Below, piece after piece: positions 1-64,000 of a stretch of 64,000 nucleotides of DNA (its first letter is position 1; the number at the start of each line of letters is the position of its first letter). The position numbers were made by a program, and so were the translations under genes. The notes beneath the pieces are model-generated. The model was not told the DNA's origin, made no database searches, and saw nothing but the letters and a program-made list of their open reading frames with translations. Source of the DNA: Cornus controversa (lineage: Eukaryota > Streptophyta > Magnoliopsida > Cornales > Cornaceae); assembly GCA_026545225.1 (NCBI GenBank), contig CM048850.1, forward strand, positions 6,700,001 to 6,764,000, written 5' to 3'.

Positions 1-458
1 GTCTTCATTAACTTTTCTTGACTTGTTATTTAACAAATCAGCAGGAAAATCATCTTGATGAAAGACCAACCAACCGACATAAATACATAAAATGATCTAG
101 AAGTCAAACCCATTCTTTGTATTCTGAAATTGTTAGCACACAATAACTCAAGAAAATAAAAATTACTTAATTTCCTAATGGAGACCTTTCCATGATAACA
201 AATTGTTTCTTTGTTAAAATTTCAAACTTTTTCCTGAATTTAGCAAATGACGGTGTGGAAGATGTTTAACCTGGGACATCAGGATGTGCTGTATTGGTAA
301 TATCCAGGCCCACGATATTTTGCATTGTTTTTGGTTCCTTTTCTAATTATGTTTGGACTTGCTATCGATTTTATTATATTACTCTCAACCTACGATTATC
401 ATCTTTTGTGATTTGTAACAATATTGTATCATGCTCTCTGATATTCGTTTGGTTACAG
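1..458 (+). other. Intron of the ECM29-like gene (3' part)
   Basis: AT-rich, no coding stretch that joins in phase to the exon at 459. It ends in a pyrimidine-rich run and an AG at 457-458. I see no recognisable transposon here. The upstream exon is not visible in this window. Confidence 0.6.
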
Positions 459-609
459 ATTTCAGAATTGTTGCTTCAGCGTGCACTTAAATGCCTGGTT
501 GATGTTGTTAACTCTGAAACTGCTACATTGGCTTCCGTAGCAATGCAAGCACTGGGTCATATAGGGTTGCATGTTCCCCTGCCTCCGCTTCTTCATGAGA
601 CTAGCTCTG
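459..609 (+). CDS. ECM29: ECM29-like, exon a (residues 1-50 of the visible part)
   Basis: Starts in phase 0 after an AG and ends one base into a codon before GTGAAG. It encodes a HEAT-type helix pair containing [20 protein letters not shown] and [16 protein letters not shown]. This block is strongly conserved in plant ECM29 proteins. Confidence 0.93.
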
Positions 610-3600
610 GTGAAGTTGCTATATTTGCTTGAATGCTTATGAATTGCTTAGACACAAAAATCACATTTTTGCACCAAGTAATGATCATAATCATCTATTT
701 TTCATACTGCAGTTTCCATTTTGACAGTCTTGCAAGAAAAGTTGAGCAAGATATTTTCAGGTGATGATAATAAGGCAATCCAGAAAACTGCTATCTCTTT
801 GGGGCATATGCTGGCAAAGGAATCATTGTCTTCAAATCTAAATATTGCCCTCGATTTGATTTTCAGTCTTTGCCGATCAAAGGTGGGTGGGAAATTCCAC
901 TGGGTCATTATTTGGGAAGGGTTTTGTCATCTTGAGTACAGTAAATATTTTGCAGGACACATCAAAACTTTATATGCCCGATAGAACTATAAAATGCCTT
1001 CTCTTTCTAACTTCTGATGTTGAGCAGGTCGAAGATATCCTCTTTGCTGCCGGCGAGGCTCTTTCATTTTTGTGGGGTGGTGTTCCTGTGACCCCTGATA
1101 CAATTCTTAAAACTAATTATACTTCACTTTCCATGAGTTCAAACTTTCTTATGGGAGACATGACCGCTTCTCTGTCGAGATATAGCTCTATAGAGTCTGA
1201 AGCTACTGAAGATTGCCATATCATGGTTAGAGATGTGATTACTAGAAAGCTTTTTGATGTTCTTTTGTATAGTAACAGAAAAGAGGAACGTTGTGCTGGA
1301 ACTGTTTGGCTTCTATCTCTAACAATGTACTGTGGCCATCACCCAACCATACAACAATTGCTTCCAGAGATCCAGGTTTGTCACACCTTTTATAATGCAT
1401 TCAAGAAAAAACATCTGCCATGCTTTTGGATACAGTCCACATAATTTTAATTATTTATTCATTCATATGAGGGTGGGTTTGGCGCAATGGCTGGAACCTC
1501 ATGCATTGGGCTAGCCCTTCTATTTTTTATTCATTCATTTATGGATACTCGTAAGAACATCTTGAAAATAATTATTTCTGGGATCCCAAGCGTGATGGGG
1601 CTTGAAAACCTTCCTAATTTGGCTTACATTCCGGAAACACGTGGATTACATTGCCTCTGATTTATATTTTAAAATTTGTAGATAATATGATGTTTTAAAA
1701 GAGAGTGTTGCTTCAAGTCTTTGGCAATCCATCTATGTATTTATTATTATATAGTACATAGAATTCTTTACGTGGTGGCATCTTGGAAACTATATTGACG
1801 ATTTTGATTAGAGAACAAAGTCCTTTGATGCCAATATTTGAATATGTATATGAATTTCATTCAATTAGGTACATAAATTTAATTTCTTATATTTTGAAAA
1901 ATCATTGCATGAGCTGGAAGTTGCTCACTGCCAAATAAACAGCTCAAAACAATAAATAGATAAATGTGTATTGTAGTTATCTGTATATTCAAGATACAAT
2001 CATCTACGATAAATAAATATGATCATATGTATGGTGTGTGTGCGTAATTGGGGTTGAGTTATGATAAAATGAAAGAATAAACAGGATGTAGATTAGGAAA
2101 AGTTCATGGAGCAAAAATGGAACAAAAATCCATAGGAAAAGTTCACAAGCTCTGCAAAATGTGGAAATTTTGGAATGATTAGTACATGAGCACCATGACC
2201 ATGCCAATAGAACCAATTGGCTATGACTAATTTCAATGAGCTTTTGATCCTTCTTGATAAACCCATGGGTAGAACTCATCCTTGAAAACCGGCTTACAAG
2301 AAGAGGGTGCCCGTGTGTATATACATTGCACATCCCAAAGGTACCCAGGCAATGTGGGGCTATGCTAACACTCCTCCTCAGTGCCAGGGCTGGAGACACT
2401 CGCCTCTCCCCCTCCACGCAGGGCAAGAGATACGAACCCGACCCATCCCTGCGGTACACCTGCTCTGATACCATGATAAACCCATGGATAGAACTCATCC
2501 TTGAAAACCGGCTTACAAGGAGAGGGTGCCCATGTGTATATACACTGCACATCCCAAAAGTATCCAGGCGATGTGGGACTATGCTAACACTTCTAAAGTT
2601 TTGTTCTTTTTTTCTGGATTGACTTGCTATTTGTAATGAAAAAGAACAATCCATAAGACTTGCCCAGCTTACCCCAAGTTTACCTTAGGTTGAACTAAAT
2701 CTGGGTCTTAAATGAACAAAAATTTTCGTGTTATAATCACTCTCTCTCTCTCCCCACTCTGTTGGTCAGCCTTGTGTCCCCTCTTACTGCTTCTGCCACT
2801 GTGCTAGATGGCCTCGCAGAGGGCACTAAATAAGCCTGGATTCCTTATTCTTATTTTTTAATTACCCATGCATTGCATAGCCAAGCGGTACCGGATAAGA
2901 AGACCACCCTAAAAAGAATGGGTGGTATCGAGACAATCCTTGTTAGAATAGATTAATCAACATAGTATACTAGAATTTATGATTTGACAGAACATTCTTG
3001 AACAACAAACACTTTAACTCCAAATCAAAAATTTTAACTTCCTTGCTCCTTAGAGTACAAAACACTGTTTAGGGCTCTCGAAAAGAGGGAATATCAACCC
3101 TAGTTTACAGGACAGCTAAAAAACCAAAACTCTTCCACATTTTACAATTCCTTATTAATGATTCCCCTTAGTTTTGAAAAAAGACAAACCTGAACTCAAG
3201 CCTGTCATTCTCCTTGCAGAAGTTGTAAAGATATAGAAACCATTTAAACTATTAAAGTTGTAAAATAAAAAATATGGCATCATTAGAAGTAAGCTTGAGG
3301 GGCAGGATTATATTCCACCTGATGGAAAAACAATTTTGTTACAACCCTCAATAACTTTCTGCAAAATTTGTCTTTTGTTGATGTAACCATTAGATTATAC
3401 CTTTATCATTATATTCATTCATGACAAGTGTCAAGCCAATCAGGTATAATTGTGTCTGATCCATATAATCAAATCTGTCTGAGTAGAAGTATTAGAGTAG
3501 AACTCTGTAAATTTTTTATTAATTTGACTTTTGGTATCCATGATAAGGACAATGGTTAGATTGTCAAAAGACAACAATTATGACAAAGTATTGTAATTTC

Positions 3601-4737
3601 TTACACCAAGTGCAATAAATTGATTGTCTAAACTAGATAACAAAATAATATGGCGGAAGGAACTCATGAGAAGAGATGGTTCAATTGAATACCATATTAA
3701 TGACATTATAATACTTGTCAGTTGGAATATGAAAATTTGAAAAATAGAGAGAAAAGAGAAGAGAGAACGTTCAAACTATTGATGTGAAGTTCTTAACAAC
3801 TTTTAGAATGCTTATCACTATCAACTTCTTGCCATTCTAGTCTCTACCTGCATTAGGGACGAGATTCAGTTATAACACTGTTTGCATGAATGCAGGAAGC
3901 TTTTTCGCACCTACTAGGTGAGCAGAATGAACTTACACAGGAGCTGGCATCCCAAGGCCTAAGTATTGTATATGAACTTGGTGATGAAACAATGAAGAAA
4001 AACTTAGTAAATGCACTTGTTGGCACCCTGACTGGTTCAGGGAAGAGGAAACGCGCTGTCAAAGTGGGGAGGAACTCTTATATCCTTTTCTAATCTTTTA
4101 CTTTTATTTCACCTGTGGCTTTCTTTTTTCAAATCCAAAGTTCCGTAATTTTCTTTCCTCTCTCTCTCTCTCCAGCTTGTTGAAGACTCTGAAGTGTTTC
4201 AAGAGGGTACTATTGGTGGAACTCTCAGTGGAGGAAAACTTAGCACTTACAAGGAACTCTGCAATCTGGCGAATGAGATGGGGCAGCCAGACTTAATTTA
4301 TAAGTTCATGGACTTGGCTAATTATCAGGTTTCTTTAAATTCCAAGAGAGGTGCTGCTTTTGGGTTTTCTAAGATAGCCAAGCAAGCAGGGGATGCTCTA
4401 ACGCAGCACCTACAGTTATTGATTCCAAGACTCGTTCGTTACCAATATGATCCTGATAAAAATGTGCAGGTACACATTCTCACATGCTCCAGATGAAGAG
4501 ATATTTGGTCATTAGAGGATAATTGTTCAGTTTTTATCTGAATTTGCTTTACATCGTAAATATTTTTTAATTGCTTTTTCAGCATGTATGCAAGTTCTTT
4601 TAGTCCCTCATATTACTCTGCATAGGTGGGATATGTACGGGGTAATGCCCCCCCTTTTCCCCCCAATGCACATGCTCTAACTTCTAAGGGTTTTTCTTTA
4701 GTTTTATTTATTTTCTTTTTAGGAATACCTTGACATA

Positions 4738-4771
<34 letters not shown>

Positions 4772-7700
4772 CATATTTATGTATCAATTATTTCATCATT
4801 TCAGGCATATCTGTTCCGTCCTTTTTATTCTTATTGCATTCTGTTCCTGCCTTGCTTTAGGATGCAATGGTACACATCTGGAAATCTTTGGTGGCAGACT
4901 CAAAGAAAACCATTGATGAACACTTTGACCTTATTATTGATGATCTTTTGATGCAATGTGGTTCAAGGCTTTGGCGTTCACGTGAGGCTTCTTGTCTTGC
5001 TCTTGCAGATATAATCCAAGGACGGAAATTCTATCAGGTTATCAGCTTAATATCAGTTTATAGGCTTTAGACAGTTTTTGAACTTACAAGATAGCTAAAT
5101 GATTAATTATTATAATCCATTTGGAAACTTGAAGGCATGACATGTAAACCGATTCATATCCTCTACAGTAGTAGTTGTCCTACAATTGGTTGTATCCGTT
5201 ATGCTTTGTAGAAAAATTACCCTTTACTTTGAAAGGTAATGGCTTTTTGCTATTGATTCTCAGAGAATCCCACTTTTTAATTTTATATTATTTTTAAATG
5301 CATTTGGCCATCCTTCTTCACATTATTTTAGTCTCATCTTCTAAATATGATTTAATTTTCTTAGGATCTTATTCTTAAATAATTCTATTTTTTCCTGTTT
5401 TAAATTGCATGGCTTAGAGGGTTGCTCCCCTTTGTTTGTGGTGGGGCTTGTGGCGGGAGAGAAATAAGAAATACATTTGATGGCGAGGATTTTGTGGATA
5501 TCTGAGAGTATAGTGGGCCTTTTTGGCTTTTGTGCAGTTGTTTTTGGGATCCACTCCCATTTTGAGCGCTCTTTAATGAAATTTAGTCATAAAAAAGGAA
5601 AACAAAAAATCCACGGCTTAGTTCTTGTGTTTATAATCTCCTTTCTTTTTGATATCATAATCTCCTCTCTTTTTTTCTTGTGTTTATAATTCTAGTTTTG
5701 GGAATTACATGCTCAGATTTAACACACTTGCATCCTCTGTTTACTCTAATGTTAACACCACTCACTGATTAAAAAAATATCATGGTATAAGGCAGATATC
5801 ATAAACATGCTTGAAGCAAGTCAAATGTCCGAAAAACCTGTTCAGCACGTGTGACCATGTTACACAAGTTCTAATTGTATATCCTGCATAGGAGCCATAT
5901 GTACTGGCCTGATAAAACCCATATTCGTTTCTTTTGTGGACTTCTAAATATACATTCATAATGCTTTTAAAATTAAGGTATTTTGCTATGTTCAAGCTAC
6001 AACTAATGTGATTCATATTTATTCAGTTGAATGGATCTTAGTCATGACTAGCACTCTGCTGCGTTGAAGTATTTATCATTTCACAAAACACATGAAGATT
6101 ATTTTGTCAATTTTTCATACTTCGTATCTGTCCTAATAGTCTAATAGCATGTTAATTCCATGTGGTATGCTGAAAAATGTAACATTAATACTTATCCTAA
6201 CAGAGTTCATTATTATAGAACACTTAAGTTGATTAGACCTGACCTTGCAAGAAAAAAAAAAGGTTGATTAGACCTGTTGCACCACAATCACACATCATAG
6301 CTATTTAATTCCATATTTATCATCATGTGTCAACCTTTGCATGATCTTTGCTGTAATTCTTATGTAATATTTGGTAAATGGCATCTCTAGCATACACCGA
6401 CTAATTTCTTTTTTATGGCACTCATGCATTTGTCATATAGGTCGGGAAACATTTGAAAAAAATATGGATAGCTGCATTTCGTGCAATGGATGACATAAAA
6501 GAGACTGTTCGAAATTCTGGTGACAAGTTATGCCGTACTGTAACTTCATTGACGACAAGGCTATGTGATGTCTCACTCACAGAAATATCAGATGCAAAGC
6601 AAGCAATGGATATTGTTTTGCCTTTGTTACTAACGGAAGGAATAATGAATAGAGTGGACAATATTCGCAAAGCATCAATTGCAATGGTTATGAAGCTTGC
6701 AAAGGTTAACATTAACCAGATCGTAGCAGTAAAATGAAATATTATTCTGCTGCATATTTGTTGCTTTGCAATTGTGATTAGACTGTATAAGATGAGTTAA
6801 TTTATTTTAGATTTGGGGCTTCAATGTTAGAGGTTGCATAAAGTTTTTAATTTCAATGATGCAACCTCGTCAATTTTAACGTAAATGCTATTCCTCTGTT
6901 TCACTTCTAAGATCACTTCCCACAAATTTTTAATGGCACGTGTATGATTTTATCCACTCTGTAGCTAAGTTATTTAAAAATGAAATTTCAGTGAGTTGGC
7001 TTTCTTTTCCATTTGCTTTTAGAAGCATCTTGACTAATGCATAATATATCAATAGGTCAAAAGTCAAATCCCTGTAGTCATCTCTTTAAAGTTATTCAGA
7101 ATGATCCTTTAATAATTCTTTTGGTTAAACTGCATGTATCTCCCTGAGATTTCTCTCAATTATAAATACATCCCTTCATGTTTCTAAAATTCATCATGCT
7201 TCTGTAGTTCCTCTATATTTTTTCATGTTCGTGGTGATGGGAAGTGACCTCCGTCCCAAGATCCCTGAGTTGCTTTTGTTTTGAATTAATATAAATTGTA
7301 GCAATTGTTGGAGCTATATTGTAATTAATATAACTTTATATTTAAACATAAAGAGAATCAGGTTGACCCTAACTTTTGATCGAGCTCTCTCTCTCTCTCT
7401 CTTCCTTCTCCTCCTGCTCAGCCTCCTCTAACATGGTATTTGAGCAACCAAACTGCCAGCAATCATGTCAGAGTTCTTTGACATAACTATTACCTGCCAT
7501 CGACCTCAAAACAGCAGAAACCTTCTATGCAACCACTGTCATCAGCAATTGCATCTCTGAACTTCAAATCCATTGTTACTGTTGATTAGTTCTGCCGGAA
7601 CAATGGTTTTGAGACTTGGTCAAGTATGCATATTAACCAAGTTGTAACGGACTCGAAACGAAAAACACAAGTAACAAGTGCCATATTAAAAAAATATAAC

Positions 7701-10700
7701 ATGGCTAGAAAATGCCCCAAAGGGAAAAAAAAGGAAGTTGTCTGAGTCCGAGTTCGATACTCGCCGATATATTGGTGGGAGTTTGAATCACATCAGACTC
7801 CTCTGAGTCGCTAACGATTTGGCTGTCTCTCTTCTGAGTCTCTTCCAATTCGGCTGAGTCAGCACGTTTAGAAAATTTCACAACCATAGTTTTCAGTGCC
7901 ATTAATGCATTTTAGACCCCCGCGTTAGTTACATCACCACCATGTCTGTGTCTGTGCCTTGCCCATGTTTTGAAACAATTGTCGGAACCCCACATTCTAC
8001 CCAGATGCAAACCCCAAAATGGATGTTGCTGGTAATCCTGCTGGTATTCTTCACCTTCATGTCTGCGCCTTGACATTCTTGTCCCTATTGATCACTCTCT
8101 TGCATATAAATCTAAATTATGACATGAGGGCATGAATTTTCTAGAAATCAGGGTTCCTTTCTCGTACTTGCTTTGGTGGATACAGGATAGCTTCATTAAT
8201 CTTCGGAATTACTTTAACAGTGTTAGTTTTTGAGTTTTTCTTTTGCCACCTAAAATGGGAAATGACATTTGATACAATATCAAATAATTGTTTTCACAAA
8301 TTTCGGGGTTGGGCTTAAAGAACCTATTCTTCTATTCACTTGCAATGCTTATGTTATGTTTCAACCTTTTAATCGGTCAAGTCTGTGCAAAATGTTCTAG
8401 TTTGACAGATTTTAGTGCTTCATATATCCTTTTTCCTTTTTCTTTTCTTTTTATTATTATTATTTTTTGCTGATGCCTTTTCTATGCTGCTATGTTACAT
8501 TTGTCGAACTATGATTAACGTTAACTAATCATGAATCAGTTATCGATTTTTAGAGATTGAGGTAGATTTTATAAATTTACTCAATAGTGTTGGGAAACTA
8601 TTTTATTTGCTTGACTGTTCTGATGTGTTCTGTGCTTTGTTTGCAGAGTGCAGGGGTTGCAATTCGTCCACATTTATCTGATCTAGTTTGTTGCATGTTG
8701 GAAAGTCTATCAAGCCTTGAGGATCAAGGCCTTAATTATGTTGAGGTATGGCTGATTTTATGTTCCAGTGTAGCAATATAAGTATCCTCACACTCTCATC
8801 TTTTAGTTTACCTTGTGTTGAGGTCTTATGTGATGAATGTTGATCTGCTTTTTTGGAGCTTTATAAATTTTATCCTTTTATTGCAGTTGTCTTGAGTTTG
8901 CATTTATTTATTTATTTTTACTTCTCTTAGTTGCATGCAGCAAATGCTGGTATACAGATGGAGAAACTTGAAAATTTGCGTATTTCAATTGCCAAAAGCT
9001 CTCCAATGTGGGAAACTCTTGACCTATGCATAGAGGTTGTGGATACCCAGTCATTAGAACTGTTGATTCCTCGTCTTGCGCAGTTGGTTCGATCTGGGGT
9101 TGGCCTAAACACTAGGTATGCAATAATGCCGATATATAATTTTATTTCAAGGGAAAATTGCTGAAATTGATTCTCGGTTATTTATTAAAAGCTTTTTCTT
9201 CACACTAAATCTGTAAACTGTATACATGAAACGCAAATTTTTAGTGTTCTTTGATTGAGCAGTATTTGGAATGCTCTATAACAGAACATGTAAAGTTTTA
9301 CAAAATGCAATTTTGATGATTTATGTTGGAGAACTCTTTTAGAACTGATTTACCTGTTGGGCTGACAAGTATATGAGAAGACTTGTACATGGTGCCAAAC
9401 ATCATTTTATTGCATCCCTTGGGCTCCTAGTCACATAAAATAAATAAGTTGGTCTATAGCCAAACAAATGCCAAGGTTTGACTTTGGTTGTTGTCCCCCA
9501 AATTGGTAACTTCTGTGAGTCTTGGTGACTTCAAGAATTTTTCATAATCAATTGAGCAACACTTTTGTTTTAGCTAGTTACTGAAATCAGCAAACCTTTG
9601 ATTTCATACTCTCCATGTTGGGAAGGAGAATATTCGGTTGAGATTTATGGCTGATCTCTAGGGATTGCTTAGCTGTATTTTATGTTTAAATATAGGAGAT
9701 TTATTGCTGATCTCTAGGAGGAAAATCAGGTGTGTTGTTATTCTAGGAGGAAAATCAGGTGTATAGTTTTTCTGTTCTTTTTTTAGTCCTTTTATAGCTT
9801 ATAAATAGTGTACGTGTATATCATTCTCAGCATCAATGAAATCTATTTCACTCAAACAATTCTCTCCTAATTCTTTGTTGTTCAGACTCCAGTTGAAGAG
9901 AAGTACATGTAATTTAAATCGACTAGAGAAATGTTAATTCAACTTTACTAATACTGCCTGCAATGGATATGTTGTAGAATACCATCAGAGACAATTATGT
10001 TAAAACATCCCCAATACAGCAGTTGCACTCTTGAGATGAACATGAATTCTCAACTGACACCAGAGCAACCCAATGAGCAATAACTCCTTTTAATCTACTT
10101 CATAGTGTAGTATTATGTAGTTCTTCAAGAATTATGTATTCATGCAATGCCCTGAATCTAGAAAATCCATCATTCCCGAGTCTGAGGGTGATCATTTATG
10201 TATTATATCTTAAAGATAGAGTTACATTGGTCAAAAATTAGTATTAAATTCACTTGAACTTTTAATTCTGTCATCACTAATAAATTGATTAATAATTTTC
10301 TGTAATTCTGTTTTATGCAAACTAAATTCTAAGTAAAATATACATGATAATCAATCTTGAAAAATTCCTAAATATCAAAATTAATATCTGTTAATTTTTT
10401 TGAGAAGTATGGAATTTCTTTAACAGCATTAACCTTTATCATTTCAGGATTTTTCAAATATTCGGTTGGCAATGATATTAAACCTAATTTACTTATCAAG
10501 AAAAGAAAAGAAAAGAAAAGAAAGAAGAATTTAAACCCAATTTACCTTTTTTTAAGAAACTAGATTTCGAATCCAAAGTGAGTCTAAAATCTCTATATTT
10601 GAAAAAATAATCATTTTCAATGAAACTCTAGAATCAAGAGTATGCATGTGTTAAGTATATAGGTCATGTGTTGGCAATTTCTTACTCAAAACTTGGGTTG

Positions 10701-13700
10701 TAATGTGTCTAACTGTCTTGGGTCATATGAGTACAACCATTGAAGACAATTCAGACGAAGTTGCAAAGAACATGATGAGAAATCCGTATTCTCAATCACA
10801 TATCAAGGATACAAGTAAAATGACCTGAGGAGCACCTTAAATGACCTTGGAGAGACTCAAAGTTCGATTTTAAATGAGTTTTTGAAAAATGGCTTTCCAA
10901 TGATAAGGAATCTAAACATTTTAAAACATTGTTTTTACTGAACAGAAGAATGCATCGATTGATGGTCGCTTGATCGAGCAAGTTCCAATGATTGTCGATT
11001 GAATGGTCATTCAATCGAGAGATTGTTTGAATAGTAATTTTGAAATCCTAGGAGCGTCGATCGAACTGTAGACCAAAAGGCGCTTATTGTGCATCTCTCA
11101 CAACAGGTACTTAGTTGTTCAACTTCCGCTATAATTTTGGGCTCCATCATGGAATCCATCAAATTTTCACATTTAAAATGTTTATAATTTTACATAAATC
11201 CTTGTATTTCCATCAATTACAAGTTGAAAACCATGAATAGAAAGAAATAAATTCTATATATATTTGTCTAGCTTCATCCACTTGGGTGAAAGCTATACTA
11301 AGAACTGCTTTGTAGGCTATTTAAAGTAAAAGGGGCTAACCCAATGCATGAGGTTCTTGCCATTTCAATGTTTGAAGAGGGTCATATGTACGCAACCTTG
11401 CGTCCTCATGTGGAGAGACTGTTTGCCTTTTCGAATCTATGACCTCCAGGTCACAATGGAGCAACCTTTCCATTTATTTTAAAGTGATTTAAACAATTGT
11501 TAGTTCCTCTTTCCCCTTAATTCAAATAATTTCAAAACCAAGTCGAACTAATGTAAGCTATGTCAAGAAAACATTCATTTGAAATTGAAATCCATTTTTT
11601 AAAGTAAAATTAGTCAAAGGTGCCAACTGTTTGTCATATACATAACCTTTCTTTCTTACATATGTGTTTTCAAATCAAAATTTCATGCTGTAAAGTACCA
11701 ATAGACATGTGTTTTCTATATAAACAAAGTAAAATGCTTTCAAAACTTGATCTATGCATACTTAAAATCTAGCATATAAATCATCAAGGCAAGAAATGAG
11801 CAATGGCAAGCTTTTTTCCCCCCTCTTAGTAGCCAAAACCCAAGGTTGCATTTTCTTCTTTTCTTTTCTTTTTTCTCTTCTCTGCTGTATGTTTCTTTGT
11901 TTTTTTTCTCTTCATTGTCCCTTTCTCTCTCACGTTGTCTTATTTTATTTATTTATTTCTACAATAGTCTCCTGTCTATGTGTGTACTATTAATATATAT
12001 ATATGTATGTATATAATTGTGTCCATTCTATGTTTCGAAAGTAAGTTTTATTTTCGTACTTGAACTAGCATCCTTTCCCACTTCAACCACTGTTTTCTTA
12101 TTAAACTATTTTATTTAAAATGCCCAAATCTCTATCTATCACCACAATCAGTTGAACATTAAAACCAACTAAAATTTAGTTCCGTATTATCATACTAAAT
12201 CATATTTTATACGAGTCATTACATTTCGGCTGTGCTATATCCTTAAGAATTTGTGTGACATTACATATTTATTCGCTTGAAGAATTCTCATCTGGGCTTT
12301 TGTCCTCCATATTTTGTTTCCTGAATTAGAGTTCTCTTTAAATGTGGATTAGTCCAGATATTTGAAATCTTACCAATGTCTGCTTTGATCTTCCTATGCT
12401 CTCGCAGGGTCGGTGTGGCAAACTTTATTAGATTGTTAGTTCAAAAAGTTCATCTGGATATCAAACCGTTTACAACCTTGCTACTGAAACTTTTGTTTCC
12501 GGTTGTTAAGGAGGAAAAAAGTGCTGCAGCGAAACGTGCCTTTGCAAATGCTTGTGCGACAAATTTAAAGTATGCAGCTCTTTCTCAAGCCCAGAAGTTA
12601 ATTGAAGATACTACAGCTTTGCATACTGGTGACAGGAATGACCAGATTTCATGTGCAATTCTATTGAAAAGCTATTCGTCAATTGCCACAGATATACTGA
12701 GTGGATTTCATGCTGCAATCATTCCAGTTATTTTTGTTTCAAGGTTAGTGTTAGAGGCTTACTTTCTCATGTTGCTATATTAAGATCTTCTGTTCGTTGT
12801 CATTGGTAAGACAACTGTCATGTCTTTGTTTGCCATTCATTTTGTTACTTTTAATTACTTGATCATAAAACAATACCAGATGAGTTAGAGGATGTTTATC
12901 AGAGTTCGAAATTACCTTTCATACTTTCTATAATACATTGTTGATATAACAGAAAAAGTCTCTATACATTGTAAGGCAAGCATTCCAAACACTTTTTATT
13001 CTTTTCATAGAACTGAATTCGTTTCTTCACAATTTTGATTGAGACTAATGTTTTTAAAATGGGTAGCTATGGAGCTATGTTATGTGGACTTGATCATATC
13101 AAAAGCATGCTTGTTTCTTTGTTAGATCCATTTAACCCCAAATCCTCTGACAGGTATTATTTGTGTTTGATTTTCACTGATACTTGGTATCAGAGCGTTT
13201 TGCTCTAAGTTATTGAGTAGGTCACGAAAAGGCCTTGAAGGAAGACAATTCCATATCTAGACACATCCTCCTTGAAGAATGTAATTATAGTTATTGAAAT
13301 GCTCGTATGAAAACACTTTTGAGTTAGTGGATGAAAAGGTATGTGTTGTCGTAGAACTAGGTTGGTCTCCTTTGTCGTAGAAGGAGTTCAAAAACCAAAT
13401 TCTAACTGGACTAAAGAGGAATTTGCTGAGACGAATTTTTACTCTAGAGCACTGAATGCTCTCTTTTCTACTGTTAATGCTACTGAGTTTGGTAGGATTA
13501 TAAACTGTACTATTGCTAAAGATGCTTGGCTAATCCTAGAGAAAGTTCATGAGGGAACTACTCCTGTAAAAATATTTTAAACTTCAAATACTGACCACTA
13601 AATCCGAAAATCTTTGGATGGATAACCATGAAACTTTCAATGACTTTTACACTATAGCCACGAACCAAGCACAATTATGAAAAATGATAGAAAATGAAAC

Positions 13701-16700
13701 AAGCACCACACACAGAACACAAGAATTTACGTCGTTCGACGATGTGCCTACGTCCACGGCAAAAATCTGGTCAAAGTCTTCACTATGCGAAACTCAGGAG
13801 ATTACAATTTTCAACTCCAAACCCTAACTCTCGCTCTCTTACTCTATTTCTGTGATTTGCAGTGTTCTCATAATCCCACTCCAAACCATAGATGCTCTTA
13901 TATACAGGGTTACAAGAGAGTCCTAAATAGGGTTCAAAACCCGTAAACAAAAAACGGGTCATAAAATTTTTCGAAGACAAAATTCGGGCCACAACATAAC
14001 ATAAATGATACTCTTTATGGTAGCTTCATGTTAGGTGAAGCTATTCTTGAAAAGAAAGTGGTTAGGAAAATCCTTAGTTTGCTTCCTCAACAATTCCAAC
14101 CTAAGGTCATTGACATAAAAGTAATGTGGTGAAGTTGGTGGTGCGGAAATAGAATGCTTATGTGGTGTGCTTGTAGGAGACGAAGTTGGTCTCGATCTCG
14201 GATATGGTGGTTAGAAGCCTTTGGGGAGGCAGGTTTTTGGAGTGGGAAGCTTCGGAGGTGACGGGCACCTAAGACGGTATTATTGTGATGTGGGATAGGG
14301 TCTGTGGCTATGGAGCAATTTTCATAGTTTATTGATGGTCTCTAGTTGATTGAATTGGCGCTAGAGGGAGTGACCTTTACTTGGTCTGGTGGCAAGCAGT
14401 CTCATACTTTATCTCGTTTGGATGGAATCCTATTATCCGGAGTTTGGGAAGAGAAATTCTCGGATGTGGTCCAGGTGGCGCTGGCTAGGCTTACTTTAGT
14501 GCTAGATTGCGGTGGTTTGCGGAAGAGAAGTTCTCCATTTAGATTCTAGAACATGTGGCTTCGGGTGGAGGATTTTGAAGGAGAGAGTGAGAAGTTGGTG
14601 GGAAGGGTACTTGGTGGGGGGTAGTTCGAGTTATATCCTTCGTTTCCTAAAGGGAGACATCAAGAGGTGGAATAAGGAGGTGTTCGAGAATCTAGAATGG
14701 AGGAAGAACTGGGCTCTTTTAGAAATTGCAAAGCTTGACCGGAAGAAGAGTATGGGGGGTCTGGAGGAGTCGGAGAGGATTAGGAGGGAGGAGTGCCAAG
14801 CAGAGATTGGAGAGCCTTGTGGTCAAGGGGGTGACAAGAATACGAGGTTATTCCAAAGGCTCGCTAATGCCCACTACATGAGCAATCATATTGGGTGGAT
14901 CCGGGTGGATGGGGAGGAGTTGTGATGGAGGAGGGGGTTGGCTTTTGATTCGATTTCAAAGGCCGACAGGGATTGTTTGGAGAGACCTTTTTGCGAAGAG
15001 GAAGTGTTTTTAGTGCCGCAATGGGGATAAAGCCCCAGGTCTGGATGGTTTTACTATGAGTTTCTGTTAGCATAGTTGGTAGGTGGTAAGAGGAGAAGTG
15101 ATGGGCACTTCCAGATTTTCCATACTCACGGGCTATTCGAGAGATGTATGAATGCCTCGTTTATAGATCTTATCCCAAGAAGGGGGGTGCGTTAGATATT
15201 AGGGACTTTAGACCTATTAGTTTGGTGGGTTGCATCTACAAACTAATAGCTAGGGTTCTAGCCTTGAGATTGAACGTCGTCATGGATGGTGTCATCATAG
15301 AATCGCATAATGCTTTTGTTGGTGGCCGCTGGATTCTTGATTCTGTCCTCATTGTAGTGAGTACGTGGATTCCAGATTGGGCAGTTGAGAAGGTTATGAT
15401 CATGTGAGCTTGAGGTTTTTGCTTTACGTGATGGAGAGGATGGGTTTTGCGGAGATGTGGAGGAGGTGGATTGAGTTTTGCATCTCTTTTGTGAGGTTTT
15501 TGAGAAACATGCATGAGTACGTCTTGTTAGAAAAACTAAAAGAACTCATGGTAATTTTAAAGTTTTTCTTTTTATGTGGTAGATCTTCATAATCATCATG
15601 AGAAAACTAAAGATGGATTTATTATAACTAGATTTTAGTTATTATGTTAATTATCACTAGGTAATGCACTTTGCACTTCATCACTAAATGTTAATTGCTA
15701 TGCAGATTTGAGGACGACAAGAACGTTTCTAGTCTGTTTGAGGAATTGTGGGAAGAAAATATGAGCGGTGAACGGGTCACCCTTCAATTGTATTTGGGAG
15801 AAATTACTTCTCTTATTTGTGAGGGCCTTGTGTCATCATCATGGGCAAGTAAAAAAATGGTATGTGCTATCTTTTCGCACTTTTTTTCTTTTCAATTCCT
15901 TCCTCTGCAATCTTATTTTCTTATAGATTGCAATATTGCCAAAATATATTTTGATCGTATTTTTATGATGCTTGTTTGTGAATTTTGGTTTTTATTTTGT
16001 TTTTTTCCCTCCCTTTTTTGGGGTATCCTGTACTTGCAGTCAGCCCAGGCAATTAGTAAGCTTAGTGAAGTCTTGGGCGAATCTTTATCTCCTTATCATG
16101 ATGATCTGCTTAAATCTCTCATGAAGGAAGTTCCTGGTCGTTTATGGGAGGTAAATTTTTCCTATCATGTGTGTGTTGTGTTTATTATAGGAGTACAATG
16201 AATTCGAAGCAAATTTAAGAAAAGGCACTTTGAAATTAAGTGTTGTCAGAAAGGTGTACTTGCTAAATGACGTACTCAGGTTTCATTTTACTATTACTTT
16301 ATATAATATATGTATGCATACAGCCATACACTAATCTGATATTGGGAGTTAATTCAGGGATTTGACTGATCTGATATTGGGAGTTAATTCAGGGATTTGA
16401 CTGATCTGATATTGGGAGTTAATTAAGGGATTTGACTGATGTGATTTTCATCATCTACTCCTATATTAGAGGCATAGGATCAGTGATTTGATTTACTTTC
16501 CATTTATATAATATTCAGCTTGTAATATAAATGGGATTATGGCTAATAAAATTTTTAGCTGATTACAGCCTTTCATATTCAACTCATACTTGGGGCGTTA
16601 AATCTCTTCATTGCACACATTCTTTTTGTCAAACAATTAAAAATCCTCTACTCTTTTTTATTTGAAGCAAAAAGAAGGAATAGGCCTTTTCTCGAATCAC

Positions 16701-19700
16701 CCAAGTTGGAAAATAGCTTTTGTAGTTGATCTTTTGTTCTTAACGCCAAACTAATTTTCTCATACTCTCATTAAAGAAAAAAATCATATCACTAGGTTTC
16801 ACAATATAATATCAGTTCTTATAAGTTTGATATTGCAAGAGCTAATATAACTCTAGTAATTTCACTTTAAAATGCTTCTTGTTAATTTATATTTCACTTT
16901 AAAATGCTTCTTGTTAATTTATTGTGCATTTTTTAGTCTTTACAAACTTGTGTACTAAGTTCCTCAATCAATTTATGGCATCGCCCTTACAATTCCAATC
17001 TTCAATGGAAGTACTATCAGGCCCAACAAAATTTCCAATATTACATCTTAAACCAAGTCCCTTCCGGTTCGGGTACACCATTTCTTTCAGAAAATTCTGT
17101 AACTTTATGTTTAGTGTACTTACAAGTCTCCTAAACTAAAACCACGTATCTAGTTGTCATCTAATAATTTCGGACATTCACTCTTCCACCTTTTTCCTTG
17201 ATTTCCATCCTTTCTTAAACTAATCCTCTTCTTGAATACCCAATGATTGACATAAACAACATCCCGGCTAGTCCTTCACTAAATTCTATGCATTGTCCCC
17301 ATGCTTTTCTTTGGAAACAGGTCAAACACAAAATTAGCCTCACTTCCTTCTTAGCTCATCAATTTGTATCTTTCAATGCATAAATAGTATTGTTTTTCCC
17401 TCACTTTTTTCCTATATGTCTACCACCATCTCTCTTGATTTTTTATTTATATTTAACCAACCTCCTTACCTTGTATATTCAATTGGTCTTTTCTAGTATA
17501 TCAAGGCTTAGGTCTCATATTTTCAGTTTCCTCTATATTTTCCCACTAATTTAGTTTCTTGAGTATGTGAATATAATAAGATTTTTGTAGTATGTACTAG
17601 TTTCTTCTCAGATAAATTTTCACATGACAGGGAAAAGATACTCTATTATATGCATTAGCTGCTCTTTGTTCGTCTTGCCATAAAGAAATTGCTACTAGGG
17701 ATTCCGACACATCAAATTCCATTTTGAATATGATATCTTCTGCGTGCACAAAGAAGGTCAAGAAATATCGTGAAGCTGCCCTTTGCTGTCTAGAGAAGGT
17801 AAATATACACTAATCTTCTTGCAATGTATGCTTCAAGTAGTTAATTCATACTTATTTTGGTTCCTCAGCTTCAGTTCTTAAACTGTGGACATGCCTTTGA
17901 TGCAATTGAATTATGTTTCAATTTTTCCATTGTTGAAATGTTTGAGGATCCCTTGCATCTTTTAAAGGCTTCATATATCATTTTGGAGAAACAAATATAT
18001 ATGTTGAAAAGAGATTAACAATCAGTTATGAAATATACCCCATCAAAATTTAATCAGACAGATTTATTAGAGGACAAGGACATACTTCATTTCATTGAAT
18101 CTTGAAGAGAGAGAGAGAAGAAGAATGGAATTCTCTTAATTCCATTTTTAAGCCTTTAGAATTTTATTTTATTTTCTTATCTCTTTGTGCCTACCAATTG
18201 TTCCAAAAACATAAGCTGTTAAGGAATGTGGCCAACGATGTATATCAAGATTGTACACACTACCTCACGTGCGTTTACATAACAGACATGGAGAGGCAGG
18301 CAAACATACAGAATAACATATTGCAAAGCTGCTTAGACAGAATGAATGGGAGAATAAATTAAATGGGAGAATAAATTAAGATTCTAAGACTCGATCCAAG
18401 ACATCCAAGAATCGAAGTTTGGATACCATGTTAGATAACAACTAAAACCCCCTCTAAAAGAATCCTGCCTAAATTTAGTTACAACAAATAATACTCAATG
18501 GTAATTTAAATTAAATGAAATTTGGTGAAAAGAAGGGAAACTTCATTTACTCGGAATTAGGAAACTCTTTTTTGCTTTAAAATGTGAACTTTTCTTCTTC
18601 CATCATCATAATTAGAGAATCCAGGAGTCTGTCAGTCACATATCTCATATTCATACATCTCATGCCGTGTCGATGCGGTTCTGTTAAGGAGAATGGGAAA
18701 GTTCATGTAACAAAGAGACCAACTGATGCTGTACTTCACAATGTATAAATTACGATCACAGCTGCTCAATTAAAATTACACAATAGACTCAAGTTGTGAG
18801 TGAATTCATCCAAACTATTACCTCTAAACATTAGGCTAATCTTTTCAATTTTTCTTCCCATCAGTTCATCAAACAGTTGCACACAGTGTGCATTACAGCA
18901 CATGCAGATTGTACTGTATAAGTTGATAAAAACATCTCTGAATAAATAAGATCCAGGAAAATGATTCTTATGGAGATTCTCCATGCCAAACAAGCTCTAA
19001 AAACTTAAATCACCCAATGGAAACAGGGATATGAAACCACATCAACTGAGACCTAACCCTCAACAACTATACTTGAAGAATGGGAGTATGACCATTGAAA
19101 CAGCTTCAATCCCCTCAACCAAAACAATACATAACTTAGCAGACAACTTCAGACCTGATAGAACCATCCAATACTTTTAGCCAGTCCATGCAATGCTGAA
19201 GTCAGCATTGATGGTGCTACTAATGTCAGAACCAGCAGCTTCTATTCGACTATGAAAGCTGTCTAGGGTTCAATTCTTGATCTTGAACTGCTTCTTCCTA
19301 TCACTCAAAAACATCGAGAAAAGAAGAATGAAGAGGAGAAAAAGAAAATACCAACACTAGAGAACAATAATCTGATGTTGCGTAGGAAGATTGACTCTTT
19401 AATATTCTCTTCAAGCTAGAACCTAAGTTAATAAATTTTGTATTGTACACATATAAAACACATGACATTTTTTTTAACAAAACTTCGATATGACGTTCCA
19501 CTTAGTATTATATGGTAAAATTCGCGTTTTTCTCACTGCAACCATATCAAACTTATTTATTTGGCTCCCCTTTAGGAAAGGCCATCAAATTTGGCAGAAC
19601 ATTAGCATTGTCTTGAGAAGGCCAATGATTTTCTCATGGATCTGAAACAGAATGATGAAGATTTCTACAAATCACATGGATCCACCAAGCAAAAGTGACT

Positions 19701-22700
19701 CTCTGCAGCGTTCTCCACCATCAATTGCTGAGATTTGTTTTCCCCAATCTAAACAACCACTAGATCAAAGCCTCTATCCAATAACGTCCCTCTCCTCGCG
19801 AAGGTTTTCAAAACATGGGCCACTGTTTCTCTTCAAGACTCGCTTGGCAGTCTTCCTTGCCTTCATGGTATCCATGATTGTTGTAGAAAGTAACTATATA
19901 TTTACATATATACATAAACACATGTACGCATAACATATAAAAAAATTGTTTACTTTAAATTGCTTAGATACAACCGTTTATTTGATGGGGTTTCTTTCTT
20001 TGTTTGATTTTCTGGTATCAACTGATTTTGCTGGTGAAAGTGTGGCATGCTAGGAAGCATGGACACGCCTAAATAGGGGTGCACAAAGAACCGATGGAAC
20101 CGGAATCGGAATCGTAAGGAACCGTACCTGAACTGAACCGAACTGTTCACTATGGTTCCGATTCCAAATTTTAGGAACCGTTCACTACGGTTTCAGTTCC
20201 GGTTCCAATTCCAAGTCAAGGAACCGGAATTGGAACCGGAATCGTTAGAAAAAAAAATGTAATATATAATATATAAATGAATAATAATAGCTTCTAAGTT
20301 CTAGTGTTTTATATTGTTTTATATAAATATATAATATATAAAGTATAAAATATATAATATATAAATAAATACTAATACCTTCGAAATTTTAGTGTTCTAT
20401 TTATATATAAAGTATAAAATATATAATATATAGATAAATACATTTAGCTTCTAAGTTCTATTGTTTTATATATTTATATAATATAAGACATATAAATAAA
20501 TACTAATAACTTCTAATCTATTGTTATAACTAGGGGTGCACAAGTATGAGTGTGTATCTTGCCAATGTTTTAAAAGGGAAAAAAAAAAAGTTGACAAAAA
20601 ACCGTTGAGGAACCAGAATCGGAACTGCAAAAAACCGGAACCGAACTGAAGTCAACGGTTTCGGTTCCAAAATTAAGGAATCGTTAGGAACGGTTCCGGT
20701 TCCAGATCCACCAAGAACCGTAAGGAACCGTACCGTGTGCACCCCTATGCCTAAAAGGTCGAAGTATCCATGTCGGATACATGTCGGACATTGACACACG
20801 TCGGACACATCCCTACACGTGTCAGGCACACCCAAATACGTGTCTGGATTTTTTTTTTTTATTTTCATATACACAATGGACACGGCATAAACACACCATG
20901 TACATGTGTTGTATCGTTAGGGAGTTATAATAAAGTTTTAAAAAGAAAGATAGGTTAAAGTGTAAATATGATGGCTTCTTTGAAATGTTTTAATAAAATA
21001 TGGCAGTCATAACATATAATATTTCAATTTTTTTTGTTTAAAAAACAACTATTATTATTGTTGTGGAATAGATTCAATTGTGTAGTTCTTTAAATGATAA
21101 ACTAATTATTATTATAGCTCATTAATTATTATGATTTGTGAATTTTTCATTGTTAGGTTGATGAAAAATAATATTACTTTTAAAAGATTGAATCATATAT
21201 ATAAAAAGATATACTTATTAGTCATTGTGTCCTTGTCGTGCTGTATCCTAATTTTTACATTTTGCTATGTCGTGTCATATTGGTGTCCCGCCGTTTCCGT
21301 GCTTCTTAGGTGCCATTGAATATATGATTTTGATGATCTTTTTTTCCGGAGGAATTGATTTTCGTAAGTGATTATGTTGGTGACAGTATAAATTCACTAT
21401 AAAATTTAGGCCAAATTGCACTAAACCCCCTGTGCTTTCAAAAAGTGGCAAAATACCCCCCCTGTGCTATTTTCCTTTTGTATGACCATTTTACCCTTTC
21501 CATGATTATAAAAAATAAAAGAAAAATAGAGAGAAGAGGGTCTTTTTTGTATTAAATTTTTTTTACCTTAATTACAAAAAAAAAAAAAAAAAAGAGGAGC
21601 TTTTTCCGAAAAACAAAAAAAAATCCAAAAACAATTTCCGGAAAACAAAAAGAACTAGATAAGCACAATTATATAATAAAAATTTCTGGAATTTTTTTTT
21701 TGTTTTCTAAAAATTTTTTTTGGAAAATGTTCCGTTAGAAAGAGGAATTTCCAGAAGAAAAAAAAATCTGGAAATTTTTATTCAGTAATTGTGTTTATCT
21801 AGTTTTATTTTTTTGTTGGCAAAAAACTCCTCTTTTTTTTAATTAAGGTAAAAAACACTTAATAAAAAAATGACCATCTTCTCTATTTTTATTTTAGTTT
21901 TTTATAATCATGGAAAGGGTAAAATGGTCATACAAAAACAGATTTTTTCAGAAGGGGGGTCTATTGCAACTTTTGAAAGCACAGGGGGGTTTAGTGCAAT
22001 TTGGCCTAAAATTTATTGTCATTGTTTCCTTTTAGGTTATTATTGATATGAAATATGAAAAGAAAAACAATATACATATTTTATTACATATTCACAGTTT
22101 TAGTCATTTATGTTTTAAATTAAAAACGAATTACACCCAAACATATATGTATTCATATTTTTCCGGTTCTCTTTTTTTTTTATGCCAAATTTTGTAATTG
22201 TTTCTATTAAAAAATTGAATTATTCTTGTACTTGTCTAAATTTATTTCTTTCCCATACTGAATTTTACTAACTATGGCTAGAACATAGATATATATCATG
22301 CCTTGCTTCTTATCTAGCTCAAAAACATTGTGTGCCCCTAAAGCTTTAGTAAATATATCACCTAACTGATCTTCAGATCTAGTATATGCTGTAACAAGCT
22401 TCTTTCTTTCCATCATATATTGTACAAAGTGAGTCAACTTCAGCATGTTTGGTTCTCTCTTAGTGTATTGAATTAGGAGCAAAATACATTTTTTGGCATG
22501 TTCGACACAGATTCTTTGACCTTTTAGCCGTGTCCGTGCTTCCTAGTTCACATCCATTCCTACGATTGTTTCTTTGAATAACCAGCTATGTAAGGTGCTG
22601 GATTTGTTCCCTCATCTCTTGCTTCAACTCGTCCAGCATTTCAACAGTAGCATTATTCCTAGCTCTCTGACCACGGTTCACTCTTCCACCCCTTGCAGCC

Positions 22701-25700
22701 ATAATATATCACAAACCCAACAACCAAGAAACAAAGACACAGAGCCGCCAAGAAAGAACTCGCTCTGATAGCCACCAAGAAAGAACTTGCTCTAATACTA
22801 ATCTGATGTAAATAAGGGCAGCAATAGAACTGACTAGAAATATAAATGTAGCCAACAAGTGAGAACTAGATTCTTACATGTAACAATAGGATTCACACTA
22901 TCGTGTCAGTAAGATTCTGAATTTGGATTTCAGTTCTGGTGTGACAGAGAAACGGTGGCAGAATGCTAACCTCTCGCGTGAAATGTAGCAGTAGAGGGAT
23001 TGGACAACGCCGCAAGGTCGACTCCTCAAATCCTAACCTCCAATGCTTGAAACCCCAACTGGGGTGAGAGCAGTAGCTGTGGTTCTGGAATGTGTTTAAA
23101 AACTGCTCAACAGACTCTCTATTTCTTTATATACTACCCTAAAGAAGCCACTATAGAGTTTTTCAAATATCTACTAAACACATTCTATACGTATTTACAC
23201 AAAATTCGAATCAGGTCTGTATTCATTCAGTCCACTTCCCAACACCCTCGATTAACTGGGACCACACTACGTAGTGACCCTTAGGGCATGACATGGCGTA
23301 TGGTTCAACTGGTATTATCTTTACAGGATCATCTTGAAATTGTTATTGTCAAAAGTATAAACGTGGTTCGGCTACTATGGCCTACGTCAATGACACGCAA
23401 AGCCCAATGGGCTACATCTCTTTCATTATTCTCTCTTGATTTTGTTTACAATGACCACCTCTTTTTATAGATGAAAGAATACAAACATGTGATAAATATG
23501 AGAAATATATTTGATGGAGGATTCCTAAAATTACTCCCATGAATCACTCATATCAATATTCTATCAAGGGCTTAAATAACTCCTATAAATGATATTGTCT
23601 AACAGCTACGATTAGATATATATATATATATATCCTTTGCCAAAACAGAAAAAAGCACACATACGCACAATGGTTAAACAAGAAATCAGTCATGCATGAA
23701 GTGCAGTTGCTTCCAAATTAGACAGAAATGTCACAGATGTCCTAATTGTAATCTTGTAGATGATACCTTAATCTTCAGTGGTCTTAAACTAATTGTACAT
23801 TGAGATGCAGCATTTTGTTTTCAGATACAAAATGTAACATAAGGAAAACCATAATAAGGATTCCTTTGTTTACAGAAACAAAATGTAACATTAGGAAAAC
23901 CATAATAAGGATTCCTAGTACTTGGACCATTTTGCAAAGAAATAAAAGTGACATATGATGAGAGTAAATCTTGTCATATGAGTCCCCAGTCTGTGTCCAT
24001 GTACACATGAACAATAGTACTATAAATTACATAGAATATATATATCTATATTTTTTCCTGAATTAGCTTTTATTAACAACAAAAGCTAAGAACAACAAAC
24101 AATACAAACCAAAACAGAGAGGCATACCTCTCAGCAAAGGAAAAAACAATTAAGACCCACCATTTCCAAACATTGGATAAAAGGAAGAATAAGAAAAAGA
24201 AACTAAGAAAAGGTAAAACAGAAGAAGAACAAAACAACCAATCACCAGGCAACCAACAAACACAAGCCGAGCCAACTAACCCAGACAACTGCTCAGATGG
24301 AGAATAGCACTACCAGATCTTGCAGCTGCTCACCAGTAGTATCCACCACATTCCACAGAGCTTGCTTAGCAATTTGAGAGGATTTGATGGACTTTGGTTC
24401 ATGATAATTTTGATTTCTTAACCACCAAAGCTGCCACATAGTATAGGTCAAAATAAGCCTTAATCTTCTGCTACAACTTGCTTTAGAACTGGAATGCAAG
24501 ATGAACCACTCCACCATTTGATCAAAACAAGTCACATGGTTCCAATCCCAGTGAAAGAGATCCACCAACCAAAGCCAAGTATCATGAGTAAGTCTACAGC
24601 TGAAGAAGAGATGATCTCTAGAATCAGAGTATTCCAAGCAGTTGTGACAAACTGGAACCACATAAAGACCTCTAAGCTGCAAATTAAATAAAGAAGGTAG
24701 CTTATCATGGAGAGCTAAACATTAAGTGATCCCATTCCAAACCAACTTGGACCACTGCTTTTTAGGAGACTCAAATCTATAATATTTCCAAAAACTTTAA
24801 AAGGAGAACCAAGCTTCCATTTCAATAAATCAGATCCTGGATTGATAGAAATAGAGGAAATTTGAGTCCAAGCATTGACCCCCTCGGTGGATTAAAAGGC
24901 AGACGTAGACCAAACCCCATGCTGAATGATAGAACTTAACTGAGCATTTTTAATTAAGTCCAAATGTCTGACAATTCTATGATCATACATTTGTAGAAGA
25001 GAGGAACCATTACATCAAGGATCAAGGAATAATTTGAGAGACTGGACATCCCCAATCTGAAATTGAGTATTAGCTGCAATAAACTCTCTGACTTCTAACA
25101 AGTTTTTCCAGAAGGCAGAGTGATGTTTTTCAATAGAACAAGACCAAACAGAATCAGTCTTCAAGTAAGCATTCTTTAACCATGGAATCCATAGCCTATC
25201 CTTGCTTTGAACAAAATCCCAAAACAGCTTGCAAATGGCAACATTACTAATTTCAAAGAGCTTTTTTAAACCAAAACCACCTTCAGATTTGGGACAAGTA
25301 ACAGTACACCACTTCAGGAGATGCAATTTTTTTAGCATTTACTTTACCACCCCAAATGAATTGCTTGAACATTTTGTCAATAGAATTGATAACCCCAACA
25401 GGCAGCTTGAAAGCAGTACACGAATATAGAAGAATGGAATAGATAACAGACCTAACTAATTCTACCCTCCCAGCTAAGGACAGACTGAGAGAGCCCACTC
25501 ATTTAGTTTGGCTGCACTCCTATCAACAAGACTTTTGCAATCTTTCTTCCTCAGACATTTATCAATCATGGGGAGACCTAAATATTGCATACGAAGAGAA
25601 CCACATTTCATCTTAAGAATTCTGCAGAGTATTCTTCCTTCTAACAACTTAAGAGAAAAATGCCTTGCTTATATTAAAGTTCACAGACAGCCCAGAAAGA

Positions 25701-28700
25701 TCTTGGAACATATTCAAGAGCTCAACAATGGAATTGGCAGATCTAACAGAAGCTTTGGCAATGAGGAACAAGTCATCTGCATAAAAGTAGTGGGAGAAGG
25801 TTAAGCCATCTTTGACTGCAGCAGGACTGAATGAAAAACCCCCCATTAGTACTCTCATGAGTCACCATAGAAGAGAAATATTCAGTAATAAGAGTAAATA
25901 AAAGAGGAGAGAGAGGGCAGCCTTGTTACAAGCCCTTTTGTGGTTGAAAGAAGCCAGCTGGAGAGCCATTAATAAGAACGGAGAACCAAGCACTAGAAAG
26001 ACATTCACTTATCCAACCCATTTATCACCAAATCCGAAAGCTCTGAGAAGATTCAATAAATAAATTCCAAGAAACTGAATCATATGCTTTATTAAGATCA
26101 ATTTTGAATGCCATAGAAGGATGATATTTAGAGTAATTAAAACCCCTGAGAAGCTCATTAACCCATAATCACGTTGTCATGAATGCTGCCTTTCACATAA
26201 GCAGTCTGCTCCATACCTACCAAATTGCTCAGCACAGTACTCAATCTGTTAGCCAAGAGCTTAGTAATAATTTTGTACACTGTGGTACATAGAGATATAG
26301 GCCTATAGTCAGTGGCTTTAACACACTTGTTAATTTTGGGGATCAAATAAAAACATAGTTTATGCCTTCGGAAAGTTTGGAATAAGAGAAAAACAACTGG
26401 ACAGCATTAACGACATCTTGGCCAACTATATCCCAAAATTTTTGGAAGAATCTAGGAGGGAAGCCATCAGGACTTGGACTTTTATCGGGTCCAAGATGAT
26501 CAACACTAGCCTTAATCTCCTCAGCAGAAATATGATGTTCTAGCAGCAAAGCATCTTCAGCAGATAGCTTCATTCTAGGAGCGATAGGAAGGGAAGAAGA
26601 CAATTGAGAGTAGGAACTCTTAGACAAATTTTGATAATGAGAAACAAACTCTTGTCTAATTTATCTATATCTGAAACCCTATTACCATCATTAGATTGAA
26701 CAGTAGAAATGACATTGAAGGGGGATAAAAAAAATTGGTACATCTATCGTTATCTTGTAACCACTTAACCTTAGCTTTCTGGGCAGTGAGGATCTCTTCA
26801 TTTTTCAAAGCCTATTACCGTCATTAGATTGAACAGCAGAAATGGCATTGAAGGCTCTGTGCTGAGCAATCTTTTGATAAAAAAATTGGTACATCTATCG
26901 TTATCTTGTAACCACTTAACCTTAGCTTTCTGGGCAGTGAGGATCTCTTCATTTTCAAAGCCTTTTCAAGCCCAAATCTAGCAACATTCTCCTTTTCTAT
27001 AAACTCGTCATCAGCATTGTAGGGATCCTGTAACAACTTCATTTGGACCTCATGCAATGTAGATCTGGACTCAGACAGTTGCACATTCGCATGCTTAAAA
27101 AAAAATTTATTCCACTCTTTCATATATCTTTTAACATTTGCAACTTCTTGGAAAGAATGAAAAGAGGATTTCCTTGGTCTTCACAACCCCAAGTGTGTTT
27201 CACAATCTCTTGGACCCCATCTTGAAGACACCGAACCTTAAGAAACTTGAAAGGCTTAGGATAAGAAGCAATTTGATTAGAAAACTTGAGGATTAAACCA
27301 TGGTGATCAGAGATATCAGAGGCAGTTAAAAAGATCTGAGAATTAGGAAAATCAGTAAGCTAGTTGTTATTGATCACACCCCTATCAAGCTTGGCATAAA
27401 TTCTTCTACACTGTTCTTGCCTATTACACCAGGTCCAAACACCATTGATGGTAGGTAAATCAGAAAACCCCATCTCATTTAAGACTTCATTGAACTCAGC
27501 TAGAATGCTATTAGGAATGTGCACTCCACCAAGCTTCTCATTTTGATATCTCACAATATTTTAGTCTCCAATAGCAACCCAAGGGCCATTAACTATAGCT
27601 TCGCACTGCACAAGACCATCCCATAACTCCTTTCTCTGGTTGACAGAATTCGCAGCATATATGGGAGAAATGTAAAAGCTTTTATTTTCAGATAAGTGAG
27701 TAACTTTCAGAAGCAACCATTGATCTCCTTCATTTAAAGGCTGAGCATGAAACTAACAAGGATTACAGCCCACTACAATTCTTCCCATAGGATGAGAATT
27801 GCATTGTTAATCCAACTCCATCTAGAGTAAATTTTGTTTGCAACTTTATCAATCTTGTGCTTTTTAAGTCTAGTTTCAAGGAGACAAAGAAAGTCTAAAA
27901 AGTAGGTATTAATCCAATTTCTGACTTCAGCTTGCATTTGAGACCTATTCAGGCGTCTAACATTCCAACAACCTAACATTTAGATGTGGAGAAGTTGGAG
28001 GGGCACCCCCATTAACCTTAGCCCTTGTAACTCTGTCAGAAGCAATCAAGTTCTTCTTCTTTTTAACATTTTTGGCTAGATAATTGCATAAAGGAGGACT
28101 ATCAGAAGCCATACCTTTAGTGTTAGGAGAAGTAGAACTACCGTCTACAGACTTTAGAGAAGCATTATCTTTCTTCCTTGTATTGCTTTGATTAAGCACA
28201 GCCACAGAAGGAATAGAGATATCTGAAACAACATTCTGTTCAGAGCCTGCAACATTCTGTTCGAATCTTGCTTGAATAGCCAATTCTGTTGACTGATCAT
28301 CATAATTGAGAAAACCAATAGAGCTTAAATTTGGATCTAGTTTATCCAACTTTTCAGAAGTCTTAACAGCTGCAATATATTCCGCATTATCCGCCTCAGC
28401 TCGAGAGTTCATAGCTTCTGTAGAGTTTACATTATCTTCATCCTTCTTTTCTTCAACAAGGGCATCAAGTATTTGAAACCTGTTTGCACTTTGTTGACCA
28501 CCGGAGACATCTTTTGTATTCCCAGAAAGAAGATCAGATTCAGTCACCAAGCTATTTTTCATTTTATTGACCACAACCCATTCTTGAGTAATAGTTCCAG
28601 CTCTATTATTTTCCACAACACCAGTGCTTATTAATTCCAGCTAACACAGAACAATTTTTCTATTCATGCCCAAAATTTTTGAAATAATCACAACGAGAAG

Positions 28701-31700
28701 GTTGCCACTGATATTTAGCCTTGATTTTAATCCTATTACCTGATCCCAGAAGAAGATTGAACTCATTGACGGGAGCTCTATCAGCACCAATCTCAACACA
28801 GATTCTGGCAAAGGAAACTCTTTTTTTTGACACGGTGAGGGAATCAGCATAAGGCGGCTTGACTATGGCTCTTGCTACATAACTCAACCCCCTAGCTGTC
28901 CAGAACTCCATTGGAAGATTATACAACTTGACCCAAACTGGAAGCTTATCAATCTTTTCCTTATTCAGCTCAGGACCTTCTTCCCACTGCTTTAAGACCA
29001 TATGACGATTAATGAAGTGCCAAGGACCTTGTTCAAATACTTGGTTTTGTCCTTGCACATCAGAGAACTTGAAATAGAAAAAACCCCTTTCTATGCCCAA
29101 AACCTCAGTTAAAGCAAATCTTCCCCAAATTTTCTGAAGAATCGAATTACCAGTATGATTTGGGAGTCTTTTGTCCACAAAATACCCTACCAAGACATTC
29201 TTCCACTCATCGATTCCATCATTGGGAACATCTGTCAGCGTCTTAACCAGTAATCCATCTTCATCAGAGGAAGGCATGAAGAAATGTAGATCTAGGGATT
29301 GCACCGATGACTGACCCGAATCTATGACTTGAGCCCAAGATTTTGATGGTAGATCCAAATCACCAGTTTTTATATCCTGAGCCATTGGATTTGAATTGTT
29401 GACAACAAGGGGCTGAGATTTAATCTCTAATGAATTAGTTTCTTCTACCATTTTGAATGACACGTGTTGATCAATTAACGGAGCTTTCTTAACTACTTCA
29501 ACCAAATCATCATCGCAATTTCGCTTTAGCTTTTCTAACCACACCTGATCTTCACGCGCCACAGCAACAGCATCTTGGATCATAAACCCACGGCCATTCC
29601 GGCCACCCAAGTTTTCAAATCCACCATACCCTGAGTTTCGACCACCATAACCACCTCTACCACGACCACGAAAAGAATCCCCACAACCTCTTTGACCTCC
29701 AAAGCCACCTCTGCTTTGATTGCTGCGCAACTCCATTAAAGAGTCTTCCAACTCTTTAATCTTTAATTTCATAATTCCATTCTCAATTGCTCGTTCATCT
29801 ACAACCTCCTTCTGAACCACGCCAATGGCTTCAGAGACAGGTTGATCAGCTACCGATCGAGAATAATTGTTCACCCATGATGCATCTGCCTGTTCCAGAG
29901 GAACAACTTCAGAATCTGGAATACCGGACTTCTCCAGGAAAGCAATGCCGCAATTTAGACAATCCATTTCAGAATCAACAGTCTGTCGGAGCATTATCTC
30001 CACCAGTTACAGAAACAGAGATCGCCATTACTAGTAACACTGAGAGCAGAGAAAAGAAAAAAGAAAATTCCGGGAAAGCTCCACCGGAGAACAGAAACCT
30101 CTGCAACAATGCAGCAATCACCCAAAACTGTCCATGGAGGTTTCAGAGAGAAGACTACTAAAATCAGATAAAAGAACAAACAAAGAGATGAAGAAGAAAC
30201 ACACAAAAACCCTAGAGAGAGAAAGTCCTAGAGAGAGAAGCCCTTAACTATGCTGCCACAACATTTTTTAATTACATAGAATATTTACTAAGTTCATAAA
30301 ATAATAATTGTATATCACAATCCTTGTGTGTATCTATTATTATGTCCCTAACATATCCATATTCAGAATTTTTCATATTGACATGCTCATATATTGTCAC
30401 ATTCATGATTTATTTGGTATGAAAATGGGTAGTTATGAAAGTGGCATCCCAGATTGAGCTTGTCTTGATCAAGGGAAACTACCAAACTCAAGGAATGTTA
30501 CACCCCTTGACTAGACTATGTTTGCCAACCTTGCCCGACTAGGAGCAGAACATATTGGCAATCCACTTCTTCTTTATATTATTTGCTTTCTGTCAATATA
30601 ATCTTTATTATCTTTTAATATGATGCCATTATATTAGCGAATGATTTCTACTTCCAACAAAACTCTTGTTTTTTCTAATGCTCAACTCAATTAACTCGTC
30701 CTAATTATGTGAGATTGGCTACATAAATCCTGTTTTTCCATTTTGCTCTAACGTTACAATCTCAATCAAAGATATCTTTTTAATCACTACCTAAACCATT
30801 CAAAACTCAACTTTGCCTATTCCAAATTCATTCCAATGGGGCAGAGTATGCCAACCCATTAAACCATCATAACTTCCTGATTCACCCTATGGCCATCTTG
30901 ATTTAGAACTAAATTATATTCAAACAAAAAGCCATTGCATTTGAGTGACTTAATGATCCATTAGACATTGATAATTGATAATTTCAAATTGTTATGATAG
31001 GACTAAGTTGGCTCATTTCGTTCAAAAGCTGGAATCTATATTTTTATTTTAGCTTTTGAATCATATTTCAAGTTAGTTAGGTTAGTTATGTTGGTTCTGT
31101 TCATAGGGAAAAGTTAATTCAGAGTTTCAAGCAAGGACAAAAAGGTGTTGCAACTCTTAATTATGGACTCACTAAGTTACGATTTCACTTAATTAGGGTT
31201 TTCAATTTACATGTTTGATCCACAAAAATCCCTTTCGGAATTTTTGGAAGTTACTACTTACTACTTTCTAAATCCTAAAGAATTTTGGACAGGGTAGCTT
31301 CAATCGATTAATTGATCAATCTTAGACCACTGGAGTAAATTCGAGCAATCGAATTTGACTTTGATCAAGGAACCTAAGGAATTAAGTTTCAAAAAGAAGT
31401 CAAACTCTCTCAATCCTAATCCTTTTATTCTTCTATGCTCTATATAACATCTTCTGGTTTCATAAAACATATGAAAGCACAAGTACAATATAAGCAAGCA
31501 TATTGAATGCATTCTAGCAATTTGATTGGTTGACTTTTTCTCCTCAAGCCCACCTCCCCCTGAGGGGGACGAAAAGGTGGGTAACTGTCCTTTCTAATCT
31601 TATAGCTGTAATTAGTATGGACATATAAAGAAAGCGACATCCAACAGAAGCCTAGGCTCAAAAAAAGGAGAGAGCAGGCATCTGACTCATAAGCTACTAG

Positions 31701-34700
31701 CTCGAAAGCCTTGCCAACTACATCTCTATTACTTACTAGCTAGCCTAACAAGAGAAATACTTAACCTACTGAGCCTTTCAATAATTGAGAGGCGGGCAGA
31801 GAGCCAGCTAAGCCATATTTACCGAGTAGAATGGATGTATGTGGATTGGACGGCAGATCAGGGCAAGTTAAAGGGCATGTGAAAACAGAACTAGTACAAT
31901 CATTAGAGGGCTTGAACTACCGAGATAGGCTCAAAAATCAGCAATTGAATTGAGAAGGTTTTCTGCAGTTGACTAGGAAGGGCTAGCAGAATAGGGAAAG
32001 GCTGGAGGGCAGATTCCACCAATGAAAGAAGCCAGGCCACATAAAACTCTCTAGGAATGGACATAAGAGGCTACGGGATTCGCATACTAGCAGGACCAAT
32101 CAGCGAGACTTCTACAAGAAGACTAAACAAGGAATTGACGGAATAGGACACGAGCGGAGACTTTCAATTCTATGTGACCTACAAAGGGGGAACTCAAAAT
32201 TCACTGAATTTGTTTGACATTCATCATCATACATCTAGATGGTGAGTGTATAGCTTGAGTGTTGATCATCGGATGAACCTAATGCTACAAGAATTACTCA
32301 ATAATGAACGGACAAAACTAGCCATGGAGATCATTGTCCAAAAGGAGGGGATTTCGTGAGGAGTGTATTCGTTGATTGGTAGTAACGGAATTTGAGGAGA
32401 ACGTTCGGCATGAGTATAGGTCAAAGATAACTAGGGGATTATTTCGTTTAGTGTCTGGTTAATCTAGCTGTAAACTTTTCTCATAGTGGATCTGAGTTTC
32501 CTGGAGTCGGTCTTGTGGTTTTTTTGCAATGGGCGTGTGGATGATTTATGTATTTACTTGTTTTCTATCTACATCATGAATGTTTTCTACATGACTAATT
32601 GTTTGCTGAAATTCAAATTTTAGTTAATAATAGTTTAATTTTGAATTTGTGTTGAAGTTCATTAATCGGTTCAGGGTGACCTATTCACCCCATCCCCTCT
32701 TTTTCAGGGTCTAGATCGAGACATTCGCGTAGTTTGGCTATCAACCCTAGGATTACAATCTCCATTCCTTCACAAGTCATTGGGATGATTAAAAAATGCA
32801 AAATATCTGGGAAGATCTACCACTATTTGGTCCTTCTAGAAATTGGCTATGTTGGATCATAAGAACAACCCCAAAATAGATATTGATTGATGTGGGAATG
32901 AACTATTGGATTTGGTAGATAAACATTGGTTTAGTTATAAAAATTTGGAATTATGATTCATTTGTACAAGACAGGTTGACTTCTGAATCTTATGGTTCCT
33001 CAATTCTTGGTAGGAATCTGTTGAGAATTTGGTGTTCTGAAAGGAAGTTGAATCAGTTGTTTGCGGTTGAGAATTTAAGGATTCTATGATGCTAACTGGC
33101 AGTAAACAAAATTGGTCACCAAATATTTTTTGACCATTTTCCTATTACATACATGCAAACTTTATCAAAATTCACTAGCAACTACCAACGCAAAAATTTT
33201 TAGTTCAATTGAACGAGACAGTTACCGGTTCATGTTCACTGGTCAAAAGTTCATTGGTAGAACTTCCAAGCTTTTAGTGCTGCAGTTGGATTATAATGTA
33301 CCAGCATTTCTACTTCGCATGTAAAATGTATAAATGAAATTGTAAATAACCTAGATTTGTGTTTCAACTTTTAGTGCTGCAGCTGGATTATAATGTACCA
33401 GCATTTCTGCTTCGCATGTAAAATGTATAAATGAAAGTATAAATAACCTAGATATGTGTTTCAAGTGTTGCCTGTAAACAACATTTGCTGGCGGGAAGAT
33501 GGAGACCCTGTTCTTTATACTTCTTGCGATTTATCCTGTGTATTTGGGAAAAATATCTCTGTTCATTTAGTTGTCATCTTTATACAATCAATTGCTTTCC
33601 TGTTTAAGTTTCAGTGGTTGTTCTGGACTGATTTTCTAATAGCTCAGGAGCTCATGTTGCTACCTAGTTGTAATTTTGTCTTTCACACATCCATCTGAAT
33701 GTTTTACTTGAGTTTAACATGTATTTCATGTTTCTTCTTGTTCCTTGCTTGTCCATTTTTCAGGTTATAAAAGCCTTCAATAATCCGGACTTCTTTAATA
33801 TGGTTTTTCCATTATTATTTGAGATGTGCAATTCGACCATTCGAATCACATCTGCTCAAGGACCTTTGGCTACTGATGCTGTAAAGGCAGGTAGTTACGC
33901 AACTTCAGTCTTTTATGCATCCTTCAGAATGCAATCGTTCATTATGTTAGCAATTCCCTTAACTAGATACATGATATCGAGATTATGTAAATGTAAAACA
34001 ACAATATACGAAGATAAGCTTAAAGCACCTATTTCTATTAGCATGATATGACCTAGGTGAAGTTTTTGCAATGAATATCACTGGCATATACCGTTAGGGT
34101 TAACAAGAATGTAAAAAACTTAATTATTGTTTAGGACATCCTTTAAAATTAAATGACCAAATCTCCAAAAGTTAACTTTCGTTTATTTATTTATTTTTAT
34201 TTCTCAGTGCCTATAGTGGCAGTGATCATCTTTGCTTCTATTGTACTACTTTGGTTCAATCGACATGGGTTTTAATTAGAACGTACTGAACTCATCATAT
34301 ATGGCTGCTATAGTTGGTCATTGAATAATCCATAGTATATTGTCTGGTTATTTTCACATGATTTGAAACTAATGGGATGGCCATATACTTTTGAACCATT
34401 TATTTCATTTTTTTTACCTAAAAATTACTGTAACTTTATTTTTATGTTTTTGTTTATTGATTATGACTCTTATTCTTGGCTGCTATCTACTGGGTAAGAG
34501 ATGGCTGCACGTACTCTATATGTGTCCTTTCTTTTATGCTCTATACTACCATAAAATTTATAAATTGAACGTAGAGGTTTTATAGGCTTTTCTAGTAGTT
34601 GGTCCAAGCAACATTTTTCTTGTATGCAGAAGCAGATGAGATAGAAGATTGTTCTGCTCCACATGATAAAATTGTTGACTGTATGACATCTTGCATCCAT

Positions 34701-35773
34701 GTAGCACGTGTAAGTGATATTCTTGAACAGCAGAAGAACTTGGTGCATGTGTTTTTAGTTTCTCTGTCAGGTGGTCTTAATTGGACAGGTACTTTCTTTA
34801 ATCTTTTCTTCTGGCATGTCAATTATAGATTGCATTTGCTTTTACTACAACAATTGTACATTTGTCGGCAGTCAAAATCTCGGTGTTTTCATCAATAAAA
34901 GAACTTTGTTCAAGGCTTCACAACAATGCAAATGACTCACTGGAAACCTCCCTACATGCCAGGATAACTTCTTTAGTTCATGAGGTGATGTCAGAGTCCA
35001 TAGTTTTTGTCTTGTCTTTTTTTCCACCAAATACTTGTCTTTGGACTGAGTTGTCTCTCTGCTTTCTCTAGTTGTTTTACTCTGCATCACCAAAGGTGGT
35101 TGAATGTATAAGCACAGTAAAGATTGCCCAGGTATATCATCCTTTCTCCTTGTGTTGTTGATTTCTCCTCATTACAAAGGGTATCTGCAAATTGGTGATT
35201 CGGTCTTGTAGAATCTGTGCCCATGTTGAGACTTGAGAGTGCATAAGCCACATATGCTAGGCAGAGTAAGGCGCATAGATCTGAAACATTGGGAAGATGA
35301 CTAATGACCAGCATTAACTGTGACATTTTTGTTAACTTGGCATGCGATAACCTTTATATGTTATTTTTCCAATTTTTTCTCCAGATCTAGTATTGATCTG
35401 ATTAAAGATCAGTAGTAATCTCTGGCCAAATTATTTCAGCAACAAGATGTCTTCAGTTTTTTTTTTGGCCATCATATTAAAAAGAAAGCTGATCTTCCAC
35501 TTCTTCCTAATTTCCATCTGATATGTGTACATATATATTTGCCCTTTCTAACTTGGGCATAAAATTCAGGTTCACATTGCGGCTTCAGAGTGTCTTCTGG
35601 AAATGACACAGCTGTACAAAGCCCATCCACCCGCGCATTGGGCAGAAGTTGGGTTTAAAAGTGAGCTTCTTTATCAGTGTGAGGTTGAAAAAAATGAGCA
35701 GGCAAAATCATTACTTAAGAAATGTATTGACGTCATCGATAGCATGGAACCGAACAGTATCCAGACATCCTGA
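459..35773 (+). CDS. ECM29: ECM29-like proteasome adaptor/scaffold protein, C-terminal 18 exons (5' part outside window)
   Basis: The product is a HEAT/ARM-repeat protein that in yeast, animals and plants tethers the 19S regulatory particle to the 20S core of the 26S proteasome and links proteasomes to other compartments (family knowledge). I recognise it from blocks such as [59 protein letters not shown] and [20 protein letters not shown], which match the plant ECM29 pattern as I remember it (Arabidopsis At2g26780). Eighteen exons with GT-AG borders sum to 3,288 nt, exactly 1,096 codons including the TGA at 35771-35773. Every splice phase agrees. ECM29 is usually about 1,800 residues, so roughly 60 percent is present and the start lies upstream. 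All exons are intact, so the gene looks functional despite more than 15 kb of transposons in its introns. The single-exon entries below give the pieces. Confidence 0.93.
713..882 (+). CDS. ECM29: ECM29-like, exon b (residues 51-107)
   Basis: Follows CTGCAG, completes the split Val codon and ends with a whole codon before GTGGGT. It encodes [20 protein letters not shown] and [20 protein letters not shown], an amphipathic HEAT repeat. Confidence 0.93.
1028..1375 (+). CDS. ECM29: ECM29-like, exon c (residues 108-223)
   Basis: Encodes [40 protein letters not shown] and a helix ending in [14 protein letters not shown] before GTTTGT. I chose the AG at 1026-1027 because the preceding exon ends in LCRSK and the family reads straight into VEDI or VEDV. 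An upstream AG at 954-955 would add 24 in-frame codons without a stop, so an alternative acceptor is possible. Confidence 0.92.
1467..1525 (+). mobile_element. Internally deleted Au-type SINE remnant with target duplication
   Basis: A tRNA-like A-box-style start (TGGCGCAATGG, 1479-1489) runs directly into the characteristic 3' tail of plant Au SINEs (GGAACCTCATGCATTGGGCT) and a T-rich end. The 13-bp word TTTATTCATTCAT flanks it at 1454-1466 and 1526-1538. The B box and middle of the SINE are missing. The family call rests on memory of the Au consensus and on the fuller copy at 11328-11477. Confidence 0.65.
2255..2589 (-). mobile_element. Complete TRIM (terminal-repeat retrotransposon in miniature)
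   Basis: Two direct repeats of exactly 116 bp (2255-2370 and 2474-2589) read TGTTAGCATAG...TTATCA on the minus strand. Next to the right-hand one, which is the 5' LTR, lies TGGTATCAGAGC (2462-2473, minus strand), a primer-binding site for initiator tRNA-Met. The internal domain is only 103 bp. A GAGGAGGAG purine tract lies beside the 3' LTR (2371-2379). Perfect 5-bp target duplications, CTTCT, lie at 2250-2254 and 2590-2594. It encodes no protein and would depend on enzymes from another element. It sits in the third visible intron of the ECM29-like gene, antisense to it. Confidence 0.93.
2595..3895 (+). other. Remainder of third visible ECM29 intron
   Basis: Low-GC intronic sequence with no exon that fits the protein. 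It contains a short CT-rich microsatellite near 2741-2752. I recognise no further element. The acceptor is TGCAG at 3891-3895. Confidence 0.5.
3896..4063 (+). CDS. ECM29: ECM29-like, exon d (residues 224-279)
   Basis: Encodes [20 protein letters not shown] and [20 protein letters not shown], ending [10 protein letters not shown] before GTGGGG. This block is among the most recognisable of the family. Confidence 0.94.
4176..4469 (+). CDS. ECM29: ECM29-like, exon e (residues 280-377)
   Basis: Begins [20 protein letters not shown] after a CT-rich tract and CCAG. It contains [20 protein letters not shown], and ends in [15 protein letters not shown] before GTACAC. Only about 110 bp of intron separates it from the previous exon. 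Confidence 0.94.
4738..4771. repeat. TA/TG microsatellite
   Basis: A run of TA dinucleotides passes directly into a run of TG dinucleotides in the short intron between 4469 and 4861. A reading frame across it (Cys-Val alternation) is only a by-product of the repeat. Confidence 0.9.
4861..5037 (+). CDS. ECM29: ECM29-like, exon f (residues 378-436)
   Basis: Encodes [40 protein letters not shown] and [11 protein letters not shown] before GTTATC. It starts right after CTTTAG and is in phase with both neighbours. Confidence 0.94.
5038..6440 (+). other. ECM29 intron without recognised element
   Basis: About 1.4 kb of AT-rich intron. A 14-bp phrase, TTGATTAGACCTGA or a near copy, recurs at about 6230 and 6264 around an A-run. 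Near 5400-5600 the base composition is richer in G, and this could be an old transposon tail, but I cannot assign it. Confidence 0.45.
6441..6704 (+). CDS. ECM29: ECM29-like, exon g (residues 437-524)
   Basis: Encodes [40 protein letters not shown] and a last helix ending [14 protein letters not shown] before GTTAAC. It is alpha-helical HEAT repeat sequence throughout. Confidence 0.94.
6705..8646 (+). other. ECM29 intron with possible LTR-retrotransposon edge
   Basis: A CT-rich tract near 7385-7410 is followed by TCTAACATGGTATTTGAGC (about 7428-7446). This looks like an LTR end abutting a decayed tRNA-Met primer-binding site. No matching LTR or gag could be delimited, so this is only a hint. 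The rest is unassigned intron. Confidence 0.35.
8647..8745 (+). CDS. ECM29: ECM29-like, exon h (residues 525-557)
   Basis: A 99-bp exon encoding [20 protein letters not shown] and [13 protein letters not shown] before GTATGG. It follows TTTGCAG and keeps phase. Confidence 0.93.
8931..9115 (+). CDS. ECM29: ECM29-like, exon i (residues 558-619)
   Basis: Encodes [20 protein letters not shown], then [20 protein letters not shown] and [18 protein letters not shown], ending inside the Arg codon (AG) before GTATGC. The third base of the codon comes from the exon at 12408. Confidence 0.94.
9616..9886 (+). mobile_element. Candidate solo LTR (Copia-like)
   Basis: Begins TGTTGGGAAGGAG, has a TATA-type element (TTATAAATAG, about 9799-9808) and a downstream stretch rich in CAATGAAATC and TTTCACTCAA words, as is usual in Copia R/U5 regions. 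CTCCA occurs at 9611-9615 and again at 9887-9891, as expected for a 5-bp target duplication. The 3' border ends GA rather than the canonical CA, so the border is tentative. A GATCTCTAGG phrase and a GGAGGAAAATCAGGTGT phrase each occur twice inside. Confidence 0.5.
9892..11327 (+). other. Intronic sequence with palindromic TCGATTGA words
   Basis: Between the solo-LTR candidate and the SINE no coding sequence fits the host protein. Near 10950-11060 there is a cluster of TCGATTGA/TGATCGA words, including an 11-bp perfect inverted repeat at 10995-11018. This resembles the word clusters in the LTRs further right, so it may be an undelimited LTR piece. Confidence 0.4.
11328..11477 (-). mobile_element. 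Au-like SINE, full body, antisense to host gene
   Basis: On the minus strand the order is: a tRNA-like 5' part with a B-box-like AGATTCGAAA, then CAGTCTCTCCACAT, then GGTTGCGTACATATGACCCT, then AACCTCATGCATTGGGTTAG and a T-rich end. This is the layout of the plant Au SINE as I know it. The word TTTAAAGT occurs at 11320-11327 and 11478-11485, a likely target duplication of at least 8 bp. Au SINEs are transcribed by RNA polymerase III and mobilised by LINE enzymes. Confidence 0.82.
11486..12407 (+). other. 3' part of ninth visible ECM29 intron
   Basis: AT-rich intronic sequence with pyrimidine-rich runs (about 11840-11965) and a short TA/TG tract near 11990-12015. No element recognised. It ends CTCGCAG at 12407. 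Confidence 0.5.
12408..12743 (+). CDS. ECM29: ECM29-like, exon j (residues 619-731)
   Basis: Starts with the last base of the split Arg codon, then [40 protein letters not shown] and [20 protein letters not shown], ending in FVSR split before GTTAGT. It is the second longest exon seen here. Confidence 0.94.
13185..14120 (+). pseudogene. Copia primer-binding site and broken gag
   Basis: TGGTATCAGAGC at 13185-13196 is a tRNA-Met primer-binding site, just after an LTR-end-like TTTTCA. A gag-like frame follows (13341-13577) with [40 protein letters not shown] and [12 protein letters not shown], the UBN2-type gag pattern of plant Copia elements. The frame then breaks. Gag resumes after an inserted LTR at about 14002 with [14 protein letters not shown] and [19 protein letters not shown]. 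No protease, integrase or reverse transcriptase follows, so it is a dead 5' fragment. Confidence 0.75.
13658..13996 (-). mobile_element. Solo Copia-type LTR nested in the Copia gag fragment
   Basis: On the minus strand it starts TGTTGTGGCCCGAATTTTG, has a TATA element (GTATATAAGAG) and ends in the common Copia R/U5 phrase GCCGTGGACGTAGGC followed by GACGTAAATTCTTGTGTTC. It splits the gag frame between FNDFYT on the left and NDTLYG on the right. The end near 13658 is approximate and no clean 5-bp duplication could be assigned. Confidence 0.65.
14120..15520 (+). pseudogene. Degenerate LINE ORF2 fragment (endonuclease and reverse transcriptase)
   Basis: Broken frames on the plus strand give, in order, part of an APE-type endonuclease ([14 protein letters not shown], [20 protein letters not shown]), a linker ([20 protein letters not shown]), [12 protein letters not shown], and a reverse transcriptase core ([58 protein letters not shown]). 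It stops before the YADD motif. There are many stops and frameshifts. Both ends are truncated, and I see no tail or target duplication. Confidence 0.8.
15706..15859 (+). CDS. ECM29: ECM29-like, exon k (residues 731-782)
   Basis: Completes the split Arg codon, then [40 protein letters not shown] and SSSWASKKM before GTATGT. It follows TATGCAG. Confidence 0.94.
16040..16150 (+). CDS. ECM29: ECM29-like, exon l (residues 783-819)
   Basis: Encodes [20 protein letters not shown], then [17 protein letters not shown] before GTAAAT. 37 codons, in phase with both neighbours. Confidence 0.94.
16335..16439. repeat. Three tandem copies of a 35-bp unit
   Basis: The unit begins TCTGATATTGGGAGTTAATT and ends GATTTGACTGA. 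Copies at 16335-16369, 16370-16404 and 16405-16439 are nearly identical; the third has A for C in one place. This is a recent tandem duplication in the intron. Confidence 0.95.
16440..17630 (+). other. ECM29 intron with a direct duplication
   Basis: TTTCACTTTAAAATGCTTCT and the following TGTTAATTTAT are repeated directly at about 16860 and 16892 (period about 32 bp). The remaining 1.1 kb shows no recognised element. Confidence 0.5.
17631..17798 (+). CDS. ECM29: ECM29-like, exon m (residues 820-875)
   Basis: Encodes [20 protein letters not shown], then [20 protein letters not shown] and [16 protein letters not shown] before GTAAAT. It is the last exon before a 16-kb intron. Confidence 0.94.
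17799..20073 (+). other. First part of the 16-kb ECM29 intron
   Basis: No exon of the host protein. Near 18420-18440 GGATACCATGTTAGATAACA looks like a decayed primer-binding site and LTR edge on the minus strand. At 19652-19890 an open frame encodes a Ser/Pro-rich stretch followed by a hydrophobic segment ([15 protein letters not shown]) and meets a GT, so it could be a captured gene fragment. I cannot name it. Confidence 0.35.
20074..20747. mobile_element. hAT-type MITE with terminal inverted repeats
   Basis: The ends read TAGGGGTGCACA (20074-20085) and TGTGCACCCCTA (20736-20747), a perfect 12-bp inverted repeat of the hAT style. The flanking 8-mers CGCCTAAA (20066-20073) and TGCCTAAA (20748-20755) match at 7 of 8 positions, as for an 8-bp hAT target duplication. 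The arms are rich in GGAACCG/CGGTTCC words. A third copy of the terminal word lies inside at 20531-20542, so one element may sit in another. There is no transposase; mobility would need an autonomous hAT. Confidence 0.8.
21409..22006. mobile_element. Mutator-type foldback MITE
   Basis: Long terminal inverted repeats begin GGCCAAATTGCACTAAACCC and return at the right end. The arms stay complementary for well over 100 bp with some mismatches (GGTAAAATGGTCATAC in the right arm pairs with GTATGACCATTTTACC in the left). A perfect 9-bp duplication, TAAAATTTA, flanks it at 21400-21408 and 22007-22015, the length expected for Mutator-like elements. It is non-coding. Confidence 0.9.
22207..22482 (-). 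pseudogene. Copia RNase H C-terminal fragment
   Basis: The minus-strand frame contains [20 protein letters not shown], the C-terminal signature of Copia polyproteins (usual form xxQxADIFTKxL). Only the tail of RNase H is present and no reverse transcriptase precedes it. It faces the same way as the LTR and gag pieces to its right. Confidence 0.75.
22565..23290 (-). mobile_element. LTR, primer-binding-site-like region and gag start, minus strand
   Basis: A possible gag start ([17 protein letters not shown], from about 22703 leftwards) is open until a stop near 22590. Upstream of it lies TTAGTATTAGAGC, a decayed version of TGGTATCAGAGC, just after an LTR-like end TTATTTACA (about 22807-22815). 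The LTR-like part extends to roughly 23240-23290 and holds a TATA element (GTATATAAAG on the minus strand). The exact LTR start is uncertain. Confidence 0.5.
23291..23604 (-). mobile_element. Copia LTR 5' fragment, minus strand
   Basis: Reads TGTTAGACAATATCATTTAT on the minus strand, with CTATAAAAAGAGG as TATA region, then the widespread Copia phrase TGACGTAGGCCATAGTAGCC. It abuts the LTR-like sequence to its left, so two LTR pieces from different elements seem to be joined here. Confidence 0.55.
23827..23917. repeat. Tandem duplication, period 51 bp
   Basis: ACAAAATGTAACATAAGGAA and the following CCATAATAAGGATTCCT recur 51 bp downstream with one substitution. It is a local intron duplication. 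Confidence 0.85.
24293..27979 (-). pseudogene. LINE ORF2 (APE endonuclease, reverse transcriptase, zf-RVT), broken
   Basis: It opens at 27979 with [20 protein letters not shown] and LLETRLKK (APE endonuclease), and [13 protein letters not shown] further on. The reverse transcriptase core follows: [60 protein letters not shown] (catalytic YADD near 25780) and [20 protein letters not shown]. The end has a zf-RVT type module ([20 protein letters not shown]). Stops and frameshifts divide it into at least ten pieces. Its start overlaps the end of ORF1 by 23 nt. Confidence 0.9.
27957..30003 (-). pseudogene. LINE ORF1 (RGG-rich, DUF4283-type, zinc knuckle)
   Basis: The ATG lies at 30003. An acidic N-terminus and a helical segment (about residues 70-95) are followed by an RGG-type block ([20 protein letters not shown], about 97-116), then a DUF4283-like domain (about 250-370) with [17 protein letters not shown] and [15 protein letters not shown]. 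It ends in a zinc knuckle, [10 protein letters not shown], where the second Cys is Phe. A stop at 28660-28662 interrupts the knuckle and a frameshift follows. The C-terminal tail continues in another frame from about 28616 to 27957. ORF1 proteins of plant LINEs bind RNA and form the transposition particle. Confidence 0.88.
30285..31539 (+). other. ECM29 intron, unassigned, possible LTR portion
   Basis: Low-GC sequence without coding potential. At 31296-31370 there are TCAATCGATTAATTGATCAA-type palindromic words, and at about 31439 a CTATATAAC element, so part of an LTR is plausible. No borders found. Confidence 0.35.
31540..32200. other. Possible nuclear insertion of mitochondrial DNA (NUMT-like)
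   Basis: The base composition changes here: G+C rises compared with both flanks, and the purine-rich style (GGGAAAGGCTGGAGGGC, CCTAGGCTCAAAAAAAGGAG, GAATGGATGTATGTGGATTG) resembles intergenic plant mitochondrial DNA as I know it. No mitochondrial gene is recognised. It could instead be an internal non-coding part of an LTR element. Confidence 0.35.
32201..32760 (+). mobile_element. Possible LTR 3' fragment
   Basis: The phrase GGTGACCTATTCACCCC followed by a CT-rich run (about 32677-32705) is typical of the 3' end of plant LTRs, which often read ...CTATTCACCCCCCCTCT. No pair, primer-binding site or duplication was found. Confidence 0.35.
33272..33460. repeat. Tandem duplication of about 97 bp
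   Basis: TTTAGTGCTGCAGTTGGATT ... ATAAATGAAA ... TGTGTTTCAA occurs twice in a row, starting near 33272 and 33369, with a few substitutions and small gaps. It lies shortly before the next ECM29 exon. It is not part of the protein. Confidence 0.9.
33764..33890 (+). CDS. ECM29: ECM29-like, exon n (residues 876-918)
   Basis: Encodes [20 protein letters not shown] and [20 protein letters not shown], ending KA plus one base before GTAGTT. It resumes the protein after the 15,965-bp intron and is in phase with exon m. Confidence 0.93.
33891..34629 (+). other. ECM29 intron
   Basis: 0.74 kb of AT-rich intron, no element recognised. It ends ...CTTGTATGCAG at 34629. Confidence 0.6.
34630..34788 (+). 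CDS. ECM29: ECM29-like, exon o (residues 918-971)
   Basis: The split codon gives Glu, then [40 protein letters not shown] and [12 protein letters not shown] before GTACTT. It starts after ATGCAG. Confidence 0.93.
34872..34984 (+). CDS. ECM29: ECM29-like, exon p (residues 971-1008)
   Basis: Encodes [20 protein letters not shown] and [18 protein letters not shown] before GTGATG. The split Val codon is shared with the previous exon. Confidence 0.93.
35072..35131 (+). CDS. ECM29: ECM29-like, exon q (residues 1009-1028)
   Basis: A 60-bp micro-exon encoding [20 protein letters not shown], between CTCTAG and GTATAT. It is too short to be called as an open frame on its own but is needed to keep phase and helix continuity. 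Confidence 0.9.
35570..35773 (+). CDS. ECM29: ECM29-like, last exon (residues 1029-1095 and stop)
   Basis: Encodes [40 protein letters not shown] and [20 protein letters not shown], ending NSIQTS and TGA. It starts after AATTCAG. The C-terminus is a final HEAT helix. Confidence 0.94.
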   Translation, partial: VHIAASECLLEMTQLYKAHPPAHWAEVGFKSELLYQCEVEKNEQAKSLLKKCIDVIDSMEPNSIQTS

Positions 35774-36240
35774 GTTTACATACATACGTATATCATGAAG
35801 CTAAATTGTCCATTGCTGTTTGTAAGAAGCAGGTGACTGGATACAGCATTATGTCACCTATAACATAAACAATATGCAGTGCCTCACGCTACGCTGGGAA
35901 AAACAAGATAAAAGAGTTTATCTGATGACGATGAAGAAGAGAAGCTGTGGAGAGATTGCAAATTGAATGGTTCAAAGTCATCAGTTTAGTTTACAAATGG
36001 GTTGATATAGCTTTTATGTGTCGATGTGCTGGATTTGAGGAATGGGGGCAAGCATTTAAAGTGGTAGTTAAGGATTTCTTTATTGAGATTGAAATTGTTG
36101 GTTATCTGCAGTGATCTACTTGTACAATTTGAACTTTCTTTCAATTCCAATTCCAATTCCAATTACAAAATGCTAATTCCATGCTCCCAAATGTAATCTA
36201 TTTATTAAATTTGTTTTTGGATCCCTTAACAACTTCAAAA
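35774..36240 (+). other. Probable 3' UTR and downstream flank of the ECM29-like gene
   Basis: Non-coding, moderately AT-rich. I see no canonical AATAAA in the first 300 bp after the stop. A TCCAATTCCAATTCCAATT run lies near 36142-36162. The transcript end cannot be placed from sequence alone. Confidence 0.5.
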
Positions 36241-36254
36241 AGAGAACTTGATAC

Positions 36255-36501
36255 TATTACGACTGTTATTGTAGAAGGGCAATGAGAGATTGCAGCAGGT
36301 CTCATTACGGTGGGTTTCCTCGTTTGGCTAATGGTGTTGCTGATATTGTGGCTCAATGGCCTCTCTAGCATAAGCGAGTTCGTTTCTCTAGTTTTTCTAG
36401 GCCTTCTTGGCTAGTTTTCGCTTTGGATGTGGACTGTAGTTCTGTTGGTTGTACTTCTTGTTTTCTTTAATCTATTAGCTTGTTTTCGATTAAAAAAAAA
36501 A
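36255..36501 (+). mobile_element. LINE 3' end with A-tail (tentative)
   Basis: A broken frame reads HYGGFPRLANGVADIVAQWP, like the RNase H tail (N-x-x-AD-x-x-A) of plant LINEs, followed by a G/T-rich 3' UTR and an A-run at about 36492-36501. It would be a strongly 5'-truncated copy. The protein match is short. Confidence 0.4.
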
Positions 36502-36879
36502 ACACTATTGCTCTATTGCAATAGGCTCCTGACTAAAAATTGCCCACCTAAATTAAGGACAAACTTATCTCAAAAGACAATTTTATCCTTTCTTATTAAA
36601 TTTGTGCTTTATTATTAAATTATCTTCTCTTATAAAAATATTAATTATACCATTTACTTTAATTTTATTATTGGTATTAATTTATCATTACAATGGAAAA
36701 AAAAAATACACGGTTATAATTACTACTAAATTTAGTCATATTCTAAAATAATTAACTTATTATTATGACTTTACTTTTTATAATAAAACTTATTATACAT
36801 ATTTTAAACACTTTTACAGTAAAAAAAAATACTTTTTTTCATACAATATATTCATGAAAATTTAAGAAATTACTTAAAG
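36502..36879. other. AT-rich spacer
   Basis: Very AT-rich (TTATTATTAAATTATC-like) with short A-runs. Nothing recognised. It ends where the pol fragment of element A begins. Confidence 0.5.
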
Positions 36880-39052
36880 GTGGAGTTTTCGTGGATCCTT
36901 TTAAGATTAAAGCGGTGATGAGTTGAGAAAAGTCAAAGAACATATTTTAGATATGTACCTTCTTGGGGTTAGCGAGTTACTATTGGTGTTTTGTAAAGGA
37001 CTTTTTGAAGTTAACAGAGCTTATGACTAAGTTTACTCGTTAAGGAGTTAAGTTTGTTTGGAATGATGCTTGTGAGCATTCATTATGGAATTGAATAGTA
37101 AATTGACTAGTGCTCTGATATTGATAATTTTTGAACGTGGTTTGGGTTATGTGATCTATTGTGATGCTTCACAGGATGGGTTGTGATGTGTATTGATGCA
37201 AACCGAGAGGGTTGTTGTATATGGTTCTCGATAGTTGAAGACACATGAGTAAAATTACCCAACTCATGACTTGTAGTTAGCGGCGGTAATTTTTGCATTA
37301 AAAATGTAGAGGCATTACTTGTACGAGAAAAATTTTGAAGTTTTCTCCGATCATAAGAGTTTGAATTACATTTTCACACAAAATAACTTGAATATGAGGC
37401 AAAGGAGATGGGTAGAGTACATGAAAGATTACAACTTTGATCTTCAATATTACTCAAGAAAGTCTAATGTGGTAGCCGATGTTTTGAGTAGGAAATCACA
37501 TGGAACCTTGGCAAGCAATGCCATCTGTGAGTGGAAAATAATGGAAGACATCTCAAAAATAAGATTGCATTTCAGTGAGGGTGGTGAACCGGTGACTTTG
37601 TTCACGCTTATTGCGCAACCAACACTAGTGAGTAGGGTGGTTAAGGAGCAAAAGCATGATAGTGATATGGATAACATTCGCACTCGGATTTCGGGTAGCG
37701 AAGTAGTGAAAAATTGGATTGTTCATTCCGATGGAGGTTTGAGGTTCAAAGGGAAAATGGTTGTGCCATTAGCTTGTAAGGATGAGGCTCTTAGAGAGTT
37801 TCATTGCTCTAGATTTGTGGTGCATCCCGATGGTACCAAGATGTATCACAACTTGCGTAGACAATATTGGTAAAAGGGCATGAAGAAAGATGTTGCACAT
37901 TTTGTGGAAAGGTGCCTCACTTGTCAATAAGTGAAGGCTGAGCATCAAAGACCCGCGGGTTTGTTGCAACCATTACCGATAGTTATGTGGAAGTGGGAAC
38001 ACGTCACTATGGATTTTGTGACAGGATTACCGAGGTCAAGGAAGAGTCACGATGCAGTTTAGATTATTGTGGACAGATTAACCAATATGGCTCATTTCCT
38101 CCCTATTCAGGTGACTGATGACATGGATACTCTCAGTCGGTTATATATTGATCAAATTCTGAAACTGCACAGAGTGCCAGTTTCTATTGTATCCGATAGA
38201 GACCCACGGTTTAAGTTATGGTTTTGGTGAATTTTTCAAGCAGCACTTGATATAGACACTCATTTTAGTACGATTTTTCATCCTCAGACAAATGGTCAGT
38301 CAGAGCATACTATACAGATTTTAGAGGATATGTTTCGGGCAAATACGCATGATTTCGTGGTAGTTGGGAGGATCACTTTCCATTAGTAGAGTTTGCCTAC
38401 AATAATAGCTATCATAGCTAGTATTAAGATGGCTTCATTCGAGGCATTTTATGGTAGGTCTTGTAGATCGCCTGTTTGTTGGACAGAGGTCAGTGAGACG
38501 ATTGCCTTGGTGCTGGATATAGTCCGAGAGACTACAGAAAATATTAAAGTGATAAGGCAGCGGTTGCTTACTACTCAAAATCATTAAAAGAGTTATGCCA
38601 ATAGGAGGCGACGACCTTTGACATTTGAGGTGGGAGACCATGTCTTTCTAAAAGTCTCGCTACAGAGAAGTTTGATGAGATTTGGGTATAGTGGCAAGCT
38701 ATCGCCACAATTTATCGGTCTGTTCGAGATATTAAATTGTGTGGGTGAGGTTGCATATCGCTTGGCATTGCCACTGCAAATGTCAAGTGTGCATAATACT
38801 TTCCACGTCTCATTGTTGAGAAAGTATGAGTCAGATCCTTCACATGTGTTGGATTGAACAGATCTTGAGGTGGAGGAGGACGTGTCGTATGAAGAGAGGC
38901 TAATTCAGATTTTGGACTTTAGAGAGCAAGTGCTTCGGGGCAAAATCATTCCATTGGTTAGAGTGCTTTGGAGACATCACGGGGTTGAGGAGGTTACATG
39001 GGAGCGGGAACAAGAGCTTCATTTAAAGTACCCCGAGTTATTTACTACTTGA
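36880..39052 (+). pseudogene. Element A: Tekay/Del-like gypsy pol remnant (RT end, RNase H, integrase, chromodomain-like tail)
   Basis: 5'-truncated pol. Domains in order: the thumb of reverse transcriptase (FLGLASYYWCFVKDF, near 36960); RNase H (YEKNFEVFSDHKSLNYIFTQ near 37320, then RRWVEYMKDYNFDLQYYSRK); integrase zinc finger (HCSRFVVHPDGTKMYHNLRR, RCLTCQ); integrase core ([58 protein letters not shown]); and C-terminus (LSPQFIGLFEILNCVGEVAY, HNTFHVSLLRKYESDPSHVL, RGKIIPLVRVLWRHHGVEEV). The last block is the Tekay-type chromodomain region. Several in-frame stops are present. Gag, protease and most of reverse transcriptase are missing. Confidence 0.88.
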
Positions 39053-39099
39053 GGTATGTTTCTAATTTCGAGGATGAAATTCCTTGAAGGTGGGGAGGT

Positions 39100-40086
39100 T
39101 GTAGAGATCCGGTTCAATTTTGACCGATTTTCTTTTTATTCATCATTTTTATTATAAATGGATTTTAAATGATATTTTACATATTTTTAATGTGGAAAAC
39201 ATGTTTGAGAACTTGTTTAAAGGTTCTGGAAAGTTTTGGGAGTGTTTGGTGAAATTTCAAATTTTCGGGTCAGTAGGGCCAAGGACACGGGTCAGGTGGG
39301 CTCAAAAATCTAGAATTTTTTTAAGAAATATTTATTTTTGATTTTAAACCAAATGAAATGTTAAAAGAGTTAAGGAAGTGATTTCGGAACTATAGCCTCT
39401 TTCCAAATCGAAAATGGAGGTCGGGAGGGTAGGTTAAGTGGCCTAAGGATATTTTGGTCATTTTACGCCCTAGATATTATAAATATTTGTGTGGCAGAGA
39501 TTTTCTTCATTTCCCTCTTGCCTAAGCAGCTCATCATCTCTCTCCCACTCTCCCTTTTTATCTCTTCTCATTCTCTCTTCATTTTGGAAGTGTTAGGCTT
39601 GGAATTGGAAGGTGTCGGTGAAGAACAACTTGTTTTACGCGGCAAGAGCTTTAGTTTGAATTGAACAAAATTGAATTTTGGCAAGGTGAAGCTTGGAGGA
39701 ATTCTTGGGTTTTGGTTAGAAAGGCTTCAAACTTGAGGTAGGGGTGTTTCTTCCTTCTTATTCATCGATTCCTAGGTTTTGGGAGAGTTTGAAAAGGTTT
39801 TGGTTAAGTTAACATGTATGGGAAAATGGTGGAATTACAGGATAGTGTCTTTCCCTTTTTCCAATGTGAATTGTTACATGTTATTTTGTTCATATTATGA
39901 TATGTGATGAATTGTGAACCTATACATGTTAAATGTATGAAATTGTGAGTATATTTCAAAGTATGATAAATTTTATGCATATGTCAATTGTATGCAAGAC
40001 TTGAGCATATATGTGGTGTATGAGAATGTGATACATGCTAAAATTGATAAAAAACATAAATGTATGTAGGAAAGCATAAGTTATAT
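39100..40086 (+). mobile_element. Element A 3' LTR, first part
   Basis: Starts TGTAGAGATCCGG right after a purine tract (GAAGGTGGGGAGG) and the end of pol, as expected for a 3' LTR. A TATA-like region and CT-rich stretch lie near 39480-39575. It breaks at 40086 where element B begins, and the other part resumes at 50163. Confidence 0.75.
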
Positions 40087-40520
40087 TGTAATAACTGTAA
40101 TCATTTTTGTCCGATTATCCTTTATTTTCATTTATTGTCATATTAATACTTTAAATGATTATAGATTTGTTTCAAATGTAAAATACATGTTTAGAGAACT
40201 TATTTGAGGTTTGAAAAAGTTTTCGAAGCGTTTGGCAAAAGTTGACTTTTTCTGGTCCGATTGAGCCAAGATGCGGGCTCCGTGAGCCTAAAAAATCCGA
40301 AAGTGTCGGAATGACTTCAAATTTGGAGGGTAACTTAAATAAAATATTTAGGTCTACGGAATCGATTTCGTGTCAATCAAAATTATGAAACTCAGAAAAC
40401 GAGTCCAAAAAAGGTTGAGTGAAAAAGTAGTTAGATTTTTGTAAATAAGAGTAGGTTGGATTCTATAAATAGCAAGGGGAGAATTCAGCTCTTTATTCTC
40501 ATTCTCCCAGCAGCCGTGAG

Positions 40521-40566
<46 letters not shown>

Positions 40567-42635
40567 CAACATATTCTTCTTTCTTTCTCCATTGATTTTG
40601 AGGGACTTAGGTCCATAATTGGGGTTCACTGAAGAAGAGAGAAAATGGTCTATGCGTTGAGGGATCAAGGTTGATCAGTCCAGAATCAATTTCAGAAAAA
40701 GTTGGGTTTTGAGAGAATTGGGAAAATTTCATTTAGAAGCTCTTCCAAATTGAGGTAGGGATGCCTAACCTATAGAATCCGAAGTTTTTGTGAGTATATT
40801 GGTTGTTAAGGCAACCAATTGGTTATGTGGGATAATTAGATATTTTTCAATGATAAAACATACTTAATTACGCCAATTGATGAATTCATTATGCTAGATT
40901 GGATAATTTTATTATGAAGCAAATTGGGATTGAATTGTGAAAGAATTATGCAAATTCATGTATATTGTTAAGGTGATGCTTATATGTTTAATGAAATTCC
41001 TTGGAGTGTGTTTGAATGTGAAAGCATGCTCAATTATCAATGTAGATGATATGGAATATGTAAAGTGTAATGTATGATTTAATTGTCAATATAGAAATGA
41101 CATGAAATGTGGAAGATGTGAAATATGTTCAATGTGTATGCATGTGATGTTTAAATGAGAAATTGTATAAACATGATAATTGGATGTTCCCTTGACTTGA
41201 GTTACAAATTCACATTGGTATGAACATGTGGGGTGCATCATTGATGGTTTGGTGAGGGTGGTGAACTCAATTGGATTGAGAGCCCTCTTGAATTGGCATA
41301 GTATTTCATTATAAATCCATGTGAGACAATTCGGCTTTGGAACCCTGTGGAACGACCCTTAATTGAGGCGGACTAGAATGGAAAAGAATACTCCCTAAAA
41401 TGGAGTCCTCCGATAAGGTAAACTGGCTTTGGAACCTCGGTTAGGTGGGATTGGGTGGCCGGTAAAATTGAAACCCAAAAGATGTGTAGAGAGGATGAGG
41501 GAGTTGTGCATGTCATATCGTATTTACACGTTGTTTATGATATGGTTGTGATACATGAATATTTGCTTAACATGGTTAAATACAAGTGTATGTTTATGTG
41601 AAATTCAAGGAGTGTGCAAAATTGTGTTTTAAACATTCCTACTGAGCGTGTGGTTGCTCATCCCATGAAGATGAACTCTTTTTAGGAAATAGAAAAGAGG
41701 TGATGGAGTCTCCCTAATTGTGAATTGGTTCGGAGCGGAGTTAAGTCATTTAAACACCATATTATCACTTTATTTGAATGAATGTCTGGATTGTGGACTA
41801 TATGCATGTGAGAAACATGTATTGACCATTTGTGTTCGAGAACATGTATTAATTATATTTTATGATTGTATACGTTTAATTACGCTTTGAAGCATGAATT
41901 GTTTATAACTTATAATTTCATACATTGTAAGCATGGTCTCAAGTATGGTAGGATGCTAGACGTTTTAAATGATGAACTCTCATTTATGTTTATTTTCACA
42001 AATATAACTTGTGGGAAATGTTGTGTTGATGAAATGCATTTTATCAATGTCCAAGCATGTATGTATGTTTAATGGCAAAAGAAAGTGTATAAATATAAAA
42101 AATAATGCATAGAGTTGTCCCCTTAAGTTGAGGAGTTTGTGGAGGATGAATTAAGGTTTGAAAATAGTGAGAAACAGGTTCTAGAGAGTTTCAACTGGTT
42201 GAAACATCTATCAGCCGACTGAAATGGTGAGATACCGAACATTTGTATCTGTAGCGTCTGCAGGGACCTGTTTCGGTTGGTTGAAACAACCTTTCAGCTA
42301 ACCAAAAAGCCACTTTTAGCCAACCAAAGCTGGAGGGTAGCCAGCCGATGGATTGCCTAGGTTTCAGCCTAATAATGGGACATCCTTTAACCGACTGAAC
42401 CCTGATTGTGGGCTCATTATGTACTAATTTTGCTTAGAGGATTCATGGGTCCTACATAGGGACTCATTGTGAATAAAATTTAAGCTTCCATTTTGTTACA
42501 ACGATGACGATTGAGGGTTGAATCCAAGTATTCCATATAGGAGACTTGGGTAAGCTTAGAGAGTTGAAATTTAGGAATGTGGGTTTATGACTTAATCACA
42601 CTCAGTTTTCGGGAGTCAAAAATTGAGGCATGACA
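40087..42635 (+). repeat. Element B 5' LTR
   Basis: 2,549 bp. It differs from the 3' LTR by an extra stretch near its start (TAACTGTAATCATTTTTGTC) and a different microsatellite. It contains a promoter-like TCTATAAATAGC (about 40460-40471), a CATTCCTACTGAGC block (41634-41647), and a cluster of TTTCAGCCGACTGAAA-like words at 42184-42400. Confidence 0.88.
40525..40565. repeat. AT microsatellite inside element B 5' LTR
   Basis: About twenty TA dinucleotides just downstream of GTGAGGGACA. The equivalent site in the 3' LTR holds an AC run followed by an AT run. Confidence 0.95.
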
Positions 42636-43068
42636 GATTGGTATCAAAGCATAGCATGTTGTTAGAGTTTAATTGGGTTTGAATACCTAGGGATGATGTG
42701 TAATGGTTGAGTTACGTGTAGTTTCATGATTGGTTAGAACTTTGAGTTTGATAACCTAGAAACACGTGTACACATGACATAGTTAATATAAGAACTTATG
42801 TGCATGTGAAGTGTGCTTATATGATAATATGCTAAGTACTTATGTGATAACATGTATTATATATATGTGTTGAAATGAAAACATGATTATGTGATAACAT
42901 GAGTATATGTTATGGGTTAACTTAAAAACATATGTTTATGTGATTAAATATGTGTTGAGGAGCATGCTTATATGACACGTGAGAAAATGATAATATGTTG
43001 TTATGTTGTGAAGTTATTTGATCAGGTTGAAAATAAAAAATGTGATAACTTGTTGTGTTGTCCTATAT

Positions 43069-44030
43069 CTTGAATAGACAGAAATATACTACCTAGACGT
43101 CGAGGAGGGGGAATTAGGGGCGGAGTGCCCGAGGGAAACTATTTGGTCATTGATATGACCACGACCCTCCGTGTCTTTGTGAGAGCAGCTGCTAACGAGG
43201 TGCAACAACCGGTGGTGCAATCGAAAATGAATGAGGTTGAAAGGAGATTCAAATTCATCACTCGCTTTAAGAAGTTGATGCCTCCAAGCTTTGAGGATAG
43301 TTTGGATCCGTTGATAGTAGAAAATTGGTTGGAACAAGTGGAGAAGTACTTGAAAATGATGTCCACACCCGATATTGGCATGAAAGTCATTCTTGTTACC
43401 TATTTATTTTCGGGTGGAGTGGAACTTTGGTGAAAGTCGGTGAGTGACCGATATGATGTCGAGGCTATGCCATGGGAAGAGTTTAAGACTCTATTCCCTG
43501 AGCATTATTTTCCTAGGCCAAAGAGAAGGACTTTGAGGAAAGAGTTTGAAGATCTTGTTTATGATGGCATGACTATAACAGAGTATGAGAACAAGTTTAT
43601 TTCCCTTTCACACTTCGCACTCGAAGTAGTGAGAGATGGGAAGGAAAAGACGTGGAGGTTCATCAATGGCCTACACCATTTAGTTAGACCATTTGTATCC
43701 ATCTTGGGGTTGAAGGTATATGCCGAGGCGGTTGAGAAGGCCTTGATAACAGAAGTTGAAGTGAAAGATACGCAGGAGAAGAGAGAGACATTGAGGCAAA
43801 GCAAGGCCTTAATAATAGCTTCAGAGGGGCATGCAAAGAAGAAGTTCAAGGGTAGTTCTTCTCATACAATTGGTTCAATGGAACAGCCGATGGCACGTTC
43901 TACACCTACTATTCCCTTGTCCTTAGCATCTACTAGAGTGGAGGAGGTGTACTACAAGTGTAAGCAACCGGGGCACTACAAGTCAGATTGTCCTTCGAGA
44001 GCACCCATGAGAGCACCTTAAAGTCAGCTT
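43069..44030 (+). pseudogene. Element B gag with two zinc knuckles
   Basis: The frame opens PRRRGGGIRGGVPEGN at 43089; the expected start codon ATG is ATA at 43083-43085. Then come the gag core (VERRFKFITRFKKLMPPSFE, DPLIVENWLEQVEKYLKMMS), a stop at 43432-43434 where Trp is expected, RYDVEAMPWEEFKTLFPEHY, and VYDGMTITEYENKFISLSHF. The first knuckle reads YYKCKQPGHYKSDC, with Tyr for the first Cys. The second, just after a stop, is intact: CFSCGQQGHMRREC at about 44052-44093. Confidence 0.88.
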
Positions 44031-44299
44031 ATGGGGTAGCCTAGCACAATGACTTGCTTTAGTTGTGGGCAGCAGGGGCACATGAGGAGGGAGTGTCCTC
44101 AGCAGGGCAGAGATACTCGGGGTGGTCAGGGCTCACATTAGAGGTCGGCTCAGACCATTACTACACAATCGAGCTATAGAGCATTCTCTCCACCGTAGCC
44201 AGTTATATCTGCACAGAGTGCGAGACCAGTGAGGGGATTTACCCTTAGTGCATCCACATAGTAGTTAGTTTTTCAGTGGTTAGAGGTATATTTCTAGTG

Positions 44300-44779
44300 T
44301 ACAATTCTTGGGCACATATATTGATTGATTCATGTGCATCTTATTCATTTATTGCTACATCAATTTCATAGGCTTTGGGGCTTGAGGTTAGTCCTTTGGG
44401 TAAAATAGTTTGTGTTGATACGCTAGTGGGCGGTATAGTAATCCTCGACAAAGTGTGCCGGGAATGTGTTATTGAGATAGCCGAGAGGACACTTGAGTTT
44501 CATTTTATTCTCTTAGATATGAGTAATTTTAACATCATACTTGGGATGGATTGGATGTCGGAGTTTCATGCTACGATAGACTGTTTTAGAGGGAGGGTGA
44601 CGATTGGCACGCTTGAGGGTGATTGCTTTTATTTTGTGGGAGATTGGGGTAACTCCTATACTTCACTATGCTATGGCATTAGCAGTCGAGAGCGACACAA
44701 TTTTATCTTGGCTAGTCTTTTGATCGAGGGAGAGGAGATAGCAAGAGAGGTATACCCGACAGTAGTGTGTGAATTTTAG
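44300..44779 (+). pseudogene. Element B retropepsin-like protease
   Basis: The active-site block reads LIDSCASYSF (about 44322-44351), so the catalytic Asp-Ser-Gly has become Asp-Ser-Cys. The rest is typical: LGLEVSPLGKIVCVDTLVGG, LLDMSNFNIILGMDWMSEFH. One stop lies between the two parts. It would not be an active enzyme. Confidence 0.82.
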
Positions 44780-44796
44780 ATGTCTTTCTGGAGGAT

Positions 44797-46090
44797 TTGA
44801 CAGATTTACCTCCTAAGAGAGAGGTAGAGTTTGGGATTGATCTTATACTTGGTACGTCACCCATTTCTATGGTACCATATCGAACGGCACCAGCAGAGTT
44901 GGTAGAATTAAAGCGCCAATTGGATGATTTGAAAGCTAAAGGCTTTATTAGACCGAGTGCAGGGAGCACCAGTGTTGTTTCCTAAGAAGAAAGATGGTGC
45001 TTTGAGATTGTGCATTGATTATCGAAAGTTGAATCATGTGACAATCAAGAACAAGTATCCATTACCGAGGATAGATGATCTATTTGATCAATTGAAGGGA
45101 GCTTCCTACTTTTCAAAAATTGATTTAAGGATGAGGATATCCACAAAATGGCTTTCCATACGCAGTATGGGCACTATGAATTCCTTGTAATGCCATTCGG
45201 TTTGACTAATGCACCGGCAACATTTATGGATTTGATGAACCACACATTTTATGAGTACCTTGATACTTTTGTGGTAGTGTTTGTGGATGACATACTTGTG
45301 TACTTATCTTCGGAGGAGGAACATGAGTTACATTTGAAGACAAGTTTACAAATCCTTAGAGAGCACTGATTGTACGCTAAGTATGAGAAGTGCGAGTTTT
45401 GGCTCCAAGAGGTGAAATTCCTTGGATATGTTGTTTCTAGAGGTGGAGTATCAGTTGATCCATCTAAGATTGAGGTCGTAATGGGTTGGGAGAGTCCAAA
45501 GAGTCTTTTTGAGATTTGAAGTTTTCTGGTTTGGCTGGCCATTATAGAAGGTTTGTGAAAGATTTCTCTATTATTTCAGCACCAATGACACGAATCACTC
45601 GTAAGGGTGTAAAGTTTGTGTGGAATGAAGTATGTGAGTTAGCCTTTTGTGAATTGAAGAAACGGTTGATTACAACTCCTATTTTGGTATACCCGAGCAT
45701 GGCTTGGGGTATGCGATTTATTGTGATGTTTCGAGGAGCGGTCTAGGTTGCGTGTTGATGCAATGTGACGGAGTAGATGCTTATGGGTCTAGACAATTAA
45801 AGACTCACAAGCATAACTATCCTACGCATGACCTAAAGCTAGTAGTGATCTTTGCTTTGAAAGGGTGGAGACACTACTAGTATGGTGAGAGATTTGAGGT
45901 GTATTCGGATCACAGAAAGTCTCAAGTACCTTTTCTCCCAAAATGACTTGAATATGAGACAGAGGTGATGGGTTGAGTATATGGAGGATTACAATTTCAA
46001 TTTGCAATATCATCCGAGAAAGCAAATGTAGTGGTGGATGCATTAAGCATGAAGTCTCACGGGACTCTAGCTAGCATTGCCATTTTGGAA
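44797..46090 (+). pseudogene. Element B reverse transcriptase and RNase H
   Basis: Fingers and palm: [67 protein letters not shown], and the catalytic [12 protein letters not shown] (VDD at about 45283-45291). The thumb is FLGYVVSRGGVSVDPSKIEV. RNase H follows with HYRRFVKDFSIISAPMTRIT and decayed remnants to about 46090. A frameshift near 44960-44980 and several stops break it. Confidence 0.9.
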
Positions 46091-46299
46091 TAGAAAATGA
46101 TGGAAGATTTCTCAGAGTTAGGGTTGTGTTTCAGGGATGATAGTGGGCTAGCTACGTTGTTTAGCTTGATAGCTCAACCTATGCTTGTAAGCAAGGTGAT
46201 CGAGGCACAGAAGAGGGATAGTGTGTTGGAGTCTATTCGCTCACCGATTGTTGGTGGTATGATAGTGGTGGGTTGGACCTTGCATTCCGATGGGGGTCT

Positions 46300-47590
46300 A
46301 TGATTTAAAGGGTTAATAGTAGTTCCTTCTAATTGTTGTGATGACGTATTACGGGAATTCCATTATTCTCGTTTTGCAGTTCATCCTGGTGGCATCAAAA
46401 TGTACCATAATGTGAGACGCCAATATTGGTGGTGGGGTATGAATAAAGATATGGCATAGTTTGTGGCGAGATGCCTTACTTGTCAACAAGTAAAGACAGA
46501 ACATCAAAAGCTAGCTGGGTTATTGCAACCATTGCCAGTAGCAGAGTGGAAATGAGAACATATTACCATGGACTTGTGATGAGTCTTCCGAGATCAAACA
46601 AGGGTAATGATACGATTTGGGTTGTTGTGGATAGATTCACCAAAATAATTCACTTCTTGCCTATGAGGTTGAATGATGATGTGAGGAGGCTCAATAAGTA
46701 ATACGTAAAGTAGATTGTAAGATTACATGGGGTTCCAGTATCCATCGTATTGGATAGTGATCCACGGTTCACTTCGAGATTCTGGCAGGGATTCCAAACG
46801 GTTTTGGACACCGAGTTGCACTTTAGCATAACATTTCATCCTCAGACTGACGGACAATTAGAGCATACTATACAGATATTGGAGGATATGCTTCATGCTT
46901 GTATAATTGATTTTAGCGGTGGTTGGGAGGACCATTTGCCACTTGTGGAGTTTGCCTACAACAACAGTTATTAGTCTAGTATTGAGATGGCACCATTTGA
47001 GGCATTGTACGACAAACCTTATAGATCTCCAGTTTGTTGGATTGACGTGGGTGAGACCACAACCTTAGGGCCAGATATTGTGCATGAGACTATAGAAAAG
47101 ATTAAGTTGATTAGGCAGCGATTGTTGACAGTTTAGAGTTGACAAAAGAGCTATACCGATCGGAGGAGGAGACTGTTATCTTTTGAGGTGGGATACTATG
47201 TGTTTTTGAATGTTTCACCATAGAAATGATTGATGTGCATCAGATAGAGTGGCAAGTTGTCACCGAGATACATTGGACCATTTGAGATCTTTGAGTGTGT
47301 TGGTGAGGTGGCCTATAGAATGGCTTTGCCACCACAGTTGAAAAAGGTTCACAACGTATTCTATGTCTCGATGTTGAGGAAATATGAACTTGATTCATCA
47401 CATGTTCTAAGTTGGGTAGACGTTGAGTTCGATGAGGACTTCACCTATGAGGAGAGACTAGTTCAGATTCTTGATGCTAAAGAGTAAGTTCTGTGGGGTA
47501 ACATCATTCCTTTGGTCAAAACTTTGTGACATCATCACAATGTTGAGGAAGCTACTTGGGAACGAGAGTAGGAAGTTCATTCTAGGTATC
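46300..47590 (+). pseudogene. Element B integrase with Tekay-type C-terminus
   Basis: Zinc finger: HYSRFAVHPGGIKMYHNVRR and RCLTCQQVKTEH. Core: TIWVVVDRFTKIIHFLPMRL, SIVLDSDPRFTSRFWQGFQT, FHPQTDGQLEHTIQILEDML and VEFAYNNSY. C-terminus: GPFEIFECVGEVAYRMALPP, HNVFYVSMLRKYELDSSHVL, then a chromodomain-like NIIPLVKTL and HHNVEEATWERE. Stops are frequent. Chromodomains of this group guide integration towards heterochromatin (family knowledge). Confidence 0.88.
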
Positions 47591-47653
47591 CAAACTAGTT
47601 TCCTTCAGGTATGGCCTAATTTCAGGGACGAAATCCTTTTATGTTGGATAGGT

Positions 47654-48057
47654 TGTAAGAATTTTCCTTTATTTTCAATTATTGTCATATTAATACTTTA
47701 AATGATTATACATTTATTTTAAATGTAAAATACATGTTTAGAGAACTTATTTGAGGTTTGGGAAAGTTTCCGGATTCGGGTCCGGTTGACCTAGGATACG
47801 GGCCCAGTGGACCCAGAAAATTTGAAAGTGTCGAAATAACTTCAAATTAGGAGGGTAGCTTAAATTAAATAGTTGACGCACTACATAATCAATTTTGTAT
47901 CAATCGGAGTTACGAAACTCAGAAAACAAGTACGAGAAGAAGGTTTAGTAAAAATGTAGCGACATTTTTGTAAATAAGAATAGGTTAGATTCTATAAATA
48001 GCAAAGGGAGAATTCAGCTCTTCAATCTCATTCTCCCAGCAGCCATGAGGGACACAC

Positions 48058-48111
<54 letters not shown>

Positions 48112-50162
48112 ACATCTTCTTCTTCCTTTCTCTATTGATTTTGAGAGACTTAGGTCCATAATTAGAGTTCACTGAAGAAGAAAGAAACGTTCTATATGTC
48201 GAGGGCTTGAGTTTGATTGGTCCAGAATCAATTTCAAAGAAAGTTGGGTTTGGAGAGAATTGGGAAAAATTCATTTGAAAGCTTTTCCAAATTGAGGTAG
48301 GGATGCCTAATTCATAGAATTTAGGATTTTTGTGAGTATATTGGTTGTTAAGTCAACCAATTGGTTATGTGAGATAATTAGATATTTTTCAAAGGTAAGG
48401 CATGCTTAATTATGCCAATTGATGAATTCATTATGCTAGATTGGATAATTTTATGTTCATAATTGCCATAGTTAATTATGAAGCAAGTTGGGATTGAATT
48501 GGGAAAGAATTATGCAAATTCATGTATATTGTGAAGGTGATGCTTATATATTTGATGAAATGCCTTGGAGTGTGTTTGAATGTGAAAGTATGCTCAATTG
48601 TCAATGTAGATGATATAGAATGTGCAAAGTGTAATGTATAATTTAATTGTCAATATAGAAATGACATGAAATGTGGAAAATGTGAAATATGTTCAATGTG
48701 TATGCATGTGATGTTTAAATATGAAATTGTATAAACATGATAATTGGATGTTCCATTGACTTGAGTTGCAAATGCACATTGGTATGAACATGTGGGGTGC
48801 ATCATTGATGGTTTGGTGAGGGTGGTGAGCTCAATTGGGTTGAGAGCCCTCTTAAGGTGGCATAATATTTCATTATAAATCCATGTGGGGTAATCCGGCT
48901 TTGGAACCCTGTAAAGTGATCCTTAATTGGGGTTCTGGACTAGAATAGAAGAGAATACTCCCTAAAATGAAGTCTTTCGATGAGGTAAACTGGCTTTGCA
49001 TCCTTGGTTAGGTGGGATTAAGCGGCCTATAAAATCGAAATCCAATGGATGTGTGGAGAGGATGAGGGAATCGTGCATATCATATCGCATTTACACGTTG
49101 ATTATGATATGATTGTGATATATGGATATTTGCTTAACATGATTAAATGCAAATGTATGTTTATGTGATATTCACGAAACTTACGAAATTGTGTTTTATA
49201 TATTCCTACTGAGTGTATGATTTCTTATCCCATAAGGATTAACTCTTTTCAGGAAATGGAAAAGAGGTGATAGAGTCTCCCCAATTGTGAATTGGTGTGT
49301 AGCGGAGTTGATTCGTTTAAAAACCTTATTATCACTTTATTTGAATGTATATCCGAATTGTGTACTATATGCATGTGACAAACATGTAATGACCATTTTT
49401 TGTTTGAGAACATGTATTAATTATGCATTATGGTTATATACGTTTAATTACGTTTTGAAGCATGAATTGTTTATGACTTATAATTTCATACATTGTAAGC
49501 ATTGTATCAAGTATGTTTATTTCCACATATATAACTTGTGAGAAATGTTGTGTTGATGAATTGCATTTTATCAATGTCTAAGCATGCATGTATGTTTAAT
49601 GGCAAAAAAAAATGTATAAATGCATAAAATAATGCATAGACTTGTCCCATTGAGTTGAGGAGTTTGTGGAGGATAAATTAAGGTTTTAAAACAGTGAAAA
49701 ACATGTTCTGGAGAGTTTCAACCGGTTGAAACATCCATCAGTCGACCAAAATGGTGAGATACCGAACATTTGCATATGTAAAATTTGTAGAGACCTGTTT
49801 CAATCAGTCGAAATAGCCCTTCAGCCGACCGAAAAGTCTCTTTTAGCTGACCGAAGCTAGAAGGTAGCCAGCTGATGGATTGCCCATGTTTCAGCTTGCT
49901 GATGGGACATCATTCAACTGACCAAACCCTAATTGTGGGCTCATTATGTACTGATTTTGCTTAGAGGCTTTATGGGTCCTACATAGGGACTCATGGTGAA
50001 TAAAATTTAAGCTTTCGGTGTGTTATGACGATAACGATTGAGGGTTGAATCCAAGTATTCCATGTAAGAGACTTGGGTAAGCTTAGAGAGTTGAAATTTA
50101 GGAATGTTGGTTTATGACTTAATCAACCTCGATTTTTGGGAGTCGAAAATCGGGGTGTGACA
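47654..50162 (+). repeat. Element B 3' LTR
   Basis: 2,509 bp, starts TGTAAGAATTTTCC and ends GGTGTGACA. It is colinear with the 5' LTR. The word cluster (49720-49920) is conserved in position, although individual words differ. Confidence 0.88.
48052..48109. repeat. AC then AT microsatellite inside element B 3' LTR
   Basis: An (AC)n run passes through TACATA into an (AT)n run. Same site as 40525-40565 in the other LTR. Confidence 0.95.
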
Positions 50163-51250
50163 AATATACTATGTTTTATATGTGTCTAATGTGCACGTAT
50201 ACATGTATATATCAAAGAATTGTCCAAGTGACCCATACATGGGGTTTGGAGTTACCCAACCATGTTATGGAAGTGGTGAAATTACCCACTAAAAGTATGA
50301 CCGTTGGAGTTATCTAATCATACTAAGGCTAATGCCTAGAAATCAGAGTTGTCCAAAAATCTTGTGACCGTCGGAGTTGTCCACTCACAATGGCAAAACC
50401 AATATATTGTCGGGAATGTATGATTCTTCGGAGTTGTCCAAATCATACGGGTGTCTTCACAGTTGTCCAACACCACATGATTGTCGTAGTTGACCAATCA
50501 TGTCTATGTATCATATTATGACCGAAAAATATGTAAATATCATGATGATTATGTGTTTAACTATTAAGCATAGTGAATGGATTAAATGCATACATGTTGA
50601 ATTGCATTTGCATTAATTTGACATGAGAACATTGAATATGCCATGTAGAATAGCGTTATCGTTATTGCACATCATGTAGGTTGGTGTCGGGTCAATGCCT
50701 AGGTGGGTTGGGGCATTCCTACTGAGCTTGTTGTTTTGCTCACCCCTCTCCCCCAAACTTCTTTACTGATAAGACACCAGTGGTGGACGGAACTTGAATA
50801 GCTAGGTGGAGTTCCTTGTAGCACTTTTGAGATATTTTGAATGTTGTAGATATTGTTATCCATGTCTACTTATGGCATATTGATTTTTGAATCCTCTTAT
50901 GTAAACCATGTGAACAATTTATGAATTTGGAGAAATGTACGAGTAGAACATATGTTTTGGATTCAATGAATGAAATGTATGATTTTAAAGCATTTCATTT
51001 ATGTTTCAATGTTACATGAGTGAAATGAGGATAGAGAACATATTTTTAGGTGAATAAGGTATGTGGTTGAGCAAATGAGAATTCTACAGAATTTGCAGTC
51101 GAGTGATTATGATGCATCGAAATCCCCATGATGCATCAAAAATGCCACGACGATGTATCGTAATAATGTTGAGGAATTGGGTTGAAAATCAGCACATTTC
51201 GCAGGATATAGCGATACATCTACAATGCATCGTAAATTACGATACATCAT
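50163..51250 (+). mobile_element. Element A 3' LTR, second part
   Basis: It resumes directly after element B. It contains a hairpin array (50237-50503), then GGGGCATTCCTACTGAGC (about 50710-50727) with GCTCACCCC, a block shared with the LTRs of element B, and a cluster of GATGCATCG/CGATGTATCG words at 51108-51248. The right border is unclear because element C begins at 51251. Total LTR A would be about 2.07 kb. Confidence 0.65.
50237..50503. repeat. Array of hairpins with similar 17-nt loops and variable stems
   Basis: Six clear units: stems 50237-50242/50260-50265, 50294-50300/50318-50324, 50362-50367/50385-50390, 50418-50424/50442-50448, 50450-50453/50471-50474 and 50475-50480/50498-50503. 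Each encloses exactly 17 nt resembling CCGTCGGAGTTGTCCAA. The stem words are ACATGG, AGTATGA, TTGTGA, GTATGAT, GGTG and ACATGA, and every one pairs perfectly with its partner. Two decayed units lie at about 50272-50290 and 50334-50362. The last three units are contiguous or one base apart. The function is unknown; in LTR RNA they could fold as stem-loops. Confidence 0.85.
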
Positions 51251-51719
51251 TGTGGGGGAAAATATTTCCACCAATAAAAGAGGTACACTTATACAGAAGA
51301 AAAGTCAAATATTTTATATGGCATGGTCCAAGTCAGTAAAAGGGAAAGATATGTGGCAACACACGTGGTAAAGGCTCAGCAACTTGTCTCCCAAGTCAAC
51401 AAGAGTTTATTGGAAATAAAATTAGAAAAGAAAAGCAGAATCCTACACACAAAGGAGGACAAATCCAACTGAAACTAGGAGTTCATTGTGTATAAATATA
51501 AGACTTAGGGCAATAGGAAGGGTATCAAGAAATATACGAGCTCGTATCTCTATAATACCTGGAAAAGAATATAAAAACGTATCCTCTCATCTATGGATGT
51601 AGGCCGAATTATGCCAAACTATATAAATCTCGTGTGTCATTATTCTTGCATTTATTTTCTTGAGTGTTCTTTATTCATCATTTGTTTGACTTTTTATTTG
51701 GCAATTTTTTACACCAACA
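51251..51719 (+). repeat. Element C 5' LTR
   Basis: 469 bp from TGTGGGGGAAAATATTTCC to ACACCAACA. It has a TATA region (GTATAAATATAAG at about 51489-51501). The internal start CTTTGGCACCGTCTGTGGG follows immediately and serves as the primer-binding-site region. Confidence 0.78.
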
Positions 51720-51779
51720 CTTTGGCACCGTCTGTGGGAAGCGTTCTATTATTTTTCATTGAAAACTTGAAAAATTCGT

Positions 51780-53124
51780 AGTTATTGTGGATACGAGAAG
51801 GAATACTTATGACTTGGCAGATTTGGACAAACCCCTTAAAAATCAAAGGGAGGCACCGTCGATACATGCAAACCTCCAGGAGCCTCTGGCGCAGCCAAAC
51901 GTTCAACAATTAACCCAATAGATCGCTAACCTCCAAGCAAGGGTAGAATGCGTCGAAAGCACGAGAGACCATGGACGACAACGAAACGAATGAGCCGATT
52001 CGAGTAACCACTTATTGAGTGTGTCTCATCACAACCAACCTGTAGGTGGAGATCCACACCTTAGCCATGTCAGTATATATCAGATCAATCCCACATAGTT
52101 CTACCCGGAATGAGGAACCCAGATGCTGTGGGAGATTGATGAACTAAAGGGTAAAAGATCCTACTGTCTAGCCAACCGAGCATTTGTAGCTAGTAGGCTA
52201 ATTGAGTCCCCATTCACAAAAAATATAGTCAGGATCGAAAGGCCAATAGGGTTTACCCCACCTATGTTCGTTACCTTCGAACGAAGAACAGATCTTGTTG
52301 AGCACATCTATTAGTATCAGCAGAAGATGACCCTAGATGCGGAGAACAATGCACTGATGTGCAAAATCTTTCCATCCAGTCTGTTAGGACCAGCGTTGCT
52401 ATCGTTTAAACATCAACCGCCTCGCTCGATCTCGAACTTCGCAAGGCTATGTGAGTTATTCGTCACTCAATACGCTAGAAATCAAGAACGAAGGAGGACA
52501 ATCTCCTCGTTATTCACCATGAGATAGGTTAATGGAGATTTGAAATCCTTTTTGACCCATTTCAATTAGGAGATGTCAATGATAGACCAATACGATCAAA
52601 CTGCGACAGTAGAAGCCTTTAAAATAGTAGTGCTACTTGAGGAAGGTTTTCACAAATCTTTGGTAAAAAGTGTTCTAAGATATATGGGTGATCAAAACTT
52701 TCGGGCTTAGAAGTACAAAAGGATAGAGGAGGATGAAGCTGCCAAGAAACAACGATCAACTTTAATTACTGTGGGACAATAAACAAAGAGCCAGATCGCT
52801 AAGGTGAAGCCACCCAGAGCCGTTCCTTCATCCACTCAAAAACTAGCGAAAAAGCAAAGGGTTGAAGGAAAGATTATCCCACTAAAGGTATCTCTAGCCA
52901 GGTTTTATTATGAGAACAAAAATAAGGGGATCTTCCATTTGCCTCCGGCTATTAGGCAACCCCTAAAACAAATGGATAAGAACAAGTATTGCTTGCTCCA
53001 CAGTGACTTTAGTCGTACTACTAATGAGTGTAGAAGTTTAAGGCAATATGTAGAGGCTCTGATCGCCAAAGGGGGCTTATCAGAATATGTCCTTCGAGAA
53101 GAGCAAGCCAAACTGTCTGATTAG
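51780..53124 (+). pseudogene. Element C gag
   Basis: Broken N-terminal part, then a retrotransposon gag core: ANRAFVASRLIESPFTKNIV, MTLDAENNALMCKIFPSSLL, NFARLCELFVTQYARNQERR. Further on FHLPPAIRQPLKQMDKNKYC and CRSLRQYVEALIAKGGLSEY match the C-terminal gag block of Tat/Athila elements (usual form KYCxxHxxxGHxTxxCxxL), here with DFSRTTNEC in place of the Gly-His. Stops interrupt it at several points. Confidence 0.82.
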
Positions 53125-53454
53125 CCTCAATCGAAGCTGAACAGACAACAGAACCCTACTCCAATTTGGGTCATTAATGCTATTCATGGTCAACTGGCAT
53201 CAAATCGAGAAAGCAAATCTAAAATGCAGTCACACCTAAGGAGTGCCTAGAAGGTCCAAAGAATTTGAGAGGTTCACTCAGTGCATAACCACTCAGTTAT
53301 GGTCTCGATCGTCTTCATAAATAAAGATATGAGCAAGATCCAAACACCCCACAAAGACCCCTCTGGTGATCAGTTTCATCATATCCAATTGTGAAGTAAA
53401 AAGAGTCCTGGTTAATGCAAGGAACAGTGCAAATGTTCTAACCTTATAGGCTTT

Positions 53455-53672
53455 CCAACAGATGGGCCTAGAGGTAGAACGTATCAAGCCAACCGCTGAG
53501 CCACTGGTAGGGTTCGATGGAAGACAGGTCATCCCAACTGGTGTAGTAGAACTCCTAGTGACAGCAGCAGCCAGAACCTTGACTGAATCTTTTGTTATTG
53601 TCGATTTCAACTCTTCATACAATATGATAATGGGAAGAGGTTAGATACACAAAATGTAAGGGATTATGTTGT
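53455..53672 (+). pseudogene. Element C protease fragment, cut by element D
   Basis: Encodes PLVGFDGRQVIPTGVVELLV and FVIVDFNSSYNMIMGRG, the C-terminal half of the Tat-type retropepsin (usual form YNxIxGRxxL). A stop stands where Trp or Pro is expected. The frame is lost at about 53667-53672, where LTR sequence of element D starts. Confidence 0.8.
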
Positions 53673-55074
53673 GTGCGTAAATTTGTAATTTATATTTACC
53701 ACTCGCAATAGAATGAATCCTTGAAGGATAGGGCTCTAAATTGAGGGTATTGATCCCATTGAGACTAGGAATAATTCGCTAAAAGTCGAAGGTTGGTTCT
53801 CGTTTAAATCACAACCACGTGTTGGGTTGTTTGCTTACTCTACTTCAAAAGAATAAATGATAATTAAAATGTGGAGTTGAGAGAAGAGTAAAGGACTAGG
53901 GTTTAGACTCCACCACTAGCCTCGTAATATGTCAAACTTATAATAAATTGGGAGAATTCATGCAATTATGTACTAAGGGGTGCAAATGGCTTGTGGCCTA
54001 CATTGCTACAGTCAAGAGGATACATGCACCTTAAAATACTATAATTCATCTTCGATACGTGTAAATTCCCTACCTACCTACTTACATAGATACCTAATTA
54101 ACTAAGTGCAGCTAATTTACCATCTCTTAGCATAGACTATGCAAATCTAGCTATACATGTTAAAGTGAAAACTAGTACCAAGCCATCACGTGTAGTCCTT
54201 GTGGAACTACAAGTGTTTGAAGATTATGTGAGGAAAACAAGCATTCTAAGAAAAGAAAGATAAATTACACACATGAACATAAGGAATTTGTAAACTTATA
54301 TTACTTATAAAGCTCAAGGCAAAGTATATATACACAAAAATTATATAAAACCCCCAATTCACTAAAGTTAGAACATATTTACAAGACTAGGGTTTTTCAA
54401 AACCTTAGAGAAGGATTAGTTGATCATGGTGGGCTGGAAGCACTCCATAGACAGAGATGAATCCATGCTCAAAACGGTCTTCAAGGCCTTACAAAGCCTT
54501 CTTTGAAGCTTTCCCTCTCTATAACTTCACTTTCTCTCTCTAGAATTTGTTATACGCTCTCTATTACAAGAATTGTGATATATCTATCTATTATATATTT
54601 CTTAGCTATATATTTGATTTGAGGCTCAAAAGATCACTGAATTTTCGTCCAAGGCATCTTCTAGAAGAAATTAGACAAGTGGCCAAGTGGAGAAAATATA
54701 TTCCAAATAATATCTTCTGCAGAAATTTGCAATGGATTGAAGTGGGTACTTCAATGCATTGAAGCTTCGATCCATCGAAGCTGTCACTTCGATCCATCAA
54801 AGTTCCTAACTCTGCAGTCTTTCAACTCTTCAACTTTTCGACTCCGGTCTTAACACGCCATTCAATATTCCTTGATATAAACCTTCAATGAAGTACAATC
54901 AGATATATGAATGCATTCTTGACTTAATAAAGGAGTCGCATTACGCCGAAAATATACTTTGAGCCTTAAATCATCAAAAACATAAAAACACGTAGAAACT
55001 ATACAATATGTGCATCTATGGGATTAAAATTCATAAGTAAATGCGTGATAATGTATAACATTCAACACTTATCA
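53668..55074 (-). repeat. Element D 3' LTR
   Basis: Begins TGATAAGTGTTGAATGTTAT (minus strand) and ends near AAATTTACGCACACAACA. It contains TTCGATCCATCGAAG-type palindromic words at about 54764-54803. It is placed as an LTR from the adjacent purine tract and its TG...CA ends. There is no second copy to confirm it. Confidence 0.55.
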
Positions 55075-56989
55075 CACCCCCAAGATTAGATATTGCTAGT
55101 CCCTTAGCAATACGAAAAGAATTAAAATAAAGCAACTACTCTACTTCCGCTTTCGTGGTAAACGCGTCTGCATTTAGCGAATATAACAAGCTTTTTAAAC
55201 CCCTAGACAAGTCTATTGGATGAGTGAAGTCTCATTGGGTTTAACACGCTTGTTAAACTCACAAAAATATGCAAAAAAAAATGGTGGTTTGCTTAGTCAT
55301 CAACTAGAAAAGAGTGATACCCCAATTGATGTTCAAAATGGCAAATACAACAAGTATTATGGAGCTATATGGATATCAATAGATATAAACCATTAGAAAT
55401 TAGAATTAGGCAACAGTCCCAACATAACAGTCAGTCTGATACTCATACAAGTGCAAACCTTAAAATCTTCTTTGAAAGGTGAACATACAATTTAATGCGT
55501 GGTTTATAATCGTTTATGGAGAATAAATAGAACATTTGCATTTAAAAGAAGAACTTTTTGAAACAAATCACAGAAACATACCATTAGCTGAAGAAATATT
55601 TACAAACACTTAAGTACAACCAACTATGCAATGCCTAAGTCCATTAAGCTTTTTAGCAAGCCTATATAGCAAAGTTAGATCAATGACTCCCAAATAGGAC
55701 GATTTTAGGGTATTAGGTGAAAAGGCACCCTTCAGACTTAATAGCCGAGCTCACTAGGCTACGAACTTAAATGAGTCAATTGTTTCTTTATTGCTCAACC
55801 TTACGCACTTTTAAACATGAACACTCTATGCTTCCTGAGGCATAGAGGCCCGCTTTATTGAGTGAGAAGGTTTATTGCCAATTTTGTTTTTTTTTTTTTT
55901 TATAAACTTGCTAAGGCAACTTGTTCTTCAAGCTGTTTAAGTAAAAACAACATTTTCAAAATTCTCCATATGACCTATTCCCCACAATTCAATGTATGTG
56001 TGTGTGTTGTGCCATTAAGGACAAATTTAGGGGGAAGAACTGTACAATATTCAAAGATTGAACAAAATGCAGACCATTATAACCTAACACATAATTTTTA
56101 AAAGTTCGAGTATTTTCGGATGCCAAAGCTCCTAACTACAAGATGCATTTATTAATGACGTTCTAGGTATTACATTCTTAAAAGAAAGACATCATGACAA
56201 ACATGAAATAAAGATGCAATATGTGCAAAAATTTAAAAGCAAATAGTTTATGCAAATGTACCATAACCCCAAACTTAAATTAAACATTGTCCTCAATGTT
56301 TGAACTAAAAAGAGTTAGAACAATGTTACCGGCTAGTTGATAGGTCTCAAAAAATAAAACATCAACTGTGTAAGGGTAGTGGGTACACACCTACGCAGGT
56401 ACATATCAAACATGTGGGGCATCAAAACCTACACAAGTATAACATACATACCAACATAACATACATGAACTGGAAAAGACAATAAAAAAACTAAAAGGAA
56501 AGTACAACAGAAAATAAATATGGAAAGTGCAATATTCCATTAATTTGACTCATTGTAAATACAAGTGATGGAATTATAGAATACACCAAAAATATGCTTT
56601 AAAAGTAACAAAAGAGTGCCTACATGGCACTGTACAGTTCAATGACTGAAAAATAAAAAAAAATACATAACTGAAATAGAAACAGTAACAAAATAGGAAA
56701 CTGGAACTAAGTCTGAGGTGGTGGCGACGCAGAAGTAGAAGCAAAATCTGTGCTAAGGGAGCCCAAGGTCATCCTAAGCAACTGCTCTATGCGTTGCTGA
56801 CCCTCGAACAAACTAATCATACCCTCACTGAGGGTGCTAAGGAAATCATTGGTCTTGCGACGATGGTCTGCAAAATCCAACTATACCTGCTGCAGACCTG
56901 TACTAAGGCACTCGTACCCGGTGGCCAGATAATCATAGTCCTCTCAGCTTATGCATGGCCTATCCTAGCCCACTTCCTCCTCCTCATTC
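55075..56989 (-). other. Element D non-coding internal region
   Basis: About 1.9 kb without significant frames on either strand, AT-rich, with an A/T run near 55884-55899. Long non-coding internal stretches are usual in LARD/TR-GAG elements. It ends at the purine tract and LTR on the left. Confidence 0.5.
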
Positions 56990-57888
56990 ATATCCATATC
57001 ATCCCTCTTAGACAATTTATGAGCACTCTCACTCTCCTCAATCTCAAGCGCTACGCGCGGGAGAGTACTCATGTGAGAGACGATCTTGGTCCAACTCTAG
57101 AACTTGAAGTGGGGAGGAACGTCAATTGATAACTCAGAAGGTACAAAGTAAAAGTGTGCTCGTCAAAGCAGAACAATCACTAAGAATGGGAATGGCAACT
57201 TCATCTTAGCCACTCTCAAATAGTTTTTATCCACTATCTGCTCCCACAATTTAAACATTTATCCCCAGATAACAGTCGGGACAAAGAACCAACATCCAGA
57301 ATGAAGGGCGTATAAAACTATCAAGAACTCGCCCCATCGATCGGTATGATGCCTAAGAGGATGGGCATTTTTCTCGAAGACAGTGTCAAAGAACCACAAT
57401 CTCTGGGGGCACAAGGATTTGCTAGTGCAGGTGTTCTGAGGGGGATTTGAGAAATGGCCATGGCACATGCCTTGAATCATATCAAAAATAGAAAGGTTTG
57501 GATCGAGATCATGGAACCAGGAATTCTCCTATGCTATATAAAGATCCTCGGGTTCCTCATGCGGACACCCGGTGAGAGTAGCAATGTCCTATATTGTGAC
57601 GGCAAGAGCAGTGCCATCAACAGTAGTCTGTAAGATATCCAGCTCATCGGGGCTGTAAGTCAAGTTCATGTAAAACGCTTGACCAAGCCGAGGGTAGTAA
57701 AGATTAGTTGCAGGAACAAGGAGCCCAAGTAAATGGCGCTCATGCAAATCTATGAAGAACCATGAGGCATAAGGATCCTCGATAAATACGTCGATGTCAA
57801 CCATGTGCTCGAGGTGGAAATTCCGCTGCTCCCAATGGCACCATGGGATATCGCAAATGGATGCGAGTGGCACCTCATCACCGGCCAT
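56990..57888 (-). pseudogene. Element D gag-like protein (plant transposon protein domain type)
   Basis: It starts MAGDEVPLASICDIPWCHWE at 57888. LVPATNLYYPRLGQAFYMNL and TVDGTALAV match the block found in many plant ORFs labelled 'putative plant transposon protein' (Pfam PF20167, from memory). A frame change follows, then FFDTVFEKNAHPLRHHTDRW and LYALHSGCWFFVPTVIWG, then an acidic tail (DDMDMNEEEE, about 57000). Such proteins occur in non-autonomous LTR elements. The frame is broken at least twice. Confidence 0.6.
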
Positions 57889-58263
57889 ATCGTGTCTGGT
57901 AGCCGCTAATTTGGCTCACAAATCTCTTGTAAAAAATCCAAATCAACCTCAAACTTTCTCCCAAATATGTCTCAATACTCCACCTAGTTCAACCCACCAC
58001 AAGTATTTCCCAACCCTCCTCTAAAAATCTGAGATAAATAGGATACCCTCAATCCACAATTGGCGAATATAATTTCAAAATGCCCAACAAAAACCTCTTA
58101 CCTTCAATTTTGGGTTGGAGCCAAATAAGGTTGTCTACGCACAGAATCATCCTCCTTGAACTTGAGAATGAAGATGGAAGATGATGATTGTGATGATGTT
58201 GGCGATGGATGGTGATGGAGGTGTGTTCGAGACTTCCAGACGAGAGGGAAAGAAGAGAGAGTC

Positions 58264-58290
58264 ACTAGAGAGAGAGAGAGAGAGAGAGAG
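58264..58290. repeat. AG microsatellite
   Basis: About thirteen AG dinucleotides in the leader-like region upstream (minus strand) of the element D gag. Confidence 0.95.
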
Positions 58291-58474
58291 GAAAATGAGA
58301 GGGAAAGAAGAGAGATTCAAATTTTAAGTGACTGTGTGTGCAGTCACGTGCCCAGGCTCGATGCATCGAAGTGGGTACTTCAATGCATCAAAGTGTGTCA
58401 ATGGATCGAACTAGAGGTTTCGATGCATCGAAGTGTCGATGCATCAAACATCTATCGAAATAAGGTGCGAAAGC

Positions 58475-59100
58475 TGCTGAAATTTGAATGAAATTATAGC
58501 AGTAAAGGTAGATCAGCTTCTCGAGGCTGGTTTTATCAGGGAAGTACAATTCCTAGATTGGCTCTCCAATGTAATAGTGGTGCAGAAAATGAATGGCAAG
58601 TGGCGAATCTATATAGATTTCACTAACTTGAACAAAGCTTGCCCCAATGATAGTTTTCCTCTTTCAAAGATTGATCAAATGGTTAATGTCATAACTGGGT
58701 ACTAACGATTGACATTTATCAATGCATACTCTGGATACATTCAAATTCTGATGAATCCAGACAATCAAGAAAAAATCTCATTTATCATCGAGAAGGGAAT
58801 TTACTGCTATAAGGTGATGTCGTTCGGACTGAAGAACGCCGGTGCAACTTACTAGCGTTTGATCAATAAAGTTTTCAAAAACCTGATAGGCCGAACAATC
58901 GAAGCATACATAGATGATATGGTGGTAAAAAACCTTAGAAAGAAAGATCACGTGAAGCATCAGTAGGACGTTTTTGACATTTTACGGAACCATAACATGA
59001 GTTGAACCCTTCGAAGTGTTCCTTCGGGGTTTCTTCAAGGCAATTCTTAGGGTACATAGTTAAAAAAATGGGAAGAGAAGCAACTCTGGTTTAGATGAAA
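58475..59100 (+). pseudogene. Element C reverse transcriptase
   Basis: The frame resumes with VKVDQLLEAGFIREVQFLDW, VVQKMNGKWRIYIDFTNLNK and ACPNDSFPLSKIDQMV, the Tat pattern. The palm follows, FINAYSGYIQILMNP and YKVMSFGLKNAGATY, and the catalytic AYIDDMVVK (about 58904-58930). The upstream 250-300 residues between protease and this point are missing or replaced by element D. There are stops at the GY and GATY positions. Confidence 0.88.
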
Positions 59101-59199
59101 GCTCTTCTTCAGAACAAGGAACCAAAATCTCATAGGGAAGCTCAGATCCTAACAGGACGCATTGTTGCTTTGAGTAGATTCATCTCTCGACTTTCTGAT

Positions 59200-60100
59200 A
59201 AGTGGAGGCCTTTTCTAATGCCATTATAACAAGGGGCATAGGAGTGTGGGGAGTTGAACAGAATGAGGCCTTGGCGAATCTCAAGTAGTACTTGATTCAA
59301 TTACCAATGCTTTTAGTGCCAAATGCAGGGGAGCCTTTATACTTGTACCTTGCAATATCTCGAATAGCCACAAATGTAGTTCTAATAAGAGAGCTCGACA
59401 AAAAGTAACACCTAGTGTTCTACTCAAGACCATGACTGAGGCCAAACAGAGATACTCAAAAGTTGAGAAGATCATACTGGCCCTAGTCCAAGCAAAGAGG
59501 AAACTGAGACATTACTTTCAGGCTAACCCAATTATTGTCCTGACCAAATCTTCGATCAGAGCGATTCTCCATAAACCTGATCAGTTAAGAAGAGTAACCA
59601 AATGGACAATTAAATTGGGAGCCTACGACGTAACTTATGAGCCTCGAACCACAATCAAAGGGAAAGCGATGATCGATTTTCTACTTGAGTATGAGGCAGA
59701 GAATGATGAAGAGCCAAAAATTTTAACTCAACCTAAATGGAAGCTCTATGTCGATGGGTCATCTACACAGATAGGATCGGGCGTCGTTGTAAAATTTGGA
59801 CTTATAATGGAACTGCTTTATTACAAGCAATTCATCTAGAGTTTCCTGCATCAAACAATGAAGCTAAGTACAAACCCTTGTTAGCAGGACTAAGGCTAGC
59901 AAAAACACTATAGGTAAAAAATTTGCAAGTTTTTAGTGATTCTCAACTAATCGTGAAACAGGTTAGTGGAGATTAGTTTCCAAAAGATGACTGCATAAAA
60001 GCTTACAAAGACTTGGTAGAAAGAGAGCTTAGAGAATTCGACCAACCAAGTCAAGGTTTCTCAAATCCTAAGGGACCAAAACTTGGAAGCTGACAAGATA
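59200..60100 (+). pseudogene. Element C RNase H and second (archaeal-type) RNase H remnant
   Basis: The connection/RNase H region reads EAKQRYSKVEKIILALVQAK, RHYFQANPIIVLTKSSIRAI, RRVTKWTIKLGAYDVTYEPR. It is followed by a second module, PKWKLYVDGSSTQIGSGVVV, with DGS as in the additional RNase H of Tat elements, then NEAKYKPLLAGLRLAKTL and VFSDSQLIVKQVSGD. Both are interrupted by stops after 59839. Confidence 0.82.
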
Positions 60101-60312
60101 GCGTGTTCGGCTTCAACAGGATGGCCAGACCTAACTAGGATAGTACCGATTGACACTTTGCAAGAGCTCATCATTCTTATCCAAAAAGAAGTGTTGGTTT
60201 TGTAGAACAAACCCAGTTGGATGGATCTTATAAAGGCTTATTTCATCAATAGAATATTACAACATCAAAAGAAGAAACAAATAAGGTCAGAATAAATTCA
60301 GCAAGATATTCG

Positions 60313-61450
60313 GTGATCGACGAACATCTTTACAAAAGATTATTCTCAGGGTCGTACCTAAGATGTGTTGCACCGTTAGAAGCAAAAAAAATACTCTCTA
60401 GAATTCACGAAAGCATATGCGCAAATCATTCACGAGGGCGATCGCTGGTTCATAAGGCCATTACCCAAGGGTATTTCTGGTCATACATGGCTCGAGACAC
60501 TGAAGAGCATACTAGAAGATATGACAAATGCGAGCGACATACAAGGATACCCCATCAGCAACTCGAAGATCTAACCACAATGGCCAGCCTTTGGCCATTC
60601 GTGAAGTGGGGAATGGATTCAGTTAGACTGCTCCCTAAAGCTGCCAATAACAAGAAGTACGTCATGTTGGCCACCGACTATTTCACAAAGTGGGTTGAGG
60701 CAAAAGCCTATGCTACAATGACTCACGTTCAAGTAAAAAGTTCATATGTAGCAACATTATCTGTCGATTCAGCTTGTCAAAATCTATCATCAAGGATAAT
60801 GCCAAAAACTTTGATAATCGACTGATAAAGTTCTTCAAAGAATATGGGATCAACCAGAAATTCTCCTCAAGATCATATCTACAAGGGAACGACCAAGCGA
60901 AAATAACCAATAGGACTATCTTTGAATGCATTCGAAAGAAGTTGAAAGCCTAAAAGGGCAAATGGCTGGATGAACTTCCCAAAGTGCTTTGGGCCTATCG
61001 AACGGCGCCCAGACAACCGACCAAAGAAAGTCCATTCTGTCTGGCCTATGAATCTGAAGCAGTGATACTAACCTAGCTTTCGACCCCAACAATCAGATCA
61101 GAAGTGCTAAAGAGGGGGAAGAACGATCAACTATAGAACATAACCTAGATCTCCTGGAAGAAAAGAGGGAGGTAGTTGAGATCAGGTTGGTGTCATATCA
61201 AAAGATGGTCAAAAATAGTTATGATAAAAAGGTGAAACACCGAGCATTTGGTTTGGGAGACTGGGTGCTAAGGAAAGTCACTAACAATCCAAAAGAACTT
61301 AATGCTAAAAAGTTTAGAGCAAATTGGAAGGTCCATATGAAGTTATAAAAGTAATTGAAAATGGTACATATAAGCTTTGCAAAGTTAGTGACGTAGAGTT
61401 AATTTGCAAACCTTGGAATTCAACCCATTTGCGAAAGTACTACGTTTGAA
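60313..61450 (+). pseudogene. Element C integrase
   Basis: Zinc-finger region: HESICANHSRGRSLVHKAIT and YDKCERHTR, where the first Cys of the CxxC pair is Tyr. Core: PFVKWGMDSVRLLPKAANNK, YFTKWVEAKAYATMTHVQVK and, after frameshifts, the NRTIFECIRKKL-like and [20 protein letters not shown] blocks. The C-terminal part ends in a CKPWNSTHLRKYYV-like stretch near 61445. Frameshifts near 60780 and 61070. Confidence 0.88.
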
Positions 61451-62430
61451 TTTTACAACACCATAATTAGATTTTTCTTTTAGGTAGTGTATCCCACGCT
61501 TTTCCTAATAATAAGGAAAGTTTCTTAGTAACACGTGCCTTTTCTGAAGTACTTCACAATCAGAAAGGAGAAAGGACATTGCCCCACATTGAGAAAAAAA
61601 AGCTCCGTACTTTGTGATAAATAAAGATTAAAATCAAAATCTACAATTGTGGCAAGACATGGCTGCTGTGCAAAAAGATATGCACAGCAGCACTATCTTG
61701 CCTATTTTTTCTTTTTACCTCCAATATAGTTAGTCATTGAAGCAACTAATTGCAATTCAACAAAGACTATAGTTCAATTCATTTGGATAGATTTTATGTT
61801 TAAACTCAACATATTAAAACTTAGAGTTCAAATTCCGTCAATATAGCCTTCACTTTTCCTATGAAATAGGAAAATATTTTCAAGATTTATGTCATAATTG
61901 ACCTCAAGAGTAATGAGAGTCACTTTTAAGTTATTCAATATCAAAAGGTGAGTGGGCATAGTTCCACACCAGATAAAAAGTTTCATACTTTGTTATAGAT
62001 ACTCAAGGTAAAAAGTCACGATAAGGCATGTGCACTGCTCAAGAGATATGAGCAGTGCCAATGTCTTACCATGTTTTTTAACTTATGAAATAGTCAATTG
62101 CTAAAGCAATTTATCAGGGAGCATGTAAATCTATTATGTTATGCTCAGAATCTAAACTTCGACAACATGACCTACATTTTCTTAAGTAATAGGGAAATGT
62201 GATAAGATCCTATTGGGATTGGTCCTGTAAATAAAGAGGGTTTCCTCTGAATATCCAGCGCGGTACCCCATTGATGAAAAGTCCCCGCACTTTATTGTGG
62301 ATAAGGGAGAAAAGATGAGCTTAAGATTGTGGCAAGGCAGGGCATTATGCAAGAGGATATGCACAATGCCACTCTCTTGCCAGTTTTTGCTCACAAAATA
62401 GTCGATCTTAAAAAAAAACAAAATTTAAGC
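61451..62430 (+). other. Element C 3' non-coding region with three related hairpins
   Basis: Three imperfect modules of about 300-380 bp each contain one long hairpin, at 61651-61702, 62021-62070 and 62331-62381. Each has the layout outer stem, internal loop, 10-11 bp inner stem, 7-8 nt loop (AAAAGATA, AGAGATA, AGAGGATA). The inner stem sequences differ (GCTGCTGTGCA, GCACTGCTCA, GGCATTATGCA) but remain paired. It is non-coding; possible role in RNA structure of the element. Confidence 0.8.
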
Positions 62431-63480
62431 ATTAAGGCCACCAAAGCCAAGGTTCCAATGACTGATTGCTTATAAAATAGGCAATTGACATTTTTAGCTA
62501 ATCGCCTAAAAAGAAAAAAAATAGGCATTGAGCTCACCAAAGCTAAGGTGTCAATGACCGATCGCTTACAAAATAAGTAGCTAGCATTATAAGCCGATCG
62601 CCTAAAAAGAAAAAAAATAGGCATTGAGCCCATCAAAGCTAAGGTCTCAATGATTGATCACTTATAAAAGAGGCAACTGACATTATAAGCTAATTGTCTA
62701 AAAAGAAAAAAAAAATAGACATTGAGCCCACCAAAGCCAAGGTCTCAATGACTGATCGCTTACAAAAAAGGTAGTTGGCATTATAAGTTGATCAGCTAAA
62801 AAGAAAAAAAATATAGACATTGAGTCCACAAAAGCTAAGGTCTCAATGACCAATCGCTTACAAAAGAGGCAACTGGAATTATAAGTCAATTGCCTAAAAG
62901 AAAAATATAGGCATGGAGCCCACCAAAGCTAAGGTCTCAATGACCGATCGTTTATAAAGGAGGCAATTAGGATTATAAGCCGATCGCCTAAAAAGAGAAA
63001 AAATAGGCATTGAGCCCACCAAAGCTAAAGCACCAGGTGTCGATCGCTTACAAAAAAAAAGAGGCAGCTGGCATTATAAGCCGATCGCCTAAAAAGAAAA
63101 AATAGGCATTGAGCCCATAAAAGCTAAGGCCTCATAAGCCGATCACTTACAAAAATAAAAGAAGAGAGGCAGCTAGCATTATAAGTCGATCGCCTAAAAA
63201 AAAAAAAAAAAGCATTGAGCCAATAAAAGCTAAAGCACCAGGTGCCAATCGCTTACAAAAAAAAAAAAAAAAAGAGGCAGTTGGCATTATAAGTCGATCA
63301 CCTAAATAAAAAAATAGGCATTGAGCCGATAAAAGCTAAGGCCTCATAAGTCGATCGCTTACAACAAAAAAAAAAAAAAAAGAAGAGAGGCAGTTGGCAT
63401 TATAAGTCAATCGCCTAAAAAGAAAAAATAGGCATTGAGCTCACAAAAGTTAAGGTCTTAAGTGTCGATCGATTATAAAA
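62430..63480 (+). repeat. Tandem array, about 11 units of roughly 95-110 bp, in the 3' region of element C
   Basis: The unit core reads GCATTGAGCCCACCAAAGCT, then AGGTCTCAATGACCGATCGC, TTACAAAAGAGGCAACTGGC, ATTATAAGCCGATCGCCTAA and an A/G-rich linker. The starts lie near 62430, 62527, 62620, 62719, 62817, 62911, 63008, 63107, 63208, 63318 and 63431. Length varies mainly in the A-runs. Tandem repeats before the 3' LTR are a habit of Tat elements and can seed satellites. Confidence 0.92.
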
Positions 63481-64000
63481 AAAGCTAAGGCCTTAGGTTC
63501 CAATGACTTACAAAAAATTCGTCTTGCCAAAGGAGGCTTATCGCAACAAGACAAAGAAGCTAAACGCCGTAAAAAATAAAAACTGCAAATAGCGTAGGAA
63601 GTTGATAACTTGATAAGATAACAACTACCCAAAATAAAATTTCATCGCCAAACAGAAAAATAAGGGGCTGAAAAACCAAAGGGGTGATGAAAGGCACTCA
63701 CCAACAAAGTGGGGCAAGAATGAGTCACATCAACAACAAAAAAATACTAAAGTGGGGAAAATAAGCGAAAGACGGATCATCGATCGAATGGCCAATAGTT
63801 GATGAAGGTTGAACACCACCGTGACATCAATCAACAACAAAACCACTGTAGCTGAACAAAATTAATAAATCCGATAAAGGAACAGACAAAAAAAAAAAAG
63901 CTTCAGAAGAGCCATGTCATTACATTCCCATGGAGGTCAAGCTAAGCAAGCAAAGTCTTCTAACATCCGAAATAGAAATCTAAAAATTGTCACTTCATTA
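63481..64000 (+). other. Element C 3' non-coding region continued
   Basis: A-rich non-coding sequence with scattered ATCGATCG words (about 63778-63787). No second LTR is reached before the window ends. Confidence 0.55.

Follow-up and report, generated by a model that had tools for sequence, protein, structure and literature searches.

A tandem array of conserved-core dyad units with unit-specific arms in the LTR of a Ty3-type retrotransposon of Cornus controversa

Organization of the locus

The analysed window is a 64,000-nucleotide stretch of the Cornus controversa genome (assembly GCA_026545225.1, contig CM048850.1, forward-strand positions 6,700,001 to 6,764,000), in which an array of short hairpins lies within the LTR of a retrotransposon, element A, whose LTR is in turn split by a nested retrotransposon, element B (Table 1). 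Profile searches of the 3' part of element A pol returned RT_RNaseH above its cut-off, Integrase_H2C2 at 20.2 bits (under the cut-off of 25.5) and Chromo at 18.4 bits (E 0.0021, under the curated cut-off of 25.1), and the RNaseH, integrase and chromodomain matches all precede the LTR start at 39100. We take this domain order to be that of Tekay/Del-like Ty3 chromoviruses. In larger copies, the array-bearing LTR begins TGTAGAGA and ends GTGACA, reaching a length of about 2.46 kb in copy L051, where the terminus GGGGCGTGACA is followed by an iMet-type PBS TTGGTATCAGAGC; L050 and L053 are similar. This pairing of LTR end and PBS signal was not found in L048, L049, L052 or L054, the last of which has a damaged form of it. 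Two features by which Tekay/Del-like Ty3 chromoviruses are recognized were found: an LTR of TG...CA form with an iMet-type PBS behind it, and RNaseH, integrase and a C-terminal chromodomain directly before the 3' LTR, two of these domains being under cut-off. Judged by its domain order and sequence style, the array-bearing LTR belongs to a putative Tekay/Del-like Ty3 chromovirus.

The two pieces of the element A LTR align with L048 in a nearly seamless way, the left alignment ending at its position 4544 and the right one resuming at 4541, so that they overlap at 4541-4544. Given this continuity, together with the similar 5-bp flanks of element B (TATAT at 40082-40086 and AATAT at 50163-50167), which are a slightly decayed target-site duplication, we conclude that the LTR of element A was the insertion target of element B. 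Its insertion point lies about 70 bp from the array. Element B carries a Gag with a CCHC knuckle, as identified by profile search, and its two LTRs are 84% identical. This LTR pair (40087-42635 and 47654-50162) was considered as the carrier of the array and rejected: the core cluster is absent from element B, where core-like sites are merely scattered, and the array sits in the LTR of element A, bearing out its initial placement within an LTR. Both element B LTRs have, at the matching place, an AT microsatellite some 40 bp long (40525-40565 and 48070-48109).

In L048, L053, L054 and the window LTR a TATA-like box, TTATAAATAT, lies at about 370-381, and there is a corresponding box, CTATAAATA, at 341 and 376 in the element B LTRs; the pattern had no match in L051 or L052. 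In the LTR coordinates of three copies the array starts at about 1045-1180, roughly 0.7 kb 3' of the box. This downstream position suggests that the array probably lies in the transcribed part of the LTR, as leader RNA.

Several further features were observed around the two elements. At the left end of 51251-64000 a Tat-type element seems, by our own reading, to start, with an LTR start TGTGGGGGAA and a PBS-like sequence CTTTGGCACCGTCTGTGGGAA at about 51720; this region contains RNaseH and integrase matches (59267-60822) and a tandem array with a 96-106 bp unit (62409-63483), which is probably part of the same element. Elsewhere in the window are a large imperfect inverted repeat (21396-22019, 71% identical to its own reverse complement) and a 448-aa open frame with a DUF4283 domain on the minus strand (28660-30006).

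Table 1. Coordinates of element A, element B and the hairpin array in the window
Feature	Position	Strand	Basis
Element A pol, 3' part (RNaseH, integrase, chromodomain-like), with stop codons	36875-39052	+	Repeat with 45438-47769; profile matches; translation
Element A LTR, first piece; starts TGTAGAGATC	39100-40086	+	Letters; aligned with L048 as far as 4544
TATA-like box, about 380 nt into element A LTR	39478-39485	+	Pattern match
Nested Ty3 element B, relative of A, inside A's LTR; LTRs about 40087-42635 and 47654-50162	40087-50162	+	Ends, PBS
Element A LTR, second piece, with array; ended by Tat-like element	50163-51248	+	Homologous to L051 5886-7023 and six further long copies
Unit H1: 10-pair stem CCATACATGG/CCATG(T)TATGG, one bulged T, 17-nt core	50233-50270	+	Fold reading
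Hairpin H1b, without core: AGTGG/CCACT	50272-50290	+	
Unit H2: AGTATGA/TCATACT, 17-nt core	50294-50324	+	
Small hairpin H2b: AGGC/GCCT; missing in L084-like subfamily	50326-50337	+	
H3: core-like copy with poor arms; excluded from pair tests	50340-50356	+	
Unit H4: TTGTGA/TCACAA, 17-nt core	50362-50390	+	
Hairpin H4b, without core: TGGCAA/TTGTCG in window	50391-50412	+	
Unit H5: GTATGAT/ATCATAC, 17-nt core	50418-50448	+	
Unit H6: GGTG(T)/(A)CACC; other subfamilies AGTGT/ACACT	50450-50474	+	
Unit H7: ACATGA(T)/(A)TCATGT	50475-50503	+	
Downstream hairpin H8, without core; one pair lost in window copy	50546-50570	+	
Conserved block; letters ATTCCTACTGAG also in both element B LTRs (near 41635 and 49202)	50700-50820	+	Own reading of letters

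Architecture of the array in the window copy

Six units, each with a 17-nt core between perfect arms, span 50237-50503 (perfect-arm limits 50237-50265, 50294-50324, 50362-50390, 50418-50448, 50450-50474 and 50475-50503), exactly as the initial annotation had described them from the letters. With the spacer fixed at 17 and arms of at least 5, five such repeats were observed, a number reached in none of 5000 dinucleotide shuffles (mean 0.32, maximum 4); with arms of at least 4, seven were observed, one of them an overlapping extra, and two of the 5000 shuffles reached this count. When any spacer from 3 to 40 was allowed and the best taken, the largest of 500 shuffles (mean 1.9) equalled the count of 5 in the sequence. 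In inverted-repeat density at any spacing the array is unexceptional, the same value being reached by 13 of 1417 window blocks. The cores of units 5-7 have T and A as their outermost letters, which could themselves pair, so that the spacing of these units can also be read as 15. The hairpins between and after the units (H1b, H2b, H4b and H8) are weaker and lack the core.

The arms of the window copy pair specifically within their own units. When the right arms were dealt to the left arms in all 720 ways, the native arrangement paired 35 of 36 positions and was the unique best (mean 14.3). Of the six inner arm positions, five show two to four Watson-Crick types across the units of the window copy without a mismatch, the exception being position 6, where unit H6 is mismatched. 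The arms had been reported as different words in every unit, but the words are related, ATGA or CATG occurring within the arms of four of the six units, as expected for diverged tandem copies. The ACATGG arm assigned to unit 1 is present, but the true stem is longer, comprising 10 pairs with a bulged T.

Copies, subfamilies and unit gain and loss

Searching the 772 Mb source genome with the array query gave 2340 first-look candidates, of which the 40 that were scored had 85-100% identity; a pattern requiring two exact cores matched 37 times in the genome, and its reversed control not at all. From the array query and further queries, 106 distinct copies were aligned. Three with partial arrays (L055, L062 and L078) were dropped before the tests, leaving 103 of the 106, and exclusion of H3 and of one unpaired H2 column pair left 63 stem pairs to be tested. 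The copies fall into window-type, L070-like, L084-like (lacking units 2b and 3) and L060-like subfamilies. In L052 a tandem repeat whose period is about 78 bp (6301-6865) lies immediately beyond the end of the LTR copy.

Decay and the changes described below aside, the stem word of each unit is broadly constant across the 106 copies. This runs against the idea that stems are freely rewritten, since each unit keeps its word in about 100 copies and the words are interrelated. The claim that the arms always pair holds for the window copy, but the inner stem is perfect in only 31 (unit 4) to 53 (unit 2) of the 103 copies, 35 of which have gaps in unit 5. By a loose count there are 4 to 9 core-like sites per copy, with 7 in 36 of the 106; in nine of the 106, six of these sites have perfect dyad arms of 4 bp or more. 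Units are gained and lost: extra units were read by eye in six copies (L055, L075, L076, L078, L074 and L080), and one unit is missing from L130. Taken with the related arm words, this gain and loss leads us to conclude that the array arose by tandem duplication; its units, about seven in number and each about 28 bp long, belong to a many-copy LTR family.

Outside the source genome, a two-core scan of IMG/VR gave a single match (L132 12334-12514), where a tandem repeat includes the core letters but has no detectable similarity to the array, and Rfam returned no matches at E up to 1 for positions 49000-52000.

Pairing and covariation across copies

Within-unit pairing extends to the other copies. 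Among 55 register-stable copies, the native dealing of arms was best in all 55 and uniquely best in 40; with fixed columns, it was uniquely best in 49 of the 103 copies, 48 of the 103 being gapped within a unit. Partners slid out of register pair in 0.16-0.30 of cells. Since each of the six control sets likewise exceeded its null, the paired fraction itself (0.838, against a tree null of 0.762) is uninformative and was not used as evidence.

Covariation is seen at individual pairs. Four of the 63 stem pairs show two Watson-Crick types with at least 10 copies each, both sides switching together between G-C and A-T (A-T 68/G-C 16, A-T 68/G-C 13, G-C 59/A-T 11 and G-C 53/A-T 30). The number of two-type pairs expected in 63 is 0.66 from non-stem controls (11 of 1056) and 0.51 from 249 wrong partners, an excess with a Poisson P of 0.005 that assumes independent pairs, though two of the four share one stem. 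At lower thresholds the excess narrows, from 4 against 1.1 expected at 8 copies to 6 against 3.4 at 5 copies. Ten stem pairs are polymorphic on both sides, and phi exceeds 0.4 in three of them (the other seven lie below), compared with 6.9% of 175 controls.

Over all 63 pairs on the tree there were 24 same-branch double changes against a null mean of 18.9, a non-significant result reached in 27 of 200 nulls, and a G test on column pairs gave p <0.02 in 2 of 63 pairs, about the level of chance. When only clades of at least 3 were considered, 3 double changes were found against 0.67 expected (reached in 4 of 200), with one of the six control sets also giving 3. Judged by whether the arms covary and the stems keep pairing in other copies, the outcome is mixed: four of the 63 pairs covary and 84% of stem cells still pair across the 103 copies, but the tree test of the whole structure is not significant.

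The way in which stems changed can be followed in unit 1, whose variants differ by subfamily as ATA/TAT, GTA/TAC and GTG/CAC. At some places the arms have changed in step since duplication, one pair at a time. Several changes are such single-pair steps via G.T or A.C, which disfavours the earlier suggestion that template switching rewrites both arms together.

Constraint in replicating lineages

In the tree of the 103 copies, we treated changes on internal branches as having occurred during lineage replication and those on terminal branches as mostly post-insertion; parsimony ties were broken at random, so that counts differ by a few between runs. C>T and G>A together made up slightly more than half of the changes reconstructed over the column classes used here (1752 of 3198). 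Stems are depleted in internal changes relative to columns outside hairpins. For transversions the internal/terminal counts were 23/181 in stems and 83/258 outside hairpins (Fisher P 0.0002), for all changes 154/767 and 246/789 (P 0.0001), and for C>T plus G>A alone 93/454 and 100/368 (P 0.08). The whole 17-nt cores were not significantly depleted (203/779, P 0.10). Within them, the segment GAGTTGnCC (48/322) is depleted when set against the 5' portion of these loops (130/388; P 9e-6), a contrast that was picked once the per-position counts had been seen.

Comparison with the flanks was less straightforward. In 39 copies picked by array similarity, internal/terminal counts were 149/712 for the array, 398/861 for the upstream 300 columns and 251/846 for the downstream 300. 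Seven copies picked by the downstream block do not show higher conservation of the array, which has a mean identity of 0.775 against 0.831 for the block, and in three of the seven part of the array is missing or replaced. The proposition that the array is more conserved than its flanks was accordingly set aside as partly an effect of ascertainment, and for this reason only contrasts within the array are relied on here.

Folding and strand

In all six core units, mean folding energies (103 copies; 102 for H6) lie below those of shuffled sequences on both strands. The summed unit energy is -36.6 against -24.5 kcal/mol for shuffles on the plus strand and -44.2 against -24.3 kcal/mol on the minus strand, and for five of the six core units the mean energy is the lower of the two on the minus strand. 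The array of the window folds with z values of -1.72 (plus) and -3.06 (minus). Sliding folds of three LTR copies found the array ordinary on the plus strand, and that of L049 reached a z of -3.5 on the minus strand. RNAalifold on the 106 decayed copies gave -0.07 kcal/mol for plus and -5.3 kcal/mol for minus. Elsewhere in the L049 LTR, a region near the 3' end (2101-2320) has plus-strand z values of -5.2 and -6.8, far stronger than the array.

Mismatches offer a second view of strand. Clade-level losses of pairing comprise 14 to G.T, 13 to A.C and 8 to other mismatches, and in single cells G.T occurs 430 and A.C 327 times, as raw counts uncorrected for sequence context. The folding strand is thus left unmarked.

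Interpretation of the array

A conserved loop core on stems that drift but stay paired usually marks a stem-loop that a protein reads. As the array combines a conserved core with stems that drift and still pair, we rank first, though tentatively, the reading in which it is a set of tandemly duplicated, selected stem-loops in the leader RNA of the element, read by a protein. Each unit would form a stem-loop in that leader RNA; its stem letters would drift pair by pair, with pairing alone being required, and its loop would present GAGUUGnCC to the protein. The most plausible reader would be Gag of the element itself, through its CCHC zinc knuckle and in packaging, or else a host RNA-binding protein; element B in the window has such a knuckle in its Gag. 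The presence of several units could provide avidity. The RNA stem-loops first proposed for this array thus gain from its position downstream of the TATA-like box, from the constraint on stem columns and from the four covarying pairs, but draw nothing significant from the whole-structure tree test. Should selection for pairing be confirmed, the leader RNA (or cDNA) of a plant Ty3 element would contain a repeated structural signal. The 2340 first-look candidates in the genome make structure tests over many lineages look feasible.

We consider it possible, if somewhat unlikely, that the array represents an undescribed class of LTR feature, a conserved-core stem-loop array with unit-specific stems that would serve as a multivalent docking site in leader RNA, or else in first-strand cDNA or antisense RNA, the latter two being considered on account of the better folding of the minus strand. 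Among the titles and abstract openings covered by our literature search, which included few subscription journals, no description of conserved-loop hairpin arrays in LTRs was found.

With the folding strand unmarked, a role at the level of DNA is retained as an alternative. On this account the units would be double-stranded protein-binding sites (GAGTTGnCC with dyad arms) that regulate the LTR promoter or chromatin, a role also proposed for Sirevirus palindrome arrays. This would suit the lack of a clear strand preference in clade-level changes and minus-strand folds that are equal or better. Cis-regulatory regions of transposable elements are often arrays of repeats, sometimes palindromic (PMC10760457, PMC2829016), but the repeats of Sireviruses lie 5' of their TATA box and the present array 3' of its TATA-like box. 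Arms that vary between units are, moreover, unexpected for a dimeric DNA-binding site, and we judge this explanation unlikely.

The leader-RNA reading has also to be weighed against the absence of any present function, in which case a palindromic unit was duplicated and its arms stayed alike through template switching, hairpin-templated repair or incomplete decay. Units do duplicate and delete, as the six copies with extra units and the loss in L130 attest, and the tree test of the whole structure is compatible with chance. Two observations nevertheless make this account improbable: the subfamily changes include single-pair steps with mismatch intermediates, as in the unit 1 series, rather than multi-base rewrites, and in replicating lineages both the stems and GAGTTGnCC show constraint when compared with the columns beside them. 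For an ordinary Dicer substrate, a stem of 4-10 pairs looks too short, and silencing would leave the constraint unexplained, which renders it very improbable that the hairpins give rise to small RNAs for host recognition of the element and are retained only as a by-product. An excess of small RNAs at clusters of palindromic motifs in maize Sireviruses, as recounted in a passage on Bousios et al. 2016 (PMC10760457), is the precedent for that proposal. The ranking accordingly keeps the protein-read stem-loops of the leader RNA in first place.

Comparison with known systems

RNA elements with a conserved loop and variable stems, such as packaging and regulatory stem-loops, are bound by proteins. 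The array shares with them fixed loop letters, stems free to vary as long as they pair, and the presence of several units in a putative leader RNA, but they are protein-bound elements, whereas the array is a putative RNA element whose folding strand is unmarked. Because element B inserted so close to the array, the insertion preference of plant LTR retrotransposons for palindromes also deserves mention; it is a weak effect at target sites (PMC6911290). It has palindromes and LTR elements in common with the present case, but concerns target sites and not an array internal to the element.

The closest parallel is provided by the RM boxes in the LTRs of Sireviruses, which are Ty1/copia elements. 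These are clustered, dyad-symmetric units of proposed regulatory role, with conserved CGG-CCG arms, situated within CpG islands and 5' of the TATA box (PMC2829016), and Sirevirus palindromic motifs have been discussed in connection with small RNAs in two further papers (PMC10760457; PMC5311732). The assertion in the initial annotation that no LTR feature of this type is known was therefore too strong, as palindrome arrays have been described in Sireviruses, albeit with the opposite pattern of conservation. RM boxes resemble the array in being many short dyad units clustered in a plant LTR. They differ in that RM boxes keep their arms, whereas the array conserves its core and has different arms in each unit, with no shared CGG-CCG; in that they lie upstream of the TATA box, whereas here the box is at about 380 and the array downstream, at about 1045-1180 in the LTR; and in their Ty1/copia affiliation, element A being Ty3-type by its domain order and chromodomain. 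In view of the retained core, the differing arms and the downstream placement, the array is not of the Sirevirus RM kind, but is rather a variation on repeated palindromes as an LTR feature.
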